Position numbers and translations under genes: made by a program | NCBI GenBank assembly: GCA_030040475.1 | Contig: JASHTQ010000127.1 | Span: 1 to 40,126 of the forward strand | Source: Streptosporangiaceae bacterium | Lineage (GTDB): Bacteria > Actinomycetota > Actinomycetes > Streptosporangiales > Streptosporangiaceae | Direction of reading: 5' to 3' | DNA: 40,126 nucleotides | Shown here: positions 1 to 40,126 of the stretch, piece by piece | How positions within the stretch are numbered: the first letter of the stretch is position 1 | Layout: every line of letters starts with the position of its first letter | The notes under the pieces: generated by a model | Database searches by the model: none | Seen by the model: the letters and a program-made list of their open reading frames with translations, nothing else | What the model was told of the DNA's origin: nothing

Positions 1-711
1 TTCGTCCAGCTCCCCTCCCCCGGGTACCTCGCGGCGGTCGGCTCGGCCCTGACCGACCCGGCCGACGTGGACGCGGTGCTGGCCCGCGGCGCGGCGCTCG
101 CGGCGGTGCTGCGCCACGAGATCGAGGCGCTGGCGGCCGGCTCGGTCGGCTACGTCGCGGTTGGCAACCCGCTCTACCCGCCGCTGCTCACCGTCGCCGG
201 GCGCGAACGGCTGACGGCCGCCGGGCTGGACACCGGCGCGGTGCTGAGCGCCCTGCTGCAGACCGACCGCGCGCTCTTCGAGGGGCTCGCGGTGCCCGAT
301 ACCTTCCGGCTCGGGCTCGACCTCACCGACTCCGGACCGCTGCCGACGACGGAGTCCGGCTACCACCCGGCTGCCGTGGACGCGCTGCTTGACGCGATCC
401 CCTTCCACCGCCTGTGCGTTGACTTCCCGGCCGACCCGCGGGCCCGGCTTCCGCTGGAGAGGGTCAAGCCCGGCCTGGTGCTCAGCCTCGGGGTGGTCGA
501 CGTGTCGGACCCGGCGCCCGAACCGGTCGAAGACCTGCTGGCCCGGATGGACCCGGTGGTCGACGAGCGCACCGAGGACGACGTGGCCATCGCGACCAAC
601 GGCGGCTTCGCCCAGTCCGCGAGCCGCCCGCTGATGACAGAAGAAGAACAGAACGCCAAGCTCCAACTGGTGGAGATGGTGGCGCGCTACTACTGGGGCA
701 ACGAGATCTGA
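1..711 (+). CDS. MetE-like (UROD/MetE superfamily) protein, 3' part
   Basis: The reading frame is open from base 1, so the gene starts outside the window; the GTG at 67 is internal. The visible 236 residues carry two marks of the cobalamin-independent methionine synthase fold: an FVQLPSPGYL strand near the left edge, matching YVQLDNPGYS of the complete paralogue at 7087-8208, and a C-terminal block ending LMTEEEQNAKLQLVEMV, matching that paralogue's SLTPQDQLKKLQLV. Full zinc-dependent members have a Cys in a [Q]CGF motif before this tail; here the equivalent reads ATNGGFA, with no Cys, so a canonical zinc-thiolate methyltransferase is doubtful. The remaining ligands lie upstream or cannot be judged. 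Methyl transfer to a thiol is known for the family; its role here is not known. Confidence 0.8.
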   Translation, partial: FVQLPSPGYLAAVGSALTDPADVDAVLARGAALAAVLRHEIEALAAGSVGYVAVGNPLYPPLLTVAGRERLTAAGLDTGAVLSALLQTDRALFEGLAVPDTFRLGLDLTDSGPLPTTESGYHPAAVDALLDAIPFHRLCVDFPADPRARLPLERVKPGLVLSLGVVDVSDPAPEPVEDLLARMDPVVDERTEDDVAIATNGGFAQSASRPLMTEEEQNAKLQLVEMVARYYWGNEI

Positions 712-744
712 ACGGCATATCCCGCGGTCGCCATTGCCTCGCCG

Positions 745-761
745 TGCAAGCTTAGATTGCA
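745..761 (+). promoter_or_regulatory. Inverted repeat TGCAA-N7-TTGCA upstream of sugar ABC operon
   Basis: The sequence TGCAAGCTTAGATTGCA has perfect 5-bp arms around a 7-nt centre, a shape seen in LysR/LacI-type operators. It contains TAGATT (753-758), which fits an actinobacterial -10 (TANNNT), but no good -35 lies 16-18 bp upstream. Its left half (TGCAAGCT) recurs upstream of the LysR gene at 15024. Function is inferred only. Confidence 0.4.
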
Positions 762-781
762 ACCCACGTCCGCAGCTACCG

Positions 782-813
782 GGGTAACCTCCCAGCACAG
801 AGTCTGGTTACCC
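782..813 (+). promoter_or_regulatory. Inverted repeat GGGTAACC/GGTTACCC in leader of ABC operon
   Basis: Perfect 8-bp arms (782-789 and 806-813) are separated by 16 nt. The element lies 106 bp before the permease ATG in a 207-bp gene-free stretch. It could be an operator for a sugar-type repressor or an RNA hairpin in the leader; sequence alone does not decide. Confidence 0.4.
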
Positions 814-918
814 AACTCCCTGAGAAATTATCTCAAGCGTGCCGTAAGTGGTTTTAGTCCATTCGGAGGGCCTTTAGGGAATGGCGGCTGCCGGTGCACC
901 AAAGAGGTTTTCGCTCTC

Positions 919-1962
919 ATGAGTAGTCCGACCGAACACGACCGCTATACGGCGGAAGACCCCGTTCCCGAGGTCGGCCATGTTTCCGACCTGCGCCAGG
1001 CTACCGGCACCGCGACGCTGGTCAAGGACCTCGCGACCCGCTCGGCGATCATCTGGATCTGGATAGCGATGATCGTCGTCTACACGCTGACCGAGCCCGG
1101 TCAGTTCTTCCGGCTCAGCGTCTTCCAGACGATTTTCAGCTCGCAGCAGGCGCTGGTCTTCCTGACGCTCGGGCTCCTGTGCACCATGTGCGTGGGAGAG
1201 TACGTCGACCTGTCGATCTGCTCGGTGCTCGGGCTGACCGCCACGATGATCCCCGTGCTCGTCGTCTATCACGGCTGGAACGTGGTCGCGGCGTCCGCGG
1301 TGGCGATCGCGGCGGCGGTCGCGGCGGGTGCCCTCAACGGAGCCCTGGTCGTCTACCTCGGCGTCAACGTCATCGTCGTGACGCTGGGCACCGGCACGTT
1401 CCTGCTCGGGCTGACGCTGTGGATGTCGAACCTCGGCGAGGTCGTCGGGCTGAGCAGTTCGTTCGCCTCGCTCGACCTGCACGGCATCGGCGGCCTGCCG
1501 ATCTCCTTCTACTACGGCGCCGCGCTCGTCGTCGTGTTCGCCTACATCCTCGGCTGGACCCCGCTTGGCCGGCGCATGCGGTTCGTCGGGGCCAGCCCGG
1601 AGGTGGCCCGGCTCAGCGGGATCCGGGTCAGCAGGATCCGCTTCGGCTCGTTCGTCATGGCCGGGCTGCTGTGCGGGCTCGGCGGGATGCTGGCCAGCGC
1701 GGGGATCGGAGGGTTCGACCCGAACTCCAGCCAGACGTACCTGCTGCCGACATTCGCCACGGTGATGCTCGGGACCGCGGTGATCCAGCCGGGCCGGTTC
1801 AACCCCATCGGCACGTTCGTGGCGATCTACTTCCTCGCCACCGGAATCTTGGGCATCGAGCTGCTCGGCGCCGCCGGCTGGGTGTCCGACGTCTTTTACG
1901 GGGGCTCGCTCGTGGTGGCGGTGACGATCGCCACGCTGCTGCGGCGGCGACTAGCCGGCTAG
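919..1962 (+). CDS. Sugar-type (CUT2) ABC transporter permease
   Basis: This 347-residue, strongly hydrophobic protein has about eight to ten membrane segments and the RbsC-like pattern: a cytosolic N-terminus, segments such as IIWIWIAMIVVYTL and ALVFLTLGLLCTMCVGEYVDLS, and a late GRRMRFVGASPEVARLSGIRV loop that contacts the ATPase. It is expected to form the membrane channel of a ribose/xylose-class importer. An in-frame TTG at 757 would add 54 residues of poor membrane-protein character, so ATG 919 is preferred; AGAGG at 903-907 lies slightly far upstream (11 nt). It is first in an operon with the binding protein (31-bp gap) and double ATPase. The substrate is unknown; the neighbouring hydroxyacid dehydrogenase suggests a sugar acid or related compound. 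Confidence 0.88.
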   Translation: MSSPTEHDRYTAEDPVPEVGHVSDLRQATGTATLVKDLATRSAIIWIWIAMIVVYTLTEPGQFFRLSVFQTIFSSQQALVFLTLGLLCTMCVGEYVDLSICSVLGLTATMIPVLVVYHGWNVVAASAVAIAAAVAAGALNGALVVYLGVNVIVVTLGTGTFLLGLTLWMSNLGEVVGLSSSFASLDLHGIGGLPISFYYGAALVVVFAYILGWTPLGRRMRFVGASPEVARLSGIRVSRIRFGSFVMAGLLCGLGGMLASAGIGGFDPNSSQTYLLPTFATVMLGTAVIQPGRFNPIGTFVAIYFLATGILGIELLGAAGWVSDVFYGGSLVVAVTIATLLRRRLAG

Positions 1963-1993
1963 CCGGCCACCCCGGATAAATCGGAGGAGGAAC

Positions 1994-3217
1994 ATGAAAC
2001 GCCATGTTGATAGAGCGGAAGGAAGACCGGTCACGGGACCGGGATCACGTGTCGCGATGAAAACGCTGGTCTCGGCCTCGGTGCTCGTGATTGCGGTGAC
2101 GGCGTGCAGCTCGTCGTCGGCGCCGTCGTCGTCGTCGGCGCCGGCCTCAGGCACCGCCTCGGCGGCGGCCGCCACCTCGCCCGGGGTGGCGTACGCGCAA
2201 CAGCAGATCGCCGCCGCCATGAAGGAACCGGCGGCGCCGGTGCCCACCACGCCGATCAGCAACCTTGCCTCGCTGAAGGGCAAGACGATCTATTACGTCC
2301 CGATCAGCTCCGACGTCCCCGCGTTCGCGATCACCGCCGCGGCGATGAAGACCGCCCTGGCCAGCGTGGGGGTCAACCTCGACGTGTGCAGCGGCAACTT
2401 CAACCCGTCGCAGTTCGCCGCCTGCTTCAGCCAGGCGATAGGCGCGCATGCCGCGGCGATAGTCTCCGACGCCATCCCGTTCCAGCTGACCGCGAGCCTG
2501 ATCAAGAAGGCCAGCGCCCAGGGCACCGGGGTCGTGGTGACCGATCAGGACGTGATCCCCGGCCGCCCGCTCGGCAAGAACATCGCCTACATCCCGGGCA
2601 ACGACGAGCAGTACCGGCTGACCCAGGACTGGATCATCGCGGACTCGGGCGGCAAGGCCGACGTCCTCGAGCTGGAGGCCACCGACTCGCCGACGTCGAC
2701 GGCGGCGACCCAGTACTACGCGATCCCGGAGCTGAAGGCGCGCTGCCCCGGCTGCACGATGACGCTGCTCAAGTTCTCTTCCTCCAGCGAGCAGGACCTG
2801 CCGTCGCTGGTCAGCGCGGCACTGCTGAAGAACCCGAACATCGATTACATCTCCCCGCAGTACGACCAGTACGTCGCGTTCGTCATCCAGGGGATCCAGG
2901 ACGCGAACGCGACCGCCAGGGTGAAGATGGCGGCCAGCGCGGCGGCGCTTTCCGGTCTTCAGGACGTGGCCTCGCCGTCCTCGACGGTGAAGGCGGAGGT
3001 CGCGGACAACCAGGTGTATAACGGGTGGATCGACGCCGACGAGGCGCTGCGGATGGCGCTCGGCCAGGCGGCGGTGTCCTACTCCATCCCGATCCGGCTG
3101 TTCACCTCGGCGAACATAACCGGCGTCCAGCTGAATAATGCCGGTCAGGCCTCCGGAGACTGGTTCGGCTCGACCAGCTACCAGCAGCAGTTCAAGCAGC
3201 TGTGGGGGGTGAGCTGA
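1994..3217 (+). CDS. ABC transporter sugar-type substrate-binding lipoprotein
   Basis: The gene encodes 407 residues. The N-terminus has a long basic stretch, a hydrophobic segment (LVSASVLVIAV) and a lipobox ending VTAC at about residue 37, so the mature protein should be lipid-anchored outside the membrane. A Ser/Ala-rich linker follows, then a periplasmic-binding-protein type I fold (TIYYVPISSDVPAFAITAAAMK..., a repeating alpha/beta pattern with IVSDAIPFQLT and ADVLELEATDSP). Start ATG 1994 is backed by GGAGGAGG at 1983-1990; ATG 2057 (codon 22) would also keep a full signal peptide. It lies between the permease and the ATPase, an order seen in CUT2 systems. Ligand specificity cannot be read by eye. 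Confidence 0.88.
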   Translation: MKRHVDRAEGRPVTGPGSRVAMKTLVSASVLVIAVTACSSSSAPSSSSAPASGTASAAAATSPGVAYAQQQIAAAMKEPAAPVPTTPISNLASLKGKTIYYVPISSDVPAFAITAAAMKTALASVGVNLDVCSGNFNPSQFAACFSQAIGAHAAAIVSDAIPFQLTASLIKKASAQGTGVVVTDQDVIPGRPLGKNIAYIPGNDEQYRLTQDWIIADSGGKADVLELEATDSPTSTAATQYYAIPELKARCPGCTMTLLKFSSSSEQDLPSLVSAALLKNPNIDYISPQYDQYVAFVIQGIQDANATARVKMAASAAALSGLQDVASPSSTVKAEVADNQVYNGWIDADEALRMALGQAAVSYSIPIRLFTSANITGVQLNNAGQASGDWFGSTSYQQQFKQLWGVS

Positions 3218-3226
3218 GCGGAGGCA

Positions 3227-4867
3227 ATGAGCTTCGCCGACCTCCCGCACCCTAAGGCGGGAGCCGCGGCGCCGTTTCCGGCCGCGCCGCGGCTCCGCGC
3301 CACGGGGATATCCAAGACGTTCCGGGCGACGCGTGCCCTGGCCGACGTGGACCTCGATATCCGGCCGGGGGAACTGCACGGGCTCGTCGGGCAGAACGGC
3401 TCGGGCAAGTCGACGCTGATGAAGATCCTGTCCGGCTACCACCCGCCGGACCCGGGCGGCCGGCTGGAGCTGGACGGGCGCGAGGTGCGGCTGCCGCTGC
3501 ACGTGACCGACCTTCAGCGTCACGGGATCGCGGTCGTGCACCAGAGCCTCGGCCTGATCGGCGAGTTCAGCGTCCTGGAGAACATGCGCGTGGGCCGGCT
3601 GAAGGCCGCCCGCTGGTCGCGGCGGATCCGCTGGTCGCACGAGCGCCAGCAGGCCATGCGGGTCTTCGAGCGGCTGGGGCAGGCGGTCGACCTGCGCCGT
3701 CCGGTCCGCGAGCTGTCGGCGGAGCACCGGGCGACGGTGGGGATCGCGCGGGCGCTGCAGGACCACGAGCCCGGTCAGGGGGTGATACTGCTTGACGAGG
3801 CGACGCGCGCGCTGACGCGCCGGACCCTCGAGCACTTCTACGATCTGCTGCGCACCGTCCTGGACGAGGGGGCGTCGGCGGTCCTGGTCAGCCATCGCCT
3901 CGAGGAGGTGCTCGGGGTCTGCGACCGGGTGACCGTGCTGCGCGACGGACAGCTGGTCGCCGCGGGAGTGCCCGCCAAGGAACTCGACGAGGCGCAGCTC
4001 ACCCGGCTGATGATCGGCTACGAGCACGGCGCGCACGCCAGGCGGGAGCGCGCGGCCGGGACCGGCTCTGGGGCCGGCTCTGGGGCCGGCTCTGGGGCTG
4101 GCTCTGGGGCCGGCTGGGTGGCCGAGGTCGCCGGCCTGCGGGGCGACGTGGTGGCCGACTTCAGCCTGCGCATCGGCCGCGGCGAGATCGTGGGCATCAC
4201 CGGCCTGGCGGGCAGCGGCTTCGAGGAGGTCCCCTACCTGCTGGGCGGCGCGCAGCGGGCGCGGGGCGGCACGATCAGCATCGGCGAGCGGTCGACGGAT
4301 CTCGCCGCCAGGCGCGGCGCCGGCATCGATCGGCTGATCGGGGCGGGTATCTTCCTCGTCCCGGAAAAACGCGACGAGGAGGGGCTCGCCCTCGAGCTGA
4401 GCATGCTGGACAACATGACGCTGCCCCGCGTCGGCGAACGAGGGTCCCCCTGGTCGATCGGCCGGTCCTGGCAGGAACGCGAGGTCGGGGAGATGATCCG
4501 CAGGCTCGGCATCACGCCGCCGCGGCCCGGGGCGCTTGTCTCCACGCTCAGCGGCGGCAACCAGCAGAAGGTGCTGCTCGCCAAGTGGCTCGCGGGCGGG
4601 CCACGGCTGCTCCTGCTGCACGAGCCGACCCAGGGGGTGGATGTCGGCGCGCGGCGCGACATCATCGACGCCCTGCGCGCCGAGGCCGCCGGCGGCTGCG
4701 GGATCGTGATGGCCGCCACCGATGCGGGAGACCTGGCCGCGATGTGCGACCGGGTGCTGATCATGCGGGACGGGCGGGTGATAGCGGAACTCACCGGAGA
4801 ACTCGACCAGGATCAGATCGTGGCAGCGACGTTCCGCCCCGGCCGGCCGGGCGATGGCTCCGGGTGA
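3227..4867 (+). CDS. Double-NBD sugar ABC transporter ATPase (RbsA/XylG type)
   Basis: The 546 residues hold two fused nucleotide-binding domains. NBD1 (about 22-265) has Walker A GQNGSGKST (55-63), Walker B ending VILLDEA and H-loop VLVSHRLEEV, but its signature is LSAEHRAT and the D-loop region reads LDEATRALTRR, both away from the usual forms. NBD2 (about 298-535) has a degenerate Walker A (GLAGSGFEE), normal for this class, and an intact signature LSGGNQQK with Walker B LLLLHEPTQGVD. The domains are joined by a GSGA-repeat linker at residues 280-295. It powers import with the permease and binding protein just upstream; the start follows a GGAGG motif 9 bp after the previous stop. Confidence 0.9.
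   Translation: MSFADLPHPKAGAAAPFPAAPRLRATGISKTFRATRALADVDLDIRPGELHGLVGQNGSGKSTLMKILSGYHPPDPGGRLELDGREVRLPLHVTDLQRHGIAVVHQSLGLIGEFSVLENMRVGRLKAARWSRRIRWSHERQQAMRVFERLGQAVDLRRPVRELSAEHRATVGIARALQDHEPGQGVILLDEATRALTRRTLEHFYDLLRTVLDEGASAVLVSHRLEEVLGVCDRVTVLRDGQLVAAGVPAKELDEAQLTRLMIGYEHGAHARRERAAGTGSGAGSGAGSGAGSGAGWVAEVAGLRGDVVADFSLRIGRGEIVGITGLAGSGFEEVPYLLGGAQRARGGTISIGERSTDLAARRGAGIDRLIGAGIFLVPEKRDEEGLALELSMLDNMTLPRVGERGSPWSIGRSWQEREVGEMIRRLGITPPRPGALVSTLSGGNQQKVLLAKWLAGGPRLLLLHEPTQGVDVGARRDIIDALRAEAAGGCGIVMAATDAGDLAAMCDRVLIMRDGRVIAELTGELDQDQIVAATFRPGRPGDGSG
4064..4111 (+). repeat. 12-bp tandem repeat (x4) coding a GSGA linker
   Basis: Four in-frame copies of GGCTCTGGGGCC (the third ends in CT instead of CC) encode (Gly-Ser-Gly-Ala)4 between the two ATPase domains. 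Copy number changes would keep the frame and lengthen or shorten the linker. Confidence 0.9.
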
Positions 4868-4879
4868 TGGCTCCGGGTG

Positions 4880-5869
4880 ATGGCTGAGGTGGCGAAGCTG
4901 CGGATGCTGGTGGTCGACCGGCGCTGCGACTGGTACGAGGCGGCGCTGCGCGACGCGTTCGGTGGCGTGGAGATCATCGCCGCCGCGTCGTTTGCCGACG
5001 CGGAGCCGTACCTGGCGGGCACCCAGGTGCTCGCGACCATGGGGGTCCCGCTGCCCGGCATTCACTTCAGCGCCGAGGTCGCCGCCCGGATGCCGCGCCT
5101 GGAATGGGTGCAGTGCCTGATCAGCGGGCACGAGCACATCCGGAAGGCGCTGGCAGGGCGCGACGTGCTCGTCACGACGGCCGCGGGCATCCACGGACCG
5201 CAGATGTCGGAGATGGCGCTGCTGCACATGCTCGCGCTGGCGCGCGGCGTTCCCGCGATGCTCCGCAACCAGGCGGCGCGGACCTGGGAGCGCGTGCCCC
5301 AGCGCATGCTGGCGTCCAGGACCGTGGGCATCGTCGGCATGGGCGCGGTCGGCATGCACCTGGCGGGCGTCTGCCGGGCGTTCGGCATGCGCGTCTACGG
5401 TTTCTCGCGCACGGTCAGGCCCGTTCCCGGGGTGGACCGGATGTTCGGCCGGGATGAACTCGTCGGTGTCGCCCCTTCGCTGGACTTCCTGGTGCTTGTC
5501 GTGCCCGCGCCGTCGGACGGCCGCCCGCTCGTCGACGCCGAACTGCTCGCGGCCATGAAGCCCACGGCGTACCTGGTCAGCCTCGGGCGCGGCGCGGTGG
5601 TGGACGAGGACGCCCTGGTCGCGGCGCTGCGGTCGGGGACGATCGCGGGAGCCGGCCTGGACGTGTTCGCGGTCGAGCCGCTGCCCGCCGACAGCGCGCT
5701 GTGGCAGCTGGAGAACGTGATCGTGACGCCGCACGCGGGCGGCCACCATGACCTGTACGCGGAGCAGACGCTGTCGGTCCTGGAGCCGAACCTGCGCGCC
5801 TACGTCGCGGGCCGCCGCGACCAGATGGTCAACCTGGTTTCCAGAGAGGACAGCGATGACTTTTCCTGA
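4880..5869 (+). CDS. NAD-dependent D-2-hydroxyacid dehydrogenase
   Basis: The product has 329 residues. The NAD-binding motif GIVGMGAVG sits at 150-158, and the catalytic triad of the D-isomer-specific 2-hydroxyacid dehydrogenase family is intact: Arg237 in SLGRGAVV, Glu266 in FAVEPLP and His285 in TPHAGG. It should reduce a 2-oxoacid or oxidise a D-2-hydroxyacid in the cytosol. The ORF could also begin at GTG 4877; both starts sit just after the ATPase stop (4867), where GATGGCTCCGGGT is directly duplicated, and no strong ribosome site is visible, so translational coupling is likely. It overlaps the next gene by 14 bp. The link to the transporter suggests metabolism of the imported compound (inference). 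Confidence 0.9.
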   Translation: MAEVAKLRMLVVDRRCDWYEAALRDAFGGVEIIAAASFADAEPYLAGTQVLATMGVPLPGIHFSAEVAARMPRLEWVQCLISGHEHIRKALAGRDVLVTTAAGIHGPQMSEMALLHMLALARGVPAMLRNQAARTWERVPQRMLASRTVGIVGMGAVGMHLAGVCRAFGMRVYGFSRTVRPVPGVDRMFGRDELVGVAPSLDFLVLVVPAPSDGRPLVDAELLAAMKPTAYLVSLGRGAVVDEDALVAALRSGTIAGAGLDVFAVEPLPADSALWQLENVIVTPHAGGHHDLYAEQTLSVLEPNLRAYVAGRRDQMVNLVSREDSDDFS

Positions 5870-7058
5870 GGTTCTCTCCGAGCGCCTCAACACCCCGATC
5901 CCGACGGCGGAACTCGAGCGCCGCTGGGCGGCGGTGCGCGAGGCGATGCGCGCCGAGCAGGTCGACGTGCTGCTCGTGCAGAACAACTCCGAGTGCGTCG
6001 GCGGCTACGTCCGGTGGCTGACCGACATGCCCGCGGGCTACTACCCGACGACGGTCGTCTTCCCGCGGGAGTCGGCGATGACCGTGATCGCGCACGGCGT
6101 CCTCGGCGAGGTCCGCGACCTGCAGGACGGGACCGACGGCGTCTGGCGCGGCGTCGAGCGCCTGGTGTCGACCGCGAGCTTCCCGTCCGCGCCCTATACG
6201 CGCGAGTACGACGCCGGGTTCGCGCTCAGGGCGCTCGAGCCGTTCCAGCGGTCCACGATCGGGCTGGTCGGCACGTACCAGATGTCGTTCGCGTTCGGCG
6301 AGTGCGTCAGGCGCGGGCTGCCCGGCGCGCGCCTGGTGGAGTCCTCCGACCTTGTCGACCGGATCAAGGCGATCAAGTCCCCGGCGGAGCGGGAGCTGAT
6401 CCGGGCGACCGCCGCGCTGCAGGACGAGGTGATGCAGGCGGCGCTTGACGCCGTGGAGCCCGGGAAGAAGGAGAGCGACGTCATCGCCGTCGCGCGGCGG
6501 CGCGCGCAGGAACTCGGCAGCGAGGCCGGGATCTACCTGGCGGGCGCGGCGCCGTTCGGCACGCCCGCCCCGACCAAACCGCGGCACCACCAGAACCGGG
6601 TGCTTCGATACGGCGACGTGTTCGCCCTGCTCGTCGAGGTCGACGGTCCCGGTGGCCTGTACACCGAGCTCGGCCGGACGTGCACGCTCGGGCCAGTCCC
6701 CCAGCAGGTCGCCGAGGAGTTCGAGTTCACGCTTCAGGCGCGCCGGTTCACCCTCGACCAGCTGCGGCCGGGTCATCGCGCCGCCGACATCTTCGAGGCC
6801 TACAACGAGTTCATGCGCTCGAACGGCCGCCCGCAGGAGCGGCGCATCCACTGTCACGCCCAGGGCTACGACCTCGTCGAGCGCCCGTTCATCCGCTTCG
6901 ACGAGACGATGGCGATCGAGCCGGACATGAACATGGCGTGCCATCCGAAGTACATGCGCGACGGGGTGTTCTCCTGGGTCTGCGACAACTACCTGATCGG
7001 CCCGGACGGCCCGGGACCGCGGCTGCACACGTTCCCCGAGGTGATCGTCGAACGGTAG
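5856..7058 (+). CDS. M24-fold (aminopeptidase P/creatinase-like) protein with altered metal site
   Basis: This 400-residue protein has a creatinase-like N-terminal domain (ERRWAAVREAMRAEQVDVLL) and a pita-bread C-terminal domain starting near IKSPAEREL. In active M24 metallopeptidases five ligands (D, D, H, E, E) bind two metals. Here the first block reads VEVDGPGGLYTELGRT, with Glu271 where the second Asp is expected; His334 (HCHAQGYD) and Glu355 (AIEPDM) are present, but the last Glu is replaced by Cys376 (WVCDNY). So peptidase activity is doubtful; creatinase and DddP-type lyases are precedents for non-peptidase M24 proteins. The start is ATG 5856 with AGAGAGGA at 5843-5850; a longer frame from 5748 lies inside the previous gene and was not used. 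It shares an operon with the dehydrogenase. Confidence 0.85.
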   Translation: MTFPEVLSERLNTPIPTAELERRWAAVREAMRAEQVDVLLVQNNSECVGGYVRWLTDMPAGYYPTTVVFPRESAMTVIAHGVLGEVRDLQDGTDGVWRGVERLVSTASFPSAPYTREYDAGFALRALEPFQRSTIGLVGTYQMSFAFGECVRRGLPGARLVESSDLVDRIKAIKSPAERELIRATAALQDEVMQAALDAVEPGKKESDVIAVARRRAQELGSEAGIYLAGAAPFGTPAPTKPRHHQNRVLRYGDVFALLVEVDGPGGLYTELGRTCTLGPVPQQVAEEFEFTLQARRFTLDQLRPGHRAADIFEAYNEFMRSNGRPQERRIHCHAQGYDLVERPFIRFDETMAIEPDMNMACHPKYMRDGVFSWVCDNYLIGPDGPGPRLHTFPEVIVER

Positions 7059-7089
7059 CCGTCGGGCCGTCGGGCCGTCGGGGCCGTCA
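7058..7089 (+). repeat. 8-bp tandem repeat between convergent genes
   Basis: Three exact copies of GCCGTCGG plus a partial fourth fill the 28-bp gap between the M24 gene and the converging MetE-like gene. I see no convincing terminator hairpin in it. Confidence 0.75.
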
Positions 7090-8208
7090 GCCGGTCAGGC
7101 CCCACGCCGCGTTCGCGGCGTCCCCTACGAGCTGGAGCTTTTTGAGCTGGTCCTGTGGTGTCAGGCTGTTGCCGCCCAGGGCGACCGACGCGAAGCCGCA
7201 TTGCGGGCTGACCGCGAGGTCGTCGAGGTCGATCAGGGCCGCGGCCTCGTCGATCCGCGCGACAAGCTCGTCCAGGTCCTCCAGCCGCGGTGTCTTCGTG
7301 CTGACCAGGCCGAGGACGACCATCTTCCCGCTTGGCACGTATCGCAGCGGTTCGAAGCCCCCGGCGCGCTCGTCGTCGAACTCGAGCAGGAAGCGGTCGA
7401 CGGGAAGCGAGCCGAACAGGCGCTCGGCGATCGGGGCGTAACTGCCCTCGGCGAGCCACCGGCTCGAGTTATTTCCCCGGCAGACGTGCATGCCGATCGA
7501 TGCCCCGGCCGGCCGCCGCAGGCCGGCGACGGCCGCCGTGTCGGCCGCGAGCATCCGCTCGAACGCCCCGGTGTCGTGGCTCTTCTGGCTGCCGTCCCCG
7601 GATCGCGCGTGCGAGCGCAGGAAGCGGCTGTAGCCAGGATTATCGAGCTGCACGTATATCACGCCCTGACCGAAGAGCGCCTCGATCCGTGACCGGGTCC
7701 AGGCCGCGAGCTCGGCACCGAGTTCCTCCCGGGAGTCGTAGACCCGGTCGGTCACGCCGTCTCGCCAGCAGTTCTCCGCGACGAACCCCGGCGCGATCAG
7801 CGTCATCTTGAGGTGACCCCTGGTCAGCGTGCGCAGGAATGCGACGTCGCGGTCGGCTGTCCGGCCTCCCGGGGTGAGGCGCTCGGTGACGATGTACTGC
7901 ACGCCCGGCAGCGTGACGGTGCCGCCGGGCCCGCGCCATGGCATCTCGGCTTCCTCGGCGGTGAAGCCGTCGAAGGCGTCGACGACCCCGGACCTGAAGT
8001 CGCGGCGCCGGAACTCCCCGTCGGTGAAGATCTCCAGGCCGGCCTTCTTCTGCATCCTGACCGCGGCCGAGATCGCCTCGTTCTCGGCTGCGGAGAGCTC
8101 ATCGGGCCCGATCATCCCGGCCTCGGCACGCCGCCGGGCCTCGAGCAGCGCGGGCGGCCGCAGCAGGCTGCCGACGTGGTCCGCGTGGAACCTGTACGTT
8201 TCGGCCAT
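7087..8208 (-). CDS. Cobalamin-independent methionine-synthase-like methyltransferase
   Basis: This 373-residue protein belongs to the short MetE family (one C-terminal-type barrel, like YxjG/YxjH). It begins with the typical RFHADHVGSLLRP, has YVQLDNPGYS in mid-protein and carries a plausible zinc set: His241 and Cys243 in GMHVCRGN, Glu276 or Glu280 in LLEFDDER, and Cys337 in SPQCGFAS. The family moves methyl groups from folate or other donors to thiols; short stand-alone members rarely have a proven substrate. GGGAGG at 8214-8219 gives a well-spaced ribosome site. That site lies inside a broken alpha/beta-hydrolase 5' end (8213-8302), which is unusual. It is convergent with the M24 gene and divergent from the aldehyde dehydrogenase operon. 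Confidence 0.9.
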   Translation of the reverse strand: MAETYRFHADHVGSLLRPPALLEARRRAEAGMIGPDELSAAENEAISAAVRMQKKAGLEIFTDGEFRRRDFRSGVVDAFDGFTAEEAEMPWRGPGGTVTLPGVQYIVTERLTPGGRTADRDVAFLRTLTRGHLKMTLIAPGFVAENCWRDGVTDRVYDSREELGAELAAWTRSRIEALFGQGVIYVQLDNPGYSRFLRSHARSGDGSQKSHDTGAFERMLAADTAAVAGLRRPAGASIGMHVCRGNNSSRWLAEGSYAPIAERLFGSLPVDRFLLEFDDERAGGFEPLRYVPSGKMVVLGLVSTKTPRLEDLDELVARIDEAAALIDLDDLAVSPQCGFASVALGGNSLTPQDQLKKLQLVGDAANAAWGLTG

Positions 8209-8212
8209 CCGC

Positions 8213-8302
8213 GCCTCCCGCGCCGTGCGCGAACACCACGGCCGGGCCCGCTCCGTGGGCTTCGTAATAGATCCTGACTCCGTCAGCGACGGCAGTGCTC
8301 AT
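8213..8302 (-). pseudogene. 5' remnant of an alpha/beta-hydrolase gene
   Basis: On the minus strand an ATG at 8300-8302 opens 30 codons whose product contains DGVRIYYEAHG and GPAVVFAHGAGG. This is the first strand and oxyanion-loop segment of an alpha/beta hydrolase, close to GVYYEVHGSGPAVLFVHG of the hydrolase at 19759 and DVYYEIHGEG of that at 31532. The similarity stops at GAGG, exactly where the others continue H-AAWWQQV; the frame then runs out of register into the MetE-like gene and ends at 8099. No nucleophile Ser or later part exists here, so it is a deletion remnant whose leader now precedes the MetE-like gene. Confidence 0.75.
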
Positions 8303-8412
8303 CGCCACCTACCAGTTGCCCGTATGGCAGGACAGTTCACGTAGCCCGACCGGACCAATGCTAGGCAGTCCGCCGACGGCAAGAGCGAAAGCTAAGGTTA
8401 CGTTTTCCATTG

Positions 8413-8442
8413 CTGACCGTGGCCTCCGGCCCGTCCTAATAT
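8413..8442 (+). promoter_or_regulatory. Candidate promoter of the aldehyde dehydrogenase operon
   Basis: CTGACC (8413-8418), 18 bp, then TAATAT (8437-8442) fit a vegetative -35/-10 pair, with transcription starting near 8449. A second possible -10, TAAGGT in AAGCTAAGGTTACG (8389-8402), lies upstream and shares 11 bases with the LysR-gene element at 15027. The 213-bp region between the divergent reading frames holds no other gene. Confidence 0.45.
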
Positions 8443-8463
8443 GACCAGCGCCATATGACTATC

Positions 8464-8497
8464 GCCGTGCCCGCTTGCCGGGTGCGGCGGGCACGGC
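8464..8497 (+). promoter_or_regulatory. Leader hairpin just before the aldehyde dehydrogenase RBS
   Basis: GCCGTGCCCGC (8464-8474) and GCGGGCACGGC (8487-8497) form a perfect 11-bp GC-rich stem with a 12-nt loop. The ribosome site AGGGGA (8502-8507) starts 4 nt after it. No T-run follows, so it is more likely to affect translation or mRNA stability than to terminate. Confidence 0.55.
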
Positions 8498-8515
8498 TGA
8501 CAGGGGAACTGCGGC

Positions 8516-9970
8516 GTGGTGAAGCACAGCGAAGATCCGGGCGGTGTCGCGTCGCCGGGCACGGACGGCCGCGCCGCGCTCGCGATCCGGGATCCCGCCG
8601 ACGTGCGCTGCGTGGTGGGCGAGGTCCCCGCGATGACGCCGGGCGACGTCGCGGCGGCCTATCAGCGGGCGCGGGCCGGCTTGGGGGCCTGGCGGCAGAC
8701 CGGCCCGCTGGACCGCGCCACCGTGCTGGCCGCCTGCGCCGGCCTGATCAGGTCCCGGGCCCAGGACGGCGCCGTCACCCTGGTCAGGGAGAACGGCAAG
8801 ACGCTGGCCGAGGCCGGGATAGAGGTGGCGAAGACCGCCGACTTCTTCGACTACTACGCCTCGTTCGGCCGTCAGCCCTGGGGCGAGATCCTGGCCGACG
8901 GGCGCGTCGGGACACAGACGACCGTGCGCAGCGAGCCCGTCGGCGTGGTGCTGGCCATCACGCCGTGGAACGACCCGCTGCTGACTCCGGCCCGCAAGCT
9001 CGCGCCGGCGCTGATCGCCGGAAACGCGGTGCTGCTCAAGCCCGCCAGCCAGACGCCGATGATCGCGAACTGGCTGGCCAGGCTGCTGCGGGAGGCCGGC
9101 CTGCCGGACGGCGTCCTCGACGTGGTCACCGGCCGCAACCAGGAGATCTCCGACGCGCTGCTGACCGACCCGGAACTGGACGCGGTGACGTTCACCGGGT
9201 CGAACGACGTCGGCCGCCGGCTGCGTCGCGCGCTGTCGGACCGGAACGTGCGGCTGCAGGCCGAGCTCGGCGGGAAGAACGCCTCGGTCGTGCTGGCGGA
9301 CGCCGACCTGGAGCTCGCCGCCGCCACGGTGGCGGCCGCGGCGTTCGGCCAGGGCGGCCAGCGCTGCACCGCGACAAGCCGGCTGATCGTCGCGGAGTCG
9401 GTGGCGTCACCCCTGCTTGACCTGCTGCGCAGCCGGGCCGAGGCGTGCGTCCTCGGCCCTGGGCTTGACCCCGCGACCACGCTGGGCCCGCTCAGCACGC
9501 CCGGCCACCGCGACGGCGTGCTCGCCCACGTCGAGCGGGCGCGATCCGAGGGCGCCGACGTGGTCACCGGCGGCGGCAGGCCGGCCGGCGAATCGCTGAA
9601 GTACGGCTGCTACGTGCAGCCCACGCTCGTGTGGGTCCACCCGGGCCAGCCGCTGTGGCGAGAGGAGATATTCGGGCCCGTTCTGGCTATGACACGGGCG
9701 GGCAGCTTCGACGAGGCGGTGCGGCTCGCCAACGGATCCAGGTACGGTCTTTCCGCCGCAGTGTTCACCGCCGACCTGCGGCGTGCCCATGAGTTCATCG
9801 ACCGGGCCGAGGCCGGGCAGGTAGCGGTTAACCTGCCGACGTCCGGCTGGGACGTGCACCATCCGTTCGGCGGGTTCCGTGAGTCCGGTTCTGCGTTCAA
9901 GGAACAGGGCGCGCCCGGCCTGCGGTTCTACACTCGCATCAAGACCGCGGCGGTGAGGTACGCATGGTGA
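8516..9970 (+). CDS. NAD(P)-dependent aldehyde dehydrogenase
   Basis: The product is a full-length 484-residue ALDH-superfamily enzyme. The catalytic residues are in place: Asn152 (TPWNDP), Glu250 (AELGGKN) and Cys284 (GGQRCTAT). It oxidises an aldehyde to the acid in the cytosol; the motifs resemble the semialdehyde-type branch (oxoglutarate/succinate semialdehyde), but the substrate cannot be fixed. The GTG start has AGGGGA 8 nt upstream. It leads a plus-strand run with an L-2-hydroxyglutarate-oxidase-like flavoprotein 37 bp downstream, a pairing compatible with entry of a C5 semialdehyde or hydroxyacid into 2-oxoglutarate (inference). Confidence 0.93.
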   Translation: MVKHSEDPGGVASPGTDGRAALAIRDPADVRCVVGEVPAMTPGDVAAAYQRARAGLGAWRQTGPLDRATVLAACAGLIRSRAQDGAVTLVRENGKTLAEAGIEVAKTADFFDYYASFGRQPWGEILADGRVGTQTTVRSEPVGVVLAITPWNDPLLTPARKLAPALIAGNAVLLKPASQTPMIANWLARLLREAGLPDGVLDVVTGRNQEISDALLTDPELDAVTFTGSNDVGRRLRRALSDRNVRLQAELGGKNASVVLADADLELAAATVAAAAFGQGGQRCTATSRLIVAESVASPLLDLLRSRAEACVLGPGLDPATTLGPLSTPGHRDGVLAHVERARSEGADVVTGGGRPAGESLKYGCYVQPTLVWVHPGQPLWREEIFGPVLAMTRAGSFDEAVRLANGSRYGLSAAVFTADLRRAHEFIDRAEAGQVAVNLPTSGWDVHHPFGGFRESGSAFKEQGAPGLRFYTRIKTAAVRYAW

Positions 9971-10007
9971 GTCCCGGCCGCCTCCGCTGCCAGCGTGGGG
10001 AGACAGC

Positions 10008-11279
10008 GTGACGGCTCCAGTCGGGATCGTCGGGGCCGGCATCGTGGGGCTGGCGGTGGCCAGGCAGCTGGCCGGCGCCGGGGTGCCGGTGACGGTCTTC
10101 GAGAAGGAGCCCGGTGTCGCCGCGCACCAGACCGGGCGCAACTCCGGCGTGGTGCACGCCGGGATCTACTACAAGCCGGGCTCGGCCAAGGCGAGGATGT
10201 GCCGGCGCGGCGTCGACCTGCTGCGCGAGTACTGCGCGGATCGCGGCCTGCGCTGGGACGCGCGGGGCAAGCTCGTGGTCGCCAGGGACGAGGCCGAGAC
10301 GGTCAAGCTGCGCGAGCTGGAGCGCCGGGCGAAGACCAACGGCGTGCCGGGCGTCCGCTGGCTGGACACGGCGCAGATGCGGGAGCTCGAACCGGACGTG
10401 GCGGGGCGGGCCGCGCTGCTCTCCCCCACCACGGCCATCGTCGACTACCCGGCGATCGCGCGCTCGTTCGCGGACGACGTGCGGCGGCACGGCGGGCACG
10501 TGCTCTTCGGGGTGACGGTGACCGGCGTGGACCGCCGGGGCGGTTTGTGGGCGATCGCGGACGGCGGGTCCTACCGGCTGTCCCGGCTGGTCATCTGCGC
10601 CGGGCTGCAGGCCGACCTGCTCGCCGCGGCGGCCGGGGACCAGGCGGCGCCGGAGATCATCCCGTTCCGCGGCGAGTACCTGCGGCTGCGGCCGCACGCC
10701 AGGGACCGGGTGCGGCACCTCATCTATCCGGTGCCCGACCCCAAGTACCCGTTCCTCGGCGTGCACCTGACGCCGCGGATCGACGGCGAGTCCGATCTCG
10801 GCCCGAACGCGGTGCTCGCCCTGGCCAGGGAGGGCTACCGGCGCAGGGACGTGTCCGCCGCGGAGCTGTCGCGGCTCGCCCGGTCCGCCCCGTTCTGGCG
10901 GCTGGCCAGGAAGAACTGGCGCACTGGCGTGCGCGAGATACGCGGGTCGCTGTCCCGGCGGGCCTTCCTCGCCGAGGCCAGGACCTACCTGCCCTGGCTG
11001 GAGCCCGGCGACGTGATGCCCGCCCCCTCAGGGGTGCGGGCGCAGGCGGTGGACCCCGACGGCTCGCTCGTCGACGACTTCCGCATCAACCGGGTCGGCG
11101 ACGTGACGTCGGTGCGGAACGCGCCGTCCCCCGCGGCGACGGCGTCGATGGCGATCGCCGAGCACATCGTCGCCGCGCTAGACCTCCCGCTCGGCACGGG
11201 TCCCGGCACGGGTCCCGGCACGGGTCCCGGCACGGGGGACGGTTCAGAGCCCGGCTCTCGGCTCGGTAGAGAAAGGTAG
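10008..11279 (+). CDS. lhgO: L-2-hydroxyglutarate oxidase-like FAD enzyme
   Basis: This 423-residue protein of the DAO/GlpO fold has the dinucleotide motif GIVGAGIVGLAVA at its N-terminus and the subfamily run GRNSGVVHAGIYY and PGSAKARMC characteristic of LhgO (YgaF)-type enzymes. Later blocks IPFRGEYLRL, HLIYPVPDP and FLGVHLTPRIDG also match. The family oxidises L-2-hydroxyglutarate to 2-oxoglutarate with FAD, often passing electrons to the membrane or oxygen. The GTG start follows GGGGAGA. The extreme C-terminus is an odd GTGP repeat from 12-bp DNA repeats. It lies between an aldehyde dehydrogenase and an amidohydrolase; related 2-hydroxyacids cannot be excluded as substrate. Confidence 0.88.
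   Translation: MTAPVGIVGAGIVGLAVARQLAGAGVPVTVFEKEPGVAAHQTGRNSGVVHAGIYYKPGSAKARMCRRGVDLLREYCADRGLRWDARGKLVVARDEAETVKLRELERRAKTNGVPGVRWLDTAQMRELEPDVAGRAALLSPTTAIVDYPAIARSFADDVRRHGGHVLFGVTVTGVDRRGGLWAIADGGSYRLSRLVICAGLQADLLAAAAGDQAAPEIIPFRGEYLRLRPHARDRVRHLIYPVPDPKYPFLGVHLTPRIDGESDLGPNAVLALAREGYRRRDVSAAELSRLARSAPFWRLARKNWRTGVREIRGSLSRRAFLAEARTYLPWLEPGDVMPAPSGVRAQAVDPDGSLVDDFRINRVGDVTSVRNAPSPAATASMAIAEHIVAALDLPLGTGPGTGPGTGPGTGDGSEPGSRLGRER
11193..11240 (+). repeat. 12-bp tandem repeat at the lhgO 3' end
   Basis: Three exact copies of GGCACGGGTCCC plus a diverged fourth encode a Gly-Thr-Gly-Pro tail. The repeat resembles in unit length and Gly content the one in the ATPase gene at 4064. Confidence 0.9.
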
Positions 11280-11287
11280 CCACGTTC

Positions 11288-12154
11288 GTGTTCATCGTCG
11301 ATTCACAGGTCCACATCTGGCGCGAGGAAACCCCTGACCGGCCCTGGATCCCTGGCGCCAGAGAGCGGATGCGGCTCAACGGGCACCGGGAGGAGGCCTT
11401 CAGCTACGCCGAATGCCTGGCCCTGATGGACGAGGCCGGCGTGGACCGCGCGCTGATCATCCCGCCCTCCTGGGAGGGCGACCGCATCGACTACGCGCTC
11501 GAGGCCTGCCAGGCGCACCCGGACAGGTTCGGGATCATGGCCAGGATCCCGCAGAACAAGCCGTCCGAGGGGGAGGCGCTGATGCGCGAGTTCGCCGCGA
11601 ACCCGTACGTGAAGGGCACCCGGCTGACCTTCCACCGGCCGATCGACAGGAACTGGATGATCGACGGCACCAACGACTGGTACTGGCCGCTGGCCGAGGA
11701 ACTCGGCCTGCCCACGATGGTGCACGCCCCGATCTGGAAGGCCGAACTCGGCGCGATCGCGGACCGGCACCCCGGCCTGAAGATCATCATCGACCACATG
11801 GGCATCATGGCCCGCTGCGTGGACGACTCCATCGGCTACTGGGTCAGCGAGACCGCGGACCTGTGCGCCCGGCCGAACATCTACGTCAAGGTCTCGGCCA
11901 TCCCCGGGTACTCGACGCAGCCGTTCCCCAACCTGAACATCGCGAAGTACGTCCGCGAGATGGTCGACAAGATGGGCCCGGAGCGCTGCTTCTGGGGTAC
12001 CGACCTGACCCGGCTGATGAGCCACGGGATCAGTTACACCGACGCGATCGAGCAGTTCACCAAGCACTTCCCGTTCACCGACGAGGAACTGGAGCAGATC
12101 ATGGGCCGCGGGATCTGCGAGTGCCTCGGCTGGCCGATTCCAGTGACCGCATGA
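11288..12154 (+). CDS. Amidohydrolase-2 family metal-dependent hydrolase/decarboxylase
   Basis: The 288-residue TIM-barrel protein starts MFIVDSQVHIW, the strand-1 metal motif of PF04909 proteins. Later strands carry MVHAPIWK, IIIDHMGIM and RCFWGTDLTRL, with the last Asp in its usual place. Family members include ACMSD-like and gamma-resorcylate decarboxylases as well as lactone hydrolases (for example 2-pyrone-4,6-dicarboxylate hydrolase). The context of ring-cleavage genes makes a decarboxylase or lactonase plausible, not proven. The GTG start sits 9 bp after lhgO, with a distant AAAGG. The 3' end overlaps the ThDP-enzyme start (ATGA). Confidence 0.87.
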   Translation: MFIVDSQVHIWREETPDRPWIPGARERMRLNGHREEAFSYAECLALMDEAGVDRALIIPPSWEGDRIDYALEACQAHPDRFGIMARIPQNKPSEGEALMREFAANPYVKGTRLTFHRPIDRNWMIDGTNDWYWPLAEELGLPTMVHAPIWKAELGAIADRHPGLKIIIDHMGIMARCVDDSIGYWVSETADLCARPNIYVKVSAIPGYSTQPFPNLNIAKYVREMVDKMGPERCFWGTDLTRLMSHGISYTDAIEQFTKHFPFTDEELEQIMGRGICECLGWPIPVTA

Positions 12155-13905
12155 GCTATTCGGACGTCGGCGCGGGCCTCGACCCAGGACCCGAGGAGCC
12201 GCTGGACGGGGGCGAGGCGCTGCTGCAGGCGTGCCGGGACCTGGGCGCCGACTACATCTTCTCCTCCGCCGGGTCGGAGTGGGCGCCGGTTTGGGAGGCG
12301 CTCGCGCGGCAGGCGGAGTCGACGGGGGGCGGCTTGGCCGGGCCGCGGTACCTGGACGTGGCGCACGAGACGATCGCGGTGGCGATGGCCACCGGCTACG
12401 CCGCGGTCACCGGGCGGGGACAGGTCGTGCTGCTGCACGCGGGCGCGGGGCTGCTGCAGGGCGCCAACGCGATCCACGGCGCGCTGCTTGCCGGAGCGCC
12501 GATGGTGGTGTGCTCCGGCGAGTCGACCGGTTACGGCGACGCCGACGGCCGTGACCCGGGCTCGCAGTGGTACCGGAACCTGTCCATGGTCGGCGGGCCG
12601 CAGTCCTTTGCCGCGCCGTTTACCAAGTGGGCGAACGCCGCGGCCGACGTCGGCGTGCTGTACGGCATGGTGCGGCGGGCCGGGGAGATCGCCGCCGAGG
12701 TCCCGGCCGGTCCGGTCTACGTCAACACCCCGGTCGAGGTGCTGCTGGCCCCGTGGCGGCGCCCGCCCGCCGTCGGCCCGGTCCCGGCCGCGGCGCGGGT
12801 GGTGGCGGCGGAGCAGGACGTCTGGACGGCGGTCGGGCTGCTCGCCGCGGCCCGGCGGCCGGTGCTCGCGGTGGAGTCCGCCGGGCGTGACCCGGCCGCC
12901 TTCGCGGCGCTTGTCGAGCTCGCCGAACTGCTGGCGATCCCAGTCGTCGAGCCCCAGTCGGCGGTGTGCGCGAACTTCCCGCGCACCCATCCGCTGCACG
13001 CGGGCGGCGAACTGGCCGCGCTGGCCGCCGAGGCCGACCTGGTGGTGCTCGTCGGCTGCCGGTCGCCGTGGTACCCGCCGAGCGCAAAGCCCGGGCACGC
13101 CGCCGTGCTGGTCATCGACGAGGCGCCGCACCGCCCGCAGATGGCCTACCAGGTGCTGACCGCCGACCACTACGTCGGCGGCGACATCGCCGCCGCGCTG
13201 CGCGCGATCACCGCGGGCCTGCGAGAGACCGGCGTGGACGCCGCGGCGGTGCGGGCCAGGCGCGAGCGCCTCGGCCAGGCCTTCGCGGTGGCGGACGGCA
13301 AGCGCCGCGAGGCCGAGCTTGCGGCGCTCGGCTCGGCCGGCGGGCAGGTCGATCCCGTCGCGGTGGCCGCCACGCTGCGCGACCTCATCGGCGCCGACGC
13401 GGCGGTGATCGACGAGACGATCACGCACAGCCGGGCGATCGCGCGGCACCTGATGGCCGAGGCGCCCGGGCGCTACCGGTACGTGCAGGGCGGGCTCGGG
13501 CAGGGCCTCGGCGTCGCGCTCGGCGCGAAGCTCGCCCTGGGCGGGCGGCTGACCGTGCTGACCGTCGGCGACGGCTCCTGGCTGTACAACCCGGTGCCGG
13601 CCGGCCTGATGGCCTGCGCCCAGTACGGCCTGCCGCTGCTCGTGGTCGTCTTCAACAACGGCAAGTACCTGTCCATGCGGCACAACCACACCCGGGCCTA
13701 CCCGGACGGGGTCGCGGCCCGCACCGGGCGCTTCCTCGGCGTGGACCTGTCGGCCCAGCCGGACGCGGCGGCCGTGGCCGCGGCGGCGGGCGCCCTCGGG
13801 CTTACCGTGTCGGCCACGAAGGAGCTTGTCCCCGCGCTGGAAGAGGCGATCGCCGCGGTGCACGGCGGCCAGAGCGCGGTGGTCAACGTCATCCTCACCC
13901 GCTAG
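12151..13905 (+). CDS. Thiamine-diphosphate-dependent enzyme (acetolactate synthase-like)
   Basis: The product has 584 residues in the three-domain order of the ALS/BFDC/POX family: PYR domain with the cofactor-activating Glu73 (AHETIAVAMATGYA), a central domain, and a PP domain with the ThDP/Mg motif GDGSW (473-477) to FNNGKY (501-506). It decarboxylates or ligates a 2-oxoacid. The start is ATG 12151, overlapping the amidohydrolase stop by 4 bp; a longer open frame beginning at 11413 only shadows the amidohydrolase. Oxalyl-CoA decarboxylase, benzoylformate decarboxylase and acetolactate synthase are family alternatives; the residues visible do not decide between them. Confidence 0.9.
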   Translation: MSYSDVGAGLDPGPEEPLDGGEALLQACRDLGADYIFSSAGSEWAPVWEALARQAESTGGGLAGPRYLDVAHETIAVAMATGYAAVTGRGQVVLLHAGAGLLQGANAIHGALLAGAPMVVCSGESTGYGDADGRDPGSQWYRNLSMVGGPQSFAAPFTKWANAAADVGVLYGMVRRAGEIAAEVPAGPVYVNTPVEVLLAPWRRPPAVGPVPAAARVVAAEQDVWTAVGLLAAARRPVLAVESAGRDPAAFAALVELAELLAIPVVEPQSAVCANFPRTHPLHAGGELAALAAEADLVVLVGCRSPWYPPSAKPGHAAVLVIDEAPHRPQMAYQVLTADHYVGGDIAAALRAITAGLRETGVDAAAVRARRERLGQAFAVADGKRREAELAALGSAGGQVDPVAVAATLRDLIGADAAVIDETITHSRAIARHLMAEAPGRYRYVQGGLGQGLGVALGAKLALGGRLTVLTVGDGSWLYNPVPAGLMACAQYGLPLLVVVFNNGKYLSMRHNHTRAYPDGVAARTGRFLGVDLSAQPDAAAVAAAAGALGLTVSATKELVPALEEAIAAVHGGQSAVVNVILTR

Positions 13906-13923
13906 GCGAAGGGCTTTGGTGTC

Positions 13924-15003
13924 ATGACTAATCCGGCGGCTCCGGGGCGCGGCGCGAAGGTCGTCGTCGGCACGGACGACCTGCGGGCGCTGGTGGCGGG
14001 CATCTTCGCGGCACGAGGCGCGCGGTCAGCCGACGCGGCGGCGGTGGCCGACGCGCTCGTCTGGGCGAACCTGCGCGGCATCGACTCGCACGGGGTCTCC
14101 CGGGTGCCGCGCTACCTTGAACTGTTCGACAACGGCCAGTCGGTGCCCGACGCCGTGCCGACCGTGCAGCGGCCCCGGTCCGCCATCGCGATCGTGGATG
14201 CGCACGCCGCGCCCGGACCTGTCGCGATGAACCTCGCGGCTGACGAGGCCGTGATCTGCGCGCGCCTGTCGGGCGTGGGCTGGGCCACGGTGCGCGGCAC
14301 CGTGCACACCGGGGCGATCGGCTACTACGCCAGCCGGGTCGCCGAGGCCGGGATGGCCGCGGTCGCCGTGGTCGCCGGGGTGCCGAACATGGCGTACGCG
14401 GGCGCGCGCGGCGCCGCCGTGGCCACCAGCCCGCTGGCCGTGGCGGTGCCGGCCGGCCGCCACCGGCTCGTGCTGCTCGACATGGCCACCGCCGTCATGG
14501 CGCTCGGCCGGATCGCCCAGCTCAAGGCGGCGGGCGCGGCGCTGCCGCCGGGCGTGGCGGCCACCGCGGACGGCGAGCCGACGACCGACCCGGCGCTCGC
14601 CGCCGTGCCGCTCCCGGTCGGCGGCGCCAAGGGCTCCGGGATGAGCCTGGTGTTCGAGATGCTGGCCAGTGGGCTCGCGGCGAACCCGATCGTGCCCGGC
14701 TACCACTCCGGCAGCAAGGAGGGCAGGCGGCACCGGCAGAACGCGTTCATCCTCGCCGTCGACGTCTCCGCCTTCCTGCCGCTGGCGGAATTCACCGCGG
14801 CGGTCGACGACACGGTCGACGCGATCAAGTCGCTGCCGGCCGCCGACGGGACCCGCGAGGTGCTCGTGCCCGGCGAGCGGGGACGGCGCAGCGAGGCCGC
14901 CCGGCGCCGCGATGGCGTGCCGCTCGGCGCGAAGGTGTGGGGCGAGCTTCGCGACGTCGCCGCGGCACTCGGCGTGCCGGTGCCTTCGCCGGGCGGCGCC
15001 TGA
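13924..15003 (+). CDS. Malate/L-lactate dehydrogenase family (Ldh2) oxidoreductase
   Basis: This 359-residue protein is of the NAD(P)-dependent Ldh2/YlbC/MdhC type, unrelated to classical LDH. It shows the family marks LRGIDSHGVSRVPRY (with catalytic His in DSHG), VHTGAIGYYASRVAEAG, ATSPLAVAVP and GGAKGSGMSLVFEM. Members reduce 2-oxoacids such as pyruvate, ureidoglycolate partner acids, 2,3-diketogulonate or sulfolactate. It starts at ATG 13924, 18 bp after the ThDP enzyme, and probably belongs to the same transcript. Together with the ThDP enzyme and flavoprotein it suggests hydroxyacid/oxoacid interconversion. Confidence 0.9.
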   Translation: MTNPAAPGRGAKVVVGTDDLRALVAGIFAARGARSADAAAVADALVWANLRGIDSHGVSRVPRYLELFDNGQSVPDAVPTVQRPRSAIAIVDAHAAPGPVAMNLAADEAVICARLSGVGWATVRGTVHTGAIGYYASRVAEAGMAAVAVVAGVPNMAYAGARGAAVATSPLAVAVPAGRHRLVLLDMATAVMALGRIAQLKAAGAALPPGVAATADGEPTTDPALAAVPLPVGGAKGSGMSLVFEMLASGLAANPIVPGYHSGSKEGRRHRQNAFILAVDVSAFLPLAEFTAAVDDTVDAIKSLPAADGTREVLVPGERGRRSEAARRRDGVPLGAKVWGELRDVAAALGVPVPSPGGA

Positions 15004-15026
15004 GGGCTTTCGCGTGCACGTCATGC

Positions 15027-15052
15027 AAGCTAAGGTTTCGAAGCTAGAGCTT
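15027..15052 (+). promoter_or_regulatory. 26-bp dyad element upstream of the LysR gene
   Basis: The element is AAGCT, 5 nt, TTCGAA, 5 nt, AGCTT: the outer arms and central hexamer are perfectly symmetric. It lies 57 bp before the LysR ATG. It overlaps TAAGGT (15031-15036), a possible -10, so autoregulation by LysR is an attractive reading. Its left part recurs at 8389 and 745. Confidence 0.5.
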
Positions 15053-15108
15053 CCGGCGTCGTGACAGGTCGCACAGGATGTAACGGATCCGCAGCGGCGA
15101 GAGGCACC

Positions 15109-16044
15109 ATGGACCAGCTAACGATCATGCGCAGCTTCGTCGGCGTGACGAAGTCCCGCAGCTTCAGCCAGGCGGCCCGCGGCCTCGGGATCTCGGGTTC
15201 GCTGGTATCCCGGCACGTCGCAGAGCTGGAGCGGACGCTGGGCGTCCGGCTCGTCAACCGAACCGCGCGGACCATCAGCCTGACCGACGCGGGCACCAGG
15301 TACGCGGAGTTCGCGGCGCGGATCATCGACGAAATTGACCGTGAAGAGGCGGCGCTGCGCGGGCTGCGGGACAAGGCCGAGGGCTCGCTGGCCATCATCA
15401 GCCCCAAGTGGATCGGCAGCAACGACGTGGGCGATGCCATCGTCGCCTTCTCGGCCCGCTACCCGAAGATCCGCATCAGGTTCGAGGTCGGCGGCATGTC
15501 CGAGCGCTCCTACGACTTCCTCGACCAGGGGTTCGACGTGGCGTTCCACACCCGCCACGTGCGCGACTGCAACCTGATGCTCAGGAAGATCGCCGACCTG
15601 GACTTCACCCTCTGCGCCTCGCCTGACTACCTGCGGCGCGCCGGGCAGCCCGCGGGCGTGGCCGACCTGAACGAGCACGACTGCCTGGTGAACACGCACG
15701 ACCAGATCTGGCACCTGCAGCACGCCGGGCACGACGTGCACATCAAGATCAGCGACCCGGTCTACTCCTCCAACAGCTACCTGACCCTGCGCAAGGCGGC
15801 GCTGGCCGGCCGCGGGATCGCGCTGCTGCCCGTCCGCCTGGTCGGCGCGGAGCTCGCGGACGGCTCGCTGGTCGATGCGGTGCCCGGCTGCGGGGTGCCG
15901 AACCGGCCGCTGTATGCGCTGCACTCGCCCGGCGGCCAGACCCCGGCCCGGGTCCGGCTGTTCCTGGACTTCGTCACCGAATGGTTCCGCCGCCAGGGGC
16001 AGGCTGCCGTGGCCAAGCCGGCCGCCCAGGCCAAGTCGGCGTGA
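15109..16044 (+). CDS. LysR-family transcriptional regulator
   Basis: The product has 311 residues: an N-terminal winged helix-turn-helix (about 1-62; SFSQAARGLGISGSLVSRHVAELE, then LVNRTARTISLTDAG) and a periplasmic-binding-like effector domain from about 92. The start is ATG 15109 with GAGAGG at 15099-15104; an in-frame GTG at 15061 has no such site and no family-like residues. LysR proteins bind a small co-inducer, often an aromatic acid or pathway intermediate. It faces the same way as, and lies directly upstream of, the extradiol operon (116-bp gap), and downstream of the Ldh2 gene, so it could control both sides. Confidence 0.93.
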   Translation: MDQLTIMRSFVGVTKSRSFSQAARGLGISGSLVSRHVAELERTLGVRLVNRTARTISLTDAGTRYAEFAARIIDEIDREEAALRGLRDKAEGSLAIISPKWIGSNDVGDAIVAFSARYPKIRIRFEVGGMSERSYDFLDQGFDVAFHTRHVRDCNLMLRKIADLDFTLCASPDYLRRAGQPAGVADLNEHDCLVNTHDQIWHLQHAGHDVHIKISDPVYSSNSYLTLRKAALAGRGIALLPVRLVGAELADGSLVDAVPGCGVPNRPLYALHSPGGQTPARVRLFLDFVTEWFRRQGQAAVAKPAAQAKSA

Positions 16045-16093
16045 GGACAGCGGTCCGAACCTGCAACAAAAGGCTTCGGCCACGGTCATGCCG

Positions 16094-16109
16094 GGCGGCT
16101 TAAGCTGCC
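16094..16109 (+). promoter_or_regulatory. 16-bp palindrome before the extradiol operon
   Basis: GGCGGCTTAAGCTGCC is symmetric apart from one base pair and lies 50 bp before the dioxygenase ATG in the only untranslated gap upstream of the operon. It is a candidate operator, perhaps for the adjacent LysR protein, although its core (GCTTAAGC) differs from the element at 15027. Confidence 0.4.
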
Positions 16110-16159
16110 AGGTGCAGGCGGCCAGACACACTGCTTCTTCTCAGGGAGTCCGTTCGGCG

Positions 16160-17086
16160 ATGACGGTCATGCGGGTGGAGAGGGTCGTGTACGGCGTGCC
16201 CGACGTGGCGGAGTGCGAGCGCTTCTTCGGCGATTTCGGTCTGTCGCCCCTGGCCGGCGACGGCCCCGGTGCGCGGTTCGCGACGCAGACCGGGCAGGTC
16301 GTCGAGGTCAGGCCGATGGACGACCCCGGGCTGCCCGAACCGGTGCAGGACGGGCCCACGCTGCGTTCGGTGATCTGGGGCGTGGACACCGCCGAGGCCC
16401 TCGATGAGGCGGCGGCGCGGCTGGCGGCCGACAGGGAGGTCCGGCGGGCCGGCGGAGAGGTGCACACGGTCGACGAGACCGGCTTCGGCGTCGGGCTGGC
16501 GGTCAGCCGGCCCGTCGTCGCAGTGTCCGATTACCCGGGCGCCGGCTACCCGGGTGCCAACAGGTCCGGGGCGGTGACCCGGTGGAATCGGCCGGTCCAG
16601 GACCCGGGGCGGGTGCGGCCGCTGCGACTGTGCCACGTGGCCCTCGACATCCCCAAGGACGGGCGGGAGCGGGCCGTCGCGTTCTACACCGACCGGCTGG
16701 GCTTCGTGCCCACCGACCGGGTGCAGAAGGTCGGCGTGTTCATGCGCGCCCCGGGCGACACCGACCATCACACGCTGCTGCTGTGCCACCGGCCCGACCG
16801 GGCGGCGGTCAACCACACGGCGTACGAGGTGGCCAACGTCGACGAGGTGATCGTGGGCGCCAACGACATGATCGAGCGCGGGTGGCAGGAGGCGCGCCGC
16901 CTTGGCAGGCACACGGTCGGCTCCAATATCTTCCGGTTCATCCAGGCACCGTGCGGCGGCCGGGTCGAGTTCGCGGCGGACATGGACCGGGTCGACGACA
17001 GCTACGGGCCCAACGACCACGCGGAAACCCCGCCGCACACCATCTGGACGCTGCGGACCTCGCGCGACCCACAGGAGCACACGTGA
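16160..17086 (+). CDS. Extradiol-type ring-cleavage dioxygenase (two VOC domains)
   Basis: The 308 residues form two vicinal-oxygen-chelate domains. The C-terminal domain holds the iron triad with class I extradiol spacing: His159 (LCHVALDI), His219 (VNHTAYEV) and Glu270 (RVEFAADM), that is 60 and 51 residues apart. The N-terminal domain (MRVERVVYGVPDVAECERFF) is the usual inactive repeat. It should cleave a catechol-like ring next to the diol with O2. ATG 16160 is preferred (AGGGAG upstream); ATG 16169 is possible. The 3' end overlaps the aldehyde dehydrogenase by 4 bp (GTGA). Ring substrate is unknown; 2,3-dihydroxybiphenyl-type and catechol-type members share these motifs. Confidence 0.85.
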   Translation: MTVMRVERVVYGVPDVAECERFFGDFGLSPLAGDGPGARFATQTGQVVEVRPMDDPGLPEPVQDGPTLRSVIWGVDTAEALDEAAARLAADREVRRAGGEVHTVDETGFGVGLAVSRPVVAVSDYPGAGYPGANRSGAVTRWNRPVQDPGRVRPLRLCHVALDIPKDGRERAVAFYTDRLGFVPTDRVQKVGVFMRAPGDTDHHTLLLCHRPDRAAVNHTAYEVANVDEVIVGANDMIERGWQEARRLGRHTVGSNIFRFIQAPCGGRVEFAADMDRVDDSYGPNDHAETPPHTIWTLRTSRDPQEHT

Positions 17087-18522
17087 GCGACTATCCCGAT
17101 GTGGCGATGTACGTCGGCGGCGAGTGGGTGCGCGGCGCCGCCGGGCGCGAGGAGGACGTGGTCAACCCGGCGACCGGGGAGGTGCTCGGCCGGGTGCCGT
17201 TCGCGGAACCCGGCGACGTGGACCGGGCGATCGAGGCGGCGCGGGCCGCCTTCCCGCGCTGGCGCGACGCCGGGCCGGAATTCCGGTCGGCGATCCTGCT
17301 CCGCGCCGCCGCGCTGATCCGCGAACGGGCCGCGCAGATCGGCCGGGTGATGACGGTCGAGGAGGGCAAGCCGCTGAAGGAGGCGGTCGGCGAGGTGCAC
17401 CGCGCGGCCGCCTTGCTGCAGTGGGACTGCGAGGAGGGGCGCCGGGCCTACGGGCGGATCATCCCCAGCGACGCGAGCGAGGTGCTCTCGGTGCGCCGGG
17501 TGCCCGTCGGCCCGGTGGGGGCGTTCGTGCCGTGGAACTTCCCCGCGGGCGGCCCGATGCGCAAGATCGCCGCCTCGCTCTCGGCCGGGTGCTCCATCGT
17601 CATCAAGCCGTCGGAGGAGGTGCCCGGCACGGTCTACCTGCTGGCGCGGGCGTTCGAGGAGGCCGGGCTGCCGCCGGGGGTGCTGAACGTGCTGTTCGGC
17701 GTCCCCGACGAGATATCCCGCCGGGTCATCGCCGATCCGGCGATCAGGTTCGTCGCCTTCACCGGCTCGGTCCCCGTCGGCAAGCACATCGCCGGGCTGG
17801 CCGCCGCGGCCATGAAGCCCGCCATCATGGAACTCGGCGGGCACGCGCCGGTGATCGTCTGCGCGGACACCGATCCGGTCGCGGCCGCGAGGTCGGCGGT
17901 GCGGGCCAAGGTCGCGAACGCCGGGCAGGTCTGCACCTCGCCGAGCAGGTTCCTCGTCGACCGGCGCGTCCTGCCGGCCTTCACCGACGCGTTCGTCGAG
18001 GCGATGAAGGGGCTCAAGGTCGGCAACGGGCTTGAGGACGGCGTGCAGATGGGCCCCATGGTGAGCGAGCGCCGCCGGGCCGGCGTGCACCGCCTGGTGG
18101 CGGACGCGGTCCAGCGCGGCGCGCAGGTCGTGCTCGGCGGCGAGCCCGCGCCCGGCCCTGGTTACTTCTACCCGCCGACCGTGCTTGTGGACGTCCCCGC
18201 GGCCGCCGCGCTGCTGCACGAGGAGCCGTTCGGGCCGGTCGCGCCGATCGCGGGCTTCGAGGACCTGGATGAGGCGCTCGCCGCCGCGAACGCGCTTCCC
18301 TACGGCCTGGCGGCCTACGGCTACACCGAATCGGCGGCGACCGCCGAGCGGCTGATCACCGGGTTCGAGGCGGGCATCCTGTCCGTCAACCACTGCGGCG
18401 GCTCGGTGCCGCAGGCCCCGTCCGGCGGCGTCAAGGACAGCGGCTACGGCCGGGAGGGCGGCCCGGAGGGGCTGGCCGGCTACCTGGTCACCAAGCGCGT
18501 CTCGCACAAGCTGACCCCGTGA
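17083..18522 (+). CDS. Aldehyde dehydrogenase (semialdehyde type)
   Basis: A 479-residue ALDH with Asn152 (VPWNFP), Glu250 (MELGGHAP) and Cys284 (GQVCTSPS). The sequence around EEGKPLKEA and the ELGGHAP variant resemble succinate-semialdehyde dehydrogenases. In meta-cleavage operons such an enzyme oxidises the ring-opened semialdehyde (2-hydroxymuconic semialdehyde dehydrogenase role), which fits its place between the dioxygenase and a FAH-family enzyme. GTG 17083 has AGGAG 6 nt upstream and overlaps the dioxygenase stop; a longer frame from 16582 is only the other frame of that gene. Confidence 0.92.
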   Translation: MSDYPDVAMYVGGEWVRGAAGREEDVVNPATGEVLGRVPFAEPGDVDRAIEAARAAFPRWRDAGPEFRSAILLRAAALIRERAAQIGRVMTVEEGKPLKEAVGEVHRAAALLQWDCEEGRRAYGRIIPSDASEVLSVRRVPVGPVGAFVPWNFPAGGPMRKIAASLSAGCSIVIKPSEEVPGTVYLLARAFEEAGLPPGVLNVLFGVPDEISRRVIADPAIRFVAFTGSVPVGKHIAGLAAAAMKPAIMELGGHAPVIVCADTDPVAAARSAVRAKVANAGQVCTSPSRFLVDRRVLPAFTDAFVEAMKGLKVGNGLEDGVQMGPMVSERRRAGVHRLVADAVQRGAQVVLGGEPAPGPGYFYPPTVLVDVPAAAALLHEEPFGPVAPIAGFEDLDEALAAANALPYGLAAYGYTESAATAERLITGFEAGILSVNHCGGSVPQAPSGGVKDSGYGREGGPEGLAGYLVTKRVSHKLTP

Positions 18523-19292
18523 TCTGGTGCCGGTTCGATGACGCCGGGCGGGCGCGGTACGGCATCGTGGAGGGCGACGCGATCACGGCCGTGGCCGGCG
18601 GCCCGTTCGGCGGCTACCGGAGGCTGCGCAGGCGGCGGCGGCTCGCGGACGTGCGCCTGCTGCCGCCGGTCATCCCCGGCACGTTCTTCTGCGCTGGCCT
18701 GAACTACAAGGGTCATGCCGAACGGGCGGCCGACGCCGGGCAGGTCCCGGTCAGGCCGGAGATCGGGTACCGGGCCAACAGCGCGCTGATCGGGCCCGGC
18801 GAGGCGATCGTCAGGCCCGCCGACTACGACGAGCCGCTCGTCGCCGAGGGCGAGCTTGTCGCCGTGATCGGCGTGGCCGTCAGGCGCTGCAGCCGGGAGG
18901 AGGCGCGCCAGGCGGTGTTCGGCTGGACGATCGGGAACGACGTCAGCGCGCGGACCTGGCAGCGCACCGACCGCACCTTCTGGCGGTCGAAGAACAGCGA
19001 CACGTTCAAGCCGATGGGGCCGTACATCGTCACCGGCGCCGACCCGCTGTCCGCGACGACCACGGTGCGGGTGGACGGCTCGGTGCGGGCCAGCTTCGCC
19101 ACCGGCGACATGCTCTTCGACCCCTATGACTTCATCTGCGCGATGTCGCGCTACATCACCCTGAGTCCCGGCGACGTCGTGTGGATGGGCACCGACGAGA
19201 CCGCTGCCGTGGTCCCCGGCCAGGTCGTCGAGATCACGATCGACGGCATCGGAACGCTGAGCAACCCAGTCATCGAGGAGACAGTTTCATGA
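18519..19292 (+). CDS. Fumarylacetoacetate hydrolase-family enzyme
   Basis: The 257-residue protein has the FAH fold: FFCAGLNYKGHA, then ligands Glu110 and Glu112 (AEGELV) and Asp141 (GNDVSAR), followed by RSKNSDTFKPMGPYIV and a C-terminal GDVVWMGTDE. Members include fumarylpyruvate and acylpyruvate hydrolases, 2-oxopent-4-enoate hydratase and 4-oxalocrotonate decarboxylase; all act late in ring-cleavage pathways. Its usual short N-terminal extension is present. GTG 18519 overlaps the ALDH stop by 4 bp and its own stop overlaps the next ATG, so the five genes are one translationally coupled operon. Confidence 0.9.
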   Translation: MIWCRFDDAGRARYGIVEGDAITAVAGGPFGGYRRLRRRRRLADVRLLPPVIPGTFFCAGLNYKGHAERAADAGQVPVRPEIGYRANSALIGPGEAIVRPADYDEPLVAEGELVAVIGVAVRRCSREEARQAVFGWTIGNDVSARTWQRTDRTFWRSKNSDTFKPMGPYIVTGADPLSATTTVRVDGSVRASFATGDMLFDPYDFICAMSRYITLSPGDVVWMGTDETAAVVPGQVVEITIDGIGTLSNPVIEETVS

Positions 19293-19750
19293 GCGACCGG
19301 CCCGCCTACATCCACCACGTCAACTTCCCCACCACCGATCCCGAGCGCACCATCGAGTGGTACTCGAAGGTCTTCGGCATGAAGTACATCAAGCCCAAGA
19401 GCAACACCAAGGTCGTGCTGATGACCCGCGGCAACTTCGACCTGCACTTCACGCCGGTCGAGGAGATGGACCGGATGTCGCCCTACCACTTCGCGATCGA
19501 GGTGGAGGACTGGGAGGGGTTCCTCGCCCACCTCCGCGAGCTCGGCATCCGGCACACCAGGCCGATCACCCGCCCGGAGAACAACTCGCAGTTCTGCTAC
19601 ATCCACGACCCCGACCACACGATGATCGAGCTTGTCTACCACCATCGCCGCGACTACCAGCCGAAGGCCGCCGCGCCTGCCGCTGCTTCGGATGCCGGGG
19701 CGGCGAACTCCGCCGAGGAGGCGCGCGCCGCGCTCGCCGAGGACCGGTGA
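19289..19750 (+). CDS. VOC family (glyoxalase/dioxygenase-fold) protein, copy 1
   Basis: This single VOC domain protein has 153 residues, with an Ala/Glu-rich tail of about 25 residues. Likely metal ligands are His10 (IHHVNFP), His67 (PYHFAIEV) and Glu114 (MIELVYH). The sequence GNFDLHF and IHDPD are shared with the VOC protein at 31115, and both are followed directly by a related alpha/beta hydrolase. Single-domain VOC proteins can be lyases, isomerases, epimerases or dioxygenases, so the reaction is open. GAGGAG at 19275-19280 supports ATG 19289, which overlaps the FAH-family stop. Confidence 0.85.
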   Translation: MSDRPAYIHHVNFPTTDPERTIEWYSKVFGMKYIKPKSNTKVVLMTRGNFDLHFTPVEEMDRMSPYHFAIEVEDWEGFLAHLRELGIRHTRPITRPENNSQFCYIHDPDHTMIELVYHHRRDYQPKAAAPAAASDAGAANSAEEARAALAEDR

Positions 19751-19758
19751 GGAGGGCG

Positions 19759-20553
19759 ATGGCCTACGCGCAGGGCGCCGACGGCGCCGGGGTCTACTAC
19801 GAGGTGCACGGCAGCGGGCCGGCCGTGCTGTTCGTGCACGGTTCTGGCGGGCACCACGCCGCGTGGTGGCAGCAGGTCGCGGCGCTGCAGGGCGACCATA
19901 CGGTCATCACGATGGACCTGCGGGGCTTCGGCAACACCCGGTGGGAGCACGACCACGACGCCAGGGCCTTCCCCGGCGACATCGTGGCGGTGCTCGACGC
20001 GGTGCTCGACGCGGGCGCCGTGCCAGCCGGCCCCGTGCTCGTCGGACAGTCGATCGGTGCGGCCGCCGCGCTGCGGGCCGCGCTCGACCGGCCCGATCTC
20101 GCGTCCGGTGTCATCCTGGCGCACTCCCTCGGCGGCCTGCGGCACGATGAGCTCGCCGCGCTCGTGCGGGCCGACCGTGCCGCCGCGGAACGGCTGCCGG
20201 TGCTTGACCGGCTGCTCACGCCCGAGTTCCGCGCGCGGCGGCCGGACCTGGCGTTCCTGTTCAGGCAGATGGGCACGTTCAACACCGCGACAATGGCCGA
20301 CCTGCGCAACTTGAACAGCGACGGCCCCAGCGTCGAGGAAGTCAACGCCGCGCCGTTCCCCGTGCTGCTGCTGGCCGGGGAGCGGGACAGCGTGCTCAGC
20401 CCGGCGACCGTCCGCCGCGCCGGCGAACTGCTCACCGGAGCCCGGGTGGAGGTCGTGCCCGGCGCGCCTCACTCCATGTACTGGGAAACCCCTGACCTGT
20501 TCAACGACGCCGTCCGCCGGTTCGTCAAGGAGGCGGCTGCGTCCTCATCGTGA
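19759..20553 (+). CDS. Alpha/beta hydrolase, copy 1
   Basis: The 264-residue protein has the core signature LFVHGSGGHHAAWWQQV, nucleophile Ser98 in GQSIG, acid Asp210 in LAGERDS and His238 in GAPHSMYW. In context it may hydrolyse a C-C bond in a ring-fission product (MhpC/BphD-like) or an ester/lactone; the exact reaction is not visible. ATG 19759 is preceded by GAGGAGG, 8 bp after the VOC stop. It closes the extradiol operon. It is related to the hydrolase at 31532 (same Asp210 and His238 numbering) and to the remnant at 8213-8302. Confidence 0.88.
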   Translation: MAYAQGADGAGVYYEVHGSGPAVLFVHGSGGHHAAWWQQVAALQGDHTVITMDLRGFGNTRWEHDHDARAFPGDIVAVLDAVLDAGAVPAGPVLVGQSIGAAAALRAALDRPDLASGVILAHSLGGLRHDELAALVRADRAAAERLPVLDRLLTPEFRARRPDLAFLFRQMGTFNTATMADLRNLNSDGPSVEEVNAAPFPVLLLAGERDSVLSPATVRRAGELLTGARVEVVPGAPHSMYWETPDLFNDAVRRFVKEAAASSS

Positions 20554-20648
20554 TCTTGGCGGCGGCGATCCGCCATCGTGGCACGGAATCCCCGGCGGGA
20601 TCAAGGATCGTGGTTAGGCAACAGCGTTACGAGGCCTGAATGCTTACA

Positions 20649-20693
20649 ATTACCGTTTCGCATATTACCGTCGCGCCCTCTGGTCTGTAAGGT
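20649..20693 (+). promoter_or_regulatory. Candidate promoter with direct repeats upstream of the conservon
   Basis: The 284-bp gap 20554-20837 has no gene. It holds two copies of ATTACCGT 15 bp apart (20649-20656, 20664-20671). The second includes TTACCG, 17 bp before TAAGGT (20688-20693), a weak -35/-10 pair. A small GGCGG-CGAT-CCGCC hairpin at 20561-20574 follows the hydrolase stop and could be a weak terminator. Confidence 0.4.
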
Positions 20694-20837
20694 ATGGGCC
20701 GGGCGCACGACCCAGATGTCCGGAGCGCCGAGAAGCATGCAATACCTGGCCTGATTTATTCCCCATTGCTATGCAGCTGATTGCTGATCGTAGTCGGCGA
20801 TCCTCTAGGGCTGATGTTGCCGGAGACAGGAAACTCG

Positions 20838-23270
20838 ATGAGTCTCGAAGCATTGGAACGAGGGTCAGGGGCCGACCGACCTCGGCCGGGAGCGAAGCCG
20901 AGCGAGTATGCCGATTACGATAAGCCAGCGGGCGGCGATAGCGAACCGGCCGTGCGCGGCCCAGTCACGCCGGCGGGGCGCATGCCGCATGTCAGTCACC
21001 GTCGAGGCGGCCGCAAACGTGGTCCTGGCCGGCAACAGGCAATCCGGTCGACGATCACCATCCTGCTGATCATTCCCCTGCTCTCGCTGGTCGCCCTGTG
21101 GGGCTACTCGGCCTCGGAGGCGCTCGGCCCGGCCCTCAGCGAGCGGGCGACGACAACGGTCAACGGCGACCTCGGCGGGCCGCTTGAAGAGTTGCTCAAC
21201 GAGGTCGGCACCGAGCAATCCGATACCTACGTCTGGCTGAGCGGTTACTCTGCGTCATCGCGGATCGCAATGGACGCGGACAGGTCGAAGACCGACGCTG
21301 ACATCTCGGCCTTCGAGGGCGGAGCGGACAAGGCAGCCGGCTCAGAGACGCCGGCTGAGAAGCGACTGCAGGCAGCCCTGCTCGCCCGGGTGAACGGACT
21401 CGCCTCGCTTCGCAAGGAGGTAGACGACGGGTCGGTCACGCCCCTGACTGCCTTCACGGATTACGGCGACATCGTGGGCGCGATTAACCCGTTCGTGAGC
21501 GCGCTGAACAATCCGGCGGACAACATCGAGCTCTATAACGAAGGCCAGGGGGCTGCCAGCCTAGGTCTGGCCATTAGCGACATCAACGAGGAATCGGCGC
21601 TCGTCAATGGCGCGCGGGTCTCCGGTGGTGCCATGCCCGCCGCGGAACTTCGGCTGTTTACCCAGATCGTCGACAACCAGCGGCTCCTGGAAAGCGAGGG
21701 TACCGAAGCGGTCGACTGGGAACTGAATCCCGATCCATTCGGCTCGATCTTCCGGTCGGCCACGTTCAGCCAGTTCCAGGGTCTGGAGAATGACATCACC
21801 TCGGCCAGCCCCGGCCGGGCGCTGCCAGTGGATTTCACTACCTGGGAGACCGACGCAGGCAAGGTGATCAGGGAGTTCATCCCGCCCGGCGGGACCGCCC
21901 GTGAAGACGTCATCAATGGCGACGCGCAAAACGCCAACTCGATCCTGAACCAGCTGATCCTCGTCGGCGGTCTCGGCCTTCTCGCCGTTATTCTCTCCTC
22001 GGTCCTGCTGCTCGGGTTCGGTAACCGGATCAGAAGGGAACTGACCGACCTGGGCCGCGCAGCCCGCGCCCTGGCGGAGGAGCGACTCCCGAACGTGGTG
22101 GAGCGGCTCCGCGCCGGTCAAGACGTCGACGTTGACGCCGAGGCGCCTCCGCTCAACCTCGACACCAGAACCCGAGAGGTCACCGATACCGCAACCGCCT
22201 TCTCCGAGGTGCGTCGCACCGCGATCGAGGCGGCCGTCGAGCAGGCCACGCTGCGCAACGGCGTCAGCCTGGTATTCCGCAGCCTGGCCAGGCGCAACCA
22301 GTCCCTGCTCCAGCGCCAGCTGCGCATGCTCGACGAAATGGAACACTCCACCGAGGATCCAGGCGCGCTTGAGCAGCTGTTCAAGATCGACCACCTGACT
22401 ACTCGCATGCGCCGTCAGGCCGAAGGACTCATCATTCTCTCCGGCGCGGCACCCGGCCGGACCTGGCGGCAGCCGGTCCCCGTCATCGAGGTGCTCCGCG
22501 GTGCCATCGGCGAGATCGAGGACTACACGCGCGTCGAGATCGCCTCGGAGGCGCCTGAGTTCATGCAGGGCGCGGCCGTCGCCGACGTCACGCACCTGCT
22601 CGCGGAACTCATCGAGAACGCGGTGCTTTACTCGCCGCCTTTCTGCCGCGTCCAGGTCAGGTCGAGCCGGGTGTCCAACGGGTACGCCATCGAGGTCGAG
22701 GACCGCGGCCTTGGCATCCCGGAAGCCACGCTGAGGGTGCTGAACGAGCGCCTAGCGATGCCGCCCGAGTTCGACCTAGCCGACAGCGACCAGCTCGGCC
22801 TCTTCGTGGTCAGCCGGCTCGCCGCCCGGCATCAGATCCGGGTCACGCTGCGCCCGTCAGGCTATGGCGGGACGCTGGCAATAGTGCTGCTGCCGCGTGC
22901 GCTGGTTGTAGCGGAGGAAGAGCCGACCTTCATCGCGGCGCAAACCGTGTCCGCCGAGGCCGGCCGCGGCCTCGGCGGCACGGGGGGCGGGCAGGCGCCG
23001 CCGAGCGACTCGTCCGGCGAAGCGCAGGCGGGTGGTTCCTGGGACCTGCCGAAGCGGCAGCCGGGCGGCAATATGGCACCGCAGCTGCACGCGGGGAGGC
23101 AGAGCGTGCCACGCGAACCGGTGGCCGAGCGCTCTCCCGAGCAGGCGCGGGCGCTGCTGTCATCCATCCGCAAAGGCTGGATGAGCGGCCTGGGCGATGG
23201 CGGCGACACCGGCGACACCGGTGGCAGCGGTTCTGCCGGTGGCAGCCGGGGGTACGGACAGGGCGGGTGA
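20838..23270 (+). CDS. Conservon sensor histidine kinase (CvnA-like, nitrate/nitrite-sensor type)
   Basis: About 810 residues. A disordered basic N-terminus precedes TM1 (about 73-95, TILLIIPLLSLVALWGY), an extracytoplasmic all-helical NIT-like sensor region (about 96-365) and TM2 (about 370-395). The cytosolic part has a HAMP-like linker, a DHp-like helix with FKIDHLTTRMRR (His519) and an ATPase domain with ELIENAVLYSPP and EDRGLGIPE. The C-terminal 130 residues are low-complexity and end near ALLSSIRKGWMSG, a conserved tail. Such CvnA proteins work with a Roadblock protein, a DUF742 protein and a GTPase rather than a response regulator. ATG 20838 (after ACAGGAAA) is favoured over TTG 20781 or ATG 20814. 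Confidence 0.9.
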   Translation: MSLEALERGSGADRPRPGAKPSEYADYDKPAGGDSEPAVRGPVTPAGRMPHVSHRRGGRKRGPGRQQAIRSTITILLIIPLLSLVALWGYSASEALGPALSERATTTVNGDLGGPLEELLNEVGTEQSDTYVWLSGYSASSRIAMDADRSKTDADISAFEGGADKAAGSETPAEKRLQAALLARVNGLASLRKEVDDGSVTPLTAFTDYGDIVGAINPFVSALNNPADNIELYNEGQGAASLGLAISDINEESALVNGARVSGGAMPAAELRLFTQIVDNQRLLESEGTEAVDWELNPDPFGSIFRSATFSQFQGLENDITSASPGRALPVDFTTWETDAGKVIREFIPPGGTAREDVINGDAQNANSILNQLILVGGLGLLAVILSSVLLLGFGNRIRRELTDLGRAARALAEERLPNVVERLRAGQDVDVDAEAPPLNLDTRTREVTDTATAFSEVRRTAIEAAVEQATLRNGVSLVFRSLARRNQSLLQRQLRMLDEMEHSTEDPGALEQLFKIDHLTTRMRRQAEGLIILSGAAPGRTWRQPVPVIEVLRGAIGEIEDYTRVEIASEAPEFMQGAAVADVTHLLAELIENAVLYSPPFCRVQVRSSRVSNGYAIEVEDRGLGIPEATLRVLNERLAMPPEFDLADSDQLGLFVVSRLAARHQIRVTLRPSGYGGTLAIVLLPRALVVAEEEPTFIAAQTVSAEAGRGLGGTGGGQAPPSDSSGEAQAGGSWDLPKRQPGGNMAPQLHAGRQSVPREPVAERSPEQARALLSSIRKGWMSGLGDGGDTGDTGGSGSAGGSRGYGQGG

Positions 23271-23695
23271 CGGCGATGAGTCCGGGGACCACCATGGGCG
23301 AAATGGACTGGCTGCTCACGAACCTCACGGCCAGCGCGGACGGGGTGCGGGCAGCGGTCATTCTCAGCGCGGATGGACTCCCGCTCGGCCGGTCGCCGGG
23401 GCTGGGCGACGCGGAGGCGGATCGCCTGGCAGCGCTCGCGTCGGGTGCACAGGGCCTCGGGTACGCCGTGGGGACGAAGTTCGGCACCGGAGCGGTGACC
23501 CAGATCATCGTCGAGATGGAGGCGGCGCTGCTGTTCATCACGTCGCCTGGCGGCGGGACGAGTCTCGCCCTGGTCGCCGACGCAGGCGCGGACGCCGGCC
23601 AGATCGCGTACGAGATGGCCATCCTCTTCAAGCGTGTCGGGCAGCACATGACCGCGGATCCCCGCAATGCCGGGCGCAGCGCGCCCGCCCGGTGA
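23267..23695 (+). CDS. Roadblock/LC7-domain protein (CvnB-like)
   Basis: A 142-residue Roadblock/LC7 protein: MDWLLTNLTASADGVRAAVILSADGLPLGRSPGL is the hallmark first helix and strands, with the later DRLAALASGAQGLGYAVG block. CvnB proteins are thought to regulate the partner small GTPase near the membrane. It overlaps the kinase stop by 4 bp (GTGA); ATG 23276 or 23294 are alternative starts. No GTPase gene follows at this locus. Confidence 0.92.
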   Translation: MTAMSPGTTMGEMDWLLTNLTASADGVRAAVILSADGLPLGRSPGLGDAEADRLAALASGAQGLGYAVGTKFGTGAVTQIIVEMEAALLFITSPGGGTSLALVADAGADAGQIAYEMAILFKRVGQHMTADPRNAGRSAPAR

Positions 23696-23728
23696 GCAGA
23701 GCGTCCGCAGGTGGGGTGAGTCGCGGCT

Positions 23729-24103
23729 GTGAACGAGGACGAAGGCAGCTGGGAGGACCGGGATGCCGGCCCGGTGTCCCGCCCCTACACGGTGACCGGC
23801 GGCCGGACGCGACCGCGCGGGAATTGGAAATTCGACCTTGCGGACATCGTCGCCCGTACTCCGGGCGCGGCGGACGCCGGCTATTCCGGCCCCGAGCGCG
23901 GCCGCATCCTTGAGCTCTGCCGCAGCCCGGTATCGGTGGCAGAGCTCTCCGCGGGAGTCGGCCTGCCGCTTGGCGTGGTCCGGGTCCTCCTCGGCGATCT
24001 GCTCCACGAGAACATGATCGAGGTCAGGGTGGCGGTTCAGCGTGGCATCGTCACCGACATGGATGTGCTCAGCAAGGTGCTCAGCGGCCTGCGCGCCCTC
24101 TGA
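23729..24103 (+). CDS. DUF742 protein (CvnC-like)
   Basis: A 124-residue DUF742 protein with the expected RPYTVTGGRTRP near the N-terminus, a winged-helix-like middle (ILELCRSPVSVAELSAGVGLPLGVVRVLLGDL) and the conserved end VLSGLRAL. Known conservons place a CvnD GTPase immediately after this gene, usually overlapping it. Here 128 bp of non-coding DNA and a class II aldolase follow instead. GTG start 33 bp after cvnB. Confidence 0.92.
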   Translation: MNEDEGSWEDRDAGPVSRPYTVTGGRTRPRGNWKFDLADIVARTPGAADAGYSGPERGRILELCRSPVSVAELSAGVGLPLGVVRVLLGDLLHENMIEVRVAVQRGIVTDMDVLSKVLSGLRAL

Positions 24104-24142
24104 TTCCCGCCTATCTGAAATGGCCGCGGCATGGCCGCGCAC

Positions 24143-24154
24143 GCTTAGGTTGCA
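24143..24154 (+). promoter_or_regulatory. GCTTAGGTTGCA element before the aldolase
   Basis: The element matches the right part of the repeat at 745-761 (GCTTAGATTGCA) in 11 of 12 positions and contains TAGGTT, a plausible -10. It lies 78 bp upstream of the aldolase start in the 128-bp gap after the conservon. Confidence 0.4.
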
Positions 24155-24231
24155 TTGGCGGCTATGGCCATCGCAGCAGCCGCACCGTACACATTGAACG
24201 GACCGCTCTGGGCGAGGCAAGGAGCAATGAC

Positions 24232-24930
24232 GTGATGGCACTGGGCGCGGGGACGCCGGGAGCCGAGATAGTCACCGGCTGCCACGTGCTTGGCGCCGGC
24301 GACCATGGTGATCCCGTCTGGGGTCATGTCTCGCGGCGCGATCCGGACGGGCGCGGCATCTGGCTCAAGGCGGGGCCGCGCGGGTTTGACGAGGTTTCCG
24401 CCGACGATGTCGTGCTGATCGACTTCGACGGCCGCCGCCTGGCCGGATCGGCGACGGTGCCGCGCGAGTATCCGCTCCATACAGAGGTCCTGCGGGCACG
24501 AGTCGACATCGACAGCGTCGTGCACTGCCACCCGCCGTACGGTATCGCGCTGGCCGCGTCCGGCCAGCCGCTCTATGTGTTCTCGAACGGGGCGGGGGCG
24601 TTCGCCGCGGGCGTTCCGCGGTTCGAGGACCCGGTCGGCCTGGTCGAGACCCCCGAACTAGGCGCGGCCGTGGCTGCGTGCCTCGGCAGTGCCCGCGCGC
24701 TTTTCCTCGTCGGCCACGGCGTCATCGCCGTCGGCTCGAGCGTGCCGACCGCTGTGACCACCACGATCCTGCTGGAACGGGCGTGCAGGCTGCAGATCCT
24801 GGCGTCGGCCGCCGGCGGTGTCGCGCCCGCGCTCCAGCAACCGGGCCAGCGGTACGTTCACGCGGAATCCGACGCCTACCTGCTCCGAACCTGGGAGTAC
24901 CTCGTCAGGCAGACACGGTCTGTGCGGTGA
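24232..24930 (+). CDS. Class II aldolase/adducin family protein
   Basis: The 232-residue protein carries the zinc-site pattern of L-fuculose/ribulose phosphate aldolases: PLHTEVLRARVDIDSVVHCHPPY with His98 and His100, and His162 in LVGHGV. The N-terminal GHVSRRDPDGRGIWLKAGPRG corresponds to the phosphate/substrate loop. Members are aldolases, epimerases or decarboxylases acting on sugar phosphates or on keto acids (for example 3-hydroxy-2-oxo acids). AAGGAGC at 24219-24225 is best spaced for GTG 24232; ATG 24235 is adjacent. It stands alone between the conservon and a padR gene. Confidence 0.88.
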   Translation: MMALGAGTPGAEIVTGCHVLGAGDHGDPVWGHVSRRDPDGRGIWLKAGPRGFDEVSADDVVLIDFDGRRLAGSATVPREYPLHTEVLRARVDIDSVVHCHPPYGIALAASGQPLYVFSNGAGAFAAGVPRFEDPVGLVETPELGAAVAACLGSARALFLVGHGVIAVGSSVPTAVTTTILLERACRLQILASAAGGVAPALQQPGQRYVHAESDAYLLRTWEYLVRQTRSVR

Positions 24931-24970
24931 CCGTCAGGTGGGTCCGCAAGACGGTGCCGGGCAGTCGGTT

Positions 24971-24991
24971 GTGATACTGTCACGATATATC
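24971..24991 (+). promoter_or_regulatory. Operator-like elements upstream of padR 1
   Basis: GTGA-N5-TCAC (24971-24983) abuts the perfect 8-bp palindrome GATATATC (24984-24991), 44 bp before the padR ATG. The same GATATATC core lies in the promoter of the second padR gene (29868-29875), and close variants precede the transporter operon. PadR repressors commonly bind near their own promoters; the assignment is inferred. Confidence 0.5.
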
Positions 24992-25035
24992 TGTTGACGG
25001 GATCGCCGGACTACTGGAGCTGGGAAAAGCCGAAA

Positions 25036-25521
25036 ATGCCACGACACGGAGGACACCACGGCGGCAGGGGCGGCGGAGGTTACGGCCATCGCATCCGCAG
25101 GGGAATGGTGCCGGACCTGATCCTTGCCGCCCTTTTGGACGGGCCCGCGCATGGCTACGAGCTGATGGACCGGCTCGAGCAGAGCAGTGGCGGCAGCTGG
25201 CGGCCGAGCCCAGGTTCCATCTATCCGCTACTGCAGATGTTCCAGGATCGCGGCCTTGTCGAAAGCGAGGAGTCGGAGGGGCGGCGCGTCTTTTCTCTCA
25301 CCGATGCAGGGCGCGAGCAGGCCAGTCAACGTCGCGTCGACGCGGTTGAGGCGGACCTCCCGGCCGACTCACAGCACTCGCAGTTCCGTACCGAGATGCA
25401 GAATCTGCAGGGCGCCGGACGCCACGTGGCGGGAGCCGCGACGCCAGAGCAGATGGAAAAGGCCATCGCCATCGTCCGCGGCGCCCGGCAGGCCCTGTAC
25501 CGGCTCATGGCCGAGGAATAG
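25036..25521 (+). CDS. PadR-family transcriptional regulator 1
   Basis: The 161-residue protein opens with a Gly/His/Arg-rich stretch (HGGHHGGRGGGG), then a PadR winged helix (about 23-95: LILAALLDGPAHGYELMDRL, SWRPSPGSIYPLLQMFQDRGLV, RRVFSLTDAGRE) and a helical dimerisation tail ending ALYRLMAEE. PadR proteins often repress detoxification or phenolic-acid genes until a small ligand binds. ATG 25036 was chosen because it is the first ATG and keeps the whole domain; the ribosome site (GGGAAAAG) is weak. An O-methyltransferase gene follows after 15 bp. Confidence 0.9.
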   Translation: MPRHGGHHGGRGGGGYGHRIRRGMVPDLILAALLDGPAHGYELMDRLEQSSGGSWRPSPGSIYPLLQMFQDRGLVESEESEGRRVFSLTDAGREQASQRRVDAVEADLPADSQHSQFRTEMQNLQGAGRHVAGAATPEQMEKAIAIVRGARQALYRLMAEE

Positions 25522-25536
25522 CGGAGGGGAGGACTG

Positions 25537-26244
25537 ATGGACCCAGAACCGGTGACCTCCACCGCGGCGTATCGAGGTCCCCTCATCGATCCGCGGGTCC
25601 GCGCGGTGCTGGACCGTCTCCATGGGCCGTCGGGCCGGCCTGACGGCGGACGCGGCGGACGCGGCGGAGGCGGCCGGGGAGGATGGCGCGGCGGCGGGGA
25701 CTCCTCTTTCGCGGATCCATTCGCCCGGGCAGGCCACGCGCTTGCAATTCGGCCCGAGCAGGGTGACCTCATTTACCTCCTGTGCCGGGCAACCGGGGCC
25801 ACCCGGGTCGTCGACTTCGCGACGTCCTTCGGCGTCTCGGCGATCTACTTCGCTGCTGCCTTGCGCGATAACGGCGGCGGCACCGTGGTCGGCGCCGAGA
25901 TCGTGCCCGAGAAGGTCGCGACCGCCAGGCGTAACCTGGCAGCGGCCGGGCTGGCGGATTTTGCCGACATCCGGCTGGGAGACGCACGAGAGACGCTCCG
26001 CGACCTGGGCGGGGCGGTGGATTTCGCGCTGATCGACGGCTTCCCGGTAGGCTCCGGTCCCTCGCTCGCCCGACAGGTGTTTGAAGTGGTGGCGCCTCAG
26101 CTTCGGATCGGCGCGCTGGTGATGAACGACAACGGCGAGTCCGACTACCTCGAGCTCGTGCGGGATCCGGCAGGCGGATTCCGGTCCCTGTCGCTGCCGA
26201 TTAAGGGCTCGACAGAGCTGTCGGTGAAGGTGGCGATCCAGTAG
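25537..26244 (+). CDS. Class I SAM-dependent O-methyltransferase
   Basis: The 235 residues follow the COMT-like O-methyltransferase (family 3/24) pattern: RPEQGDLIYLLCRATGATRVVDFATSFGVSAIYFA (SAM motif I), VVGAEIVPEKVATARRNL (acidic ribose contact), and VDFALIDG as the metal/catalytic region. A Gly/Arg-rich insert (about 33-53: GGRGGRGGGGRGG) interrupts the N-terminal part and is unusual. It probably methylates a small hydroxylated compound such as a catechol. It has GGAGGGGAGG upstream and forms an operon with padR 1, which suggests an inducible detoxification pair. Confidence 0.87.
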   Translation: MDPEPVTSTAAYRGPLIDPRVRAVLDRLHGPSGRPDGGRGGRGGGGRGGWRGGGDSSFADPFARAGHALAIRPEQGDLIYLLCRATGATRVVDFATSFGVSAIYFAAALRDNGGGTVVGAEIVPEKVATARRNLAAAGLADFADIRLGDARETLRDLGGAVDFALIDGFPVGSGPSLARQVFEVVAPQLRIGALVMNDNGESDYLELVRDPAGGFRSLSLPIKGSTELSVKVAIQ

Positions 26245-26279
26245 CCGGGCTGACCCGATTTCGCACCGTCGCGATAGCG

Positions 26280-27170
26280 TTACCGGCGCTTCGCGAGGGC
26301 TGCCGCGTTATCCCACCAGAGCACCCGCGACCTGACCACGGCCAGCAGGGCCGTTAGCAGGATGCCGAGCAGGCACAGCAGGACGATCGCGGTCCAGGCG
26401 ATGGCCAGCTCGCCCTGGCCGGACGCGGTCTGGACCAGCGACCCCAATCCGGACGAGGTTCCCGCCGCGGCGATCTCCGCGATCGTCGCGCCCACGACCG
26501 CCAGCGGCATGGCGATCCGGAGGCCCGCGAACAGGAACGGCAGGCTGCCGGGCAGCTGCAGGTGCCAGAACGTCTCCCAGCGGCTGACATGCAGTGTCGT
26601 CAGGACATCGAGGGTGCGCCCGTCGACGTCGCGCAGGCCCGTAAGCGTGTTGACCAGGACGGGGAAGAACACGACGATCGCGGTAACGAGATACTTCGGC
26701 ACCGGGCCGAATCCGAAGATGATCACCAGGGCCGGCGCGATCGCGACGATCGGCGTCACCATCAAGGTCACCATCAGTGGCATGAGAGCCCGCTCCAGGA
26801 TCCGGACCTGGACCATCATGATGGCCAGCAGGAACCCGGCAAGGATTCCGCAGCCGGCGCCGATCGCGACTTCCCCGAGGGTGGTCAGGAAGGCGTGCCA
26901 GTACAGGGCCGGATTGCCCTTCAGGCTGCGCCACATCGCGCCGATCGTCGGGAGCGCATACGAATGATGCGTCGCATACAGGTCCCATGCGAGGGCCGCC
27001 AGGCAGAAGGCGACGAGCGGTGGCAGCCAGGACGCCGCCTTTGACCTCCGGAGCACGGCCGGGGAGGAGCGCGCGCTGCGTGGCCGCTCCACAGGCCCGT
27101 CGGCTCTCGCCGTCCCCGGCGGGCCGATCGTGGCGTTGGATCGATCGTGCAACCGCTCGGCCTCAGACAC
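26280..27170 (-). CDS. ABC transporter permease (SsuC/TauC/nitrate-type)
   Basis: A 296-residue permease with six or so membrane segments (LVAFCLAALAWDLYA, IGAGCGILAGFLLAIMMV, LMVTLMVTPIVAIAPALVIIFGF) and the EAA loop WETFWHLQLPGSLPFLFAGLRIAMPLAVVG. This is the BPD_transp_1 type that imports sulfonates, nitrate, thiamine precursors or aromatic acids. The GTG start at 27170 overlaps the ATPase stop by 8 bp and has GGAGG upstream; a longer frame to 27317 would overlap the ATPase gene heavily. Last gene of the three-gene minus operon. Confidence 0.88.
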   Translation of the reverse strand: MSEAERLHDRSNATIGPPGTARADGPVERPRSARSSPAVLRRSKAASWLPPLVAFCLAALAWDLYATHHSYALPTIGAMWRSLKGNPALYWHAFLTTLGEVAIGAGCGILAGFLLAIMMVQVRILERALMPLMVTLMVTPIVAIAPALVIIFGFGPVPKYLVTAIVVFFPVLVNTLTGLRDVDGRTLDVLTTLHVSRWETFWHLQLPGSLPFLFAGLRIAMPLAVVGATIAEIAAAGTSSGLGSLVQTASGQGELAIAWTAIVLLCLLGILLTALLAVVRSRVLWWDNAAALAKRR

Positions 27171-28050
27171 CCGGCCCACCTCCTGCTGAGTCCCATGCCC
27201 TGGATGCACTGCCTGTCGAGACACTGTGCAGCAGCACTTGGACTTCGTGCTGGATCCGCTGGAACTCAGGATTGGAGAACATCTCCCGCGACCGCGGCCG
27301 CGGCAGGCCGACATCAACGATCTGGCGGATACAGCCTGGCTGCGGGGACATCACGACGATACGATCCGAGAGGATCACGGCCTCGAGCACCGAGTGCGTC
27401 ACGAACAGCACGGCCTTGCGGTGGGCCTGCCAGAAATGCAGCAAGCCCATTCGCTGCCGGTCACGATTCCACTCGTCGAGCGCCGAGAAGGGCTCGTCCA
27501 TCAGCAGCACGTCGGGATTGAACGCGTACGCGCGCGCGATCGCGACGCGCTGCTGCATGCCGCCCGAGAGCTGGGCCGGGTAGCGATCCAGCGCGTCACC
27601 GAGTCCGAGCGCGCCCAGGATCTCCACCGGGTCCCCGAGCGCCCGCCCTCCGTTGCCCTTGGGATTGATCTTGAGGGCGAGCTCGACGTTGCTGCGGACG
27701 CTGCGCCAGGGCAGCAGCGCCGGCTCCTGCGGGACCAGGCCGACCGCCTTCGCCCGCGTCGCGTCCGCAACGCACGCGCCGTTGATCAAGATCCGTCCCG
27801 CGTCCGGCGAGGAGAGACCGGCCACCAGCTTCAGCAGCGTCGACTTGCCGCATCCGCTGGGACCGATGATCGAGACGAACTCACCCCGGCCGATCGACAG
27901 GCTCACGTCGTCCAGGATCAGGCACCGGCCGGCACCCTCGCCAAGCGACTTCGCCACGGCTTCAAGGAGGACGCCGCCGCCGGGGGCACTGGTAGCCTCG
28001 CCGCCCGCCGCGGGCGCCTCATGACGATGACGCTTCCGCGCGTGGAGCAT
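27163..28050 (-). CDS. ABC transporter ATPase (SsuB/TauB/nitrate-type)
   Basis: The 295-residue ATPase has Walker A GPSGCGKST, Q-loop VPQEPALLPW, signature LSGGMQQRVAIARAY, Walker B VLLMDEPFSALDE and H-switch LFVTHSVLEAV, all intact. About 40 N-terminal residues are basic or low complexity. ATG 28050 is preferred with GGAGAG 5-10 nt upstream; a frame extended to 28152 crosses the intergenic hairpin and has no ribosome site. It couples ATP hydrolysis to the permease encoded next. Confidence 0.9.
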   Translation of the reverse strand: MLHARKRHRHEAPAAGGEATSAPGGGVLLEAVAKSLGEGAGRCLILDDVSLSIGRGEFVSIIGPSGCGKSTLLKLVAGLSSPDAGRILINGACVADATRAKAVGLVPQEPALLPWRSVRSNVELALKINPKGNGGRALGDPVEILGALGLGDALDRYPAQLSGGMQQRVAIARAYAFNPDVLLMDEPFSALDEWNRDRQRMGLLHFWQAHRKAVLFVTHSVLEAVILSDRIVVMSPQPGCIRQIVDVGLPRPRSREMFSNPEFQRIQHEVQVLLHSVSTGSASRAWDSAGGGPGV

Positions 28051-28096
28051 GAATCTCTCCGATCCTTTCCAGCCATTGCGCCAGGTAGCGCAAGGA

Positions 28097-28133
28097 CCTG
28101 GCCGACCGGCAGGAGTTCCGCCGGTCGGCCAGG
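28097..28133 (-). terminator. Strong hairpin between binding-protein and ATPase genes
   Basis: CCTGGCCGACCGGC (28097-28110) pairs perfectly over 14 bp with GCCGGTCGGCCAGG (28120-28133) around a 9-nt loop. It lies in the 135-bp gap after the binding-protein stop on the minus strand. No T-run follows, so partial termination or 3' protection of the binding-protein mRNA is more likely than full termination. Confidence 0.6.
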
Positions 28134-28185
28134 GCCCGTACCACCCACCCAACGGCAGCGCTGTTGCGTGCTGCCTGCTACCGGG

Positions 28186-29370
28186 CTACGGCCATATGAG
28201 CTGGCCGTTCTTGTAGAGGCCGGTCACGATCGACGAGTCGTACGTGGTCGAGAGCTGCGGCACCGTGAGCTTCGTGCTGACACCGGACAGCTGGTTGGCC
28301 AGCGGGCCGAAGTCCTGGAACTTGTTATACTCGGCCGCCCACTCGGTGGGCGACACCGAGCCGAGCGGCTGCGTCCCGTACTCCTTGATGTACTTCACAT
28401 TGAAGTTCCACCCGGCCACCATCGTCGCCTTGCCGAAGGCCGGCCCGGCATTGTGTGCCGCGGCCACGCTGGCCATGTAGTCCTCGCAGGCCGGCGCGTT
28501 GGCGATGCAGTAGTCCAGCGCCTTGATGTCGGCGCGCACGAAATCGGAGACGGCCTGTGGATGTGCCTGGAGGAAGACCTTATTGAAGACCATCACATCC
28601 GCGGTTCCCTTGATGCCGAACTGCGCCTCGGTGTACTCGTGGAAGGGGATGTGCATCGCGTCAAGCGCCAGGTCCTGGTTGCCCTCATCGGCCACGATCG
28701 CGTCGACCTGACCTTGCGTGATGATGGCCGGGTTCTGGTTCGACAGCGACACGTACTTCACCTTCGACAGGTCGACGCCGGCCGCCTTCAGGATCGACAG
28801 CTCGTCGGAGCCCAGTACGCCGAAGTAGCCCAGGGTGCCCCCCTCAAGCTGCTTGAGGTTCGTGATCTTGCTGTTGGTCAGGATCGTGGTCTGGCTGGAA
28901 TCCGCGATCGTCTCCACGGCCTCGAAGTTCGATCCGGCACCGACCTCGCTGATCACCGGAACCGCCCCGCCGAAGCTGCTTGCCTGTGCGCGGTCGGAGG
29001 ACACGAGGCTGTCCTGGGTACCCGCCCCGTTGGAGACCACGTCGACGTTCAGGCACAGGTCGCTGAAGTACCCTAGCTCCTTCGCCATGAACACGTCGAC
29101 AATCCCGGCCGTGGGGGCGTACCCGAACGGCGAGATGTAGGTGATCGTTCCGGCCGCCTTGTTGGCAGCGCACTCTGCCGCAGAGAACCCGCTCCCTCCG
29201 CTGGCCGCGGTGGCGGTCGCGGTCGCGGCGTTCGTGGCGGTCGTACTGCTGCCCGAGCTGCAGCCGGCAACCGCCGCCACGGCCGCCAGCAGGCCAGCAC
29301 ACAGCGCGCCGGCACGCACAAATGGGCGTCTGCCCGGTGAAACCGGAACCCCGGACTTAGTTCGCAGCAT
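28186..29370 (-). CDS. ABC transporter substrate-binding lipoprotein (NMT1/SsuA-like)
   Basis: This 394-residue protein has a basic N-terminus, a hydrophobic signal segment and a lipobox AVAGC, then a Thr/Ala-rich linker. The mature part begins TITYISPFGYAPTAGIVDVFMAKELGYF, typical of the NMT1/THI5/SsuA type II binding fold (approach to the ligand: LGYFGVLGSDEL, VDAIVADEGNQDLAL). Such proteins bind sulfonates, nitrate, pyrimidine precursors or aromatic carboxylates. GAGGAAGAAGG upstream gives a strong ribosome site. Upstream lie a clear promoter and four operator-like repeats. It leads the operon binding protein, ATPase, permease. Confidence 0.9.
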   Translation of the reverse strand: MLRTKSGVPVSPGRRPFVRAGALCAGLLAAVAAVAGCSSGSSTTATNAATATATAASGGSGFSAAECAANKAAGTITYISPFGYAPTAGIVDVFMAKELGYFSDLCLNVDVVSNGAGTQDSLVSSDRAQASSFGGAVPVISEVGAGSNFEAVETIADSSQTTILTNSKITNLKQLEGGTLGYFGVLGSDELSILKAAGVDLSKVKYVSLSNQNPAIITQGQVDAIVADEGNQDLALDAMHIPFHEYTEAQFGIKGTADVMVFNKVFLQAHPQAVSDFVRADIKALDYCIANAPACEDYMASVAAAHNAGPAFGKATMVAGWNFNVKYIKEYGTQPLGSVSPTEWAAEYNKFQDFGPLANQLSGVSTKLTVPQLSTTYDSSIVTGLYKNGQLIWP

Positions 29371-29460
29371 CCTTCTTCCTCTCGTTCAGAGTCGGCGCGC
29401 TCCACCGCGTCGCCTTCTCCCGCCGGCCTAGCAGGCCAGCCCGGTAGGTCGGGAATATCA

Positions 29461-29538
29461 TGATGTATCGTGATGTATCGTCATCAAGGCCTTGCAATAG
29501 AGCCAGGAGAGATTAACGTGATGTATCGTGATGTATCG
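29461..29538. promoter_or_regulatory. Four TGATGTATCG repeats in two tandem pairs
   Basis: Exact copies of TGATGTATCG lie at 29461-29470, 29471-29480, 29519-29528 and 29529-29538. Each has the near-palindromic core GATGTATC, one base away from the GATATATC found at both padR promoters. The upstream pair overlaps the expected transcription start of the transporter operon and the second pair lies in its leader, a layout suited to repression. The regulator is inferred to be one of the PadR proteins. Confidence 0.7.
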
Positions 29539-29540
29539 CG

Positions 29541-29570
29541 AAGGTAAACACTCCCGGAGAATAATGTCAA
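29541..29570 (-). promoter_or_regulatory. Promoter of the binding-protein/ATPase/permease operon
   Basis: Read on the minus strand: TTGACA (29565-29570), 18 bp, TACCTT (29541-29546). Transcription should start near 29534, inside a TGATGTATCG repeat, leaving a leader of about 160 nt. Confidence 0.6.
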
Positions 29571-29849
29571 CCCCTGGTCATGTGGCCCGGGCCGGGCGAT
29601 GGCCCGGCGGCGTCAGGTCCTTGCTTATGCCGCTAAGGCTGGCGGTCGCGCCCGTGAACTCGGCCGGAGCGTAAAGGACGTGCGCCAGGAACTGCTCTAA
29701 GGATGAGCCTAGAGACACCGCGGGCACGCGGAAGGAGTGATCCCTGCACACATTGATTGACCGAACCGCCATCATCCGGATCGCGGCGACGGCGGCAGCC
29801 GGACGAGACGACTGACGGAGCTATCCGGCCCGACCGGCCTCCCCCGTGC

Positions 29850-29877
29850 TTGACATCCGCACGTAGTGATATATCAT
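29850..29877 (+). promoter_or_regulatory. padR 2 promoter with embedded palindrome
   Basis: TTGACA (29850-29855), 16 bp, TATCAT (29872-29877). The perfect 10-bp palindrome TGATATATCA (29867-29876) covers the -10, an ideal place for a repressor to block RNA polymerase and hence for PadR autoregulation. Confidence 0.65.
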
Positions 29878-29926
29878 TGACATATCGCTTATGGCGGACG
29901 GAAGAGGAAGAACGGAAGAGGAAGAG

Positions 29927-30496
29927 ATGTATAACGAGGCGTTTGCCTACCCGTACCCGCACCGCACGGGCCGCCGCGGCGGCCGTCGCGGCAGGGGTGC
30001 CGGAAACTGGGCCGATCCCTGGTTCGGCCCCGGATACGCTGCCGCCCCTGGCTGGCGCCGTGGCAGCGGCGCCCGTCTTGCGCTGCTGACGCTGCTGAGG
30101 GCCGACAGCCCGCGCAGCGGCTACCAGTTCATGCAGGACCTGGCCGGCCTCGGTTACGGATACCGGCGTCCTGGCCCCGGCCTGGTCTACGGCACTCTGG
30201 CCCAGCTGGAAGACGAGGGCCTGATCCGCGAAACCGTCGGCGAGCCCGGAGCTGGCCGTACCTTCGAGCTGACGGACGCCGGCACGGCGTACCTCGACCG
30301 GCTCGGCAGCAGGCCGGCTCCCTGGGGACCGCCCGGCACCGGCCTCCCCGCGCTGCATCAGGCGACTCGCGCGATCGCCGCCGCCGCCCGGGAGGTCGCC
30401 CGCGACGGCGACGGGGAAAAGGCAGCCAAGGCCGCGGGATTGCTCAACGAGACACGAAAGGCGCTGTACCGGCTCCTGACCGGCGACGCCGAGTAA
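29927..30496 (+). CDS. PadR-family transcriptional regulator 2
   Basis: The product has 189 residues: a basic Arg/Gly-rich N-terminal arm (RTGRRGGRRGRG, about 13-24), a PadR winged helix (about 48-120: LALLTLLRADSPRSGYQFMQDL, RPGPGLVYGTLAQLEDEGLI, RTFELTDAG) and a C-terminal helix ending TRKALYRLLTGDAE. ATG 29927 directly follows AAGAGGAAGAG, a good site; ATG 29891 would add 12 residues but lies only about 7 nt from the predicted transcript start. Its own promoter contains TGATATATCA. It precedes the PPOX/VOC/hydrolase operon by 81 bp and may be cotranscribed with it. Confidence 0.88.
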   Translation: MYNEAFAYPYPHRTGRRGGRRGRGAGNWADPWFGPGYAAAPGWRRGSGARLALLTLLRADSPRSGYQFMQDLAGLGYGYRRPGPGLVYGTLAQLEDEGLIRETVGEPGAGRTFELTDAGTAYLDRLGSRPAPWGPPGTGLPALHQATRAIAAAAREVARDGDGEKAAKAAGLLNETRKALYRLLTGDAE

Positions 30497-30577
30497 AACC
30501 GCCGCGGCCCGTCGGCACGACGTGGACCGCAACCGCGCGTTTCCGCTGACCATGCAACCTGCGAGCAAGGAGATGAG

Positions 30578-31024
30578 ATGGCGGACAAGATCGACTTGAC
30601 CGGGATCGCCGACGCGATCAACAGCGCGCTGCTGCGCGAGCGCCCGGTGGTGGTGGCCGCCGTCGACGCCGACGGCAATCCACAGGTGTCGTTCCGCGGC
30701 AGCACGCACGTGTACTCGCCCGACCAGATCGCGATCTGGGCGCGTAAGCGCGACGAGGGCCTGGTCACTTACATCGCCGACAATCCCAGCGTGTCGCTGC
30801 TGTACTACGACCCGGCTCAAGGCCCCGACCCCGCCGTCTCGCCGCGCAGGGTGCTGATCAAGGGCCGCGCCCGCGTCGAGCCATCCGCTAACGAGGCCGT
30901 ATACCAGGGCATTCCGGAACCGGAGCGGCAGCGCGACCCGGACAGGCGCGGAGTCGCGATCATCATCGACGTCGATTCGGTGGCCGGCTTCGGCGGTAGA
31001 GGGCCGATCAGGCAAGCCCGCTAG
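30578..31024 (+). CDS. PPOX-fold (pyridoxamine-phosphate-oxidase-like) flavin-binding protein
   Basis: The 148-residue protein has the split-barrel pattern: RERPVVVAAVDADGNPQVSFRGSTHVYS, then IAIWARKRDEGLVTYIADNPSVSLLYYDP and VLIKGRARVE. Members bind FMN, F420 or haem; actinomycete members often reduce substrates with F420. Which cofactor is used cannot be seen. AAGGAG lies 7 nt before ATG 30578. It is the first gene of a catabolic operon with a VOC protein, a hydrolase and a flavin reductase, so a role in the same chemistry is likely (inference). Confidence 0.83.
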   Translation: MADKIDLTGIADAINSALLRERPVVVAAVDADGNPQVSFRGSTHVYSPDQIAIWARKRDEGLVTYIADNPSVSLLYYDPAQGPDPAVSPRRVLIKGRARVEPSANEAVYQGIPEPERQRDPDRRGVAIIIDVDSVAGFGGRGPIRQAR

Positions 31025-31114
31025 CCGCCCCCCTTGACAGCATTCTCGGGCTGTGCAGCTCCTGCCGCAGGCCCGCCAGCTTCCCAGATCACCAAGCAGC
31101 GAAAGGAAAGCACG

Positions 31115-31528
31115 TTGACTACCAGCGTCGATAAGAGCACGGACGCGCACAGCATCCACCACGTCAACTTCCCGATCACCGACCCTGCCAGGACGGAGGA
31201 GTGGTACGGGAAGGTGTTCGGGATGCGGCGGATCATCACTAACCGACGATCCGGCTCGGCGAACGCCCCCACGGTCCAGGCCCTACTCATGACCCACGGG
31301 AATTTCGACCTGCATTTCTCGCCGATTCCCGAGCTGAACGCGGTCGTTCACTACCACTTCGCGATCGAGGTCGAGGACTTCGACGCGTTCCTCAAGCACC
31401 TCGACGCGCTCGGCGTCCCCTACGACGAGCCCTACCACCGGCCTCAGAACAATTCCCGGACGACCACGATCCACGACCCCGACGGCCACCACGTCGAGAT
31501 CACCTATCACGGCGACCGTGACTGGTGA
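31115..31528 (+). CDS. VOC family protein, copy 2
   Basis: A 137-residue single VOC domain related to the protein at 19289: shared runs include IHHVNFP, EWY-KVFGM, GNFDLHF, YHFAIEVED and IHDPD. Likely ligands are His16, His81 and Glu128. It lacks the Ala-rich tail of copy 1. TTG 31115 is chosen as start because AAAGGAAAG (31102-31110) precedes it and homology to copy 1 begins shortly after; the longer frame from 31034 has no ribosome site. The hydrolase copy 2 starts 3 bp after the stop, as in the first cassette. Confidence 0.83.
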   Translation: MTTSVDKSTDAHSIHHVNFPITDPARTEEWYGKVFGMRRIITNRRSGSANAPTVQALLMTHGNFDLHFSPIPELNAVVHYHFAIEVEDFDAFLKHLDALGVPYDEPYHRPQNNSRTTTIHDPDGHHVEITYHGDRDW

Positions 31529-31531
31529 CCC

Positions 31532-32323
31532 ATGCCCTACGTGACCACGGAAGAATCCGACGTCTACTACGAGATCCACGGCGAGGGTGCCCCGCTCGTG
31601 CTGCTGCACGGCGGGGGCGGCAACCACGCCGCCTGGTGGCAGCAGGTCCCGCACTTCGCCGACCGCTACCAGGTCATCATTCCTGACCTGCCCGGCTTCG
31701 GGCTCTCGAAGGTCAAGAACGGCCGGTACGACACCGCCGTGCACCCGGGAGCGATTCTCGCTGTCCTCGACGACGCCGGCCTTGACCGCGCCTTTATCGT
31801 CAGCCAGTCCCTTGGCGGCTACAGCACGCTCAAGGTCGCCGTCACCCACACCGAGCGGGTCGCCGGCATAGCGATGACCAGCACCCTCGGTCCCTTCGGC
31901 GACGAGATCTCCGAGCTGAACGAGAAGGGACGCGCCGCCGCGGCCGGCATGAGGGCCGCGGACTTCCTGCTCACCAGGCAGTTCCGGGAGCGCGAGCCGG
32001 AGAAGGTCTACCTGTTCTACCAGGTGGGAAGCTTCAACGAGACCGGCCCAGGGCGGCCGATCCGGCTCCGCAACTCCCTCGCCGGTTCCGTCCCCGTCCG
32101 GCAGGTTCGCGACGCCATCAAGGCCGGCCTGCACGTCACCATTCTGCAGGGCGGCGCAGACATGATCGCCTACCCGCCTGCCTATGACCGTCTCAGGGAG
32201 CTGCTGCCCGAGGCGAACGTGCAGCTGGTGGAAGGCGCGCCGCACTCCGACTACTGGGAGAACCCGCAGCGGTTCAACGGTGTCATCGACGAGATCCTCG
32301 ACAAGGCCTACCCGCCACGGTGA
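31532..32323 (+). CDS. Alpha/beta hydrolase, copy 2
   Basis: The 263-residue protein pairs with copy 1: LLHGGGGNHAAWWQQV, acid Asp210 (GGADMIA) and His238 (GAPHSDYW) have identical numbering. The nucleophile is Ser93 in SQSLGG, so the elbow is S-x-S-x-G rather than G-x-S-x-G; this is seen in some active haloperoxidase/MhpC relatives. C-C bond hydrolase, esterase and lactonase are all possible. The start is 3 bp after the VOC stop with no strong ribosome site, implying translational coupling. Confidence 0.88.
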   Translation: MPYVTTEESDVYYEIHGEGAPLVLLHGGGGNHAAWWQQVPHFADRYQVIIPDLPGFGLSKVKNGRYDTAVHPGAILAVLDDAGLDRAFIVSQSLGGYSTLKVAVTHTERVAGIAMTSTLGPFGDEISELNEKGRAAAAGMRAADFLLTRQFREREPEKVYLFYQVGSFNETGPGRPIRLRNSLAGSVPVRQVRDAIKAGLHVTILQGGADMIAYPPAYDRLRELLPEANVQLVEGAPHSDYWENPQRFNGVIDEILDKAYPPR

Positions 32324-32347
32324 ACCAGATCCACAGGGGAGGTCCGC

Positions 32348-32926
32348 ATGCTTGCGCTGCTGGATCCAGGTAACCGGCGGCCCGGGATGGCTGGCGGGCG
32401 GATGATCGCGATCGAGCGCGACGCCCCGGACGGGCGGCGGCTGCGGGAGGCCTACGGGTGCTTCCCCAGCGGCGTGGCCGCAGTGTGCGCCCTGGTGGAG
32501 GGCGCGCCCTGTGGTATGGCGGTCAGCTCGTTCGCCTCGGTGTCCGTTGCTCCCCCGCTCGTGTCCATATGCATGAAGGGCACGTCGACGACCTGGCCCA
32601 GGCTGCGTGGCCAGCCCCGACTCGGGCTCAGCATCCTCGCCGAGGACCAGGACGGCGCCTGCAGAAAACTGTCCGGCAACGTCGGCGACCGGTTCGGCGG
32701 CGTGCGGTGGCACGCTACGGACGACGGTGCGCTTTTCGTCCACGGCTCGGTCGCATGGTTCGACTGCTCGGTCTTTGCCCTGCTGGCCGCGGGGGACCAT
32801 GTAATTGCCCTGCTGGAAGTGCGCAGCCTGTGGTCTGGGAAGGCCAGCGCGCCGCTGGTGTTCCACGGCAGCCGGTTCCGCCGCCTGGCGCCCGAACGGG
32901 AGCCAACCTGCTGCCGGGACTTCTGA
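32348..32926 (+). CDS. Flavin reductase domain protein (HpaC-like)
   Basis: The 192-residue protein has the flavin-reductase-like split barrel: LREAYGCFPSGVAAVCALVEGAPCGMAVSSFASVSVAPPLVSICM, then LGLSILAEDQ and GDRFGGVRW. Members supply reduced FMN/FAD to two-component monooxygenases. No monooxygenase gene is visible in the window, so its partner is either elsewhere or the PPOX-fold protein. GGGGAGG precedes ATG 32348. Its stop overlaps the next ATG (TGATG), coupling it to padR 3. Confidence 0.88.
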   Translation: MLALLDPGNRRPGMAGGRMIAIERDAPDGRRLREAYGCFPSGVAAVCALVEGAPCGMAVSSFASVSVAPPLVSICMKGTSTTWPRLRGQPRLGLSILAEDQDGACRKLSGNVGDRFGGVRWHATDDGALFVHGSVAWFDCSVFALLAAGDHVIALLEVRSLWSGKASAPLVFHGSRFRRLAPEREPTCCRDF

Positions 32927-33471
32927 TGGAGGGCACCTTCGGCCGGGACCCGGATTTCATGCGCGGGCCTCGGGTGCGGCGGGGTGACGTCCGGGCGGCG
33001 GCACTGTCGCTGCTAGCCGAAGGGCCGCACAACGGTTATCAGATCATCCAGGAGATCAGCGAGCGTACCGACGGCGTCTGGCGCCCGAGCCCCGGATCCG
33101 TCTACCCCGCCCTTGAGCAGTTGCAGGAAGAAGGGCTGATCCAGGCCAAGACCGAGACAAATAGCCGGAGAACCTTCTGGCTGACCGACAAGGGCATTAC
33201 GTACGCGGAGGCCCACGCCGGCGAGCTCAGCACGTCGTGGGATGCGGTGGTCGGGAGAGTGGACGACGCCGAAATCCAGCTCAGACGGTTGCTCCGTCAG
33301 GTCCTGATGGCCGTCTCCCAGGTAAGCCAGGTCGGCTCGGTCACGCAGGTCACACAGGCCGCGAAGGTGCTGACCGAAACCCGCCGGTCCCTTTATTGGC
33401 TCCTCGCGGCGGATGACCAGGACATCGCGGAAGGCGATGCCGGGCCGGCCGCTTCGCCGCACCGCGGCTAG
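32926..33471 (+). CDS. PadR-family transcriptional regulator 3
   Basis: The 181-residue protein has a winged helix at about 21-90 (LSLLAEGPHNGYQIIQEI, RPSPGSVYPALEQLQEEGLI, RTFWLTDKG), a longer helical C-terminal region with QVSQVGSVTQVTQAA, and the end TRRSLYWLLAADDQ, similar to the ends of the other two. It is coupled to the flavin reductase by TGATG overlap. It is the last gene of its operon, suggesting feedback control. It lacks the Gly/Arg-rich N-terminal arm of the other two. Confidence 0.9.
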   Translation: MEGTFGRDPDFMRGPRVRRGDVRAAALSLLAEGPHNGYQIIQEISERTDGVWRPSPGSVYPALEQLQEEGLIQAKTETNSRRTFWLTDKGITYAEAHAGELSTSWDAVVGRVDDAEIQLRRLLRQVLMAVSQVSQVGSVTQVTQAAKVLTETRRSLYWLLAADDQDIAEGDAGPAASPHRG

Positions 33472-33504
33472 TCCAGCATGAACGCGGTCCTTCGGGCTGG
33501 CGCT

Positions 33505-33912
33505 CTAGTCGCGGACCATTTGGTCGGCTGGGGAGAGGTGCTCGACCGTTTCGCCGGTGTCGGCGAACGTTCTGGTGACGTAGGTGGAGGTGTAGACCCA
33601 GAGGATTTTCATCGGGGCGGTGCCGGTATTGCGGAAGCAGTGGACTATTCCGGCTTTGACGTAGGTCGTGTCGTCCGGGATTAGGGGGGTGACCTTTCCG
33701 TCGATCTCGACCTCCCCGATTCCGCCGAGAAGGGTCACGTGCTCGTCGCAATTGTGCGAGTGCGCGGGCGCGCCGGTGCCCGGCGGGTAGCTGCTGATGC
33801 CGGTCGTGATCTTGGCGTCTTCGGCCGCGCTCTGCCGTGTGATCAGCGGAATCGTGACCACCCCGCCGCCGCGGCCCAGCCTGGCGACCTGCTCCGCCTT
33901 GATCACCGTCAT
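33505..33912 (-). CDS. Cupin-domain protein
   Basis: The 135-residue protein is a single cupin: motif 1 [17 protein letters not shown] followed by GEVEIDG supplies two His (HSH), a Glu and a later His; motif 2 lies around [11 protein letters not shown]. Small cupins are dioxygenases, isomerases or sensors. ATG 33912 with GGGAGAA upstream is clear; the longer frame crosses the divergent operator. It is transcribed away from the carboxymuconolactone-decarboxylase-like gene with a perfect inverted repeat between. Confidence 0.85.
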
Positions 33913-33949
33913 GCTTTCTCCCTTCGGCTGGATGCTATGGCGGCGCCGT

Positions 33950-33986
33950 CGCACGGATGCGAACACTAATCGTTCGCATCCGTGCG
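33950..33986. promoter_or_regulatory. Perfect 15-bp inverted repeat between divergent genes
   Basis: CGCACGGATGCGAAC (33950-33964) and GTTCGCATCCGTGCG (33972-33986) are exact reverse complements separated by 7 nt. The element is 37 bp from the cupin start and 53 bp from the facing gene, in a 127-bp gap. It is a strong candidate operator for both genes; a transcript hairpin is the alternative. Confidence 0.75.
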
Positions 33987-34039
33987 GGATAGGCGTGGAA
34001 CACTGCCAGAAATCGCAGCGACTACAGACGGGAATCGGG

Positions 34040-34615
34040 ATGCGGCTACCCCAGCTGACCGAGCTTTCCGCGCGCCAGCAGGAGATCAGCGACCGGATCA
34101 CCGGTCGCCGCGGCGGCACGCGGGGGCCGTTCCTTGTCTGGCTCAGAAGCCCGGAACTGTGCGAGAAGGTCGAGGCGCTCGGCGCCTACTGCCGCTTCGA
34201 GTCCTCGCTTGACCCCCGGCTTCGCGAACTGAGCCTGCTCATCGCCGCCAGGCAGGGGGACGCGCAGTACTCCTGGAACGCGCACGTGGGCAAGGCCGTG
34301 GACCTCGGGGTGTCGGCGGACGCCCTGGCCGCGCTCGCGGAACGGCGGGAACCCTGCTTCACCCACCGGGACGAGCAGATCCTCTACCAGTTCAGCACCG
34401 AGATCCTGGCCGACCACTTCGTCGGCGACGAGACCTTCGCGCTGGCCCTCGAGGAGTTCGGCGAACGGGGCCTTGTCGACCTGATCGGCAGCCTGGGCAA
34501 CTTCTCGATGCTCGCGATGCTCCTCAACGCCTTCCAGGTCGACCTGCAGCCGGTCGACCCGCCGTTCCCGGACCTGCGCGGCTACGCGCGGGCGCCAGGC
34601 CCGGACCTTGTCTGA
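34040..34615 (+). CDS. Carboxymuconolactone decarboxylase-family protein
   Basis: A 191-residue all-helical protein with the CMD core: [39 protein letters not shown], where the conserved His of AHVGKA is present and the AhpD-type CxxC is absent, so a peroxidase role is unlikely. Some PcaC-like proteins act in beta-ketoadipate chemistry; many have unknown roles. ATG 34040 follows GGGAATCGGG; the in-frame extension to 33797 would cross the divergent inverted repeat. It is probably co-regulated with the cupin. Confidence 0.83.
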
Positions 34616-34654
34616 TGTCCCAGGTTTGCCTGTGGCGGTTTGTCGGGCGGCATC

Positions 34655-34683
34655 TTGGCGGGTGCCCGGGCCGGTTCTAGGTT
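34655..34683 (+). promoter_or_regulatory. Promoter of the tandem aldehyde dehydrogenases
   Basis: TTGGCG (34655-34660), 17 bp, TAGGTT (34678-34683) in the 121-bp gap. Transcription would start near 34690 and leave a leader of about 47 nt before ATG 34737. Confidence 0.5.
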
Positions 34684-34736
34684 GGTAGTCACGGTGGGAC
34701 TACTGGCCTTGGCGGCGCAGGGAGGGGCAGGTCCGG

Positions 34737-36200
34737 ATGACGTCGGAAGCCGATGGCGGGCTCAGGACCGCGTTGCTCATCGGGGGCGAGGAGCGGGACG
34801 CCCGCGACTCCTTCCCCGTTTACGATCCGGCGCACACCGGGGCGGTGGTGGGCTATGCCGCCGCGGCTTCGGCGGCGGATGCCGACGATGCGGTGCGCGC
34901 GGCGGACGAGGCGTGGCCGGGCTGGGCGGCGCTGTCAGCCGGCGAGCGGACGGCGATCGTGCTCAAGGCGCTGGACGGGCTCGGCGCCGACCTCGACGAG
35001 CGGGCCGAGATCCTGAGCCGGGAGAACGGGAAGGTCCGGTTCGAGGCCACGATCGACCTGCACGTCTTTACCGGGCGGTTCCACCAGGCCGCGGAGTTCG
35101 CGCCGGAACTCGACGAGCCCGTGACGATCGCGGGCCCGCCGTTCACGACCACGATCGCGAAGGTCCCGGCGGGGGTCGTCACGATCATCTACCCGTTCAA
35201 CTGGCCGCTGGCGATCCTGGCGGCGAGCCTGCCGTACGCGCTGATGGCCGGGAACGCCGTGGTCGTGAAGCCGCCGCCCACGGCACCGCTGTCGTCGGTC
35301 CGGACGCTGCGGCACCTGGTCGCCGCGCTGCCTCCCGGCGTGCTGAACGTCGTCACCGGCGCCGACGAGGTCCTCGGGCCGATCGTGGTCGGCGACCCGC
35401 GGGTCAAGCACGTCTGCTTTACCGGCAGCGTCGGCGGCGGACGGCGGATCATGGCGATGGCGGCGCCCAACCTGACCAACGTCACGCTGGAACTCGGCGG
35501 GAACGACCCGGCGGTCATCCTGGACGACGCGGACATGGACGAGGCGGCGTTCGGCCGGCTCAGCGCGGCGACGTTCATGACCTCCGGGCAGGTCTGCATG
35601 GCGGTCAAGCGGCTGTACGTGCCGCGCCGCCGGCTCGGCGAGGTCGTCGACGGGCTGCAGGCCACGCTGGCCGGAACGCGGGTCGGCCCGGGACTTGACG
35701 CCGAGACGACGATGGGGCCGCTCAACACGCGGCGGCAGCGCGACTACGTGGCGGACCTGTGCGACGAGGCGCGAGCGGGCGGCGCGCAGGTGCTCACATT
35801 CGGCGAGATCACCGGCGAAGGGGCGGGCAACTACCTGCTGCCGTCGCTCGTCCTCGACCCGGCGGCCGGCCTGCGGATCGTGGCCGAGGAGCAGTTCGGG
35901 CCCGCGCTGCCGGTGATCCCGTACGACGACGAGGCGGAGGCCGTCGCGGCGGCCAACACCACCTGGTCAGGGCTCTGCTCGTCGGTCTGGTCTGCCGATA
36001 CCGACCACGCGATGAGGGTCGCCAAGCGGCTCCGTACCGGAGTGACGTTCTTCAACAACCACAACGCCACGGCCGTTGACGAGCGCGCGCCGTTCGGCGG
36101 ATTCAACTCCAGCGGCGTGGGCCGGGAACTCGGTCGGCAGGGGATGCAGGAGTTCACCGAGACCCATGTGATGAGCGTTCCTTCTCCTTCTCCGTCCTGA
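34737..36200 (+). CDS. Aldehyde dehydrogenase 3
   Basis: A 487-residue ALDH with Asn155 (YPFNWP), Glu252 (ELGGND) and Cys287 (GQVCMAV). The N-site has Phe where most relatives have Trp. It is as closely organised with the next ALDH (13-bp gap) as subunits of one operon. GGGAGGGG lies 9 nt before ATG 34737. Substrate unknown; the region's flavin and cupin chemistry may generate its aldehyde (inference). Confidence 0.93.
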   Translation: MTSEADGGLRTALLIGGEERDARDSFPVYDPAHTGAVVGYAAAASAADADDAVRAADEAWPGWAALSAGERTAIVLKALDGLGADLDERAEILSRENGKVRFEATIDLHVFTGRFHQAAEFAPELDEPVTIAGPPFTTTIAKVPAGVVTIIYPFNWPLAILAASLPYALMAGNAVVVKPPPTAPLSSVRTLRHLVAALPPGVLNVVTGADEVLGPIVVGDPRVKHVCFTGSVGGGRRIMAMAAPNLTNVTLELGGNDPAVILDDADMDEAAFGRLSAATFMTSGQVCMAVKRLYVPRRRLGEVVDGLQATLAGTRVGPGLDAETTMGPLNTRRQRDYVADLCDEARAGGAQVLTFGEITGEGAGNYLLPSLVLDPAAGLRIVAEEQFGPALPVIPYDDEAEAVAAANTTWSGLCSSVWSADTDHAMRVAKRLRTGVTFFNNHNATAVDERAPFGGFNSSGVGRELGRQGMQEFTETHVMSVPSPSPS

Positions 36201-36213
36201 GTGCGAGGTCCGA

Positions 36214-37659
36214 ATGTTCGCCAGCTATGACACGTTGTTTATCGGAGGCGAGTGGGCGCGTCCCAGCTCCGGGGCCATGATTTCGGTGCGCTCGGCCAGT
36301 ACCGGCGAGGACATCGGCTCGGCTCCCGAGGGCGCGGAGGCGGACGTCGACGCCGCTGTCGCGGCGGCGCGGCGCGCGTTCGACGACCCGGGCGGCTGGT
36401 CCGGGTGGGAGCCGGAGCGGCGGGCGGCCGCCCTGGAACGGCTCGCGTCCGAGCTGGAGAGCCGCGCCGAGGAGATCGGCCGACGGGTCAGCGCGCAGAA
36501 CGGGATGCCGATCGCTCTCTCGCCCATGATCGAGGGGCTGACCCCGGTGGGCACGCTGCGCTACATGGTCACCCTGATGGCCGGCGCCCCGGTCGAGGAG
36601 GAACGGGCCAGGTTCCTCGGCGGCGACCTGATCATCAGGCACGAGCCGGTGGGCGTCGTGGGCGGGATCGTGCCGTGGAACTACCCGCAGACGCTCGCCT
36701 CGTTCAAGTACGCGCCGGCCATGGCCGCGGGGTGCGCGATCGTGCTCAAGCCCTCCCCCGAGACCGTGCTCGACTCGTACGTGTTCGCCGACGCCGTGCT
36801 GGCGGCCGAGATCCCGCCGGGCGTGGTCAACATCGTGCCGGGCGGCCGGGACCTCGGCGCCTACCTCGTCCAGCACCCCGACGTCGACAAGATCGCCTTT
36901 ACCGGGTCGACGGCGGCCGGGCGGCAGATCGCGGAGGCATGCGGTCGGCTGCTCCGGCCGGTGAGCCTGGAGCTCGGCGGCAAGTCCGCGGCGATCATCC
37001 TCGACGACGCCGACCTGGACCTGGCCAAGATCGGGCAGAACCTGTTCGCCGCCACGCTGGTCAACAACGGGCAGACGTGTTACGCAGGCACCCGGATCCT
37101 GGCGCCTGCCTCGCGGTACGACGAGGTGGTAGACGTCATCGCCGCGTTCGCCTCCTCGCTGCCGGTGGGCGACGCGCTCGATCCGGCGACCCTTATCGGG
37201 CCGCTGGTGTCGGAGCGGCAGCGAGACCGGGTGGAGCGGTACATCGCCAAGGGCACCAGCGACGGCGCGCGGCTGGTCGCCGGCGGCGGCCGCCCCGCCG
37301 GGCTGGACCAGGGGTGGTTCGTCGAGCCGACCGTATTCGCCGACGTCGACAACTCCTCCACGATCGCGCAGGAAGAGATCTTCGGGCCGGTGCTGTCCGT
37401 CATCCGGTACACCGACGAAGACGACGCCATCCGGATAGCGAACGACTCCGACTACGGGCTCGGCGGCTCGGTATGGACCGTCGACCCGGACCGGGCCAGG
37501 GCCGTAGTCCGGCGGGTCCGCACCGGCACGATGGGCATCAACGGGTACCTGCCCGACCCGGCGGGCCCGTGGGGCGGGGTCAAGTCCAGCGGCATCGGCC
37601 GCGAACTCGGGCCGGGCGCGATCGCCGCCTACCAGCAGCTCAAGACCGTCTACGCCTGA
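36214..37659 (+). CDS. Aldehyde dehydrogenase 4
   Basis: A 481-residue ALDH with Asn156 (VPWNYP), Glu253 (LELGGKS) and Cys289 (GQTCYAG). It resembles the broad aldehyde/betaine-aldehyde-type branch, unlike its upstream neighbour, so the pair is not a recent duplication. GAGGT precedes ATG 36214. It ends at 37659; a 133-bp gap with a possible TAGGCT -10 (37756-37761) separates it from the methyltransferase. Confidence 0.93.
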   Translation: MFASYDTLFIGGEWARPSSGAMISVRSASTGEDIGSAPEGAEADVDAAVAAARRAFDDPGGWSGWEPERRAAALERLASELESRAEEIGRRVSAQNGMPIALSPMIEGLTPVGTLRYMVTLMAGAPVEEERARFLGGDLIIRHEPVGVVGGIVPWNYPQTLASFKYAPAMAAGCAIVLKPSPETVLDSYVFADAVLAAEIPPGVVNIVPGGRDLGAYLVQHPDVDKIAFTGSTAAGRQIAEACGRLLRPVSLELGGKSAAIILDDADLDLAKIGQNLFAATLVNNGQTCYAGTRILAPASRYDEVVDVIAAFASSLPVGDALDPATLIGPLVSERQRDRVERYIAKGTSDGARLVAGGGRPAGLDQGWFVEPTVFADVDNSSTIAQEEIFGPVLSVIRYTDEDDAIRIANDSDYGLGGSVWTVDPDRARAVVRRVRTGTMGINGYLPDPAGPWGGVKSSGIGRELGPGAIAAYQQLKTVYA

Positions 37660-37792
37660 GGCTCGATACCTGGCGTTTACCACGGGTACGTATGGTGCTG
37701 GGGATAACAGTGACGGCCGCGTCAAGGTAGCGGCGGCGCCGTTGCGGACGGCCACTAGGCTGTGACGAAACCCGGAACGAGAGGGGTCGGTC

Positions 37793-38599
37793 ATCACAGA
37801 AAGCTCGGAGCCTGGTCCCGCCTTCGATACCAGCGTTCCGCATATTGCCCGGGTATATGACTACTGGCTGGGCGGCAAGGACAACTTCGCCGCCGACAGG
37901 AAGGCCGGGGACTGGGCACGCGAGGCGTACCCGCAGATCGCGCTCGGGGTCCGGGCGAACCGCGCGTTCCTCGCGCGGCTGGTGCGGTTCCTGGCCGGCG
38001 AGGCCGGGATCCGGCAGTTCCTCGACATCGGCACCGGCATCCCGTCGGCGAACAACACCCACCAGGTCGCCCAGTCGGTCGCGCCGCAGGCCCGGATCGT
38101 CTACACCGACAACGACCCCGTGGTGCTGTCGCACGCGCGCGCGCTGATGGCCAGCGGGCCGCAGGGCGCCTGTGACTACATCGACGCCGACCTGCGGGAC
38201 ACGGATCGCATCCTGCAGGAGGCGGCGAAGACGCTGGATTTCGGCCAGCCGGTGGCGATCATGCTGATCGCGGTGCTGCACTGCATCCCGGACGAGGACG
38301 ACCCGTACGCCATCGTGCGCAGGCTGCTCGCCGCGGTGCCGGCGGGCAGCTACGTCGCGCTGTCGCACCCGGGGCGTGACCTCGGCGGTCCCAACCAGGG
38401 GGAGATGTACCGGCGGCTGAACGAGCTGATGCCCGCGCAGATCAGGTCGCGGACCCACGAGGAGGTCGCCGGGTTCTTCGACGGCACGGAACTGGTGGCC
38501 CCGGGCGTGGTCAAGATCACCGAGTGGCGGCCGGAGAGCGAGCTCGAGGCCAAGTCGCCCGGCGCCATGTGGGGCGGCGCGGGGCTCAAGAGCCGGTAG
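37793..38599 (+). CDS. SAM-dependent methyltransferase, DUF574 family (apparent ATC start)
   Basis: The 268-residue protein has the hallmark ARVYDYWLGGKDNFAADR at about 23-40, then the SAM motif FLDIGTGIPSANNTHQ and VLHCIPDEDDPYAIV. This family is expanded in actinomycetes; substrates are mostly unknown. Between the stop at 37763 and GTG 37982 the frame has no ATG, GTG or TTG, yet the conserved N-terminus lies upstream of 37982. The codon in the expected start position is ATC at 37793, six bases after AGAGGGG (37780-37786); it would give (M)TESSEPGP. A true ATC start, a mutated ATG or a base-call error all fit. Its 3' end overlaps the converging gene by 14 bp. Confidence 0.85.
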   Translation: MTESSEPGPAFDTSVPHIARVYDYWLGGKDNFAADRKAGDWAREAYPQIALGVRANRAFLARLVRFLAGEAGIRQFLDIGTGIPSANNTHQVAQSVAPQARIVYTDNDPVVLSHARALMASGPQGACDYIDADLRDTDRILQEAAKTLDFGQPVAIMLIAVLHCIPDEDDPYAIVRRLLAAVPAGSYVALSHPGRDLGGPNQGEMYRRLNELMPAQIRSRTHEEVAGFFDGTELVAPGVVKITEWRPESELEAKSPGAMWGGAGLKSR

Positions 38600-39659
38600 G
38601 CGTCGCGCGGAGGCTGCGAACCACGGCGGCATGCTCGCGCATCGTCTGGTTGCCGTCGGCGCCGGGCTGGCGGCCGAAGCCGCAGTACATCGCGACGCCG
38701 AAGTCGGAAATGTAGCGGGACGCGGTGGCGTGCCTGCGTTGCAGGCCCGCGACGCCGTCGATCGGCAGCACGATGCCGAGGAAGACGCGGGCGTCGCCGG
38801 GCTCCAGGTCGACGAGCGGACGGAAGAAGCTGCGGTCCTCGCTGCGCAGGTACCGCGGGCCGGCCAGGTGCACCCAGTCGACCGTGCGGCCTGAGTTCGC
38901 GACCGCGAAGTTCGCCATCCTCACCAGCAGCGCCATGTCGCGGGCCTCGTACATCGGCCATTCGGGGAACGTGCCGTAGCACAGGTGGTAGCCGACGAGG
39001 ACCTCGGCGGGGATCAGCCGGGTCAGCCTGGTGACCGGGCCGGCGAACCGCTGCCAGGCGCCCTCTGCCGTCCAGGCAAGGACGCCTTCCAGGTCCTGGG
39101 TCTCGTACGCCAGGTCCCACTGGATGGCGAGATCCGCGGGCGGGATGGCCGCGGTGAGCCGGTTCAGCTCTCGGGCCACCAGGTCCTCGAAGGCCCGCTC
39201 GGCTATCGGGTAGTCGGCGGCGAAGTCGGCCTTGAAGCCGTTCAGCGCGCTGGACGGGAACGGGAGCCCGACCTGGAATCGGAGGCCTTGCGGGATCACT
39301 CCTCCGGCACGCAGCGTGCTGAACGCCCGGTAGCCGGCGATGGCGTCGTCGATGCGCGGCCAGGTATCCCAGTGCAGTTCGGTCACGCCGGGACGGATGG
39401 CGAAGACCGGGGTCTCGTAGGCGTGCCGCGGGACGCCGGTCGGGGATTCGGTCTCCTGCACGGCGACGACGCCCGGGTTGGGGCGGACCAGCCGCTCCCG
39501 CTCGTAGCCGACCCAGGCGGATCGCGGGCCGGTCTCGCCGTCCGGCAGGGCGAAGGTCAGGTCGGCGTAGAACTCCGCCGCCGAGCGCAGCGCCGACTCC
39601 GTTGAGCCGGCCGGCAGGCTCCCCACCAGCAACAGCTCACTGTTCACCCGAGGTGCCAT
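38586..39659 (-). CDS. MetE-like (UROD/MetE superfamily) protein
   Basis: The 357-residue protein has the superfamily opening LLLVGSLPAGS and LPDGETG, and keeps His225 and Cys227 (GYHLCYGT) and Cys326 (YCGFGR), three of the four zinc-type ligands. The Glu position (LLEF in the 7087 gene) seems replaced (VDWVHLAG). It is annotated in many actinomycetes only as MetE-like; a methyl acceptor is not known. ATG 39659 with GGGAGG upstream is better than the frame start at 39683. It runs convergent to the methyltransferase gene and divergent from the partial gene at 39807. Confidence 0.75.
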   Translation of the reverse strand: MAPRVNSELLLVGSLPAGSTESALRSAAEFYADLTFALPDGETGPRSAWVGYERERLVRPNPGVVAVQETESPTGVPRHAYETPVFAIRPGVTELHWDTWPRIDDAIAGYRAFSTLRAGGVIPQGLRFQVGLPFPSSALNGFKADFAADYPIAERAFEDLVARELNRLTAAIPPADLAIQWDLAYETQDLEGVLAWTAEGAWQRFAGPVTRLTRLIPAEVLVGYHLCYGTFPEWPMYEARDMALLVRMANFAVANSGRTVDWVHLAGPRYLRSEDRSFFRPLVDLEPGDARVFLGIVLPIDGVAGLQRRHATASRYISDFGVAMYCGFGRQPGADGNQTMREHAAVVRSLRATPTGS

Positions 39660-39733
39660 CGCGGCCTCCCTTCCTCGCGACATCGTGTCACCGTCTACGT
39701 CAGCGGCGTGCTACCGGATGGCAACTTTGCGGG

Positions 39734-39746
39734 AACCGTGACGGTT
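39734..39746. promoter_or_regulatory. 13-bp inverted repeat in divergent promoter region
   Basis: AACCGT-G-ACGGTT is a perfect 6-bp dyad in the 147-bp gap between the MetE-like gene and the partial gene on the right. It is a possible operator for either side. Confidence 0.35.
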
Positions 39747-39806
39747 TGGGGCGGAGGGCAGGCTGGCGAATGTCCCAAATTGGCACTAAACGGGTGGGAA
39801 ACGGCC

Positions 39807-40126
39807 ATGACCTCGGTTCGCGCGGAATCGCTTGACCTCGATGCGTTCCTGTCCGGCGACGGGGACGAAGCTTCGTCGGGCCGCGGCCGGCCGGGTCAGC
39901 ACGCACGGCCGGTCGCCCCGTCAGGTCAGCGGCGCCGGCAGTGGGGTGGCGACCGGCGGGCTGAGGCGCTGCCGGTGGTGCCGGCGCCGGTCAGTGACTT
40001 GCGGGTGGCGATGGCGCGGCTGGCGATCATCGTGACCGTGTCGGCCTGGCTGGCGTACCTGGTCTGGTGGTTCTTCGCCGATTTCTTTCATCCGGGGTAT
40101 GAGACGGCGACCGGCCGGGCCGAGTC
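39807..40126 (+). CDS. Uncharacterised membrane protein, 5' part
   Basis: A frame from ATG 39807 stays open to the window end (106 codons). The first 70 residues are polar and Arg/Pro-rich (EASSGRGRPGQ, QRRRQWGGDRRAE); a hydrophobic segment follows (LAIIVTVSAWLAYLVWWFFADF). GTGGGAAAC lies upstream. The pattern of cytosolic tail then early membrane segment is seen in family-2 glycosyltransferases among others, but no catalytic motif is in the window, so no function is assigned. Confidence 0.65.
   Translation, partial: MTSVRAESLDLDAFLSGDGDEASSGRGRPGQHARPVAPSGQRRRQWGGDRRAEALPVVPAPVSDLRVAMARLAIIVTVSAWLAYLVWWFFADFFHPGYETATGRAE

Follow-up and report, generated by a model that had tools for sequence, protein, structure and literature searches.

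Known PadR Systems and Probable Riboflavin Clusters

Among the systems closest to the locus described here is LmrR of Lactococcus lactis, an autoregulated PadR repressor with an ABC transporter target, lmrCD; the corresponding features of our locus are predicted from sequence. Riboflavin has been described to bind LmrR and lower its DNA affinity (PMC4534193), and LmrR operators are described as containing an ATGT/ACAT motif (PMC3506622), which is absent here. The transporter in our window, meaning the whole stretch of DNA analyzed (40,126 bases), is an importer, whereas LmrCD is a drug exporter. The link to riboflavin is that the importer family found here occurs in clusters resembling those of riboflavin catabolism. 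As in the canonical PadR operator, where ATGT and ACAT are separated by a spacer of 8-10 bases, the present sites are short half-sites repeated roughly once per helical turn close to a promoter. However, exact ATGT-N8-10-ACAT was not found in the window, and none of 96 GATRTATC sites in loci L081-L179 had the motif within 40 bp, which rules out the exact canonical form here. SrcmRII, a PadR-like repressor of the Streptomyces chromomycin cluster, is similarly an actinobacterial PadR adjoining ABC transporter genes, and the passages that treat it describe no operator (PMC5992853).

Related importers are found in Microbacterium and Devosia, in clusters that comprise a binding protein, an ATPase, a permease, a luciferase-like monooxygenase and a flavin reductase, and that probably serve riboflavin catabolism. 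The riboflavin cluster of M. maritypicum is reportedly the subject of a published paper. Identities to the window are at most 42% for the binding protein, mostly 53-63% for the ATPase and 39-53% for the flavin reductase, and these importers lack GATRTATC. Neither a luciferase-like monooxygenase nor a flavokinase was found in the window (two monooxygenase queries, best tblastn E 0.44), and a full riboflavin catabolism inside the window was rejected for want of such a monooxygenase beside the importer.

Gene Organization of the Locus

The motif sequences, the gene layout and the conservation of the motifs at PadR genes are results of computation. The padR genes and the genes behind them are arranged as follows.

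24984-24991, no strand assigned: GATATATC, putative operator core before padR1, with GATACTGTC flanks upstream; matrix score 26.1 bits, best in the window
25036-25521, plus strand: padR1, PadR regulator (PF03551), canonical helix RPSPGSIYP; start codon inferred
25537-26244, plus strand: O-methyltransferase-like gene, directly 3' of padR1
29850-29877, plus strand: padR2 promoter TTGACA-16-TATCAT, from a promoter scan
29868-29886, no strand assigned: putative padR2 operator GATATATC-ATT-GACATATC, overlapping the -10; matrix score 23.3 bits, second in the window
29927-30496, plus strand: padR2, PadR regulator with divergent recognition helix RPGPGLVYG
30578-31024, plus strand: PNPOx-like protein (PF01243), 3' of padR2 on the same strand
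31034-31528, plus strand: VOC/glyoxalase-fold protein
31532-32323, plus strand: alpha/beta hydrolase
32348-32926, plus strand: flavin reductase (PF01613)
32926-33471, plus strand: padR3, third PadR regulator, canonical helix; overlaps the flavin reductase stop

The PadR winged-helix domain PF03551 was recognized in all three proteins (3.8e-19 for padR1, 1.6e-10 for padR2 and 2.3e-18 for padR3), and these were the only regulators that Pfam recognized among the ORFs submitted from 24232-36200. The original prediction mentioned neither the third gene, padR3, nor the divergent helix of PadR2. The start of padR1 is probably the inferred ATG at 25036, with 44 bases from the GATATATC site to the start codon, while padR2 probably starts at 29927 rather than 29891, because of comparison with a 98% identical relative (P0097).

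The original prediction placed GATATATC before padR1 and inside TGATATATCA at the padR2 -10, together with four exact TGATGTATCG repeats at 29461-29538, and all of these coordinates proved correct to the base. Exact GATATATC lies at 24984-24991 and 29868-29875, the latter within TGATATATCA (29867-29876), and a second unit, GACATATC, follows 11 bp downstream at 29879-29886. The window contains six GATRTATC sites (eight strand-matches), all confined to the upstream regions of padR1, padR2 and the importer operon, which is divergent from padR2 and consists of the following features.

26280-27317, minus strand: ABC importer permease ORF (PF00528), overlapping the ATPase ORF; true start uncertain
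27163-28152, minus strand: ABC importer ATPase ORF (PF00005); true start uncertain
28186-29370, minus strand: NMT1/THI5-like substrate-binding protein (PF09084), encoded first in the operon
29461-29480, no strand assigned: importer repeat pair 1, two TGATGTATCG copies at 10-bp spacing
29519-29538, no strand assigned: importer repeat pair 2, two TGATGTATCG copies, lying over the start that the candidate promoter predicts
29541-29570, minus strand: candidate promoter of the importer, TTGACA-18-TACCTT, agreeing with the consensus at 9 of 12 positions

The candidate promoter, a relaxed consensus match that a stricter scan did not report, would put the transcription start near 29534, inside repeat pair 2. 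The four TGATGTATCG copies (29461-29470, 29471-29480, 29519-29528 and 29529-29538) form two tandem pairs with 10-bp spacing, and the second pair begins 58 bp after the first. Simple looping between the pairs was considered and is not favored, because 58 bp corresponds to about 5.5 helical turns. No riboswitch was found in the importer leader: the Rfam search of 24900-30600 gave a single sub-threshold match, at 28072-28153, which scored 22.4 bits where the gathering score is 50 (E 0.35). The best relative of the binding protein in the genome collection is 42% identical, and P0001 is 72% identical; a plasmid search returned three distant relatives, and no copy of the tandem turned up in viral contigs.

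GATATATC at PadR Genes in Other Genomes

The comparison with other genomes strongly supports the predicted role of GATATATC as a PadR operator. The best padR2 relative was examined in 20 genomes, a chosen subset of the 80 loci with binding-protein relatives, and in 17 of them GATRTATC lay no more than 350 bp before the matched segment. In Streptosporangiales, where 139 genomes matched and 30 returned loci were inspected, GATATATC was found within 420 bp in 26 loci; the other four are cut by contig ends and hold just 46-86 bp upstream. The two-unit form GATATATCRTTGANNNATC gave 16 sites in 148 genomes and none for the reversed-pattern control, and all 16 precede a PadR gene in the right direction, at 14-229 bp to the matched segment. 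Similarly, GATATATCNTNNNNNNATC occurred 54 times, in 41 of 61 genomes, and its control gave no match; four were already among the GATATATCRTTGANNNATC sites, 23 lie outside the inspected set, and a PadR gene was downstream in 22 of the 27 newly fetched loci. The background is low, with one occurrence of GATATATC in 1.27 Mb (loci L001-L080). Many of the comparison genomes are interrelated, and therefore these counts are not independent events.

When the window was scored with a matrix built on 17 PadR promoters, all of them outside the window and in other genomes, the padR1 site ranked first and the padR2 site second; the maxima of 10 random windows were 5.4-13.8 bits. Conserved additional units lie at about 11 and 21 bp, and both padR1 and padR2 have the GATATATC core with units 10-11 bp away upstream of the gene. 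By this comparison, GATATATC is an operator-like element that is widespread at the PadR promoters of actinobacteria, many of them soil organisms, and padR1 and padR2 are likely autoregulated. A large actinobacterial PadR group thus appears to share one recognizable operator, distinct from ATGT/ACAT, and PadR regulons should therefore be predictable by sequence across actinobacterial genomes. A literature search of open-access papers found no description of a GATATATC PadR operator.

Possible PadR Control of the Importer

Our preferred reading, which we regard as reasonably probable, combines a GATATATC PadR operator and autorepression of padR1 and padR2 with importer GATGTATC units that act as a variant operator. 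For binding, repression, the PadR involved, its ligand and the importer as a target, we infer the following scheme. The operator would consist of GATNNATC-like units that recur every 10-11 bp, roughly one helical turn, with GATATATC as the core, overlapping the -10 in padR2. Most likely, padR1 and padR2 would each be repressed by their own product, or by cross-repression from PadR1, PadR2 or PadR3, so that read-through genes behind each padR would rise when a ligand frees the repressor. The original prediction had also suggested PadR control of the O-methyltransferase and the PNPOx/VOC/hydrolase genes; as the layout suggests, such control would act only via the preceding padR promoters. The four importer units most probably represent variants of the GATATATC operator, where a local PadR, most simply PadR2, would block importer transcription by occupying the start site (pair 2) and the leader (pair 1). 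The block would last until the ligand of this PadR, perhaps flavin-like or aromatic, appears.

The four importer variants suggest, rather than prove, PadR control of the importer. In its favor, only 0.7% of shuffled repeat units come within one mismatch of GATATATC, the importer diverges from padR2, and the candidate promoter puts the start in repeat pair 2. A related array of units spaced 10-11 bp lies before a DrrA-type ABC transporter ATPase (exporter) gene in four genomes, and in L083 a PadR gene whose product has a canonical-type helix carries GATGTATC as its core. Allowing one mismatch, GATRTATCGTGATRTATCG had three sites in 296 genomes, all of them 10-bp-spaced near-copies at PadR genes. 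Every one of these near-copies contains one GATATATC unit, whereas the importer array has none. The PadR matrix placed three of the four repeats among the top 12 of the window (5.7-7.5 bits, one on the minus strand) and the remaining repeat below that range, so that none rose above the random maxima. The exact double GATGTATC was not found elsewhere in 394 genomes; with up to two mismatches it matched in 5 of 249 genomes, against 2 control matches, and none of these five loci had a PadR gene. In addition, GATRTATC was absent near the binding-protein gene in all 80 relatives (28-42% identical; two of them with less than 200 bp upstream). The predicted inclusion of the transporter in the PadR regulon is plausible but less well supported than the padR operators: its repeats score within the random matrix range, a further double-GATGTATC array did not turn up, and the importer relatives, at best 42% identical, lack the site.

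The same observations fit a rival reading in which the four GATGTATC repeats bind a non-PadR regulator encoded elsewhere and PadR operators are limited to the two GATATATC sites, all the more as a TetR gene lies upstream in one of two related clusters inspected (L036). We consider this possible, though on balance unlikely, since the repeat unit is a single mismatch from the PadR core, the tandem near-copies all lie at PadR genes, padR2 is the neighboring divergent gene, and no regulator other than the three PadRs was recognized by Pfam among the submitted ORFs.

Recognition Helices and PadR Specificity

The three PadRs differ in their predicted DNA-reading helices. PadR1 and PadR3 carry the canonical RPSPGS(V/I)YP helix, while PadR2 has RPGPGLVYG. 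Among 123 aligned PadRs, a G at the first S of this near-invariant helix was found in four. Because its helix departs from the canonical form, the operator of PadR2 itself may differ, and the earlier suggestion that one PadR reads all three regions becomes less certain given this helix and the third padR gene. A search of 392 Streptomyces genomes returned no PadR2-type relatives (P0099, E 1e-28), an empty answer that is uninformative.

The divergent helix and the purely GATGTATC importer array would both fit a division of labor in which PadR1 and PadR3 recognize GATATATC at the padR promoters and control these, and PadR2 acts through GATGTATC on the importer alone. However, in a count restricted to helices that fit the search expression, PadRs with canonical-type helices also have GATGTATC as core or second unit (L083 and L102; in L083 it is the operator core of the PadR gene), and we regard this division as rather unlikely. 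In a more elaborate version, which we find quite doubtful, the PadR2 helix and operator would have changed together. PadR2 would then read the four-unit GATGTATC array, and release by a flavin-like ligand would switch on a flavin-type importer, while PadR1 and PadR3 would keep the ancestral GATATATC and regulate the padR genes, so that three PadRs would form a nested network within 8.5 kb. The window is a testable case, with three PadRs of related but non-identical DNA-reading helices beside an importer with a variant array. Such a case lends itself to the questions of how PadR specificity changes and of whether PadR control can extend to uptake rather than efflux.

The overlap of GATATATC with the padR2 -10 might suggest that it is a -10 element conserved for RNA polymerase and no operator. 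This is very improbable, since the two-unit forms lie mostly at PadR genes (16 of 16, and 22 of 27 inspected) and no -10 element needs the conserved extra units at about 11 and 21 bp. A chance similarity of the motifs, for which no supporting point was found, can be dismissed for the padR sites and was rejected for the repeats as well, as 0.49 strand-matches were expected against the eight observed, none of 100 shuffles reached eight, and the sites are conserved across genomes.

Motif sites and gene organization

All motifs of the original prediction, which had proposed that shared GATRTATC operators at padR1, padR2 and the importer operon form a local PadR regulon, were found in the window exactly where it had placed them. 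GATRTATC occurs at six sites (8 strand matches, against 0.49 expected; none of 100 shuffles reached 8), all confined to the three regions named there, and the motif scan of the window gave padR3 no GATRTATC of its own. The importer repeats are four copies of TGATGTATCG, arranged as two tandem pairs with 10-bp spacing within a pair and 58 bp between the starts of the pairs.

Features of the region (coordinates, strand, description)
25036-25521, +: padR1 (probable start), followed by an O-methyltransferase-like gene at 25537-26244 (Pfam support)
29461-29480 and 29519-29538: importer repeats, pairs 1 and 2
29570-29565 (TTGACA), 18-bp spacer, 29546-29541 (TACCTT), -: candidate importer promoter, 9 of 12 consensus positions
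Divergent from padR2, -: importer permease, ATPase and NMT1-type binding protein (Pfam support)
Upstream of padR2, +: promoter TTGACA-16-TATCAT, its -10 overlapped by the padR2 GATRTATC site
29927-30496, +: padR2 (probable start), then PNPOx, VOC, alpha/beta hydrolase, flavin reductase and padR3 (Pfam support)
32926-33471, +: padR3, last gene of the run that begins with padR2, overlapping the flavin reductase stop

The candidate importer promoter fits relaxed consensus criteria only and is absent from the list of the stricter promoter scan. A start from it would fall within pair 2, with pair 1 about 55-75 bases downstream.

Predicted PadR operators

A matrix built from 17 PadR promoters of other genomes, with the window excluded, ranked the padR1 site first (26.1) and the padR2 site second (23.3), whereas the maxima of 10 random windows were 5.4-13.8. 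The assignment of these GATATATC sites as predicted PadR operators is thus well supported, and the simplest reading would be that padR1 and padR2 are autoregulated. The aligned promoters gave the consensus CGATATATCGTTGACGnATCGCG, weighted to close Streptomyces relatives that supplied several of the 17, and downstream of the core GATNNATC-like units peak at 11 and 21 bp.

Similar sites accompany PadR genes elsewhere. When 20 genomes, from 20 of the 80 loci holding binding-protein relatives, were each searched with padR2, the best relative had GATRTATC no more than 350 bp ahead of its matched segment in 17, as GATATATC in 16 and as GATGTATC in one (L083). No such site was present within that distance in L089, L099 and L100. 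In L099, two GATATATC sites 25 bp apart (544-576) lie upstream of the gene preceding padR in the same direction, and may control an operon in which padR comes second. Of 297 Streptosporangiales genomes, padR2 matched in 139 with an E-value no higher than 1e-18; GATATATC was found within 420 bp upstream in 26 of 30 loci inspected among them, and in the other four the sequence end leaves 46-86 bp upstream only. In a search of 148 genomes independent of any protein reference, GATATATCRTTGANNNATC matched once in each of 16, and the reversed pattern used as control matched in none; all 16 sites have a PadR gene in the correct direction, with the matched segment 14-229 bp away. The looser GATATATCNTNNNNNNATC had 54 matches spread over 41 of the 61 genomes searched, and its control had none; 31 of the 54 were inspected, 27 of them new and 4 already among the 16. 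A PadR gene lay within 450 bp in 22 of the 27. As background, GATATATC occurred once across the 1.27 Mb of the 80 binding-protein loci (L001-L080).

The five GATATATCNTNNNNNNATC loci lacking a PadR gene within that distance are L161, apparently a chance match, and L175-L178, which are mutually 93-95% identical and therefore represent one target family. At L175 (1501-1535), and likewise at the other three, a PadR-type array of 10-11-bp units starting GATATATCTTTACTATATC immediately precedes a DrrA-type ABC transporter ATPase gene; the product of L175, the one tested, passes the family cut-off for the daunorubicin-resistance ABC ATPase DrrA. No PadR gene was found within these four loci, each 3.0 kb long with about 1.5 kb on either side of the array, and the DrrA-type gene is likely a remote regulon member.

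LmrR is a known example of a PadR repressor that acts on its own gene and on an ABC transporter. The established PadR motif pairs ATGT with ACAT across a spacer of 8-10 bases (PMC3506622). The exact motif was absent from the window and from around all 96 GATRTATC sites tested (L081-L179), so the GATATATC operator belongs to a different sequence class. A GATATATC PadR operator was not found described in the open-access literature, though other papers, or papers using different terms, may describe it.

The importer as a possible target

Several results favor PadR control of the importer. Allowing one mismatch, GATRTATCGTGATRTATCG occurs at three sites in 296 actinomycete genomes, all preceding PadR genes, whose matched segments lie 121-251 bp away. 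Across 394 genomes, exact GATRTATCN{2,3}GATRTATC occurs at three distinct positions: two are beside PadR genes (L101 and L102, the latter counted also among the GATRTATCGTGATRTATCG sites) and the third is within coding sequence (L103). At the PadR gene of L083, which encodes a canonical-type helix, the core is GATGTATC. Shuffled 10-base repeat units came within one mismatch of GATATATC in 0.7% of cases, a comparison prompted by the data and hence a guide rather than a clean test. Other results point away: the matrix gave three of the four importer repeats scores of 5.7-7.5, values that random windows also reach, and did not place the fourth in its top 12; with up to two mismatches, GATGTATCGTGATGTATC matched in five genomes of the 249 searched and its control twice, with a PadR gene in none of the five loci; and GATRTATC was near the binding-protein gene in none of 80 relatives, which are at best 42% identical (two with less than 200 bp of upstream sequence). 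Because the evidence runs both ways, the importer's link to the PadR regulon is somewhat favored. The original observation is confirmed and its interpretation supported in part: the widely shared predicted operator is the solid result, and the importer is a possible target.

The canonical helix RPSPGS(V/I)YP is present in padR1 and padR3; padR2 departs from it, as do the 98% relative P0097 and P0098-P0100, the nearest relatives of padR2. G replaces the first S in 4 of 123 aligned proteins (120 listed padR2 relatives and the three window PadRs). S stands there in 88 of 88 stretches from the comparison loci, a count that omits proteins not fitting the motif-based expression, e.g., those of L083 and L099. 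PadR2 might either still read GATATATC or read a variant such as GATGTATC. The variant alone is no proof of a specificity switch, since the PadRs of L083 and L102 have canonical-type helices with GATGTATC nearby.

Importer cargo and neighboring genes

Many of the 80 loci, from Devosia, Microbacterium, Leifsonia and other genera, have an ATPase and a permease beside the binding-protein relative and a flavin reductase a few kb beyond. A luciferase-like monooxygenase is also encoded at both loci inspected, L003 and L036, and a riboflavin kinase at L003. Such clusters resemble the riboflavin-to-lumichrome pathway of M. maritypicum, in which the flavin-dependent monooxygenase RcaE acts (PMC12746152); the text consulted names no importer. 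We infer that the luciferase-like proteins are RcaE. Like these clusters, the window carries importer genes, and its flavin reductase matches the L036 enzyme at 43%; no monooxygenase or kinase of this type was found in it. A flavin-like or heteroaromatic substrate would be a guess. Riboflavin binding by the PadR protein LmrR reduces its DNA affinity (PMC4534193).

Two VOC and alpha/beta-hydrolase pairs (about 19200-20553 and 31034-32323, +) look alike by eye in ORF lists, a possible duplication. At 20781-24103 (+), genes for a NIT-domain histidine kinase, a Roadblock protein and a DUF742 protein stand in a row, which we take to resemble actinobacterial conservons. The kinase has few named relatives, among them Trebonia and Streptosporangiaceae proteins, so that an uncultured actinobacterium of this type is the probable host. 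There are hints of a catabolic island in the window (1-40126), namely several aldehyde dehydrogenases, an ABC system at about 757-4867 and further genes of catabolic appearance, most of them judged by eye in ORF lists.
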